Positions 1 to 42,940 of a DNA stretch of 42,940 nt are shown here, piece by piece. A program made the translations under genes and the position numbers. The notes under the pieces are model-generated. The model saw only the letters and a program-made list of their open reading frames with translations. It did no database searches and was not told the origin of the DNA. Position 1 is the first letter of the stretch. Each line of letters starts with the position of its first letter. The stretch is from the NCBI GenBank assembly GCA_009380075.1, contig WHSO01000025.1, forward strand, positions 1 through 42,940, in the 5' to 3' direction. Origin of the DNA: Alphaproteobacteria bacterium. Lineage in GTDB: Bacteria; Pseudomonadota; Alphaproteobacteria; SMXQ01.

Positions 1-63
1 ATCCACGCTCATGACAATGTAAGGTCATGATCGCCGGGATTCACTGACTTTCCCGTTAACGGC

Positions 64-86
64 AAAAAAAGGCACCATGATGGCGC
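64..86 (-). terminator. Rho-independent terminator of the amidase gene
   Basis: Read on the minus strand, a 5-bp GC-rich stem (one G-T pair) with a 5-base loop (72-86) is followed by one C and seven T residues (64-70). It lies about 20 bases past the amidase stop, which suggests that the amidase message ends here and does not run into whatever lies left of the window. The stem is short, so efficiency is uncertain. Confidence 0.55.
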
Positions 87-107
87 GGCCGACCACCCTG
101 GTACGGC

Positions 108-1328
108 TCACTGGCCGTTTTCGCGAGCGCGGCGTTCGAAATAGGCGTCCACCGCCTCGGTGATGGCCCTGGCCAGTTCGACCCGGTATGAGGGCTTGAG
201 CAACCGCGCTTCGTCCGCGCTATTGGAAAGATAGCCCATTTCGATCAGGACGGAGGGCACATCCGGCGCCTTGAGTACGGCGAAACCGGCGAAGCGGTGC
301 GATTTTCGGACAAATTTCGTCAAATCCGTCATATCGTCTACCAGGACGCGGGCGAAGGCGGCGGAATGGTTCATGGTCTCGCGCTGGGCCAGATCGATGA
401 GGATGTTGGTGACTTCCGTCGATTCTCCTGTCAGGTCCATGCCGGCGATCAGGTCGGCCTTGTTCTCCTTCGCGGCGAGGTCGGCCGCCTCCTTGTCCGA
501 CGAGGTTTCCGAAAGGGTATAGACCGCGGCGCCGCGTACCTTGCGGTTCGCGATCGAATCGGCATGCAGGCTTATGAACAGGTCGGCCCCGGCCGCGCGC
601 GCGATGCCCACGCGCTCGCGCAGGCGGACGAATGTGTCCTTGTCGCGCGTCAGCACGACGCGGTAACGACCGCGCCGGGCCAACTCCTTTTGTAACTGTT
701 GCGCCATGGCGAGTGTCACGAATTTCTCGTAAACCTTGCGGCGGCCGACGGCGCCGGGATCGATACCGCCGTGCCCCGGATCGATCACCACCACTTTTTT
801 CCTGGCCGCCGGTGCCGGCCGGGGAGGCGGCACGATCACCGCGGTCCGGGCCGGCGGTTCGGCCTTGGGCGCGTCCGGACGTGCGAGATGGCGGGTAAAG
901 GCTTCCGCCGTCACCGGCGCAAGATCGAGGACCAGCCGCCACGGCCGGGCCCCGACCGGCGGAATGTGGAAGAGCTTGTCCACAAGGGCCGGCCTGGTCA
1001 GGTCGAGCACCATGCGCGAGCGGCCCGGTGCGAACTGTCCGAAGCGGAAGCTGCCGACGAACCCACGGCCGCGCTCGCCGCGCGCCGGGTCGATGCGCCA
1101 GTCGACGTCCGGAAGATCAAGCACGATGCGCAGGGGACCGCCCAGTTCGAAGGCGATGGCGGGCAGCTTCGCATCGGACTCCAAGACGATTCGAAGCTTT
1201 TCGGAATGCACGCCGATACGGATTTCGCTTACCGCAGGCGCCGCCCGGGCGGGGTTGAACGCGGTCAGGGCGCCGATACCGAGTACGGCGACGAAGAGCG
1301 CAAAGAGGACCTTGTTTGTACACACCAT
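108..1328 (-). CDS. N-acetylmuramoyl-L-alanine amidase (AMIN + Amidase_3)
   Basis: This is a periplasmic zinc amidase (AmiC type) that cuts the bond between N-acetylmuramic acid and the L-alanine of the stem peptide, as needed for daughter-cell separation. The 406-aa protein starts with a signal peptide (about 1-29, cleavage after ALA-ARG-ALA). An AMIN domain follows (about 33-140), which in the family targets the enzyme to peptidoglycan or the division site. A proline-rich linker (150-175) leads to the Amidase_3 catalytic domain (178-400). Zinc ligands are visible as H186 in DPGHGG, E201 and H255 in SLHAD, and the catalytic glutamate as E363 in IEMGYLSN. The start follows an extended -10 promoter by about 29 bases. 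Many alphaproteobacteria carry this gene beside a class A penicillin-binding protein; here the left neighbour is outside the window. Confidence 0.93.
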   Translation of the reverse strand: MVCTNKVLFALFVAVLGIGALTAFNPARAAPAVSEIRIGVHSEKLRIVLESDAKLPAIAFELGGPLRIVLDLPDVDWRIDPARGERGRGFVGSFRFGQFAPGRSRMVLDLTRPALVDKLFHIPPVGARPWRLVLDLAPVTAEAFTRHLARPDAPKAEPPARTAVIVPPPRPAPAARKKVVVIDPGHGGIDPGAVGRRKVYEKFVTLAMAQQLQKELARRGRYRVVLTRDKDTFVRLRERVGIARAAGADLFISLHADSIANRKVRGAAVYTLSETSSDKEAADLAAKENKADLIAGMDLTGESTEVTNILIDLAQRETMNHSAAFARVLVDDMTDLTKFVRKSHRFAGFAVLKAPDVPSVLIEMGYLSNSADEARLLKPSYRVELARAITEAVDAYFERRARENGQ

Positions 1329-1356
1329 CTTGGGGTTCCAGCACGCTTGTACACAA

Positions 1357-1365
1357 AATATATCA
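1357..1365 (-). promoter_or_regulatory. extended -10 promoter of the amidase gene
   Basis: On the minus strand this reads TGATATATT, that is TG, one base, then TATATT (five of six matches to TATAAT). It lies about 29 bases before the amidase start, giving a short leader of about 20 bases. No good -35 is visible, which fits an extended -10 promoter. It is the most AT-rich spot in the amidase-rne interval. Confidence 0.4.
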
Positions 1366-1441
1366 GAGTTTCACGGCTTTTTACTCTGTCAGGGATCACG
1401 CCGGCCCCTGGTCGCCCCTAACCCCTCGCCGAACAATGTGA

Positions 1442-1470
1442 TTGTGGAAGACCCACCTTGCGCCTATGTT
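1442..1470 (+). promoter_or_regulatory. possible sigma-70 promoter of rne
   Basis: TTGTGG (1442-1447) and TATGTT (1465-1470) are separated by 17 bases in an AT-richer patch. Both hexamers are only moderate matches. If used, transcription would start near 1477 and leave a leader of about 300 bases before rne. Confidence 0.25.
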
Positions 1471-1784
1471 AATAAATGTGAACCGCCTCCGGTCGGCCAT
1501 ATTCGGGCAAGTGTCCCGGATATTGGCGGCGCAGCGGGCCCCTTCCAGCCGATTTCAAAGTCGTCGGCGCCTTCGGGTTCCCGGTACGCTCAGACGGTAT
1601 GGAGGATTGTTGAAGATTGAAGCCGGTGTTCCGGGCCTGGCGGTGTCGCCGGCCGGAGGGCAGGCCGGTCCCCCTCCCCGCATTCCATCGCGCGGGTCGA
1701 GATCAAGGCCAACGGCTTCGCAGACATAGCAGGCGATGCGCTGCCCCTCGCGGGCTTGGCGGCATTGCCGCGGAGAAAAATGAA
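1471..1784 (+). promoter_or_regulatory. long 5' leader of rne with hairpins
   Basis: The whole 1329-1784 gap (456 bases) between the divergent amidase and rne starts holds no convincing gene. An open frame runs into rne from 1617 but its peptide is arginine-rich and non-conserved in style. Two hairpins are visible: a 6-bp CCGGCC/GGCCGG stem (1649-1654 with 1663-1668) and GCGGC-ATT-GCCGC (1759-1771). The second ends exactly where the ribosome site GGAGA (1772-1776) begins. RNase E of E. coli limits its own mRNA through its 5' leader; a similar role here is inferred only from length and structure. Confidence 0.3.
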
Positions 1785-4379
1785 ATGACGAAGCGCATGC
1801 TTATCGATGCGACTCATCCCGAGGAAACACGGGTAGTCGTACTGGCCGGTAATCGGCTCGATGAATACGATTTCGAAACTTCCACGAAAAAGCAGCTCAA
1901 GGGCAATATCTACCTCGCCAAGGTGACGCGGGTGGAGCCGTCGCTCCAGGCCGCGTTCGTGGAGTTCGGCGGCAACCGGCACGGGTTCCTCGCGTTCAGC
2001 GAAATCCATCCCGACTACTATCAGATTCCGGTCGCCGACCGCGCCGCACTGCTGCGCGAACACGAAGAGGAACTCGCCGCGGAAGCCGCGGCGGAAGAGG
2101 CGGAAGACGACGAAGTGGCGGAGGCCGAGGCCGAGGCCGACGTCGAGGCGGCGCCCGAACCGCCGGAGGAAATCGCGCGAGAGGTTCCCGCGAATCTCGA
2201 TCCCGAGGCGGAAGCCGTCACCGCCACCGAGGTAGAATCCGATTTCCCGTCGACCGAAGTCGAAGCGGCACCCGGTGAGGAGGCCGAGGGCTCATCCGCT
2301 GCCGAGATGCTGTCGCCGGACGACGGCGCGGCGGAAGATGTCCTGCACGACCTGCCCCCGTCTCCTCCGGCCGAGGACATCGGCGGCGACGACGCCGACA
2401 CTCATCATGAAGAACGGCGACGCAGCCGGCCGCGACGCCACCGCTACAAGATCCAGGAAGTCATCAAGCGCCGGCAGATCCTTCTGGTCCAAGTGGTGAA
2501 GGAAGAGCGCGGCACCAAGGGGGCGGCGCTGACGACCTACCTGTCGCTGGCGGGCCGTTACTGTGTGCTGATGCCGAACACCGCCAAGGGCGGCGGCATT
2601 TCGCGAAAGATTACCAATGCGGGCGATCGCAAGCGCATGAAGAGCCTGATTTCCGACCTCGAAATTGCCGACGGGATGGCCGTGATCCTGCGCACCGCGG
2701 CGGTCGAGCGGTCGAAGGCCGAGCTCAAGCGCGACTTCGAGTTCCTCATGCGCGCCTGGGACCAGGTGCGGGAACTGACCCTGAAGTCCATCGCGCCGAC
2801 GTTGGTCTACGAGGAAGCGAACCTCATCAAGCGGTCGATCCGCGATCTCTACACCAAGGACATCGACGAAGTGCTGGTCGATGGCGACGAAGGATACAAG
2901 ACCGCGAAAGAATTCATGCGCATGCTCATGCCGAGCCATGCGAAGAAAGTGCAACCCTACAAGGACCCGGAAATACCGCTGTTCCACCGCTACCAGGTGG
3001 AAGCGCAGCTCGATGCCATGCATTCGGCGCAGGTACAGCTTAAGTCCGGCGGATACATCGTCATCAATCCGACCGAGGCTCTGGTGTCGATCGACGTCAA
3101 CTCCGGCCGGGCAACGCGCGAACGCAATATCGAGGAAACGGCCTACAAGACCAACCTGGAGGCGGCGGATGAAATCGCCCGCCAGTTGCGCCTGCGCGAC
3201 CTCGCCGGGCTGATCGTCATCGATTTCATCGACATGGCGGAGCATCGCAACCAGCACACGGTGGAGCGGCGCATAAAGGACGCCATGCGCAGCGACCGCG
3301 CCCGCATCCAGATCGGGCGCATCAGCGCGTTCGGCCTGCTTGAACTGTCGCGCCAGCGCCTGAGGCCGAGCCTGATCGAGACATCGACCCAGCCCTGCCC
3401 CCATTGCCACGGCACCGGGCTGATCCGCTCCACCGAATCGGCGGCGCTGCACGTGCTGCGCGCCATCGAGGAAGAGGGTATCCGCCGCCGCTCCATCGAA
3501 TTACGCATCTCGGTCCCGAGCTCGGTCGCCCTTTACGTGCTCAACCAGAAGAGGGCGATGCTGCGCGGCATCGAAAGCCGCTACGGCTTCAACGTGCTGA
3601 TCAACGCCGACGACAGCCTGATTCCGCCCGACTACGCGCTGGAGAGGGTCGAGGGCCGCCCCGTCGGCGAGGCGGACCGGCCGGAGGCCGTGGCAACCGA
3701 ACCCGAAAGCCCGGAGATCGAGGACGACGTCTTCGACGAGGACGAGGCCGAGACGCAGGACGATGCCAGCGCTCCGCCGCGTCAACGCGACGGCAACGAG
3801 GACCGCGGCGGTCGCCGCCGCGGACGTCGCGGTCGCCGCGGTCGCCGAGGTGAAGGCAGTGGCGATGGCGCAACATCCGGGCGGACACCGGCGGACGATC
3901 TTGCCGCCGCACCCGCCGATGGCCCGTCGGACGCGGTCACTGCGGATGGTGGCGACGCCCCGGTCGAAGGATCAGCCGATGCGGCCGACCAGGCCCAGGG
4001 CGCCCCGTCCAAGCGCCGCCGGCGTGGACGCCGCGGTGGCCGTCGCCGCGGACGCAACCGCGATGGGGACCAGTCCCCTGCCGCCGAGGCCCAGGCGCAG
4101 GGCTCCGCGGTCATGGACAGTGCCGCCGCCGATACACACGTGAACAACGGCGACGCCACGGATGCCCCGGGCGACGATCACGACGTCGCGCCCCCAACTG
4201 AGGACGTCAACGGCTACACGAACGCGGACGCACCCGCACCGGCAGCGGCGCAAAACGGGGAAGCCCGCATCGAAACGCACGATTCTCCGGCGCCGGCCGA
4301 GGTGACCATGGAGCCCGAGGTCGCGGCCAAGACGGACGCACCGAAACGCAAGGGTTGGTGGAACCGCTTCGGCGGGTAA
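1785..4379 (+). CDS. rne: ribonuclease E
   Basis: RNase E is the single-strand endoribonuclease that starts mRNA decay and processes rRNA and tRNA precursors. The ATG at 1785 was chosen because GGAGA sits 8 bases upstream and the peptide then opens as MTKRMLIDATHPEETR, typical of alphaproteobacterial homologues; 864 aa. The S1 domain is split by a long Glu/Ala/Asp-rich insert (roughly residues 90-230). Catalytic Asp437 (in SIDVNSG) and Asp480 (in VIDFID) are 43 residues apart, as in E. coli D303/D346. The Zn-link CPHCHG has C538 and C541. After about residue 620 the tail is disordered, with acidic stretches, two Arg/Gly-rich RNA-binding blocks, and a terminal KRKGWWNRFGG. In Caulobacter the terminal GWW motif binds PNPase, so the same contact is likely here. 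Confidence 0.96.
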   Translation: MTKRMLIDATHPEETRVVVLAGNRLDEYDFETSTKKQLKGNIYLAKVTRVEPSLQAAFVEFGGNRHGFLAFSEIHPDYYQIPVADRAALLREHEEELAAEAAAEEAEDDEVAEAEAEADVEAAPEPPEEIAREVPANLDPEAEAVTATEVESDFPSTEVEAAPGEEAEGSSAAEMLSPDDGAAEDVLHDLPPSPPAEDIGGDDADTHHEERRRSRPRRHRYKIQEVIKRRQILLVQVVKEERGTKGAALTTYLSLAGRYCVLMPNTAKGGGISRKITNAGDRKRMKSLISDLEIADGMAVILRTAAVERSKAELKRDFEFLMRAWDQVRELTLKSIAPTLVYEEANLIKRSIRDLYTKDIDEVLVDGDEGYKTAKEFMRMLMPSHAKKVQPYKDPEIPLFHRYQVEAQLDAMHSAQVQLKSGGYIVINPTEALVSIDVNSGRATRERNIEETAYKTNLEAADEIARQLRLRDLAGLIVIDFIDMAEHRNQHTVERRIKDAMRSDRARIQIGRISAFGLLELSRQRLRPSLIETSTQPCPHCHGTGLIRSTESAALHVLRAIEEEGIRRRSIELRISVPSSVALYVLNQKRAMLRGIESRYGFNVLINADDSLIPPDYALERVEGRPVGEADRPEAVATEPESPEIEDDVFDEDEAETQDDASAPPRQRDGNEDRGGRRRGRRGRRGRRGEGSGDGATSGRTPADDLAAAPADGPSDAVTADGGDAPVEGSADAADQAQGAPSKRRRRGRRGGRRRGRNRDGDQSPAAEAQAQGSAVMDSAAADTHVNNGDATDAPGDDHDVAPPTEDVNGYTNADAPAPAAAQNGEARIETHDSPAPAEVTMEPEVAAKTDAPKRKGWWNRFGG

Positions 4380-4402
4380 CTATCCTGTGATCCGAGGCAC
4401 GC

Positions 4403-4430
4403 GAAAGCCCCGCCCTGAGGCGGGGCTTTC
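4403..4430 (+). terminator. bidirectional terminator between rne and the aminotransferase gene
   Basis: A perfect 12-bp stem (GAAAGCCCCGCC, 4403-4414, with its complement at 4419-4430) closes a 4-base loop, with TTC following on the plus strand. It sits between the convergent stops of rne (4379) and the aminotransferase (4451). The A-rich and T-rich stem ends make it usable from both sides. Confidence 0.85.
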
Positions 4431-4450
4431 TTCATACGGACGACTCCGCC

Positions 4451-5617
4451 CTACCGCGCCGTCGTGCGGCGCTGCCACCACACCTCCAGACGGCGCACCG
4501 CCTCGCGCATTTCGTCGCTCGATCCGGCGTAGCTGAACCGGACGTAGTCCTTGCCGCGGACCACGTCGAAATCCAACCCCGGCGTCACCGCCACACCGGC
4601 GTCGTTCAGGATCTCGCGGGCGATGTCCGGACTTTCACCGCCGAACGCACCGATCCCTGCATATATGTAAAACGCGCCGTCGGCGGGGGCGAAGGGGCCG
4701 AAACCGCAGCGCGGCAACCCTTCGAGCAGCACCTCACGGTTTTCGGCGTAGCGGCGCACATTGGCGTCGAGGTCGCCCTTGCAGGCGAACACGACGCACG
4801 CGGCGTGCTGCGACAGCGTCGGCGGCGAGATGAACAGGTTCTGCGCCAGGCATTCAACGACGCGCGCGAGATCCGGCGGCACCACCATCCAGCCGAGCCG
4901 CCAGCCGGTCATGGAGTAGTACTTCGAGAAGCTGTTGATGACGATGGCGGACGGGGTGAGATCCGCCAGCGTTACGGCCGGTTTGCCGTAGGTGATCCCG
5001 TGATAGATTTCGTCGGAGATGACGCGCACGCCGTTCGTCGCGCACCAGCCGACCAGGCGCCGGATGTCGTCGGGCACCAGCATCGAGCCCGTGGGGTTGG
5101 CCGGACTGGCGAGGATCAATCCGTCGGGCGGGTACGGCAGGGCGGACAGCAGGTCCACCGTCGGCTGGAATCCGTCGGCCCGTTCCGCCGCCAGCGGCAC
5201 CGGCTCGACGTCGAGCGCGGCGAGGATATTGCGGTAGCCGGGATATCCCGGTGTGGCGAAGGCGACCCGGTCCCCCGCATCGAAGGCGGCGAGGAACGCC
5301 AGCACGAACGCGCCGGACGAGCCCGCGGTGACGGCGATGCGTCCCGCGTCGACCGCGACGCCATAGCGGGCACGGTAGTCGTCGGCGATGGCCCGGCGCA
5401 GTTCCGGCACCCCGAGGGCCTCGGTATAGCCCAGCCGTTCGCTCTCAAGGGCGCGGGCGGCGGCCTCAATCACCCCCGCCGGCGCGGCGGTGGAGGGCTG
5501 GCCCACCTCGAGGTGCACGACGTCGTGGCCCGCGGCGACGCGGGCATTGGCGGCGGCCATTACGTCCATGACGATGAACGGGGCGATGCGGCCGCGTCGG
5601 GATGCCTTGATCGCCAT
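4451..5617 (-). CDS. PLP-dependent class I/II aminotransferase
   Basis: This 388-aa fold-type I enzyme moves an amino group between an amino acid and a 2-oxo acid using pyridoxal phosphate. Visible family features are VGQPST near residue 38, the phosphate-binding TAGSSGA (97-103), PANPTGS (172-178), SDEIYHG (201-207) and the PLP lysine K232 in NSFSKYYSMTGWR. A C-terminal RFSYAGS carries the substrate-carboxylate arginine. The family covers aspartate, aromatic and alanine-type enzymes, and the sequence alone does not fix the substrate. The gene follows the gamma-glutamyltransferase-like gene after only 15 bases, so the two are probably cotranscribed; amino acids released from gamma-glutamyl compounds could feed it, which is inference. 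Confidence 0.9.
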   Translation of the reverse strand: MAIKASRRGRIAPFIVMDVMAAANARVAAGHDVVHLEVGQPSTAAPAGVIEAAARALESERLGYTEALGVPELRRAIADDYRARYGVAVDAGRIAVTAGSSGAFVLAFLAAFDAGDRVAFATPGYPGYRNILAALDVEPVPLAAERADGFQPTVDLLSALPYPPDGLILASPANPTGSMLVPDDIRRLVGWCATNGVRVISDEIYHGITYGKPAVTLADLTPSAIVINSFSKYYSMTGWRLGWMVVPPDLARVVECLAQNLFISPPTLSQHAACVVFACKGDLDANVRRYAENREVLLEGLPRCGFGPFAPADGAFYIYAGIGAFGGESPDIAREILNDAGVAVTPGLDFDVVRGKDYVRFSYAGSSDEMREAVRRLEVWWQRRTTAR

Positions 5618-5632
5618 ACCGTCGCCGGCGCG

Positions 5633-7264
5633 TCAGTTCTGTTGCGCGAGACCGAAGGCGCGGCGGTCGGTGCGCACGTCGCACAGGCTGCGTTCGGCGT
5701 CGAACCCGCGCGGGCAAATGAGGATATTGGCGCGCCCGAGCGACGGCGCGGTCACGATCTGGTGCCCGCTCTTGCGCAGGCGATCGGCGATGGCACGCGC
5801 ATCGGCGCGATCCTCGATCACCACGTGGTCGGGCCGCGCCGGATGATAGAACCGCGGCGCCGCCAGCATGGCCTCCGCGGTGTCCTTCGTTTCCAGCGTC
5901 TTGACGGCGGCCGTAGCAAGGGTGATCGGCACAATCGCGCCGCCTGTCGCCGCGCCCAGGAACTCGAGCTGCTGCTGGGTGTCGCTCCGCACTATCATGA
6001 GGCCGAGCGCCGCCGTGCCCTTTCCCTCCGGATCGGGCGGCGCGGCGATGACGATGCCGGTTTCCCGGGCCAGTTTCCCGGCGCCCATGGTGCCGTTCAT
6101 GGTGAAGGCGCAGGCCACCGCCCGACCGAACACATCGAGCGCGATGATGCTGGTCGAACCCTGATCCGCGGGCTCGACGAAAGCCGAGGCGCGGTCCATA
6201 ACCGGCGCAGGGCCAGCGGTGTCACGGCCGAGGCCTTCCATGAGCCGGTCGATGCGCCCCTCGGACACGAAGGAGTCCCCGTCGCCGATACCCCCGGGCG
6301 TGGCGAACCAGCGCCCGGCATCGGCGAAGGCCCGCCGTGAAACCTCCGCCAGGAGATTCGCCCGTTCGTCCGAGCCAAAATCGGACCATGCCCCCTCGCG
6401 ATAGAGCATCGCCCAGGCCTGGGCGGTGACGACGCCCGCCGGTGTCGGCGGAAAAAGGGCGAGCTGGTTGCCGCGCTCCACCGTCACCACCGGACGGAAA
6501 TGCGGGACCAGGCCACGCAGGCCCTCCGCCGTGAGCAGGGTCCCAGCGCGGGCGTAATCGGCCACGATCCGGCGGGCGAGTGGACCGGAGTACATCTGCG
6601 CCGGCTGGCGGCGCAGCATGCTCAAAGTCGCGGCCAGGGCCACCTGCTGGACCGGCGCGCCCTCTGCCACAGGATGGCCCAATTTGTCGGCGAAGATTTG
6701 CGCCATCCCCGGTGCGCTGACGCGTCCCGGTGCGCGTGCCACGGCGCGGGCAAAGGCCCGGCTCGCCGGGTGGCCAAGCCGGGCCATGCTCTCGGCGGGG
6801 CCGACCAACTGGGTCCATGGCAGGTGTCCGTATTTCGCGTGCAGCGCCTGCATCGCGCGCGGCGCGAGTGGCGCCACCTGGCCGGCGAAAGGACCGGAGG
6901 TCGGATGTGTGAACTCGATCGCCTCCTCCACCGCCTTGACCTTGTCGTGGACGAGGCAGACGCCGCCGGCACCGAGGGACGCGGCCGTGGGCAGCGTCAC
7001 CGCCATGGTGAAGTAGGCCGCCACTACCGCGTCGGCGGCGCTGCCACCAGTGGCCAGGATGTCGCGCGCCGCCAGCACCGCCTGGGGCTCGTCGCCGGCG
7101 ACGGCGCCGTTGAAGCCCTGGACATAGCCTTCGGCACGGGAGTCGAGGCCGGGAAGGCGCGAACAGCCCGACGCCAGGATCAGGGCTGAACACGCGCCAA
7201 TGACGATTTGACCGGCGCGCGACCGACGCCTAACCTTGCCGGCCCAATGAGTGAGATCGATCAT
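5633..7264 (-). CDS. gamma-glutamyltransferase-family lipoprotein
   Basis: Members of this N-terminal nucleophile family hydrolyse or transfer the gamma-glutamyl group of glutathione and related compounds after cutting themselves into two subunits at a conserved Thr. From the ATG at 7264 the protein is 543 aa. It opens with a basic region and hydrophobic stretch ending in a lipobox-like ALA-SER-GLY-CYS (C34), so it is predicted to be lipid-anchored in the periplasm. The N-terminal ARDILATGGSAADAVVAAY block (about 66-84) is typical. The self-processing Thr is probably T371 in DQGSTSIIALD, followed by AFTMNGTMGAG. It is divergent from classical Ggt, so the substrate may differ. The ATG is the only start that keeps the signal sequence; it shares CATG with the divergent M48 gene. 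A GAAGAG ribosome site lies 7 bases before it. Confidence 0.8.
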   Translation of the reverse strand: MIDLTHWAGKVRRRSRAGQIVIGACSALILASGCSRLPGLDSRAEGYVQGFNGAVAGDEPQAVLAARDILATGGSAADAVVAAYFTMAVTLPTAASLGAGGVCLVHDKVKAVEEAIEFTHPTSGPFAGQVAPLAPRAMQALHAKYGHLPWTQLVGPAESMARLGHPASRAFARAVARAPGRVSAPGMAQIFADKLGHPVAEGAPVQQVALAATLSMLRRQPAQMYSGPLARRIVADYARAGTLLTAEGLRGLVPHFRPVVTVERGNQLALFPPTPAGVVTAQAWAMLYREGAWSDFGSDERANLLAEVSRRAFADAGRWFATPGGIGDGDSFVSEGRIDRLMEGLGRDTAGPAPVMDRASAFVEPADQGSTSIIALDVFGRAVACAFTMNGTMGAGKLARETGIVIAAPPDPEGKGTAALGLMIVRSDTQQQLEFLGAATGGAIVPITLATAAVKTLETKDTAEAMLAAPRFYHPARPDHVVIEDRADARAIADRLRKSGHQIVTAPSLGRANILICPRGFDAERSLCDVRTDRRAFGLAQQN

Positions 7265-8615
7265 GCTTGGACTCTTCAGAACGCGTGCAGCGGTCCTCTT
7301 GACGTTGATTGTTGCTGTCTTTGGCGGGCTCTGGAACAAGGCCCAGGCGGCCAGCCTGATCCGCGACGCGGAGGTGGAAAATACCATCCGCGCCTATGCG
7401 ACGCCACTGTTTGAGGCGGCCGGTCTTCGCCCCCAGGACATCGACATTTTCGTGATCGGCGACCCGACCCTCAACGCCTTCGTGGCCGGGGGCCAGAACC
7501 TGTTCGTCAACACCGGATTCCTGATCAAGACCCGCGACGCGAGCGAAGTGATCGGCGTGATCGCCCACGAAACCGGCCATATCGCCGGCGGGCATCTGGC
7601 CCGGTTTTCCAGTCGAATCAACACATCGTCCAACGTCGCGCTGGTGACGACGCTGCTCGGGCTGCTGACCGCCATCGCCAGCGGCTCCGGCGAGGCGGGG
7701 GTCGCCGTCTCGCAGGCCGGGCAGGGCCTCGCGCTGGGCAATCTCCTCGCCTACAGCCGGACGCAGGAATCCTCGGCCGACCAGGCCGGGCTCGGGCTGC
7801 TTGACCGTACCGGGCAGTCGGCGAAGGGGCTCGCATCCTTCCTGCGCACCATCGAGAACCAGGAGTTCCTGAGCCCCAACAACCAGGACCCCTACGTCCG
7901 CACCCACCCGGTGACGCGCGAACGCGTCCGGCAGGTCGAACAGCACCTGAAGAAATCCCAATACAGCGGCACCAAGCCGTCACCGCAACTGGAGGAAATG
8001 CACCGGCGCATGGTGGCGAAGCTGGTTGCCTTCACCGATTATCCGGAGACGGTCTTCAACCGCTATCCCGAAAGCGACCGCTCCGTCGCCGCGCGCTATG
8101 CCCGCGCCATCGCGTATTATCGCATTCCCGATCTCGGCAAGGCCCTGCCGCTGGTGGATGGCCTGATCCGGGACGAGCCGAAGAACCCCTATTTTCATGA
8201 GCTCAAGGGCCAGATCCTGTTCGAGAACGGACGCATTGCGGAATCGCTCGCGCCGAACCGGGAAGCGGTCCGATTGCTGCCCGATTCGGCCCTGTTGCGC
8301 CTCGGTCTCGCCCGTTCCCAGATCGAAAGAAACGATCCGGCATTGAACAAGGAAGCGGTCGAAAACCTGCTGTTCACAACCCAGGCGGAACCGTATTACG
8401 CCTTCGGCTGGGACCAGCTCGCCATCGCCTACGGACGCGACGGCCAGCTCGGCATGTCGGCTCTGGCGCAGGCCGAAGGTGCTCTGGTGCGCGGCCGGAA
8501 AAAAGACGCGCTGTCCCACGCCGCCCGTGCCGAAAAGCGCCTCGACAAGGGATCCGCCGCCTGGCTGCGGCTGCAGGATATCAAGCGGGTCGCCAAGGAA
8601 AAAGATACGAGATAG
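7263..8615 (+). CDS. periplasmic M48 metalloprotease with TPR tail (BepA-like)
   Basis: This is a zinc metalloprotease of the BepA/YfgC type, which in other bacteria helps assemble or clear outer-membrane proteins such as LptD and BamA. With the ATG at 7263 it has 450 aa, a signal peptide (cleavage near residue 29, ALA-GLN-ALA), and the M48 zinc site HETGH (102-106) followed by the third-ligand region TQESSADQAGL. A helical tetratricopeptide-like region fills the C-terminal half (about 230-450; for example ARAIAYYRIPDLGKALPLVD). A GTG at 7251 would add four residues. The leader is almost absent because the start abuts the divergent lipoprotein gene. The gene converges on maiA with 5 bases between stops. 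Confidence 0.9.
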   Translation: MLGLFRTRAAVLLTLIVAVFGGLWNKAQAASLIRDAEVENTIRAYATPLFEAAGLRPQDIDIFVIGDPTLNAFVAGGQNLFVNTGFLIKTRDASEVIGVIAHETGHIAGGHLARFSSRINTSSNVALVTTLLGLLTAIASGSGEAGVAVSQAGQGLALGNLLAYSRTQESSADQAGLGLLDRTGQSAKGLASFLRTIENQEFLSPNNQDPYVRTHPVTRERVRQVEQHLKKSQYSGTKPSPQLEEMHRRMVAKLVAFTDYPETVFNRYPESDRSVAARYARAIAYYRIPDLGKALPLVDGLIRDEPKNPYFHELKGQILFENGRIAESLAPNREAVRLLPDSALLRLGLARSQIERNDPALNKEAVENLLFTTQAEPYYAFGWDQLAIAYGRDGQLGMSALAQAEGALVRGRKKDALSHAARAEKRLDKGSAAWLRLQDIKRVAKEKDTR

Positions 8616-8620
8616 ACGCC

Positions 8621-9265
8621 CTATTCCGCGTCGGGCTGCTTCGAAGGCTGGGCCGCGTCGAAGGCGGTGAGCTTCATGCATGCACCGAAGATGTCCATGA
8701 CCTTCGGATAGGCATCAAGCGGGCATTCCAGCCGCTTGGCATTGAAAATCTGCGGTACCAGGCAGATGTCGGCAAGGCCGGGCACGTCGCCATGACAGAA
8801 GGTTCCCGTGCGCGCATCGCCCGCAAGCGCCGCCTCGAACGCTGCGAGGCCCTTCGCCACCCAGTGCCGATACCAGGCATTGCGCGCCTCGTCCGACTGG
8901 CCCATCTCGTTCTTGAGGTAGAACAGAACCCGCAGGTTGTTGAGCGGATGCAGGTCGCAGGCGATGGCCAGCGCCAGCGCGCGCACCCGCGCCCGGCCGG
9001 CCGGCTTGGTCGGCAGAAAGGGAGGCGACGGATAGGTCTCGTCCAGGTATTCGAGGATCGCGAGGGACTGGTTCATGGTCTCGTCCCCGTCCACCAGGAC
9101 TGGAACCAGCTGCTGCGGATTCATGGCGGTGAAGGCATCCGCGAATTGTTCGCCGCCCTTGCGCGTCAGGTGGACGAAATGGCGCTCCGGGACGAGCCCC
9201 TTGAGATTGATGCCGATGCGCACGCGAAAGCTCGCGGAGGAACGAAAGTAATCGTAGAGCTGCAT
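8621..9265 (-). CDS. maiA: maleylacetoacetate isomerase / zeta-class glutathione transferase
   Basis: The 214-aa protein has the two-domain glutathione transferase fold and the zeta-class layout: an N-terminal thioredoxin-like domain (1-85) with SSAS at residues 9-12, the NPQQLVPVL cis-Pro region, QSLAILEYLDE, then the helical domain with a typical CDLHPLNNLRV. Zeta enzymes convert maleylacetoacetate to fumarylacetoacetate in tyrosine breakdown, using glutathione. The usual active-site motif is Ser-Ser-Cys; here the Cys position is Ala (A11), which may lower glutathione affinity or alter the reaction. No other tyrosine-degradation gene is nearby. It follows thiSG by 37 bases and may be read from the same promoter. 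Confidence 0.82.
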   Translation of the reverse strand: MQLYDYFRSSASFRVRIGINLKGLVPERHFVHLTRKGGEQFADAFTAMNPQQLVPVLVDGDETMNQSLAILEYLDETYPSPPFLPTKPAGRARVRALALAIACDLHPLNNLRVLFYLKNEMGQSDEARNAWYRHWVAKGLAAFEAALAGDARTGTFCHGDVPGLADICLVPQIFNAKRLECPLDAYPKVMDIFGACMKLTAFDAAQPSKQPDAE

Positions 9266-9302
9266 GGATCCCCCAAAAGGACGAGGACGGCGGGCGGCCC
9301 TG

Positions 9303-10298
9303 TCAGATCAGCCCGGACAGCGGCGACGAGGGATCGGCGTAGCGCTTCTTCCCCATGCGCCCGGCAAGGTAGGCGAGCCGCCCCGACTCGACCGCGAGTT
9401 TCATCGCCCGGGCCATGGTCACGGGCTGCCTGGCCTCGGCAATCGCGGTGTTCATGAGCACGCCATCGCAGCCGAGCTCCATCGCCACCGCCGCATCGGA
9501 CGCGGTGCCGACGCCCGCATCCACAAGCACCGGCACGCGGGCATTTTCCTTGATGATGCGGATATTGACCGGGTTCTGGACGCCAAGGCCCGAGCCGATC
9601 GGCGCCGCCAGCGGCATAATGGCGACGCAGCCGATCTCCTCCAGGCGCTTGGCCTGGATTGGATCATCGGAACAATAGACCATCACCTTGAAACCTTCGT
9701 TCACCAGCACCTCGGCGGCGCGGACGGTTTCCGGCATGTCCGGGTAGAGGGTTTTCTGGTCGCCGAGAACCTCGAGCTTGACGAGGTCCCACCCCCCCGC
9801 TTCGCGCGCCAGGCGCAGCGTACGCACGGCCTCGTCGGCGGTATAGCAGCCGGCCGTGTTGGGCAGGTACGTGTAACGGCGGGGGTCGACGTAATCGACC
9901 AGCATCGGCTTTCTCGAATCGCTGATGTTGACCCGGCGAACCGCGACGGTGACGATCTCCGCGCCGGATGCCTCGATCGCGCGCGCCGTCTCGTCGAAAT
10001 CCTTGTACTTGCCCGTGCCGACCAGGAGGCGCGAACGGTAGGTGCGACCGGCTATTTCAAGTGGGTCGGGATCGGCGAGGTCGAGGTCGTCGGCGCCGCC
10101 GCCGATGAAATGCACGATCTCGAGCCGGTCGCCCGGGGCGACGGCGGTCGCCCCGTAGGCCGAGCGCGGCACGATCTCGAGGTTGAGTTCGACCGCGACC
10201 TTGCGCGGGTCGATGCCGAGGGACTGAAGCAGGACGTCAAGGTTCTGCGCCCCGCCTAGCGAACGTGTTTCGCCGTTGATGGTGATCTGACCGGACAT
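9303..10298 (-). CDS. thiG: fused sulfur carrier ThiS - thiazole synthase ThiG
   Basis: One 331-aa chain joins the thiamine sulfur carrier and thiazole synthase. Residues 1-68 are a ThiS ubiquitin-like fold ([13 protein letters not shown] is the typical ThiS strand) ending in GGG (66-68). Residues 78-331 are ThiG, with [19 protein letters not shown] and the Schiff-base lysine K174 in VKLEV, and [11 protein letters not shown] near the end. ThiS normally needs a free C-terminal Gly-Gly to form the thiocarboxylate; here the glycines are internal, so the chain must be cut after them or the sulfur transfer must work differently. The ATG at 10298 has AGGA about 8 bases upstream; an in-frame extension to 10589 lacks domain character. 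No TPP riboswitch is seen upstream. Confidence 0.92.
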
Positions 10299-10512
10299 GT
10301 GACGTTCCTGCTGCTGTCCCGATGCACCGCTCCGCGCGGCCTCCTGTGCAAGTATGGAGCGTGCTATCTGGCGGTGCAAGACCGGGGGGCCGAAATGCCG
10401 GCCGCGGCCGCAGCGGCGCGATTCCTCCAGTCCTGCCAGCCATGATTTGTGATGAAATCTGCCTAAACTGTGATAAAGGGGGCTCGGGTCGGGGGCGCAG
10501 ACACCGCGGTCG

Positions 10513-10540
10513 TTGCCCCGCCGGGGGCCCATGATATAAA
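10513..10540 (+). promoter_or_regulatory. promoter of the aroQ-accB-accC-aat unit
   Basis: TTGCCC (10513-10518) and TATAAA (10535-10540) lie 16 bases apart, and TG at 10532-10533 makes an extended -10. Predicted transcription starts near 10547. The rest of the 306-base gap between thiSG and aroQ (10299-10604) shows no gene; a promoter for thiSG must lie in it but I cannot single one out. Confidence 0.5.
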
Positions 10541-10552
10541 CGCCACAACGCA

Positions 10553-10582
10553 CCCCGCATCCACGGGCGTGGCGGTGCGGGG
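10553..10582 (+). other. stable hairpin in the aroQ leader
   Basis: CCCCGCA (10553-10559) pairs with TGCGGGG (10576-10582), and inside it CCAC (10561-10564) pairs with GTGG (10569-10572) around a 4-base loop. It would sit at the very 5' end of the predicted aroQ mRNA. No T-tract follows, so it is not a terminator; 5'-end mRNA protection is one possibility. Confidence 0.4.
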
Positions 10583-10604
10583 GCGCCAAGGACAGGGCGG
10601 GCGA

Positions 10605-11057
10605 ATGAGCCGTAAGGTATTGATTTTAAATGGTCCCAACCTCAACCTGTTGGGCACCCGCGAAGTCGAGATCTACGGTCGGGACAGCCTTTCCGACATC
10701 GAGAAGAGCTGCCGGAGCCACGCCAAGGGCCTCGGGATCGAGGTAGATTTCCGTCAGACCAACTCCGAATCCGAGTTGGTCACCTGGATACAGGACGCCC
10801 GCGGTACCGCAGCGGCAATCATTATCAACGCCGGCGCGTATTCCCACACCTCCATCGCCATCCTCGACGCGCTCAAGGCGCTGGACGTCCCGGTGGTCGA
10901 GGTTCATCTGTCCAACATCTTCCAGCGCGAGTCCTTTCGCGCCGAATCCTACGTCTCCCGTGCGGCCAAGGGTCTCATTGCGGGATTCGGGGCGCAGGGT
11001 TACCGGCTTGCGCTCGATGCCATCAGCCAACTGATCGGAACAGGTGCCAAGACGTGA
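10605..11057 (+). CDS. aroQ: type II 3-dehydroquinate dehydratase
   Basis: AroQ dehydrates 3-dehydroquinate to 3-dehydroshikimate, step three of the shikimate pathway to aromatic amino acids. The 150-aa length fits type II enzymes. The opening [16 protein letters not shown] and the active-site Tyr (Y24 in EIYG) are clear, as are the histidine of [10 protein letters not shown] and the substrate-binding [14 protein letters not shown]. The more usual NPGAYTHTS reads NAGAYSHTS here. The ATG at 10605 gives the normal N-terminus; the open frame reaches back to 10470 without meaning. The stop overlaps the accB start in GTGA. The aroQ-accBC pairing is common in proteobacteria. Confidence 0.95.
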
Positions 11058-11512
11058 TCGGCAAACCGGACCTAGACGAAAAACTCCTCCAGAAGCTGGT
11101 CAAGGCCCTCGACGATTACGGCCTGACCGAGATCGAGGTCGGCGAAGGGCGTCACCGCCTCCGCATTTCGCGGGCGCACACGGCCGCCCCGGCAGCCGCT
11201 GCGCCCGCACCCGCTGTGGTCGCCGCCCAGCCCGTCGCCGGCGCGGCACCGGCCAGCGAGGACGCCGCCAAGGCGCATCCCGGCGCCGTGACCTCACCCA
11301 TGGTCGGCACCGTCTATATCGCGCCCGAGCCCGGCGCTGCTCCCTTCGTGAAGGTCGGCGACATGGTGAAGGTCGGCGATCCCCTCCTGCTGATCGAGGC
11401 AATGAAGACGATGAACCCGATCCGCGCCCCTCGCGCCGGCAAGATCACGCAAGTTCTGGTGACCAACGCCGCGCCGGTCGAATACGGCGAAGTGCTTCTT
11501 ATCATCGAGTAG
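11054..11512 (+). CDS. accB: biotin carboxyl carrier protein of acetyl-CoA carboxylase
   Basis: AccB carries the biotin that shuttles CO2 from biotin carboxylase to acetyl-CoA in the first committed step of fatty-acid synthesis. The 152-aa protein has a helical N-terminus (1-40), an Ala/Pro-rich flexible linker (43-75), and a biotinyl domain with the biotinylated lysine K118 in EAMKTMN. The start is GTG at 11054, overlapping the aroQ stop by four bases, which suggests translational coupling. accC follows after 24 bases. Confidence 0.95.
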   Translation: MIGKPDLDEKLLQKLVKALDDYGLTEIEVGEGRHRLRISRAHTAAPAAAAPAPAVVAAQPVAGAAPASEDAAKAHPGAVTSPMVGTVYIAPEPGAAPFVKVGDMVKVGDPLLLIEAMKTMNPIRAPRAGKITQVLVTNAAPVEYGEVLLIIE

Positions 11513-11536
11513 CGGCGCACGCCGGGGAGCACATCC

Positions 11537-12877
11537 ATGTTCGACAAGGTGTTGATCGCGAATCGCGGCGAGATCGCGCTCCGGGTCCACCGTGCGTGCA
11601 AGGAGATGGGCATCGCCACCGTCGCAGTCCATTCGACGGCCGATGCGGAAGCCATGCACGTCCGTCTTGCCGACGAAAGCGTATGCATCGGCGAGGCGCC
11701 CGCCGCAAGCAGCTACCTCAACACCGCATCGCTGCTGTCCGCCGCCACCATTACCGGCGCCGACGCCATCCATCCTGGCTACGGGCTTCTATCGGAGAAC
11801 GCCGAGTTCGCCCAGATGGTGGTGGACCACGGCTTCGTCTTCATCGGCCCCTCGCCGGACCATATCCGGATGATGGGCGACAAGATCACCGCCAAGGAGG
11901 CGGTCCGGTCGCTCGGCGTGCCCGTGGTGCCGGGTTCCGACGGTGCCGTGCGGGACGAAGCCCGGGCACGGGGCGTGGCCGAGGAGATCGGCTACCCGGT
12001 CCTGATCAAGGCCAGCAGCGGCGGCGGCGGGCGCGGCATGAAGGTGGCGGCAAGCGCCGACGAGATCGGTGCCGCCTTCTCCACCGCGCGCGCCGAAGCC
12101 AAGTCGAACTTCGGAAACGACGAGGTCTATATCGAGAAATACCTCGCCCGGCCGCGCCACATCGAGATTCAGGTGCTGGCCGACGGGTTCGGCAACGTGG
12201 TTCATCTTGGCGACCGCGACTGCTCGCTTCAGCGCCGCCACCAGAAACTGCTCGAGGAAGCACCCTCGCCCGCCCTGAATGCGGCCGAGCGCGCCGCCAT
12301 CGGCCAAACCGTGACCAGCGCCATCGGCAAGCTCGGCTATCTCGGCGCGGGGACGCTCGAATTCCTGTACGAAGACGGGGAATTCTACTTCATCGAAATG
12401 AACACCCGCGTCCAGGTCGAACACCCGGTGACCGAAGCGATCACCGGCATCGACATCGTGCGCGAACAGATCCGGATCGCGGCCGGCCTGCCGCTCGGCT
12501 ATGCCCAGGAGGATATCTCCCTGTCGGGCCACGCCATCGAATGCCGCATCAACGCCGAGAATCCCGAGACCTTCGTGCCGGCGCCGGGCCGCATCGGCCT
12601 CTATCATCCGCCGGGCGGCCTCGGTGTCCGCGTCGATTCGGCGATCTACGCCGGCTATACCGTTCCGCCCTACTACGACAGCCTGATCGCCAAGCTCATC
12701 GTCCACGGCCGCACCCGAAACGAGGCGTTGATGCGGCTGCGCCGGGCGCTCGGCGAATACGTGATCGAAGGGGTGGAGACGACCATCCCGCTTCACGTCC
12801 GTCTGACCGAGGACCCCAATTTCGTCAACGGCGTGTACGATATCCACTGGCTCGAAAGGTTCGTCGGGCTGAAGTGA
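11537..12877 (+). CDS. accC: biotin carboxylase subunit of acetyl-CoA carboxylase
   Basis: AccC uses ATP and bicarbonate to carboxylate the biotin on AccB. The 446-aa protein matches the family length. It opens with [16 protein letters not shown]. The ATP-grasp glycine-rich loop reads [13 protein letters not shown] (about residues 155-170), and [19 protein letters not shown] and [14 protein letters not shown] carry the active-site and metal-binding residues. GGGGAG lies 8 bases before the ATG. The carboxyltransferase genes accA and accD are not in the window. Confidence 0.97.
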
Positions 12878-12893
12878 CTGGACAGGAGGGCGC

Positions 12894-13562
12894 ATGACGC
12901 GGGATACCCCCCCTTCCCCGCTGACACCGGAACTCCTGCTGAGGATCTACGCCGCAGGCATCTTCCCCATGGCGGAGGACGCCGACGATCCGACGCTCCA
13001 CTGGGTGGACCCCGAGCACCGCGGCATCCTCCGGCTCGAGGCGTTCCACGTCTCCCGCAGCCTCCAGCGGACGCTCCGGCGCGCGCCGTTCGACGTCGGC
13101 GTGGATCAGGCGTTCGACGCGGTGGTCGCCGCCTGCGCGGCGGCGCGCTTTGAGCGACCCAGCACCTGGATCAACGGCGAAATACGCCGCCTTGTGTCGG
13201 AGCTGTTCCACATGGGTCACGCCCATTCGGTGGAATGCCGCAAGGACGGCCGGCTGGTCGGCGGGCTCTACGGAATCGCGCTGGGTGGCGCCTTCTTCGG
13301 CGAAAGCATGTTCAGCCTCGAGACCGATGCCTCGAAGGTGGCGCTGTGCCACCTCGTGGCGCGGCTCCGTCGCGGCGGTTTTGTGCTGCTCGACACCCAG
13401 TTCCTGACCGAGCACCTCGCGCGCTTCGGCGCCGTCGAGATCGGCCGCGAAGAGTACCACGCGCGGCTGTCCGAGGCGCTCAGGGTGGACGCCGTGTTCT
13501 ACCTCGGTTCGCTCGGCGCGGGCGATCTGGCGTTCAGGCAGTCCTTGACCCAGATGTCGTAG
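12894..13562 (+). CDS. aat: leucyl/phenylalanyl-tRNA--protein transferase
   Basis: Aat adds Leu or Phe from aminoacyl-tRNA to proteins that begin with Arg or Lys, making N-degrons that ClpS hands to ClpAP. The 222-aa protein has the signature [13 protein letters not shown] and [10 protein letters not shown] near the N-terminus and [19 protein letters not shown] in the centre, then [18 protein letters not shown] strong AGGAGG ribosome site lies just before the ATG, 16 bases after accC. The 3' end overlaps the convergent DUF2155 gene by 64 bases. clpS and clpA lie about 11 kb away. Confidence 0.95.
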
Positions 13563-13915
13563 ACCGGGTGTTCGAGCGCGCTGAGTGCCGGCGACGACGC
13601 GAACATCCAGCCGCGGAAGATGGCGACCGGCGGCTCGCCCGGCCGGACTTCGCGAATTTCGAGCAGCGCCGCGCTTTCCGGCGGCTCCTCAGGCGGATGC
13701 TTGACGCAGCGTTGAATGGTGATCTCGAGCGTGCCGAAGCGCACCGGCTTGCCGATCGGCGCCATCACCGACGAAATGCGGGCCGTCACCTTGTCGAGTC
13801 CCTGGAGCAGTGCGGCGGAGCCTTCGAGGTTCTCAGCCCGGGCCGTTGCCGTTGCGGCGAATGCAAGAACGATCAACACCACCGCCTGCGTTTTCAGCAT
13901 CATTCTCTTCGGCAT
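13499..13915 (-). CDS. DUF2155 secreted protein
   Basis: This is a 138-aa exported protein of a family found mainly in alphaproteobacteria and without a firm function. The start at 13915 is favoured by GGGA 6 bases upstream and by the signal peptide it gives (cleavage after ALA-ARG-ALA near residue 28). The conserved core runs [31 protein letters not shown], then EIREVRP and [27 protein letters not shown]. Two cysteines (in IQRC and KDC) could pair in the periplasm. Its last 20 or so codons lie antisense to the end of aat. It is last in the minus-strand unit beginning with the NDUFA12 gene. Confidence 0.88.
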
Positions 13916-13989
13916 CTGTTTCCCGTTTCGCCTGGCGCATCCACATTTAGCACACGGTAGCGGCAAAGGCCGCGACCAAAAACACGGCT

Positions 13990-14751
13990 TCACGGCCGCA
14001 CCGCATGAAAGCGCAGGCGCACGTGATCCACCCACCACGTCCCGCGCGCCGCATCGAACAAGTCGCCCCGTACCCGGCGCGCGACGTCGGCGTGAAAGGC
14101 GGGAATTTCGGATTCAGGTAGCGCGGAATCAAATGCGGCGCCGAAGACGTTGAGCCAATCTTCGATGTCCCCGCCGATGTCGGTCGGACGTGGAAAGTGC
14201 TCCATGCTGTGGACTTCGAATCCCACGGTGGTCAGGCGGGCGAAATAGTCTTCCGGCGTCGGGAAGAACCACGGCACCAGCGGTGCACCGTCGATCCCAC
14301 GTGCCGCGAGAGCGGCCAGAATCCCCTTGAGCAACCGGGCAATGTTGCCGGCGCCGCCGAACTCGGCGACGAAACGCCCGCCGGGTCTGAGCGCTCGGAA
14401 GACACGGGAAACGACCGCATCCGGTCGCCTCATCCAGTGCAGGGCGGCGTTGGAAAAAACCGCGTCGAATTCGCCCGTGAACGTCAGCGTATCGCCCGCC
14501 ATCTCGCGGGCGTCGAGACCACGGGCACGCGCGGCGGCGACCTGTGCCGGGCTCGCGTCGACCCCGGTCACCTTTGCTCCCGCGGCGACGAGTTCCGCCG
14601 TCAGGGCGCCGTCGCCGCAACCGAGATCGAGGATATGTTCGCCCGCGCGCGGCGCCACCAGTCGGAGGACATCGTGGCCAAGCACCGGCACGTAAGCGGC
14701 ATCACGGGCGTAGGCTTCCGGATTCCAGTCGCGTGGGCTTCGGGCGGTCAT
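13990..14751 (-). CDS. class I SAM-dependent methyltransferase
   Basis: This 253-aa protein carries the S-adenosylmethionine-binding motif HILDLGCGDGALTAEL (about 39-54), the acidic motif GVDASP, and FDAVFSNAALHWM, a block typical of the trans-aconitate methyltransferase-like group. The substrate is unknown; small carboxylic acids or lipids are the usual targets of that group. It sits between mlaD (77 bases upstream) and the DUF2155 gene (74 bases downstream) and looks like an insertion into a common NDUFA12-mlaD-DUF2155 order. Confidence 0.85.
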   Translation of the reverse strand: MTARSPRDWNPEAYARDAAYVPVLGHDVLRLVAPRAGEHILDLGCGDGALTAELVAAGAKVTGVDASPAQVAAARARGLDAREMAGDTLTFTGEFDAVFSNAALHWMRRPDAVVSRVFRALRPGGRFVAEFGGAGNIARLLKGILAALAARGIDGAPLVPWFFPTPEDYFARLTTVGFEVHSMEHFPRPTDIGGDIEDWLNVFGAAFDSALPESEIPAFHADVARRVRGDLFDAARGTWWVDHVRLRFHAVRP

Positions 14752-14828
14752 GACGCGGGTTCAGGGCGCGGCATAGGGGCGCGCGTGCCGAAAATCATGT
14801 GACACGGCCGAGATCGGGCGACGGGCCG

Positions 14829-15395
14829 TTACTTCGTGCCCGGCAGCGGCGGGGGATTGAGCAACGGGTTGTCGCCGCCTTCGCTCGGCTGCGGCGCGGA
14901 ATCGGGCGATGGAGTGCCTGCCCCCGGGACCGGATTCGCATCCGCCGGGAGCCCGCCCTTGGACGAAAACATCGCCTTGCCGATCAGGTCCATCAGGTCG
15001 ACGGCACTCTGGGTCACGGTAATCTCTCCGCCCGGCGGAATGTTCTGGTCCGCCCCGCCCGGAGTGAGAAGGACGTAGTTGCCGCCGAGAAGGCCCGCCG
15101 TCGCAACTTCCGCCGCGGTATCGACGGGCAGCTGCACGTGGGGCTCGATCGTCAGCGTGATGACGGCCTGGTACGTCTTGGGATCGAGTCGCTGGCCGGC
15201 GACCGAGCCTATCTTGATGCCGGCGAGCTTCACGTCGTCACCCTGCTTGAGCTCGCCCACGCGGACGAAGCGTGCCGTGACGTCGTAGCCGATCGACGTC
15301 CGCAGTGACGCGTTGGAATAGGCGAAAACGACGAAGACCGCCGCCACGAGCAGAACCACGCCGCCAAGAACTGTCTCGATCATATTGTTTTTCAT
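14829..15395 (-). CDS. mlaD: MlaD-family MCE lipid-transport protein
   Basis: MlaD forms the periplasmic, inner-membrane-anchored hexameric ring of the Mla system that moves phospholipids between the two membranes. The 188-aa protein has one N-terminal membrane helix (about 7-25) and a single MCE domain (about 36-115; TARFVRVGELKQGDDVKLAG and AGLLGGNYVLL are typical), then a Pro/Gly-rich tail. AGGAG lies 7 bases before the ATG. The partners mlaE and mlaF are not nearby. In alphaproteobacteria mlaD is often beside the NDUFA12 gene, as here (24-base gap). Confidence 0.92.
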   Translation of the reverse strand: MKNNMIETVLGGVVLLVAAVFVVFAYSNASLRTSIGYDVTARFVRVGELKQGDDVKLAGIKIGSVAGQRLDPKTYQAVITLTIEPHVQLPVDTAAEVATAGLLGGNYVLLTPGGADQNIPPGGEITVTQSAVDLMDLIGKAMFSSKGGLPADANPVPGAGTPSPDSAPQPSEGGDNPLLNPPPLPGTK

Positions 15396-15419
15396 ATGAA
15401 ATCTCCTGGCGTGCCGGGC

Positions 15420-15785
15420 TCAGTTGGGCGTCCACGGCTCGTAATCGCCGGTGGCGCGGGCGCGCCGCCCGCCCCTCAGCAGCGACCCCGCCGGACGGTA
15501 CGCTTGATCCGTGCCGGTGGCATTGGCCTGGTGCGGCTTCTGCCAGGGACGCCGGGCCAGCGCGACGGCGTCCGGCACCTTGTCCGTAGTGTGGTGCAGC
15601 CACCCATGCCACACCTGCGGCACCTTGGAGCCTTCCGCCTCGCCGGTGTAGAGCACCCAGCGCCGTTCGCGCCCGTTGTTCCTGGCGCTGCGGCGCAGGG
15701 AGTCGCGGAAATAGCGGTTGCCGTACTCATCCTCGCCGACGAACTCGCCGCGCAGCCAGGTCAGCAGTCGGGTACCCAAGGTCAC
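15420..15785 (-). CDS. NDUFA12-family NADH:ubiquinone oxidoreductase subunit
   Basis: This is the bacterial homologue of the 17.2-kDa complex I accessory subunit, a hallmark of alphaproteobacteria and mitochondria. The core shows EFVGEDEYGNRYF, RRWVLYTGEAEGSKVP and WHGWLHHTTDKVPD, ending in the typical DYEPWTPN. I chose the GTG at 15785 (VTLGTRLLTWLRGE) because GAGG lies 5 bases upstream; an ATG at 15800 would add five residues and has no clear ribosome site. The protein is 121 aa from the GTG. It leads a minus-strand unit with mlaD, the methyltransferase and the DUF2155 gene, away from the nuo operon. Confidence 0.9.
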   Translation of the reverse strand: MTLGTRLLTWLRGEFVGEDEYGNRYFRDSLRRSARNNGRERRWVLYTGEAEGSKVPQVWHGWLHHTTDKVPDAVALARRPWQKPHQANATGTDQAYRPAGSLLRGGRRARATGDYEPWTPN

Positions 15786-15976
15786 ATCTGCCTCACGCAT
15801 GGAATCAACGCGACGCGGAATATGGCATCGCTTCCACGATCGAACAAGCACGCAGTCGCGCCGATCCCCTGCTTGAACCTTGGCGCACAAGGAGAATCGC
15901 GGACACCGGCGACCGTCTGCGCGTCCATGGAAGTGAAATCTGCACGGCGGCGCAGGCAGCATATTGCTAAAACTCG

Positions 15977-16050
15977 AAACAATATGTTGTGGATTAGATC
16001 GTCACGAACCCAAATTGTGGTTGACAGCCCGGACACGCAATATCTAGAGT
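15977..16050 (+). promoter_or_regulatory. two NrdR-like boxes upstream of nrdJ
   Basis: Positions 15977-15992 (AAACAATATGTTGTGG) and 16035-16050 (ACGCAATATCTAGAGT) each match 13 of 16 positions of the NrdR consensus acaCwAtATaTwGtgt, including all its invariant core positions. A much weaker copy (9 of 16) starts at 16008, 31 bases after the first. NrdR represses ribonucleotide reductase genes and usually binds paired boxes about 31 bases apart; the two good copies here are 58 bases apart. The rest of 15786-16209 (424 bases) holds no gene. Confidence 0.55.
16021..16050 (+). promoter_or_regulatory. promoter of nrdJ
   Basis: A perfect -35 TTGACA (16021-16026) is followed 18 bases later by TAGAGT (16045-16050, four of six matches). 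The second NrdR-like box covers the spacer and the -10, a position where a bound repressor would block RNA polymerase. The leader to nrdJ would be about 150 bases and shows no cobalamin-riboswitch motif. Confidence 0.55.
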
Positions 16051-16209
16051 TAAAAGTCCCGCCGCTGCCTAGATGTAGGTCTCAGGTACGCAGAAATCAA
16101 ACGGCGTCAGGCCGAATCTTGGGGATGGCACGCGGGGAATTCATCGGGACATGCGGTCCAGGGGGGTGTGGAAACATCACGGACACGCGCAGATTTGGGG
16201 GAAGTTGAA

Positions 16210-19200
16210 ATGCGTATCGCGCGCCATTTTACCGAGGCAGGCCAGTCCGCTTACACAGGGATCGAATTCCGCACCGCGACCAGCGAGATCAAGAACCCGG
16301 ACGGTTCCGTCGTCTTTTTGTTGCGCGATTTCGACGTGCCCAAGGCCTTTTCTCAGGTCGCCACCGACATCATCGCGCAGAAATACTTCCGCAAGGCCGG
16401 TGTGCCGGCGCGGCTCAAACCCGTCGAGGAACCCGAGGTGCCGTCCTGGCTGTGGCGCCATGTGGCGGACGAAGACGCGCTCGCCGAGCTTCCCGAACAG
16501 GAACGCACCACCGGCGAAACCAGCGCCAGGCAGGTGTTCCGGCGCCTCGCCGGCACTTGGACCTACTGGGGCTGGAAGGGCGGCTATTTCGATACCGACG
16601 CGGACGCCCGCGCCTTTTACGACGAATTGCGCCACATGCTGGCGCGCCAGATGGCCGCACCGAATTCGCCGCAGTGGTTCAACACCGGCCTGCACTGGGC
16701 GTACGGCATCGACGGGCCGAGCCAGGGCCACTACTACGTCGACTACCGCACCGGCGAACTGGTCACCTCCCTGTCCGCCTATGAACACCCGCAGCCCCAC
16801 GCCTGCTTCATCCAGTCCGTTTCCGACGACCTCGTGAACGAGGGCGGGATCATGGATCTCTGGGTGCGCGAGGCGCGCCTGTTCAAGTACGGCTCGGGTA
16901 CCGGGTCCAACTTCTCGAAGCTGCGCGGCGAGAACGAGCCGCTGTCCGGTGGCGGCAAGTCGTCCGGTCTGATGAGCTTCCTCAAGATCGGGGACCGGGC
17001 CGCCGGCGCCATCAAGTCCGGCGGCACCACGCGCCGCGCGGCGAAGATGGTCACCATCGACGTCGACCACCCTGACATCGAGGAGTACATCAACTGGAAG
17101 GTCATCGAGGAGCAGAAGGTCGCGGCTCTGGTCGCGGGCTCCAAGCTCGCCAGCCTTCACCTCAACGCCGTCATGCAGGCCTGCCATGGCCGCGGCGACG
17201 GCGAAGCGGTGCAGGGGTTCGCGTCGCCGGACGATGCTTTCGATGCGCGCAAGAACCGGGCCCTGAAGAAGGCGATCATCGGCGCGCGCAAGGCGATGCT
17301 CCCGGAAAATCTGATCCAGCGGGTTATCCAGTTCGCCAGGCAGGGCTTTGAGGCGATCGACTTCAGGACCTACGACACCGACTGGGATTCTCATGCCTAT
17401 CTGACGGTCTCCGGTCAGAATTCCAACAACTCGGTCCGTATCACCAACGAGTTCCTCGAAGCCGTGCAGAACGACGCCGACTGGGAACTGACCCGCCGCG
17501 TCGACGGCCGCGTCGCCAAGGTCATCCGCGCCCGCAGCCTGTGGGACCAGATCGGCTTCGCCGCCTGGGCCTCGGCCGATCCGGGTGTGCAGTTCGACAC
17601 CACCATCAACGAGTGGCACACCTGCCCGGAGGCCGGGCGCATCAACGCCTCGAACCCGTGTTCCGAATACATGTTCCTCGACGACACGGCGTGCAACCTG
17701 GCGTCGATCAACCTCCTCGCCTTCCGCAGGCCCGACGGGTCTTTCGACATCGAAAGCTACGAGTATGCCGTCCGGCTGTGGACGATGGTGCTCGAAATCT
17801 CGGTCCTGATGGCGCAGTTCCCGTCCAGGGCCATCGCCCAACTGTCCTACGACTACCGCACGCTGGGCCTCGGCTACGCCAATATCGGGGGCCTGCTGAT
17901 GGCCGGAGGCCTCGGCTACGATTCGCGCGACGGCCGCGCCATGGCCGGGGCACTGACCGCGATCCTGACCGGCGTCGCCTACGCCACCTCGGCGGAGATG
18001 GCGGAAGAGCTGGGCCCGTTCCCGGATTTCCCCCGCAACCGCGATGCCATGCTGCGGGTCATCCGCAACCACCGCCGCGCCGCCTATGGCGAAACGGACA
18101 ACTACGAGGGCCTGACGATCAAGCCGGTGGCCCTCGACATCGAGGCCTGCCCCGACGTCAATCTGGCGGTTGCCGCGGCGCGGGCCTGGGACCGCGCGCT
18201 TGAGCTCGGCGAGAAGCACGGCTACCGCAACGCCCAGGCGTCCGTCATCGCGCCGACCGGCACCATCGGCCTGGTGATGGATTGCGACACCACAGGTATC
18301 GAGCCCGACTTCGCCCTGGTGAAGTTCAAGAAGCTCGCCGGCGGCGGCTATTTCAAGATCATCAATCGCACGGTACCCGTGGGCCTGCGCACGCTGGGCT
18401 ACAGCGAAGCCGAAATCGAGGACGTCGCCCGCTATGCCGTCGGCCACGCAACCCTGAAAGGTGCGCCGCACATCAATCATGAAGGCCTGCGCAAGCTCGG
18501 GTTTACCGACGACGCCCTCGCCAGGCTCGAAAGCCGGCTGGCCGGCGCGTTCGAGATCAGGAACGTTTTCAACAAGTACGATCTCGGTGAAGACTTCTGT
18601 CGCGATACGCTCGGCTTCAGCGACGAGGAGCTCAACAGCTATTCCTTCAACATGCTGGAGGCTCTCGGCTTCACCAAGACACAGATTCAGGCCGCCGACA
18701 CCTATTGCTGTGGCGTCGGTACCCTGGAGGGCGCGCCGCACCTCAAGGAGGAGCATCTCCACGTATTCGACTGCGCCAACCCGTGCGGCAAGACCGGCAA
18801 GCGCTTCCTGCCGTGGCGCAGCCACATCCACATGCTGGCAGCGGCGCAGCCGTTCATTTCCGGCGCCATCTCCAAAACCATCAACATGCCCAACTGGGCG
18901 ACGGTCGAGGACTGCAAGGATGCCTACCTGACGTCCTGGCAGCTGGCCCTCAAGGCCAACGCGCTCTACCGCGATGGCTCCAAGCTGAGCCAGCCGCTCA
19001 ACTCGCAGCTGCTCGGCGACGACGACACCGAGGACCTGGCTTCCGAACTGGCGGTTCTGCCCCAGGAGGAGAAGGCCCAGATCATCGCCGAGCGCATCGT
19101 CGAGAAGGTGATCTCCGGCCGCAGGACGCTGCCGCCGCGGCGCAAGGGCTACACCCAGAAGGCCATCGTCGGCGGCCACAAGGTCTACCTGCGGACCGGC

Positions 19201-19944
19201 GAATACGAGGACGGCAGCATCGGCGAGATTTTCGTCGACATGCACAAGGAAGGCGCTGCCTTCCGCTCGCTCATGAACAATTTCGCCATCGCCGTGTCCA
19301 TCGGCCTGCAGTACGGCGTGCCGCTCGAGGAATTCGTCGAGGCGTTCACCTTCACGCGATTCGACCCCTCCGGCATCGTCGAGGGCAACGATGCCATCAA
19401 GATGGCGACCTCGATCCTCGACTACATCTTCCGCGAGCTGGCGGTGTCCTATCTCGGCCGTAACGACCTCGCCCATGTCGAGCCCGCCGACATGCTTCCC
19501 GACGCGGTCGGCCGCGGCGACAAGGAAGGCGATCTGCCGCGCACCGCGGCCGACATGCAGTTGGAAGTTGCGAAGAGGTTGGCGAGCACCGGTTACGTGC
19601 GCTCCAACCTCTATGTCCTGCAAGGGGGTGCGGCAACCGCGCGCGATTTCGCGCAGGTCGCCGAAGTCGCCTCGCAAATGGGATCGTCCATCGCCGATAC
19701 GATGGACGCCATTGCGGAGGCGGTCACGGCCCCCCAATCCCTGACCGGTGGCGGCCCCGCCAATTCCGTCACCGTCAGTGCCGCAGTCGCGGCCAAGGTC
19801 GACTCGAAGCTGGATCGGATACGCGAAGCGCGTCTGAAGGGCTACGAGGGCGATGCTTGCGGCGAATGCGGCAATTTCACCCTGGTGCGAAACGGGACCT
19901 GCCTGAAGTGTGACACCTGTGGCAGCACCAGCGGCTGTAGCTAG
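16210..19944 (+). CDS. nrdJ: vitamin B12-dependent (class II) ribonucleotide reductase
   Basis: NrdJ reduces ribonucleotides to deoxyribonucleotides with adenosylcobalamin as radical source, so it works with or without oxygen. The ATG at 16210 follows GGGGGAAG by 5 bases; 1244 aa. The catalytic triad is visible as N482, C484 and E486 in NPCSE, with the two active-site redox cysteines C199 (HACFIQS) and C495 (ACNLASINL). The C-terminus ends in a cysteine-rich zinc-ribbon-like tail ([14 protein letters not shown]), which also carries the thiols that re-reduce the active site. No class I genes are in the window. It is probably monocistronic, with NrdR-like boxes upstream and a strong terminator downstream. 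Confidence 0.97.
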
Positions 19945-19972
19945 TCAGTATGTACCTAGTGGTGTAGGTTCT

Positions 19973-20020
19973 CCCTGAAAACTCGAGGGGTGTTCGAAAG
20001 GACACCCCTCCTTTTCAGGG
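19973..20020 (+). terminator. long two-part terminator hairpin of nrdJ
   Basis: The outer stem CCCTGAAAA (19973-19981) pairs with TTTTCAGGG (20012-20020) and the inner stem GAGGGGTGTTC (19985-19995) with GGACACCCCTC (20000-20010) around a GAAA tetraloop. The inner hairpin followed by CTTTT works as an intrinsic terminator. It begins about 30 bases after the nrdJ stop. Confidence 0.88.
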
Positions 20021-20045
20021 GGCCGGCCGCCGATATGTTCACGCC

Positions 20046-20510
20046 ATGACGGGCAGGATCGAAGCCAATCTGAAGGATCTCGGGATCACGCTGCCGCACG
20101 CCGCGGCGCCTGCGGCCAATTACGTGCCCTGGGTGATCTCGGGCAACCTGCTGTTCGTCGCCGGCCAGTTGCCTATGGAGGCCGGACAGATCGCCGTGAC
20201 CGGCACGCTCGGCGCGGGTGTCACGCTCGAGGTCGGCCAGAGGGCGGCCCGGCTTTGCGCCGTCAATATTATCGCGCAGGCCAAGGCCGCGCTCGGTGAT
20301 CTCGACCGGGTCAAGCGCATCGTGCGGCTCGGCGGGTTCGTCGCCTCCGCCAACGGCTTCACCGACCAGTCGAAGGTCGTCAACGGCGCGTCGGATCTGA
20401 TGGTGGCGGTGTTCGGCGACGCCGGCCGCCACGCGCGGGCCGCCGTCGGTGTCAACGTTCTGCCGCTCGGCGCCGCGGTCGAGATCGACGCCATCATCGA
20501 GTTCGCCTGA
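20046..20510 (+). CDS. RidA/YjgF-family protein
   Basis: RidA-type proteins hydrolyse reactive enamine/imine intermediates made by PLP enzymes. This 154-aa protein belongs to the longer YjgF-like subgroup: YVPWVISGNLLFVAGQLPM near the N-terminus, then VNIIAQAKAALGDLDRVKRIVRL, and ARAAVGVNVLPLGAAVEIDAI at the C-terminus. The C-terminal block has no arginine at the place where canonical RidA has its substrate-binding Arg followed by Val-Glu-Ile-Glu, so the deaminase activity is uncertain. It starts just after the nrdJ terminator and is not obviously linked in function. Confidence 0.85.
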   Translation: MTGRIEANLKDLGITLPHAAAPAANYVPWVISGNLLFVAGQLPMEAGQIAVTGTLGAGVTLEVGQRAARLCAVNIIAQAKAALGDLDRVKRIVRLGGFVASANGFTDQSKVVNGASDLMVAVFGDAGRHARAAVGVNVLPLGAAVEIDAIIEFA

Positions 20511-20653
20511 CAGTGAAGTAGTACCAGAGTCATCGCGGAGCGACCGTGCAGGGTTACGGGACGGCACCGTTCGACCGCCGGCCGCCGTCCCACGACCGTT
20601 GACCAAGGCCACGCCAGGCCCGATAAGTGAAGTATCGGCAATCGGCGGCGGCA

Positions 20654-22546
20654 ATGGACCTCGGCAGTCATCTCATCCTCGTAGGGGCGGGTCTCGTCAC
20701 CCTCAGCATCCTGGCGGGAATCGTCTCCTCGCGGATCGGGGCGCCGTTGCTGCTGGTCTTCCTCGTCCTCGGCATGCTGGCCGGCGAAGACGGGCCGGGT
20801 GGCATCCCGTTCGACGATTTCCGCTTCGCCTACCTGTTCGGCAGCGTGGCGCTGGCGGTGATCCTGTTCGACGGCGGTCTCCGCACCTCGCTGGCAAGTT
20901 TCACCTCGGCACTTTGGCCCGCCCTTATGCTCGCCACCGTAGGGGTCATCGTGACGGCTGTGATGACGGGCGCTGCCGCTGCAGTGCTGCTGGACCTCGG
21001 CTGGGTCGAGGCACTGCTTGTTGGCTCCGTCGTGGCCTCGACCGACGCCGCGGCGGTCTTCTTCCTCCTCCACCTCAAGGGCGCCCGACTCAAGGAGCCG
21101 GTCGGCTCGACACTCGAGATCGAATCCGGGCTCAACGATCCGATGGCGATCTTCCTGACACTCGCCTGCGTGACCCTGATCACCACGGGTGCCGAGGAGA
21201 CCACCCTTGCCACCGCGGACACCTTCGTCCGCCAGTTCCTGCTGCAGATCACGGGTGGCGCCATCGCCGGATTTATCGGCGGCATGGTGCTTGTCCAACT
21301 CATCAACCGGCTGCCCCTCGCATCCGGTCTCTATGCCATCTTCGCGCTGTCGGGTGCGCTGATGATATTCGGCGGAACGCAGGAGTTCGGAGGCAGCGGA
21401 TTCCTCGCGGTTTACATCGCCGGCCTCATCGTCGGCAACCGCCGCCACAGGGGCACCCTGCTGATTGCACGGTTCCACGACGGGCTCTCGTGGCTGTGCC
21501 AGATCGCGATGTTCCTGATGCTCGGCCTTCTCGTGACGCCAAGCCGGCTGATTCCACTGTTGATCCCCGCTCTCGCCATTGCGGCGGTCCTCATCTTCGT
21601 CAGCCGGCCGCTCGCCGTACTGCTGTGCCTGCTGCCGTTCCGATTCAACCGGCGTGAGCTCGCCTTCGTGTCCTGGGTCGGACTGCGCGGCGCGGTGCCG
21701 ATCTTCCTTGCGACCATCCCGGTCATCGCCGGGGTGGACCATGCGCAGGAGATCTTCGCGGTCGCCTATGTCGTCGTGCTGGTGTCGCTGGTGATGCAGG
21801 GCTGGACCGTGACGCTCGCCGCCCGCCGGCTTGGTCTCGACCTGCCGCCCCGACCAGACCCGCCGATGCGCAGCGAAATCGATCTTCCCATCGAAAGCGA
21901 CCGTGACATGGCGGCCTATACGGTCCAGTCGACCAGCATGGTGGCGCGGCGGCCGCTGGCGCGCCTGCCCCTGCCCGAAGGCACGGCGATCCTTTCCGTC
22001 CTTCGCGACGGCGCCATGCAGGACGTCACCTCCCTGATCCGGCTGCTCCCCGGCGACTACGTGCTCGTCATCACCCGGCGTGACGGCATGGCGACGGTGG
22101 ACCGCCTGTTTGCGCCACGCGCCGGCCGTGCGTTGCGCAGCCTGCCGGAAGAACAGGTCGGCCAGTTCACCTTCGCGGGCGATACACCGATAGCCGTGCT
22201 GGCGGACCAATACGGATTCCGCGTCCCGGACACCGCGCGCGAAATGGGTGCCGGCGCCTTTCTCGCCTCCCATCTCTGGCGCGCACCGGCCGCCGGGATA
22301 CGGCTTCGCCTCGGCGACGTCGAGCTCGTCGTCCGCCGTATCGAGGACGACCGCATCACCAGCATCAGCCTCGACGTGGCCCCCGCACCATCCTTCGCGC
22401 GCGGGCTGGATGGACTTGTCATCCAGCTGGGGCCTGCCCGCGCCGCGGTACGTGCCGCGGTCAAGGGAGTGCGCCGGGCCCTCGGACGCATCTTCGAAAC
22501 CGCATGTGCGCGCCTTGTGCGTGGAAAGGCCGAGGACGGCGGGTAG
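20654..22546 (+). CDS. CPA1-type potassium (or sodium)/proton antiporter, NhaP2-like
   Basis: This 630-aa inner-membrane protein exchanges K+ or Na+ for protons. About 12-13 membrane segments fill residues 1-400, with the CPA1 features LGMLAGEDGPGGIPFDD, ASTDAAAVFFLL and the ion-binding ESGLNDPMA. The cytosolic C-terminus (410-630) looks like an RCK_C-type regulatory domain (SLIRLLPGDYVLVITRRDG) followed by a transporter-associated CorC/HlyC-like domain (DVELVVRRIEDDRI). The ATG at 20654 gives the usual MDLGSHLILVGAGL start; a GTG at 20627 would add nine residues. Substrate preference cannot be read from the sequence. Confidence 0.9.
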   Translation: MDLGSHLILVGAGLVTLSILAGIVSSRIGAPLLLVFLVLGMLAGEDGPGGIPFDDFRFAYLFGSVALAVILFDGGLRTSLASFTSALWPALMLATVGVIVTAVMTGAAAAVLLDLGWVEALLVGSVVASTDAAAVFFLLHLKGARLKEPVGSTLEIESGLNDPMAIFLTLACVTLITTGAEETTLATADTFVRQFLLQITGGAIAGFIGGMVLVQLINRLPLASGLYAIFALSGALMIFGGTQEFGGSGFLAVYIAGLIVGNRRHRGTLLIARFHDGLSWLCQIAMFLMLGLLVTPSRLIPLLIPALAIAAVLIFVSRPLAVLLCLLPFRFNRRELAFVSWVGLRGAVPIFLATIPVIAGVDHAQEIFAVAYVVVLVSLVMQGWTVTLAARRLGLDLPPRPDPPMRSEIDLPIESDRDMAAYTVQSTSMVARRPLARLPLPEGTAILSVLRDGAMQDVTSLIRLLPGDYVLVITRRDGMATVDRLFAPRAGRALRSLPEEQVGQFTFAGDTPIAVLADQYGFRVPDTAREMGAGAFLASHLWRAPAAGIRLRLGDVELVVRRIEDDRITSISLDVAPAPSFARGLDGLVIQLGPARAAVRAAVKGVRRALGRIFETACARLVRGKAEDGG

Positions 22547-22584
22547 CCGTTCCGCGCGCGCCCACCCGGTGCTATCCTCCGGGC

Positions 22585-23814
22585 ATGCCCGACGAATACC
22601 TGCCCACCACCGTCAAGCTGCATGCGCGCATTCGCGAGATCGGGCGCGAGGACTGGGATACCCTCGCCCGCGCCAGCGACCCGGCCGGCAACCCCTTCGT
22701 CAGCTACGATTTCCTCGACGCGCTGGAGGTGACGGGCTGCGTGGACGCCCGCACGGGCTGGCTGCCCCGCCATATCACCGCCTGGGATTCCGACGGCGCG
22801 CTGGTGGCGGCGGCGCCCATGTACGTCAAGGGTCATTCCTACGGCGAATTCGTCTTCGACCATGCCTGGGCCGATGCTTATGAACGCAGCGGCGGCAAGT
22901 ACTACCCAAAGCTCCTGTGCGCGGTGCCGTTTTCGCCCGTCCCCGGCCCACGGTTGCTCACGTATCCGGAAAATAACGCGTACCGCTGGAAGGGGCTTCT
23001 TCTCGGCATGATCGAGGCGGCACGCAAGATGGAGGTGTCCTCGGTCCACATCAATTTCCTGCCCCGGGACGAATGGATGCAGTCTCGCGTTTACGAATAC
23101 CTGGTGCGCGAGGGGCGCCAGTTCCACTGGTTCAACGACGGCTACGATAGTTTCGAGCACTTCCTCGGCACGCTGTCGTCGCGCAAGCGCAAGAACCTCC
23201 GCAAGGAGCGCGAACGCGCCGTCGAAAACGTCGAGGTCCGCCGCCTGACCGGCACAGACATCCACCCCGAACACTGGGACGCCTTCTATCGTTTCTACAT
23301 GAACACGACCTCGCGCAAATGGGGAAGTTCCTACCTTAATCACGCCTTCTTCCAGGAAATGGGCGGCCGGTTGGCCGACCGTGTATTGCTGGTGATGGCG
23401 TTCCGCGACGGGCGCCCCGTGGCTGGCGCCCTCAACCTGTTTTCGGACGAGGCGGTGTTCGGGCGCAACTGGGGCTGCACCGAGGAGCACCCGTTCCTCC
23501 ATTTCGAATGCTGCTACTACCAGGCCATCGACTTCGCCATCGAACGCGGCCTCAAGCGGGTCGAGGCCGGCGCCGGCGGCCACCACAAGCTGTCGCGCGG
23601 CTACGTGCCGGTGCCGACCTATTCCACCCACTGGATCGCCGACGAGGGGTTTCGCGATGCGCTCGAACGCTATCTCGAGATCGAGCGCGACAAGGTCGGC
23701 CGCGAACGTCACGCGCTTTCGACCCATGCGCCCTTCCGCAAGGGCAACGACGGCCCCGCCCCCGACGGATGGACATACGCGGAGAATGACCGAGAGGAAG
23801 ACGACGGGTTCTAG
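22585..23814 (+). CDS. FemAB/GNAT-like acyltransferase (DUF482 family)
   Basis: The 409-aa cytosolic protein belongs to a GNAT-fold family often labelled peptidoglycan biosynthesis/recognition protein, with no proven reaction. Family marks are NPFVSYDFLDALE near residue 35, the central SSRKRKNLRKERERA, VAGALNLFSDEAVFGRNWGC, and the C-terminal HHKLSRGYVPVPTYSTHW. FemAB relatives use aminoacyl-tRNA to build peptidoglycan bridges; whether this one does is unknown. The ATG at 22585 gives a sensible N-terminus, 38 bases after the antiporter stop. Confidence 0.85.
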   Translation: MPDEYLPTTVKLHARIREIGREDWDTLARASDPAGNPFVSYDFLDALEVTGCVDARTGWLPRHITAWDSDGALVAAAPMYVKGHSYGEFVFDHAWADAYERSGGKYYPKLLCAVPFSPVPGPRLLTYPENNAYRWKGLLLGMIEAARKMEVSSVHINFLPRDEWMQSRVYEYLVREGRQFHWFNDGYDSFEHFLGTLSSRKRKNLRKERERAVENVEVRRLTGTDIHPEHWDAFYRFYMNTTSRKWGSSYLNHAFFQEMGGRLADRVLLVMAFRDGRPVAGALNLFSDEAVFGRNWGCTEEHPFLHFECCYYQAIDFAIERGLKRVEAGAGGHHKLSRGYVPVPTYSTHWIADEGFRDALERYLEIERDKVGRERHALSTHAPFRKGNDGPAPDGWTYAENDREEDDGF

Positions 23815-23847
23815 CGACCCCGCATCGGATCCGTCCCAAGGACGTTC

Positions 23848-24282
23848 CTACCGGAAGACCAGCCAGGCATGGCTGCACGTGCGGCAGCTTCGGCGCGCGC
23901 GCACGACCAGCACGGGAACTGGAAGGCCCGGGGCGATCAGGGTGAACAGGGCACTGAACCAGGAATAGAGATGCGCGATGTCATCCGACCCGCATTTCGG
24001 GCAGATTTCGCCTTCCGCATCCTGTTCCTGCGTCTCGCGGTCGTCGGCCGTCGATAGATATCCGGCGAGCAGTGCGCGGGACTCCTCAGCGTAGATCGAC
24101 GGCACCATCAACCGAATGCCGCCGAGCGCGACTTCGTACTGCCACGCCGTCTGCGCCATGCCCTCGTCGAACAGGAATACCGGGATGTCGAAGGCGTCCA
24201 GCAGCGTCCGCTGGACCCGCGCCTGCGCCATGTCGAGGCAGACGGAAACGCAGACCAGCCGGCCGGTCGCGTTCCCGTCCAT
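23848..24282 (-). CDS. DUF2007-like protein with zinc ribbon and membrane helix
   Basis: The 144-aa protein has an N-terminal DUF2007-like domain (about 8-75; FLFDEGMAQTAWQYEVALGG and IRLMVPSIYAEESRALL), a family annotated only as a putative signal-transducing protein. A four-cysteine zinc site follows, CPKCGSD and then CRTCSHAW, split by a hydrophobic stretch (about 105-128) that is probably a membrane helix. The gene begins 18 bases after clpA on the same strand, so it is likely part of the clpS-clpA unit. A role as substrate adaptor or membrane partner of ClpAP is inference from position only. Confidence 0.75.
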   Translation of the reverse strand: MDGNATGRLVCVSVCLDMAQARVQRTLLDAFDIPVFLFDEGMAQTAWQYEVALGGIRLMVPSIYAEESRALLAGYLSTADDRETQEQDAEGEICPKCGSDDIAHLYSWFSALFTLIAPGLPVPVLVVRARRSCRTCSHAWLVFR

Positions 24283-24300
24283 CGCCTATGTCGCCACGGA

Positions 24301-26652
24301 TCACTCCACCAGGGCCGGAACCTTGGGCGGCTTCCTGGTGATCTGCTTCGGCTTGCGGTCGCCCTTGGGCGGGCGCGGCGTGATGTCGAAAGTGAGCGCG
24401 CCATCCTTGATCCCGACGCGCACCAGGCCGCCCTTGGCGAGCTTGCCGAACAGCAGTTCGTCGGCGAGCGGGCGCTTGATGCTCTCCTGGATCACGCGGG
24501 CAAGCGGACGGGCGCCGAAGGTCGGATCGTAGCCCTTCTCGGCGAGCCATTTACGCGCCTCGTCCGAAAGCTCGATCTCCACCCCACGGTCGGCCAGTTG
24601 GACTTCCAGTTCCAGCACGAACTTGTCGACGACACGCGCGACGATCTCGGGCGAGAGGCCCGCGAACCCGATCACCGCGTCGAGCCGGTTGCGGAACTCG
24701 GGCGTGAACATCCGCTTGATCGCGTCCTCGTCGTCGCCGATGCGCTGCGACCGCTCGAACCCGATGGCCGGCTTGGCCATGTCGGCGGCACCCGCGTTGG
24801 TGGTCATGATCAGAACCACGTTGCGGAAATCCACCTTCTTACCGTTGTGATCGGTCAGCTTGCCGTGGTCCATGACCTGCAGCAGCACGTTGAACAGGTC
24901 GGGATGCGCCTTCTCGATCTCGTCGAGCAGCAGCACCGCATGGGGATGCTGGTCGATGGCGTCGGTCAGTAGGCCACCCTGGTCGAAGCCGACGTAGCCC
25001 GGCGGCGCGCCGAGCAGGCGCGACACGGTGTGGCGCTCCATGTATTCCGACATGTCGAAGCGGATCAGTTCGACGCCGAGAATACGGGCAAGCTGGCGGG
25101 CCACTTCGGTCTTGCCGACGCCGGTGGGGCCGGAGAACAGGTAGTTGCCAATGGGCTTTTCCGGCTCGCGCAATCCGGCACGGGACAGCTTGATGGCGCT
25201 CGACAGCGCCTCGATCGCCTTGTCCTGTCCGAACACCACGGACTTGAGGTCGCGGTCGAGGTTCTGGAGGTTTTCCCGGTCGTCGGTCGACACCGTCTTG
25301 GGCGGGATGCGGGCGATCTGGGCGACCACGCCTTCCACGTCCTTGACCGAGATGACCTTCTTGCGCCGGGATTCGGGCACCAGCATCTGCGCCGCGCCGA
25401 CCTCGTCGATCACGTCGATGGCCTTGTCGGGCAGCTTGCGGTCGTTGATGTAGCGCGCCGCCAGTTCCACCGCCGTCTTGATGGCATCCACCGTGTAGCG
25501 CACCCGGTGGTGTTCCTCGTAATAGGGCTTGAGCCCCATCAGGATCTTGATCGTGTCGGGAATCGAAGGCTCGTTGACATCTATCTTCTGGAACCGGCGC
25601 ACCAGGGCGCGGTCCTTCTCGAAGTAATTGCGGAACTCCTTGTAGGTGGTCGAGCCGATGCAGCGCAGCCCGCCCGACTGGAGTGCGGGCTTGAGCAAGT
25701 TCGACGCATCCATGGAGCCGCCGGACGTGGCGCCGGCGCCGATCACGGTGTGGATCTCGTCGATGAACAGGATCGCGCCGTCGTGCTTCTCCAGCTCGCT
25801 CAGGACCGCCTTGATGCGCTCCTCGAAATCGCCGCGATAGCGCGTACCGGCGAGCAGTGATCCCATATCCAGCGCGTAGATGGTCGCATTCTTGAGGACG
25901 TCCGGCACCTCGCCCATGACGATGCGCCGCGCCAGGCCTTCGGCGATGGCGGTCTTGCCGACGCCCGGATCACCGACATAGAGCGGGTTGTTCTTGGTGC
26001 GGCGGCACAGGATCTGGATGGTGCGCTCGACTTCCGCCTCGCGTCCGATCAGCGGATCGATCCTGCCCTCGCGCGCCTTCTTGTTGAGGTCGACGCAGAA
26101 GGAATCCAGCGCCTCGGATGCCTTCTTGTCCTTTCCCCCACCCTGGCCCTGGGAGGACGAGGCGCGCTTGCTGGAGTCGTCGTCTGTGGCGCCGCGCACC
26201 CGGCGATCCTCGGAGCGGCCGACCTTGGCGATGCCGTGGGAGATATAGTTGACCGCATCGAGCCGGGTCATTTCCTGTTCCTGCAGGAAGTAGACGGCAT
26301 GGCTCTCGCGTTCGGAGAACAGCGCCACCAGCACGTTCGCGCCGGTCACTTCCTCGCGGCCCGAAGACTGCACATGGATCGCCGCGCGTTGCAGGACCCG
26401 CTGGAAGCCCGCCGTCGGCTTGGCGTCTTCGGGGCGGTCCAGGACCAGACTCTCGAGCTCGCTGTCGAGGTAGGTCTTGATGTCTTCACGCAGGCGGTCG
26501 AGATCGACGCCGCAAGCTCGCATCACGGACACCGCGTCCTGGTCGTCGACGAGGGCGAGAAGGAGATGCTCGAGCGTCGCGAATTCATGGCGGCGCTCGT
26601 TGGCGAAGGCAAGGGCGCGATGCAGAGTCTGTTCAAGGTTGCGCGAGAGCAT
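24301..26652 (-). CDS. clpA: ATP-dependent protease ATPase subunit ClpA
   Basis: ClpA is the hexameric unfoldase that feeds proteins into ClpP. The 783-aa protein shows a Clp N-domain (1-150) where ClpS docks, a Ser/Gly/Lys-rich linker, a first AAA domain with Walker A GDPGVGKT (227-234) and Walker B ILFIDEIH, and a second with GPTGVGKT and [11 protein letters not shown]. The ClpP-docking loop is present as IGF in KPAIGFERS. The start is 3 bases after the clpS stop, so the two are coupled. clpP is not in the window. Confidence 0.97.
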
Positions 26653-26655
26653 GGG

Positions 26656-27063
26656 CTAATCCTTTTCAAGTATGCATTGCAACGGGTGCTGATGTTTGCG
26701 CGCGAAATCCACAACCTGGGTCACCTTCGACTCGGCGATCTCGTAGGGGTAGACCCCACATATGCCCACACCACGACGGTGAACATGGAGCATGATCTGT
26801 GTCGCATCCTCCTGCGACTTGTTGAAGAACTTCTCCAGCACGTGCACGACGAATTCCATCGGCGTGTAATCGTCGTTGAGAAGAAGCACTTTGTACATAG
26901 ACGGTTTTTGGGTCTTCGGCCGGGTGGACGTGATGACCCCCGTCCCGGCGCCATCGCCACCGCCGGGTTGACCGGGATCCTCGTCCCCGCCGCTCGCCGC
27001 CGCGCGGACGGTCCTGGCCGGGATGGGCGCCTTGGTCCATATGAGCTCGTCTCGCATGTTCAT
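26656..27063 (-). CDS. clpS: N-degron adaptor ClpS
   Basis: ClpS binds proteins with N-terminal Leu, Phe, Trp or Tyr and delivers them to ClpA. The core (about 50-135) shows [20 protein letters not shown], the acidic NDD of the substrate pocket, then [20 protein letters not shown] with the His-Arg-Arg-Gly element and [20 protein letters not shown]. About 50 residues of Gly/Pro/Asp-rich extension precede it. I chose the ATG at 27063; a GTG at 27081 (six more residues) and an ATG at 27057 (two fewer) are possible, and none has a clear ribosome site. Length is 135 aa from 27063. Confidence 0.93.
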
Positions 27064-27110
27064 GGGAACCGGAAGAGCCACACGCCAAAAACCAGATCGT
27101 ACACGCTAGC

Positions 27111-27140
27111 ATAATAGGGCGATTTTCCGTTCCTTGTCAC
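27111..27140 (-). promoter_or_regulatory. promoter of clpS-clpA
   Basis: On the minus strand GTGACA (27135-27140, five of six matches to TTGACA) and TATTAT (27111-27116, five of six to TATAAT) are 18 bases apart. Transcription would start near 27104, about 40 bases before the chosen clpS ATG. It is one of the best sigma-70 matches in the window. Confidence 0.65.
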
Positions 27141-27193
27141 GTGGCTGTAGCACGAATAGTGGGCGGGGCCGTCAGGAACACACGATGAAGTAT

Positions 27194-27214
27194 AAGGGAT
27201 TGTCCATATCCCTT
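27194..27214. repeat. 7-bp inverted repeat between the lipoprotein gene and clpS
   Basis: AAGGGAT (27194-27200) and ATCCCTT (27208-27214) are perfect complements around a 7-base loop. It lies just past the stop of the lipoprotein gene and upstream of the clpS promoter. No T-tract follows on the minus strand, so it is a weak terminator at best or an operator. Confidence 0.35.
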
Positions 27215-27228
27215 GGAGTCCCGGTCGC

Positions 27229-27927
27229 TCAAAAGGGTGTGAAATTGTCCCTGATCCCTTCCGAGGTAATCACGAGCTGGTAATAACGCTGCCGGCGACG
27301 ATCGTCCTGGTCAGGACGTGTGTCATCCCGTGGCGGGTTGAACGCGATCCCGGTGGGATCCACGGCCATCAGCGGCCCCGCCAGCGTTACGCGCGCGAAT
27401 CGGTTGGACGGATAGCCCCAACCATTGAACGTAAACTGCCCGCCTTCGCAGGCGGCGGCCAGCCAGTAAAAACTCCACGAACGAAGAATCGTTCCGTCGG
27501 GCGGCGGCGTGGAGTATCCGCTCGCCCGCAGGGCGCTGCGAATGGCCTGCAACTGATCGGCCGAAAGTTGCCGGCGCTCGATCCTGCCCCGCCACGGACT
27601 GAGGAGGTCGTCGATGGGCACCCCGGCCGCCCAGTCCGCGACCCCGGTCACCTGGACCTTCAGATCGCCGCCACCACCGCTGTCGGCGGTGATGTCGTAG
27701 GTGCGGACCTGCTCGTCCGTGTTGCCGTTGTAGACGATGCGATAGCGGTCGGGCCCGCTGCCGGAACACTGGGACCGGATATCGTCGGCATTCAGATAAC
27801 TGAACCAGGCGAACGAGCGGGCAACGGGACTGTCTTCGTATCCGGGCTTGTAGGTGCACCCCGACGCCCCCAGGACGGCCACGAACAGGGCCAGGCACCG
27901 GACAAATATCGAAGCGGAGATCGGCAT
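27229..27927 (-). CDS. unrecognised lipoprotein
   Basis: I do not recognise this 232-aa protein. From the ATG at 27927 it opens with a signal sequence and a lipobox-like SER-GLY-CYS (C24), so a lipid-anchored periplasmic protein is likely. The body is mostly beta-rich and has IRSQCSGSGPDRYRIVYNG, two later aromatic blocks (RSWSFYWLAAACEGGQFTFN) and a terminal YYQLVITSEGIRDNF. Besides the lipid Cys there are Cys residues in SQCSG and AACEG that could form a disulfide. It is followed by a small inverted repeat and then clpS, with which it need not be cotranscribed. Its start diverges from the D,D-carboxypeptidase gene. Confidence 0.75.
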   Translation of the reverse strand: MPISASIFVRCLALFVAVLGASGCTYKPGYEDSPVARSFAWFSYLNADDIRSQCSGSGPDRYRIVYNGNTDEQVRTYDITADSGGGGDLKVQVTGVADWAAGVPIDDLLSPWRGRIERRQLSADQLQAIRSALRASGYSTPPPDGTILRSWSFYWLAAACEGGQFTFNGWGYPSNRFARVTLAGPLMAVDPTGIAFNPPRDDTRPDQDDRRRQRYYQLVITSEGIRDNFTPF

Positions 27928-28056
27928 GTGCAGCGTCGCGCCTTTATGATATAGGGCGCCCCCTGGCTTCCACAAGTCCGACGGGGCCAGCCTAAGCCAT
28001 CAATAAATCACATAAAATCTTGGTTTTAGAATTGTTAATAACCTCACGTTAACCTG

Positions 28057-28085
28057 TAGACAGAGATTCGCCCTGTATTTAAGAT
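28057..28085 (+). promoter_or_regulatory. possible promoter of the D,D-carboxypeptidase gene
   Basis: TAGACA (28057-28062, five of six to the -35) and TAAGAT (28080-28085, four of six to the -10) are 17 bases apart, in the AT-rich patch 28000-28095. The leader to the chosen ATG would be about 90 bases. The 256-base divergent gap 27928-28183 has no gene. Confidence 0.4.
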
Positions 28086-28183
28086 GGTTTTTTGAAATGC
28101 ACGTTGTCGCAACACCGGGCCGTTTGGGGGATCGTTTGGCGTTCGAGGCAGTTGACGTCAAGATATGCAGCGTCCCGGGTTCA

Positions 28184-29557
28184 ATGCAGCCGTCGCGCGC
28201 CGGTCGGCGTCGTGAGTCCGCGTGCCGCACCGCGGTCATCATCTTCCTCGCCATTTTCGGTTTTTTTGCGGCCACGCCGTCGCCCGCGACGGCCAAATAC
28301 GCCGCCGTCGTCATGGACGCCGCGACCGGCGAAGTGGTCTACGCCGCCAATCCCGACGTGCGGCACTATCCCGCCTCGCTCACCAAGGTGATGACCCTGT
28401 TCGTCACGTTCGATGCGCTCAGGGCCGGCCGTATCTCCATGGACAGCGTGATCAGGGTTTCGGCGCGCGCCGCCCGGCAGCCGGCGTCACGACTCGGGCT
28501 CGAGGCGGGCGACCGCATAAAGCTGCGCGACGCGGTGCTCGCCCTCGTCGTCAAGTCGGCGAACGATGTCGCCTCGGCGCTTGGTGAACATCTCGGCGGC
28601 AGCGAACGGAAATTTGCCGCGATGATGAACGCCAAGGCGGCGGCGATCGGCCTCGATCATACGAGCTTCCGCAACGCATCCGGCCTGCCCAACCGCCAGC
28701 AGCTCACGACCGCGCGCGATTTTGCCAAGCTGGTACGCGCCCTGCAGCGGCAGCACCCCGAATACTACAAGTTGTTTTCGACCCGCAGCTTCACCTTCCG
28801 CGGCCGCAAGCACGACAACCACAATCGCCTGCTTGACCGCTACGAAGGTGCCGACGGCGTCAAGACCGGCTACATCCGCGCCTCGGGATTCAATCTCGCT
28901 GCCTCAGCCCGGCGCGCGGGACAGCGCCTCATCGGCGTGGTCATGGGCGCGAGCTCGCCGCAGGCGCGGGACCTCCACATGATGGGCCTGCTCGAACGCG
29001 GCTTCGAAAAGGCCACCGAAGGCACCTACATCGCTTACGACTACGACCGCAACCTCCAGGTCGATCATGCCCGACGCCAAACGAGTGCCCGCAAGAAGAT
29101 CGAACGCGCCAGGGGCGCGCGTGGCGTCATGCGCCTGGCCCGCCTGACACCGCCGAAACGCCCGGCGGAGCTCGTCCGTCCCACCGGCGAAGGCTCCACC
29201 TTCCAGCCCGAGCTGCCCGCAGTGCCTGAGGCCGATCCGATGGATTGGGAAATCCAGGTCGGCACCTTTTCGCACCGCGCGCCCGCCCAGGAACTCGCCA
29301 GCCGTGCCATGAACCGCCTGCCGAGCCTGCTGGCCCATGTCCGCGTCAACATCGTGACGACGCAGGAAGGCGGCACCACCCTGTACCGCGCCCGCCTTGC
29401 CGGGCTCGACGCCGACAATGCCGAGCGCGCCTGCGAACTGCTGCGGGCGAAGGACATGCCGTGCTACCCTGTCGCGCCGGAAACCACCACTGCATCCCCG
29501 CCCGCGACACTTCCGCCGCCGCCCATCGCGCCCGCGGCCGCAGCGCCGGCGCAATAG
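28184..29557 (+). CDS. D-alanyl-D-alanine carboxypeptidase (S11 family) with SPOR domain
   Basis: The enzyme removes the terminal D-Ala of peptidoglycan stem peptides and so limits cross-linking. The ATG at 28184 gives an Arg-rich start and signal peptide (cleavage after ALA-THR-ALA, near residue 37); an ATG at 28097 would add 29 unhelpful residues. The penicillin-binding motifs are complete: S65-L-T-K68, S125-A-N127 and K227-T-G229. The C-terminus (about 345-430; MDWEIQVGTFSHRAPAQELA) is a SPOR domain, which in other proteins binds denuded glycan at the division septum. 457 aa. It is in the class of DacF/DacA proteins; the exact member is not certain. Confidence 0.93.
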   Translation: MQPSRAGRRRESACRTAVIIFLAIFGFFAATPSPATAKYAAVVMDAATGEVVYAANPDVRHYPASLTKVMTLFVTFDALRAGRISMDSVIRVSARAARQPASRLGLEAGDRIKLRDAVLALVVKSANDVASALGEHLGGSERKFAAMMNAKAAAIGLDHTSFRNASGLPNRQQLTTARDFAKLVRALQRQHPEYYKLFSTRSFTFRGRKHDNHNRLLDRYEGADGVKTGYIRASGFNLAASARRAGQRLIGVVMGASSPQARDLHMMGLLERGFEKATEGTYIAYDYDRNLQVDHARRQTSARKKIERARGARGVMRLARLTPPKRPAELVRPTGEGSTFQPELPAVPEADPMDWEIQVGTFSHRAPAQELASRAMNRLPSLLAHVRVNIVTTQEGGTTLYRARLAGLDADNAERACELLRAKDMPCYPVAPETTTASPPATLPPPPIAPAAAAPAQ

Positions 29558-29643
29558 TCACATCCAAGTATCTGCCACCGGCGCATCGACCGTGATCGGC
29601 GGGGACGCGTCACAAGCACCGCAAGTGCCGGGGGAAACGCGCT

Positions 29644-31023
29644 TCAGAACTTCGGCGGCGCGACCCCGCTGGCGTCAAGCTCGGCGACCAGTGCCTGCTT
29701 GAGGCGTTCGAGTCCTTCGGCGCTCGTCGATTCGCAGCGCGCCACCAGGACATCCTGGGTGTTGGACGCGCGCAGCAGCCACCAGCCATCGGCCGTCTGG
29801 ACGCGCACGCCGTCGCAATCGTTGACCCTGGCACCGGCCTTGAGCAGACGCGCCTTGACCTCCTCGACCACCGCAAACTTGCGCGTATCGGCGCAGGGAA
29901 AGCGCAACTCCGGCGTGTTAATGACGGCCGGGAGCTCGTCGCGCAGGTCCGCCAGCGTCTTGCCCGACCGTCCAACGAAGGACGCCAGCCGTACCGCGGC
30001 ATAGAGCGCGTCGTCGAAGCCGTAATAGCCGTCGGCGAAGAAGATGTGGCCGCTCATCTCCCCGGCGAGGGGCGCGCCCGTCTCCGCCATCTTCGACTTG
30101 ATCAGGGAGTGCCCGGTCTTCCACATCAGGGGCTGGCCGCCGATGCGCGCGATCTCGTCGAACAGCACCTGGCTCGCCTTGACGTCGGCGATGATGGTCG
30201 CTCCCGGATTGCGCGCGATTACGTCGCGGGACAGGAGCGCCATCAGCTGGTCCCCCCACAGGATGCGGCCCTTGCCGTCGACCACGCCGATGCGGTCGCC
30301 GTCGCCATCGAAGGCGACGCCGAAGTCGAGCTTTTCACGCGCGACCGCGGCGATCAGGTCGTTGAGGTTTTCGGGCACCGTCGGGTCGGGATGATGGTTG
30401 GGAAACTCGCCGTCGACCGTTTCGTAGAGCAGCACATGGCGCCCCGACAGGCGCTGGGTCAGCGCTTTCATCGCCGGGCCGGCCGCGCCGTTACCCGCAT
30501 CCCAGCCGATCGCGAGTTCTGCTGTAGTGCGGAAGTCGGACGCGAGCCGCGCAATGTAGTCGTCGAACACCGATTGCTCCCGTACACTGCCCTTGCCGGC
30601 GGTGAATTCGCCCTTGGCTGCGATCTCGCCCAGGGCCAGGATGTCGGCGCCGTAGAACGCCTTGCCGAGGGCCATGAACTTGAAGCCGTTGTACTTCGGC
30701 GGATTGTGCGAACCGGTGACCTGGATGCCGCCGTCGCTCTTGCCGGTCACCGTCGCGTAATAGAGCATCGGCGTCGGTCCCATGCCGATGCGGGTGACGG
30801 CCATGCCGCCCGCCGCCAGCCCTTCGACCAGCGCCACCTCGAGGCTGGGGGATGACTTGCGTCCATCCCGTCCCACATGCACCGTCTTGCCGCCCCGGGC
30901 GGCGAGCCATGTCGCGAAGGCCTGGCCCAGTGCCCGCGCGTCCGCTTCCGTCAGGTCCTGGCCGACCGTGCCGCGAATGTCGTATTCGCGCAGGATGGTG
31001 GGGTCGAAACGATGCGCTGCCAT
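29644..31023 (-). CDS. phosphomannomutase/phosphoglucomutase
   Basis: This alpha-D-phosphohexomutase interconverts the 1- and 6-phosphates of mannose and glucose, supplying sugar 1-phosphates for nucleotide-sugar synthesis. The 459-aa protein starts at 31023 with GGAGAGG 7 bases upstream and the typical [13 protein letters not shown]. The phosphoserine is S105 in [11 protein letters not shown], the metal loop is DGDGDRIGV, the sugar-binding loop is GEMSGHIFF, and the phosphate-binding domain ends the chain. AlgC-type bifunctional activity is likely but not provable here. It is last in the galU-ugd unit, 17 bases after ugd. Confidence 0.92.
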
Positions 31024-31040
31024 ACTCAACCTCTCCGTCG

Positions 31041-32363
31041 TCAGTTTGCCGGCCGGGCGGACGGCCGGCCGATGCTTGTGTAGGAAATGCCCGCGGCGGC
31101 CATTTCGGCCGGACGGAACACGTTGCGGACGTCGACCACCACCGGGGTGCGCATCGCCGCCTTGATCTCCGCCGGATCGAGGGAACGGAACTGGTTCCAC
31201 TCGGTCAGCAGGACCAGGCAGTCGGCGCCGGCCATGGCCGCGTCGATGTTTTCGGCGAAGGTGACACCGGTGAGCAGTTTGCGCGCTTCGTCCATGCCTT
31301 CGGGATCGAAGGCGCGTACCTCCGCTCCCGCCGCGACGAGAGCGGGCAGGATGTCGAGGGCCGGGCTCTCGCGCATGTCGTCGGTGTTGGGCTTGAAGGT
31401 CAGGCCGAGCACGGCAACGACTTTGCCTTTGGCGCCGCCCTCCATCGCCTGCAGGATCCTCTGGGCCATGGCGTGCTTGCGCGCATTGTTGAAGCTGACC
31501 ACGGTTTCGACGATGCTCACCGGCACGCCGGCGTCACGGGCCGTCTTGACCAGCGCCAGGGTGTCCTTGGGAAAGCACGACCCGCCGTACCCTGGCCCCG
31601 GGTGCAGGAACTTCGGCCCGATGCGCCCATCGAACCCCATGCCGCGCGCGACGTCGGTCACGTCGGCACCCACTTTTTCGCACAGGTCGGCGATCTGATT
31701 GATGAAGGTGATCTTGGTGGCGAGGAACGCGTTGGTCGCATACTTGATCAGTTCCGCGGTTTCGCGACTGGTATAGACGATCGGTGTATCCAGAAGGTTA
31801 AGGGGCCGGTACAGGCGCCCCAGCACGTCACGCGCGCGCGCCGAATCGGCGCCGATGACGACGCGGTCGGGGCGCATGAAGTCGCCGATGGCGGAGCCTT
31901 CGCGCAGGAATTCGGGATTCGAGGCCACGTCGAAATCCGCGTCGGGCCGCGCGGCGGCGATGATGCGGTGAACTTCGCACCCGGTCCCTACCGGCACGGT
32001 CGATTTCGTCACCACCACGGTGTAGCTGGACAACGCCCCGGCGATCTCTTCCGCGGCGGCATGGACATAGCCCAGGTCGGCGTGTCCGTCGCCGCGGCGG
32101 CTCGGCGTGCCAACGGCGATGAACACCACGTCCGCCGCCGCGACCGCCGCCGCCACGTCGGTCGAAAAGATGAGGCGTCCCGCCTCCGTGTTCTTCGCCA
32201 CGAGGGCGCCGAGTCCCGGCTCGAAGATCGGCATCTTCCCGGTGTTCAGGCGCGCGATCTTGTCTTCGTCCTTGTCGACGCAGGTGACGTCGAACCCGAA
32301 CTCGGCGAAGCAGGCCCCGGAAACGAGGCCGACATAGCCGCTGCCTATCATCGCTATACGCAT
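31041..32363 (-). CDS. ugd: UDP-glucose 6-dehydrogenase
   Basis: Ugd oxidises UDP-glucose twice with NAD+ to UDP-glucuronate, a precursor of acidic polysaccharides and lipid A sugars. The 440-aa protein opens with the NAD-binding [20 protein letters not shown]. The second family block [13 protein letters not shown], the helix K207 region, and the catalytic Cys C263 in [12 protein letters not shown] are all present. It sits 19 bases after galU and 17 before the mutase; the three enzymes give glucose-6-P to UDP-glucose to UDP-glucuronate. Confidence 0.95.
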
Positions 32364-32382
32364 GGTGCCGCCGCCCGACCGT

Positions 32383-33264
32383 TCATTCCCATTCCGACCC
32401 CGACGCGCGCAGGAACTGCATCAGCCGGTCCCGCATGTCCGGGTCTTTCAGGCCGAATCCGACCTGGGCCTCGACGAATCCGATGCGCGAACCGCAGTCG
32501 AAGCGCCGCCCGCCGCAGCGCAGACCGTGGAACGGTGCGCGGCCGATCATCTTCGCCATCGCGTCGGTCAACTGGATCTCGCCCCCGGCGCCGCGTTCGG
32601 CCTTCGCGATATGCTCGAACACCTCGGGCAACAAGACATAGCGCCCGATGACCGTCAGGGTCGACGGCGCCTTTTCCGGTTCGGGCTTTTCCACCAGACC
32701 CTTGACCTCCGCCATGATGCCGTCGTCGGCGCCGATGTCGAGCACGCCGTAGCGCCGCGTCAGTTCGCGCGGAACCTCCTCGACCGCAACGACGTTGCCG
32801 CCGGTTCTTTCATGGACCGCCACCATCTGCGCCAGCGCCGGCGGCGCGGCGTCCATCAGGTCGTCGGGCAGGATCACGGCAAAGGGTTCATCCCCCACCA
32901 GGTCGCGGGCGCAGCCGACGGCATGGCCGAGGCCGAGCGGCTGCCCCTGGGGCACGCAATGGATGGAGCCCTTGGGCGGTTCGCCGTCGCGCAGGCGCCT
33001 GACCAGGGCGGGATCCTTGGCGGCAAGCTCGGCCTCGAGCGTGGCAACCATGTCGAAATGGGCACGCAGCGTCGGTTCATTGCGCTGGTTGGTGACGAAG
33101 ATGAACGTTTCGATGCCGGCCGCGCGGCCTTCGGCGACGGCATAATCGATCAGCGGACGGTCGACGATGGGCAGCATTTCCTTCGGTACGGCCTTGGTCG
33201 CGGGAAGAAAACGGGTGCCCAGACCAGCCACGGGGAGCACCGCCTTGCGAACTTTGCGCGTCAT
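32383..33264 (-). CDS. galU: UTP--glucose-1-phosphate uridylyltransferase
   Basis: GalU makes UDP-glucose from UTP and glucose-1-phosphate. The ATG at 33264 follows AGAGGA closely and opens as MTRKVRKAVLPVAGLGTRFLP, the nucleotide-binding signature; an in-frame extension to 33339 looks like noise. KAVPKEMLPIVDRPLIDY, QPLGLGHAVGCA and VILPDDL follow in the order of the family. 293 aa. The open frame, the spacing and the function all tie it to ugd and the mutase downstream. Confidence 0.96.
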   Translation of the reverse strand: MTRKVRKAVLPVAGLGTRFLPATKAVPKEMLPIVDRPLIDYAVAEGRAAGIETFIFVTNQRNEPTLRAHFDMVATLEAELAAKDPALVRRLRDGEPPKGSIHCVPQGQPLGLGHAVGCARDLVGDEPFAVILPDDLMDAAPPALAQMVAVHERTGGNVVAVEEVPRELTRRYGVLDIGADDGIMAEVKGLVEKPEPEKAPSTLTVIGRYVLLPEVFEHIAKAERGAGGEIQLTDAMAKMIGRAPFHGLRCGGRRFDCGSRIGFVEAQVGFGLKDPDMRDRLMQFLRASGSEWE

Positions 33265-33300
33265 TTCCTCTGCTTTTGTCCGGTTGGTTGTGGCATTGAC

Positions 33301-33337
33301 GGCACAGGCGGCGCGATGGAGCGCGCCACTTTGTGCC
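33301..33337. repeat. inverted repeat between the J-domain gene and galU
   Basis: GGCACA (33301-33306) pairs with TGTGCC (33332-33337), and inside it GGCGCG (33310-33315) with CGCGCC (33322-33327). It fills part of the 107-base gap between the J-domain stop and galU. There is no T-tract, so it may be a processing or attenuation hairpin that sets relative expression of the two halves of the operon. Confidence 0.4.
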
Positions 33338-33371
33338 ACAGGGTCTGTCCCCGGGGCAAGGGTCTGGGGAT

Positions 33372-34103
33372 TCAGCGCCGCTTCAGCAGTGTATCCTTCG
33401 CCTGGTTAATTTTTGCGGCAAGATAGGTCGAACCGCCTCGATCAGGATGCAGCTTAGCCATTAGACGGCGGTGAGCCTCTTTTATGTCATCGACCCCCGC
33501 ATTTGGGCCCAGACCCAGGATTTCGAGGGCTTCAGGCTCCGTCATGCCGGACAGCCCGGCGCGGCCCGACCCCCCTTCGCGCGACGAGCCGGCACCGGTA
33601 CCTTCGTCCGCCGCGCCGCCGCGCCAGCCGGGCCCATGCACGCGGTCGAGATAGGCCTCAAGCACGCCGACCGAATCGGGGTCGGCACCGACCTCGTCCA
33701 GGAGTTCCCGCAACTCGTCGAGCGACATTCCCGCCAGCCCCCGCCCCGCGAAGCGGCCGCGCAGGACCGCGCCCCGCATGGCGCCGCTGTCGTGATCGAG
33801 CTCCATCCGGAGCCAGCCGGTATTGACGTCCGAGCGGCCGCCGGGCGCCGGCCCCTGCGCGTTCCGGCGCCGCATACGGTTGGATCGCCACTGGAAGTAG
33901 ACCGGCAGGGCGAGCGGAACGAGGTACATCAGCCATTGCAATCGATCGCTGACAAACAGCACGACGCCGATAATCAGAAGGGCGACACCGCCCGCCACCT
34001 TGACCGTCCAGGCAAGGAGCCGCGGATCGGCGTTGGCGATCCACCGCGCCAGCAGCAGCAGCGCCACCAGAGCCCCGACGCCAAGAATGAAATATCCCAC
34101 CAT
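33372..34103 (-). CDS. membrane protein with C-terminal J domain (TIM14/Pam18-like)
   Basis: The 243-aa protein has two N-terminal membrane segments (about 4-22 and 35-70), an Arg-rich cytosolic stretch, a central conserved [20 protein letters not shown] and [12 protein letters not shown], a Gly/Ser linker, and a short C-terminal J domain (about 185-243). The HPD motif that triggers DnaK ATPase is at 219-221 in KLHPDRGG. A membrane anchor followed by a C-terminal J domain with the HPDRGGS form resembles mitochondrial TIM14/Pam18 and its alphaproteobacterial relatives. It should recruit DnaK to the inner membrane. It is 4 bases downstream of the VWA gene. Confidence 0.87.
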
Positions 34104-34107
34104 CGGG

Positions 34108-34830
34108 CTATTTCATCGCGTTGGTCAGGAGACGCACCGCGCCCGTGCGACCGCCGGAGTAGTCGAGCAGCGCCTTGCGACCGCCCGCGGCATAAACGGC
34201 AACGGCCGACAGCAGTTCCTTGAGCTGATCCGCCGAGCCGGAATCGAACGGGCAATAGGCCCCCTTCGACAGTTTGGCGATCTGGCGGAAACCGCGTGCG
34301 GCCACGGGATCGCGTCCTTCATGGAACACGAACACCGGTACGCCGAGGAGGCCGAGTTCGCCGGCGTGCTGGCACAGGTCGTCCACCGACTCCTCCATCG
34401 CATCGCCGACGAAGACCATCGCGTCCACCTTCTTCTTGCGGGTTTCCCGGGCGGCATGGAGCAGCACGCGGGCGATCTGGGTGCGGCCGCCGAGGCACTG
34501 CACCGCCGTCATGCGCCGCACCAGGGCGGTGGAATCGATGACCCAGGGGCTCGCCTTGCATTCGTCGTAGCCGCGGTAGAAGACGAGCTGGACCTCGAGC
34601 CCGCCCAAGGCATTGGTGGCCGTGAACATGTCGCCCTGGATGGCGCAGGCCCGGTCCCAGGTCGGCTCGCGGCTGGCGGTCGCGTCCAAGGCGAAGATCA
34701 GCCGGCCGCGCCGCGCCGTCGTCCGCGGCGGGACGGCGGCGACCTCGCGCAGGAATCGGTCCACCGCCCCTGACCGGGGCTTTCCGGGGGCCCGTTCGGT
34801 ACGCCTGCTGATGGGCCGCTTGTCAGCCAT
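34108..34830 (-). CDS. VWA-domain protein of unknown function
   Basis: The 240-aa protein is a von Willebrand factor A-like domain: [18 protein letters not shown] near residue 42 holds a metal-site DATAS, a variant of the usual Asp-x-Ser-x-Ser. [15 protein letters not shown] and [18 protein letters not shown] form the next strands with further acidic residues. There is no signal peptide, so it should be cytosolic. It leads a minus-strand unit with the J-domain gene and perhaps galU-ugd-mutase. A chaperone or complex-assembly role with the J protein is inference. The ATG at 34830 has no clear ribosome site. Confidence 0.8.
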
Positions 34831-34941
34831 GTCTTGATGATACGAAATCCGGTAGGACCAAGGTAGGGGTAAGCTCCCGGGCGGGATTCCGCCATCATAA
34901 GGCCCTTTTCAGGGCCCGACCTGTGGATTAGTTTGGTACGC

Positions 34942-34971
34942 CTGCCCTCGCGGCGGCGCCCGCAAGGGCAG
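34942..34971 (+). other. hairpin upstream of the first MFS gene
   Basis: CTGCCCT (34942-34948) pairs with AGGGCAG (34965-34971) and, past a C-A mismatch, GCGG with CCGC around a 6-base loop. It ends 20 bases before the ATG of the first transporter, so it would lie in its leader. It is followed by GTTGAAAAAT, not a T-tract. The remaining divergent gap 34831-34990 shows only a smaller GGCCC/GGGCC repeat and no gene. Confidence 0.35.
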
Positions 34972-34990
34972 TTGAAAAATAACGAAAAGC

Positions 34991-36262
34991 ATGACCGGGA
35001 GAGAAACGTTGGCCGAGGCCCAGGGCACGGCGGCGTCGCAGGCGTCCGATCCAATACCATCCAGTCCGGCCGCATCGCGAAAGGCGATCTACGCCGCGTT
35101 CGGCGTCGGGCTGACCTCGAACTCGGTCGCCATGATGACCAAGGTAGTGTTTGCGCTGTGGGCGGTGCACCTGCATCTGTCCCCCAGCGCCATCGGCGTC
35201 GCCGCCTCCGCCGGCGCCCTCCTGCCCTTCCTGCTGTCGATCCACGGCGGCGTGCTCATGGACCGGCTTGGGGCCCGCCGGGTGACGCTCGCCTACGTCG
35301 TCACCACGGCCCTGGCGATGCCGCTCTATCCGGTTCTTCCGTACTTCTCCGCCATCATCGTGCTGCAGCTCATCACCGGGCTCACCGCCAACATGGGCTG
35401 GGTCGGGGCGCAGACACTGATCTGCAACCTGTCGTCGGGGAAGACGGCGCTGATCTCCAAATTCTCCGTCGCCGGCAAGATCGGGACGCTTGTCGCTCCG
35501 GTCGCGGTCGGCGCCACCTGGGACCTGGGCGGACCGTGGGGCGCGTTTGCTTTCGTCACGCTGGCCTCGTGGCTCGTCGTCGTTGCCCTGTGGTTCGCGC
35601 CCACGGATCCCGACACGACGCCACGACCCACGGCACGGGACGTGGCGCGCGAACTGGCGCCGAAACTGTCCGACTATATCCGGGCCTTTTCCCTGATCGC
35701 CATCCCCACGGTCGCCTTCGTCGTGGTCATGAGCGCGCTCCGGATTTCGTCCAGCGCCGTGCAGACGTCGTTCTACGTCGTCTACCTGCGCGACATCGGC
35801 ATGATCGGCACCCTGATCGGCGTCCTCGTCGCGGTATCCGAGGGCGCGGGCCTCCTCGGCGCCCTGATGGCGGCGTTCTGGGAGAAGTATTTCAAGCCGC
35901 ACTGGGTGTTCATCATGTTCGTGGTGGTATCGCTGCTGTTCGTATCGATCACGCCGGCGCTGGGTGGGGTTTTCGTCCTGTTGGCGATGGCGACGTTCAT
36001 GCGCGGTTACGGCCAGGGGCTGAGCCAGCCGGTCATGTTCGGCATCCTGTCGCGCGCCGTGAGCCGCAACGAACAGGGCACCTCCATCGGCCTGCGAACC
36101 ACGTCGAATCGCTTCGCCACCCTGGTCGTACCCGCCATCATGGGCGTCGTCGCCGAGGCGGTCGGACTCGAAGCGAGCTTCTACTGGATCGGCGGCTCGC
36201 TCATCGCCATGACCCTCTGCGTCGCGCTGTTCATGCGCCGCCTGCCCGGGTTTAAGTCCTGA
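34991..36262 (+). CDS. MFS transporter, array member 1
   Basis: This is a 423-aa major facilitator protein with about 12 membrane segments, first of seven related genes in a row. The motif A loop reads SIHGGVLMDRLGARR after TM2; GWVGAQT lies in TM4; PKLSDY precedes the second half; TSFYVVYL and QPVMFGILSRAV, with NEQGTSIGLRTTSNR, follow. The ATG at 34991 lacks a ribosome site; a TTG at 35009 (residue 7) has GGGAGAG well placed and is a serious alternative. Its TGA overlaps the start of member 2 in CTGA. Substrate is unknown: drug, sugar or acid export are all possible for this superfamily. Confidence 0.88.
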   Translation: MTGRETLAEAQGTAASQASDPIPSSPAASRKAIYAAFGVGLTSNSVAMMTKVVFALWAVHLHLSPSAIGVAASAGALLPFLLSIHGGVLMDRLGARRVTLAYVVTTALAMPLYPVLPYFSAIIVLQLITGLTANMGWVGAQTLICNLSSGKTALISKFSVAGKIGTLVAPVAVGATWDLGGPWGAFAFVTLASWLVVVALWFAPTDPDTTPRPTARDVARELAPKLSDYIRAFSLIAIPTVAFVVVMSALRISSSAVQTSFYVVYLRDIGMIGTLIGVLVAVSEGAGLLGALMAAFWEKYFKPHWVFIMFVVVSLLFVSITPALGGVFVLLAMATFMRGYGQGLSQPVMFGILSRAVSRNEQGTSIGLRTTSNRFATLVVPAIMGVVAEAVGLEASFYWIGGSLIAMTLCVALFMRRLPGFKS

Positions 36263-37512
36263 CCGCGCCCGCCCAGGCCGCAGCCCCGCAGCCCCGCGCC
36301 CTGGCGCTGAGCTACGGCGCGGGCCTTCTCGCGCTGGGGTTGTTCGACGCCTATGTCTTCATCATTCCACTGTGGGCGGTGCTGATCGGCGCCAACGCGA
36401 CGGAAGTGGGGCTTCTTGTCGGTATCCGCTCGCTCCTTCCGGGGTTGCTCGCGATCCACGGCGGCGTATTGATCGACCGCTACGGCCCGCGCCGTATCAT
36501 GATCGCGTTCATCACCGTGATCGTCGTGATGGCGCCCCTGTACCCGCTGCTGCCGTGGTTCGTACCGCTTCTGGTCATGCAGACGGTGATCGGGCTTGCG
36601 TTGACCATGCAGTGGGTCGGCGCCCAGACCACCATCGCCCATCTGTCGAAGGGCGACACGACCTATCTCGGCCGCTTTTCGTTCGCCTCGCGGGTCGGCA
36701 CATTCATCGCGCCTGTTGTGTTCGGGCTGCTGTGGGACCTGACGAGCCCGGCCGTGTGCTTCATCGGCGTCTCGCTGTGGGCCGCGGCGATGCTGGCGCT
36801 CACCCTGGCCATCACCGATGGCACGCCGGAGGCCGCCGCCGGTGGGACCGGTCGTCCAGCGCCGACGGCCGGCCGGCCGGCCGGAGGCCTGATCCGCGCG
36901 CTGATGCCGAAACTCTCCGACTACCGCGACACGCTGGCACTCTGCGCCATACCCGCCATAGCCGTTTCCATCGCCGCCTGCTTCCTGCGCAATTCGACCT
37001 CAAGCATTCAGGGATCCATCTACGTCGTGTACCTCACCGAGATCGGGCTCGCCGGCACGGTCATCGGCGTCCTGTTTGCCGCCGTCGAAGGAGCGAGCGG
37101 GCTCGGCTCCCTCGTCGCCGGGCGTGCGTCACGGCATTTCTCGCCCTTCGCCATGCTCACTGGTTCGACCGCCGCGGCAATTGCGCTGATCGCCGTCACG
37201 CCGCTTCTGGGCGGGATCGTCACGTTTCTCCTGCTGGCCCAGGTGGCCCGTGGACTGATCCAGGGAATTCACCAGCCCGTGGTGTTCTCGATCCAGGCGA
37301 AAGCGGTCCCGCGCGAACGCCAGGGCGCGACGGTAGCGCTGCGGGTCACGGTCAACCGCATTTCCGCCATTACCGTGCCGGTAGTGATGGGGATCCTGGC
37401 CGATACGTTCGGGATTTCGGCAAGCTTTTTCGTGCTCGGTGGCGTCCTGCTGGCGGGAACCGGCGTGTTGTGGCTGTTTGCCCGCCGGATTCCGGAGACT
37501 GCCGCTACATGA
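36259..37512 (+). CDS. MFS transporter, array member 2 (apparent CTG start)
   Basis: A 417-aa MFS protein, paralogue of its neighbours: AIHGGVLIDRYGPRR, QWVGAQT, PKLSDY, GSIYVVYL and QGATVALRVTVNR are in register with member 1. The frame is open from 36256 on, and no ATG, GTG or TTG occurs before a TTG at 36340, which would cut away most of TM1. The CTG at 36259 overlaps the previous TGA in CTGA, just as the other junctions use ATGA or GTGA, and the peptide then opens TAPAQAAAP, much like SAPAAPG of member 6. I therefore start it at CTG. Its stop overlaps member 3. Confidence 0.82.
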   Translation: MTAPAQAAAPQPRALALSYGAGLLALGLFDAYVFIIPLWAVLIGANATEVGLLVGIRSLLPGLLAIHGGVLIDRYGPRRIMIAFITVIVVMAPLYPLLPWFVPLLVMQTVIGLALTMQWVGAQTTIAHLSKGDTTYLGRFSFASRVGTFIAPVVFGLLWDLTSPAVCFIGVSLWAAAMLALTLAITDGTPEAAAGGTGRPAPTAGRPAGGLIRALMPKLSDYRDTLALCAIPAIAVSIAACFLRNSTSSIQGSIYVVYLTEIGLAGTVIGVLFAAVEGASGLGSLVAGRASRHFSPFAMLTGSTAAAIALIAVTPLLGGIVTFLLLAQVARGLIQGIHQPVVFSIQAKAVPRERQGATVALRVTVNRISAITVPVVMGILADTFGISASFFVLGGVLLAGTGVLWLFARRIPETAAT

Positions 37513-38777
37513 GCGATTCACGCTCCCAAGGGCGCCCGCAGGTGCCCCGCCGGGCCCTCGTCCCGGTGCTGGCAACCGGGCTCGCCACCAATGTCTACGC
37601 CGATTTCATGCTGATAGTCGTACCGCTGTGGGCGCTGCAGCTCGGCGCCTCGCCGTCGCAGATCGGGATCATGATCGGCGCACGTTCGGTCCTGCCCTTC
37701 CTGCTGACCATCCACGGCGGCGTGCTCATGGACCGGCTCGGCACGCGGCGGATGATGATGCTGTTCACCGCGATCACCGCGCTCCTGATCCCGCTCTACC
37801 CGGTTGTACCGTGGTTTCCGGCCTTGGTGACATTGCAGATGCTGACCGGCCTGTTTGCCAATCTGCACTGGGTCGGTGCGCAGACGCTGATCGCGCGGCT
37901 CGGCAAGGGCGACGCGTACTACCTGGGCATCTTTGCCTTCGTCTCGCGCGTGGGCTCCATCGCCGCGCCGGTCGTCATCGGTCTGATCTGGGACCTGACC
38001 GGCGCCAAGGGCGGGTTCGCCGCGTGCTTCCTGATCGCCTGCGCCATGCTGGCCACGGTGGCCGCGGTGCCGGCCTGGGGCGAGCACGGCAGCCGCGACG
38101 AGGCCGAGGCTTGCGCCCGCGCCCGGGCGACGAATCCGCTGCCGCCGTTCGTGTGGCGCGACGCGCTTCCGCGGCTCGCGGATTACACCGGCGCCATCGC
38201 GCTGATGGCGATCCCGGCGGTGGCGCTCGGCATCGCCGTGGCGCTGCTGCGCCATACGCCCTCCACCATCCAGTCGTCGTTCTACATCACCTACCTGAAG
38301 GATATCGGCCTGACCGCGACCGCCATCGGCTTCCTCATCGCCTGCGCCGAGGTCACCAGTGCCTTCGGCTCCCTGTTCGCGGCGCCTGCCATGCGGCGCA
38401 TCCCCATCCACTGGCTGCTGATCGGCCTGACCGGGGTGACCATCGCCCTGATGACGGCAACGCCGCTGTTCGGCGGGGTCTTCCTCCTGCTCGCCGCCGC
38501 CCAGGTGGCGCGCGGGGCCGGCCACGGGCTCCTGCATCCCGCCACCTTCTCGTTCATCGCCAAGGCCCTGCCCAACGATGCCCAGGCGCGCGGCGTGGCG
38601 CTCCGGACCACGGGCAACCGCCTCGGCGCGCTGGTGCTGCCCATCGTCATGGGCTTCGTCGCCGAGGCCGTCGGCGTGGAAGCGAGCTTCCTCGTCACCG
38701 GCCTCGGCCTTCTCGCGATCGTCGTGGTGATCGCCGTAGTCGCCGGACGCAGCCGCGCCTTCCACCGCGCCGCCTGA
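37509..38777 (+). CDS. MFS transporter, array member 3
   Basis: A 422-aa MFS protein starting at an ATG that overlaps the stop of member 2 in ATGA, with GGAGA about 10 bases upstream. Paralogue marks: TIHGGVLMDRLGTRR, HWVGAQT, PRLADY, SSFYITYLKDIG and ARGVALRTTGNR. The SQP of most members is LHP here, so this copy has drifted in that segment. The frame is open far upstream (to 36372) only as a shadow of member 2. A hairpin begins at its stop codon. Confidence 0.9.
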   Translation: MSDSRSQGRPQVPRRALVPVLATGLATNVYADFMLIVVPLWALQLGASPSQIGIMIGARSVLPFLLTIHGGVLMDRLGTRRMMMLFTAITALLIPLYPVVPWFPALVTLQMLTGLFANLHWVGAQTLIARLGKGDAYYLGIFAFVSRVGSIAAPVVIGLIWDLTGAKGGFAACFLIACAMLATVAAVPAWGEHGSRDEAEACARARATNPLPPFVWRDALPRLADYTGAIALMAIPAVALGIAVALLRHTPSTIQSSFYITYLKDIGLTATAIGFLIACAEVTSAFGSLFAAPAMRRIPIHWLLIGLTGVTIALMTATPLFGGVFLLLAAAQVARGAGHGLLHPATFSFIAKALPNDAQARGVALRTTGNRLGALVLPIVMGFVAEAVGVEASFLVTGLGLLAIVVVIAVVAGRSRAFHRAA

Positions 38778-38795
38778 AGCGGCGCGGGCCGCTTT
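38777..38795 (+). terminator. hairpin after array member 3
   Basis: AAGCGGC (38777-38783) pairs with GCCGCTT (38788-38794) around a GCGG loop, followed by TT. It starts at the last base of the member 3 stop. The T-tract is only three bases, so termination is likely partial. It splits the transporter array into two units; a weak promoter candidate, TTGCAT (38794-38799) and TACATT (38816-38821), follows. Confidence 0.5.
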
Positions 38796-38894
38796 GCATC
38801 CCGTCGCCAGGGCATTACATTGGCTCCGGCCCAGCCGGACCAACCGGCGGGGCGGGGTGCCGCGGCGCGGCGCCCGATAACCGAGAGGACGTCC

Positions 38895-40127
38895 ATGCCC
38901 CCGTCCCCCGCCGGGCAGCCCGCCTTGCAGCGGGCGAAGGTCTTTACCTACGCCAGCGGCATGCTGAACGACAGCCAGACGGAGCTGATCGGCTTCGTCA
39001 TTCCGCTCTATGCCGTGGCGCTGGGATTGAGCCCCCTGGAGCTCGGCATCCTGGTCAGCGCCAAGTCGATAATCCCGTCGATCCTGTCGATCCACGGCGG
39101 CGTGCTGATGGACCGCTACGGCACGCGTCTGGTGATGCTGTTGATGGGCATGGCGGCCACCCTGATGCCGCCTCTGTTCATCGTCGCGAGTTGGTTTCCC
39201 GCGCTTTTCCTGCTGCAGATGGCTTTCGGCACGATCATGTCCTTCGGCTGGATCGGCGCCCAGGCGCTGGCAGTCTATGTCGGCAAGGACGACCCCAAGG
39301 TGGTCGGCCGGTTTTCCTTTTTCGCCCGCGTCGGCGTCATGGTGGCGCCAACGCTGGCCGGACTGATGTGGGACTTCCTGCCCTACTGGGTCACCTTCCT
39401 CGCGACCGCCGCCGTGGGATTCCTTTTCTGGCTGGCCGTGCGCGCCATCCCGCCCGCCGCGCTGGGCGAAGAGACCGACCCCGACGTGCCGCGCCCCCGC
39501 TTCCGCCTGCGCGAGTTGCTGCCCAGCCTGTCGGACTATATCGGCGCCATCGGTCTTCTGGTCATTCCCGTGGTCGCCTTCGTCGTCGTGGTGTCGTCAG
39601 TGCGCATCGGCTCGGCCCACATGCAGCAGTCGTTCTACATCGTCTATCTGCAGCAACTGGGCCTGCAGGCGACCGTGATCGGGCTGTTCGTCACGTTGTC
39701 GCAACTGATGGCGGCCCTCGGCACCCTGTCGGCGGCCTGGTTCACGCGCTTCATCCACCCGCACTGGATGTTCCTCGGCATGGTGGTGATCTCGATAGTC
39801 CTGATCTATGCGACGCCGCTGTTCGGCAGCATGCTCGCCGTCCTGGCGCTCGCCATCGCCGTGCGCGGCTTCGCTCAGGGCGCGAGCCAGCCGGTCATGT
39901 ACACCATCCTGTCCCAGGCCGTGAGCCGCGAGACACAGGCGACCTCCATCGGCCTGCGCGCCACCGGCAACCGTGTGGCCGGCATCACGCTGCCCCTCAT
40001 CATGGGCGGGGTGGCGCAGGTCTGGGGGCTCAATGCGACGTTCTACGTCACCGGCGGGCTGCTGCTCGCCATCCTCGCCGCCAGCGGTATCGGAATCGCC
40101 ACGATCCACCGCAAGGCCCCGGCGTGA
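38895..40127 (+). CDS. MFS transporter, array member 4
   Basis: A 410-aa MFS protein that opens the second unit of the array. AGAGGA lies 6-7 bases before the ATG at 38895. Register marks: SIHGGVLMDRYGTRL, GWIGAQA, PSLSDY, QSFYIVYLQQLG, SQPVMYTILSQAV and QATSIGLRATGNR. Acidic residues follow AALGEETDPD between the halves. The 117-base gap before it holds the hairpin after member 3 and a possible promoter. The stop overlaps member 5 in GTGA. Confidence 0.91.
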   Translation: MPPSPAGQPALQRAKVFTYASGMLNDSQTELIGFVIPLYAVALGLSPLELGILVSAKSIIPSILSIHGGVLMDRYGTRLVMLLMGMAATLMPPLFIVASWFPALFLLQMAFGTIMSFGWIGAQALAVYVGKDDPKVVGRFSFFARVGVMVAPTLAGLMWDFLPYWVTFLATAAVGFLFWLAVRAIPPAALGEETDPDVPRPRFRLRELLPSLSDYIGAIGLLVIPVVAFVVVVSSVRIGSAHMQQSFYIVYLQQLGLQATVIGLFVTLSQLMAALGTLSAAWFTRFIHPHWMFLGMVVISIVLIYATPLFGSMLAVLALAIAVRGFAQGASQPVMYTILSQAVSRETQATSIGLRATGNRVAGITLPLIMGGVAQVWGLNATFYVTGGLLLAILAASGIGIATIHRKAPA

Positions 40128-41380
40128 GCGGACCCGCGGGAGAACCATCGGCCGCCGCCTCGGTACCCCGTGTCCCCTTGGGCACGCAGATCGCGGTTTA
40201 TGCCACCGGCAGTTTCGGCAACGGCAGCGAGGGCGTCTTTTCGGTCATCATGCCGCTATGGGCGATCGCCATCGGCGCCTCGCCGCTGATGGTTGGCGTG
40301 CTGATCGGCGCACGCCATTTCCTCTCGCTTTTCCTCTCGATTCACGGCGGCGCGATGATGGATCGCCTGGGGACGCGCCGGGTGCTGGTCGCGGTCGGCG
40401 TGCTGGGCATGGCGACGCCGCTCCTGTTTCCGGTGCTGCCGTTCCTGTGGGCCGCGGTGACGTTGCAACTGATCGGCGGGGTCGCCACCTCCTTCGCCTG
40501 GATGGGCGCCCAGGCGCAGATCGGGGAGCTCATGAAGGGCTCGGAAACCTACTCCGGGCGCATGAGCTTCTACCTCCGTTTCGCCCAGGTCGGCGGGCCG
40601 CCGCTGGCGGGCCTGTCTTGGGACCTGGGGGGCCCCTGGGGCGCCTTCGCCTTTCTCGGCCTCTGGGGCGTCGGCCTGTTCGCCGCCATCCTGTTCCTGC
40701 CGAAACCTGCGGCGGACACCACCGCCGCGCCAACCGCTCCTGTCGGATGGACCGACGTGCTTCCGCGGTTCAGCGACTATGTCGCTGCGTTCAGGCTTAT
40801 GGCGGTCCCCGCCATCGCCCTGATCATGATGCTGACGCTGCTCCGCATCGGCGGCAACGCGGTGCATTTTTCCTTCTACGTCGTGTACCTGAAGGAGATC
40901 GGCTACACCGGCACCGTCATCGGCATCCTCGTCGGGTCGGCCTCGATCCTCGGTTTCGGTGGGGCGCTGTCGGTCGGCCCGCTGGTGCGACGGTTTCGTC
41001 CCCACTGGATGCTGATCGCCACGGTCGCGGCCAATATCATCCTGGTGACCATCACGCCTCTGCTGGGCGCAGTATTCTTCCTGCTTCTCGTGGCGGCGGC
41101 GAGCCGCGGCGCCGTGCTCGGCCTCAGCCAGCCGCTGATGATTTCCATGCTGTCGCGGGCGGCCGGGCGCGGCAACCAGGGCAAGGCCGTGGGCCTGCGC
41201 GCCACCGCGAACCGGATCGCGGCCTCGTCCATTCCGGTCCTCATGGGAGCCGTGATCGAGGTAGTGGGCCTGCGCCAGGGATTCTTCGTCTTCGGCGGCA
41301 TCCTGCTTCTCCTGCTGGTGCCCTGCGTCTGGTATGCGGCCCGGGCGCCCGGCCTCGATGCGCGCGAGGCCGGGACGTGA
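40124..41380 (+). CDS. MFS transporter, array member 5
   Basis: A 418-aa MFS protein starting at a GTG that overlaps the stop of member 4. Register marks: SIHGGAMMDRLGTRR, AWMGAQA, PRFSDY, FSFYVVYLKEIG, SQPLMISMLSRAA and QGKAVGLRATANR. It appears closest to member 6 by shared variants (GGAMMDR, QGKAVGLR). AAGG lies 7 bases before the start, and translational coupling to member 4 is likely. Confidence 0.9.
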   Translation: MSGPAGEPSAAASVPRVPLGTQIAVYATGSFGNGSEGVFSVIMPLWAIAIGASPLMVGVLIGARHFLSLFLSIHGGAMMDRLGTRRVLVAVGVLGMATPLLFPVLPFLWAAVTLQLIGGVATSFAWMGAQAQIGELMKGSETYSGRMSFYLRFAQVGGPPLAGLSWDLGGPWGAFAFLGLWGVGLFAAILFLPKPAADTTAAPTAPVGWTDVLPRFSDYVAAFRLMAVPAIALIMMLTLLRIGGNAVHFSFYVVYLKEIGYTGTVIGILVGSASILGFGGALSVGPLVRRFRPHWMLIATVAANIILVTITPLLGAVFFLLLVAAASRGAVLGLSQPLMISMLSRAAGRGNQGKAVGLRATANRIAASSIPVLMGAVIEVVGLRQGFFVFGGILLLLLVPCVWYAARAPGLDAREAGT

Positions 41381-42612
41381 GCGCCCCTGCGGCGCCAGGG
41401 CGCGACTCCACGCCGAAAGTGCCGCTCCGTCTCGAGCTCGCGGTCTATGGCGCGGCGACGTTCTCCAATTCGCTGGGCTACATGATCATGGTGGTGCTGC
41501 CGCTGTGGGTGCTGACGCTGGACGTGTCGCCATTGATGGTCGGCGTCATCCTCGGCGCGCGGCACTTCCTGGTGCTGATCTACTCCATCCACGGCGGCGC
41601 CATGATGGACCGGCTCGACGTGCGCCGGGTGATGATCTCCTTCGGCGTGGTCGGCGCCGTATTGCCCCTGTTGTTTCCCCTGACGCCCTGGGTCTGGGCC
41701 CTGATCGTGCTGCAGATGCTGGCCGGCTACTGCACCGCGACCGGCTGGATGGGCGCCCAGGCGATCATCGGCCAGGCCATGCACGGCAGTGCCGTGCACA
41801 CCGGCCGGATGAGCTTCGCCGTGCGCATCGGTTCGCTGATCGGCCCGCCGGTGGCCGGCGCCGCCTGGGACCTCGGCGGTCCCTGGGGCGCCTTCGGCGT
41901 CCTGTCGGTCTGGGGGATGGGCATCGTGCTGTGTTGCCTTGCCCTCCCCGCCGGCGCACAGGGTGCTGGGACGGCACCGCGCCCGCGCCCGCGCCTCGCC
42001 GATCTCGTGCCGCGGCCGAGCGACTACGTCCTCGCCTTCCGGATGCTGGCGCTGCCGCTGGTGGCGGTGATCATGGCGGTTTCGGTCCTGCGCATTGCCG
42101 GATTCAGCATCCAGGCGTCGTTCTACGCGGTCTATCTGGAGGGGCAGGGCTACAACGGCACCGCCATCGGCGTGCTGCTCGCGGTCTATTCGCTGCTCGG
42201 CGGCGGGGCGTCGCTGACGGTGGGGTCGCTGACCCGCCGCATGTCGCCGCTTTGGCTGATGATCGCCGTCATTACCGGATCCACCGCCGCCATCGCGGTG
42301 ACACCGCTGCTCGGCAACTACGCCCTCCTGCTTATCGCCTCGGCGGTCAACGGCGCCTGTTACGGCATGAGCCAACCGCTGGTCATCACCACCACGTCGC
42401 GGGTCGTCGGCCGTGGCGAGCAGGGCAAGGCCGTGGGCCTCCGCACCACGGCCAACAGGCTGGCCGCAACCTTCATGCCGGTGGTCATGGGCGCAGTGGT
42501 CCAGTGGGCCGGACTGGCGGCCAGCTTCTACATCGCCGGCGGTACCGTCATCGTGCTCCTCGCCGTCGTCGCCCTGTGGATGCGTAGCGGCAAGATCGTG
42601 CCCCGATTCTGA
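41377..42612 (+). CDS. MFS transporter, array member 6
   Basis: A 411-aa MFS protein starting at a GTG that overlaps the stop of member 5; GAGG lies 7 bases upstream. Register marks: SIHGGAMMDRLDVRR (the Gly of motif A is Asp here), GWMGAQA, PRPSDY, ASFYAVYLEGQG, SQPLVITTTSRVV and QGKAVGLRTTANR. The next gene starts 61 bases later rather than overlapping. Confidence 0.9.
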   Translation: MSAPAAPGRDSTPKVPLRLELAVYGAATFSNSLGYMIMVVLPLWVLTLDVSPLMVGVILGARHFLVLIYSIHGGAMMDRLDVRRVMISFGVVGAVLPLLFPLTPWVWALIVLQMLAGYCTATGWMGAQAIIGQAMHGSAVHTGRMSFAVRIGSLIGPPVAGAAWDLGGPWGAFGVLSVWGMGIVLCCLALPAGAQGAGTAPRPRPRLADLVPRPSDYVLAFRMLALPLVAVIMAVSVLRIAGFSIQASFYAVYLEGQGYNGTAIGVLLAVYSLLGGGASLTVGSLTRRMSPLWLMIAVITGSTAAIAVTPLLGNYALLLIASAVNGACYGMSQPLVITTTSRVVGRGEQGKAVGLRTTANRLAATFMPVVMGAVVQWAGLAASFYIAGGTVIVLLAVVALWMRSGKIVPRF

Positions 42613-42673
42613 AACACCAGCGCGCTTGACCGGCCCGTACCCGCCCCCCACACTGGGCCCGAGGAAACGCCGA

Positions 42674-42940
42674 ATGGCCGAGAATATCGATTCCGCGCGC
42701 CCGCCCGCCAGCGAGGACGCCCCCATCCCGCTCGGCCATCAACTGCCAGTCTATGCCGCCGGATTCTTCTCCAACGGCTCGGTCATGCTGGCCAATGTCG
42801 TAGTGCCCCTCTGGGTGCTGCAGATCGACCCGTCGCCGGCGCTGGTCGGCATCGCGTTGGGCTCGCGCCAGATCCTTCCCGTGCTGCTGTCGATCCACGG
42901 CGGCTCCCTGATGGACCGGATCGGCATCCGCCGGGTCATG
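42674..42940 (+). CDS. MFS transporter, array member 7 (cut by window edge)
   Basis: The first 89 codons of a seventh paralogue, still open at the end of the window. GAGGA (42661-42665) lies 8 bases before the ATG. TM1 (PVYAAGFFSNGSVMLANVV) and TM2 lead to SIHGGSLMDRIGIRR, the same signature as the other six. The array therefore probably continues to the right, at least to the end of this gene. Confidence 0.88.
   Translation, partial: MAENIDSARPPASEDAPIPLGHQLPVYAAGFFSNGSVMLANVVVPLWVLQIDPSPALVGIALGSRQILPVLLSIHGGSLMDRIGIRRVM

Follow-up and report, generated by a model that had tools for sequence, protein, structure and literature searches.

The stretch of DNA analysed here (the window, 42,940 nt) is the entire contig C123 of a 3.54-Mb MAG consisting of 162 contigs. 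Its last 8 kb, from 34991 to 42940, are occupied by seven MFS genes (g1 to g7), all on the plus strand and arranged head to tail. The features of the locus are as follows.

29644..33339, minus strand: phosphomannomutase-, UDP-glucose dehydrogenase- and GalU-like genes (names by sequence resemblance), part of the synteny
33372..34103, minus strand: DnaJ-domain membrane protein, conserved upstream neighbour
34108..34830, minus strand: VWA-like gene, divergent from g1, assigned by eye without a Pfam hit; conserved and marking the fixed site
34991..36262, plus strand: g1, 12-helix MFS protein of 423 aa (PF07690 match, tree, AlphaFold model)
36259..37512, plus strand: g2, MFS protein (PF07690 match, tree); putative CTG start
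37509..38777, plus strand: g3, MFS protein (PF07690 match, tree); ATGA overlap with g2
38895..40127, plus strand: g4, MFS protein (PF07690 match, tree)
40124..41380, plus strand: g5, MFS protein (PF07690 match, tree); GTGA overlap with g4
41377..42612, plus strand: g6, MFS protein (PF07690 match, tree); GTGA overlap with g5
42674..42940, plus strand: g7, MFS protein truncated after 89 codons by the contig end; complete on contig C161 (L052/L010)

A sequence-only reading of the window had described seven consecutive same-strand MFS genes, and these are real, as all seven match PF07690. The proteins g1 to g6 scored 102-121 bits against a gathering score of 33.4; the g7 fragment scored 26.4 bits, below the gathering score (E 4e-6). 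The only Pfam families detected were MFS_1 and MFS_1_like, plus a sub-threshold MFS_3 match for g6. The proteins align over their full length with common motifs and a pairwise identity of 34-49%, and all seven belong to one MFS subfamily rather than to unrelated ones. We concluded that they are paralogues, as had been proposed.

Overlaps of 4 nt were found at four of the six junctions, namely g2/g3, g4/g5, g5/g6 and, only if g2 starts with CTG, g1/g2. The g2 frame opens past a TAA at 36253 and contains no ATG, GTG or TTG upstream of helix 1 (36253-36345); its sole in-frame near-start is the CTG at 36259, which overlaps the g1 stop as CTGA (4 nt). In one relative (G001) g2 has an ATG start 2 nt past the g1 stop. 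Gaps of 117 nt and 61 nt lie between g3 and g4 and between g6 and g7, respectively, and within the longer one GAGAGGA precedes the ATG of g4. The coupled translation that had been suggested for the whole array is thus compatible with four junctions, one of them conditional on the CTG, and not with g3/g4 and g6/g7.

Because the window comprises contig C123 from end to end, the truncation of g7 was attributed to the assembly. The start of contig C161 overlaps the end of the window (42645-42940 against 1-296 of L052) over 296 nt at 98.3% identity. The two copies differ by five SNPs, of which four are in codons and synonymous, and the contig break coincides with this strain variation. The MAG is therefore probably a mixture of two or more strains at the C123/C161 break. 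On C161 the complete g7 is followed by genes for an FAD oxidoreductase (PF01266), an unnamed membrane protein and MarC. The same three genes lie downstream of the array in G001, and the FAD oxidoreductase in G005. Since C161 completes g7 and continues with non-MFS genes, in agreement with these two relatives, the array ends at seven genes; reading past 42940 revealed no eighth copy on C161. The genome contains about 14 members of the subfamily, so that a run of seven far exceeds what chance would produce. Further tandem MFS genes occur in the same genome on C125 (L155, about 3435-7366, about three genes) and C160 (L156, about 1502-3823, about two genes). One of the C125 genes is a distant match to the array subfamily (25%), and the C160 pair was not among the matches of the subfamily search.

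Ten genomes of the same family (G001-G010; the window genome is G000) were searched and their loci cut out. Position g1 was present in all ten and is the anchor of the locus. A complete second heptad was found in another genus (G008) on one 19.3-kb contig, G009 contains all seven members in the same order, spread over three contigs, and G010 has g1 to g6 in that order up to the contig end. In G004, g1 and g2 are on one contig and g3, g4, g5 and g7 on another, without g6 in the array. Five genes each were found in G001 (g1, g2, g3, g4 and g6, without g5 and g7) and in G005 (g1, g3, g4, g6 and g7, without g2), where g5 had been relocated to C8:92556, 58 kb from the array. A wider tree with more dispersed copies confirmed that g5 and g7 are missing from G001 and g2 from G005. 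Three genes, the first being g1, are present at the locus in G002 and G006, and g1 is the single gene there in G003 and G007. The array sizes thus form a series of 1 (G003, G007), 3 (G002, G006), 5 (G001, G005) and 7 (G000, G008, G009), and array size changes at a fixed site. The g4/g5 and g5/g6 overlaps are present in most genera. Gene order is conserved in related genomes, and heptads in other genera show that the array is neither limited to one assembly nor an assembly accident.

The fixed site has the order PMM-UGD-GalU-DnaJ-VWA-like, followed by the array or the single gene. This upstream synteny is kept in G001, G002, G003, G005, G006, G007 and G010, and in G004 by the VWA-like gene. A divergent DUF3179 protein is encoded directly upstream of g1 in six loci (L141, 8131-9243; L138, L140, L144, L146 and L151) and is absent from the window.

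To place the array genes in their subfamily we calculated a maximum-likelihood tree of 65 proteins (LG+C20). Each position from g1 to g7 formed its own clade with support of 100/100, and the clade of g1 plus outer members had 100/99. The position clades hold one gene per genome from the same array place, with the exceptions of the relocated g5 of G005 and the dispersed copy L014 within g1. The genes are therefore orthologous by position, and the split of the paralogues predates the split of the genera, which bears out the old divergence supposed earlier. The expectation that the seven proteins form one clade was not supported, as dispersed copies branch among them: L014 lies inside g1, L017 beside g2, and five more among the outgroups of g5-g7. 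Since most dispersed copies also have their own orthologues in other genera in the wider tree, the array is part of an older family-wide expansion. The tree divides the array into two halves, g1-g4 and g5-g7, and their agreement with gene order suggests that stepwise tandem duplication gave rise to it. In a sample of 385 alphaproteobacterial genomes, this family and one other were the only ones in which the subfamily was detected at the strict threshold. In the other family, three subfamily genes form a conserved tandem of their own with position-specific orthologues (L077, 8694-12433; L078, 8726-12453; L084, L093 and L082). In a plasmid collection only distant MFS proteins of Bacillota were found, at 20-23% identity.

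The sequence-only reading had also assumed that the copies were kept by selection. Comparing g1-g6 of G009 and G010, we obtained a dN of 0.03-0.08 and a dS of 0.37-0.53, i.e. a dN/dS of about 0.08-0.17, and the array genes are under purifying selection. For the three array genes of G002 and G006 (L138, L144) dN/dS was about 0.5 (dN 0.04-0.06, dS 0.09-0.11); here relaxed or diversifying selection, or codon-bias effects, are possible.

Mean identity was 62-72% within positions and 33-47% between positions, and 37 columns are invariant across all 43 array proteins. Using helix boundaries taken from the AlphaFold model of g1, we found polar or charged columns in helices 1, 2, 7, 8 and 10 that are fixed within positions and different between them. 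Residue 51 of helix 1 is Lys in every g1, and residue 48 is Asp in g2 and g3 and Glu in g4. Residue 284 of helix 8 is Glu in g1-g3, Gln in g4 and Ser in g5 and g6, and residue 342 of helix 10 reads, from g1 to g7, Gln, Gln, His, Gln, Leu/Met, Tyr and Met. Such position-fixed central residues are the main evidence for different substrates. Position-specific residues made up 17 of 228 in central and 3 of 91 in peripheral helices, a small excess. Of 83 members, 77 have the intramembrane arginine R251 in helix 7, which presumably resembles R269 of GlpT; by this analogy it suggests an anionic substrate.

The model of g1, the only member modelled (pLDDT 92.2, pTM 0.88), shows an MFS fold of two six-helix bundles. 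MFS structures were at the top of the structural matches, with SLC37A4/G6PT1 first (Z 40.9). We considered fold comparison as a means to discriminate import from export and rejected it, the fold being an ordinary MFS fold that does not discriminate. An intramembrane arginine in helix 7 and a similar MFS fold are also features of organic anion carriers of the GlpT/OPA and OxlT type; no sequence match to these exceeded the cut-off, and as many MFS folds score alike the likeness is a lead only. With NorA and the DHA antiporters (TIGR00900, 2A0121 model) the array proteins have in common the 12-helix MFS fold, a motif-A-like loop (GGxLMDRxGxRR) and part of motif C. They differ from these in their own IHGG, WxGAQ and RxxxNR motifs, in an identity of 17-19% in structural alignment and in curated scores far under the cut-off. 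No curated model reached its cut-off in the NCBIfam search of the array proteins.

The neighbourhoods of the relatives offer some indication of function. The absence of an enzyme among the genes, noted earlier, applies to the window; in two relatives (G009 and G010) g3 and g4 are separated by a 2OG-Fe(II) oxygenase gene. In G004 genes for molybdenum-hydroxylase subunits follow g2 at the end of one contig and precede g3 at the end of the other, where the two contigs would join. LigB, hydantoinase B, TauD and amidase genes adjoin dispersed relatives. Among the immediate neighbours of the subfamily (88 proteins, 140 Pfam families) no recurrent partner was detected, and a regulator or adaptor partner was rejected on this ground. 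The context leans to catabolism and, being eclectic without a recurrent partner, names no substrate. We also considered a partnership with Bug/TctC receptors, as a TctC-like gene occurs no more than 6 kb away at 33 loci. This proximity was judged mostly background, because there are about 60 TctC/Bug-type solute receptor genes in the 3.5-Mb genome and few independent cases are directly adjacent.

We consider it probable that the locus encodes seven stand-alone MFS carriers for different, probably anionic substrates in an ancient, order-conserved array. Within an uncultured order of Alphaproteobacteria the array would have grown, and in places shrunk, at a single fixed site of the chromosome. 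The proteins would be made from one or a few transcripts, and each probably acts alone by alternating access, presumably coupled to protons. Given the common framework with the helix 7 arginine, and central polar or charged residues particular to each position, the seven carriers most likely handle seven different small molecules, probably organic anions. Uptake is slightly favoured over export, because related loci contain or adjoin catabolic enzyme genes and the proteins have only an incomplete form of the classical antiporter motif C.

A panel of efflux pumps for drugs or metabolites, with divergent specificities on an intrinsic export platform, is a possible though clearly less likely reading. 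Two similarities point to export: by sequence, the exporter NorA is the closest protein of solved structure (E 4e-10), and in NCBIfam five of the six full-length proteins are most similar to the H+ antiporter model TIGR00900; the scores of this model, 27-50 bits for g1-g6 (g1 38.8), are far under its cut-off of 319.6. In motif C of helix 5 (GPxxGG), all 83 members have P170 and G174, but only 2 of them have Gly at residue 173, and 44 have Ala at residue 169. As motif C is incomplete, we did not file the proteins as DHA antiporters; moreover, the motif-B Arg of helix 4 was not seen in the eight proteins inspected. The most frequent neighbour families include neither a periplasmic adaptor nor a recurrent regulator, and the catabolic genes beside the relatives likewise argue against efflux.

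That the members form a co-expressed functional unit, either as mixed oligomers or as a sequential set for uptake, exchange and export of one metabolite class, seems improbable. Mixed MFS oligomers in particular, proposed earlier, would explain the order kept over genera and the overlaps; we regard them as very unlikely, since members have been lost or moved singly in G001, G005 and G004, and g1 is alone at the locus in G003 and G007, which speaks against an obligate hetero-oligomer. In addition, conservation within positions is lowest in the peripheral helices 3, 6, 9 and 12 (0.35 of columns fixed, against 0.53 in the central helices), which gives no indication of outer interfaces particular to each position. 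Also very unlikely is a by-product of dosage or recombination, in which duplicates of one function are kept by chance where the subfamily is numerous. The subfamily is indeed generally multicopy here (3-16 per genome), and the three-gene tandem of the other family would fit; yet young redundant copies would be similar, whereas the positions differ as described and their copies are orthologous across genera and under purifying selection.

Tandem MFS genes are known from Stenotrophomonas maltophilia, in which mfsB and mfsC are adjacent in one operon (PMC9342713); these are two genes, whereas the present array has seven with position-specific orthologues over several genera. In the open-access literature, which our search covered, no description of such an array was found. 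Transporter subfamilies are known to expand in tandem, and the array is an unusually long, well-conserved example of this; it also draws attention to an MFS subfamily that no curated family model covers. The natural series at this fixed site, with array sizes of 1, 3, 5 and 7, together with about eight dispersed lineages, lets the duplication and divergence of one MFS carrier be read while the duplicates stay in order, and the position-specific residues make substrate divergence directly testable. If the members should work together as a unit, this would be a new way to use MFS proteins.
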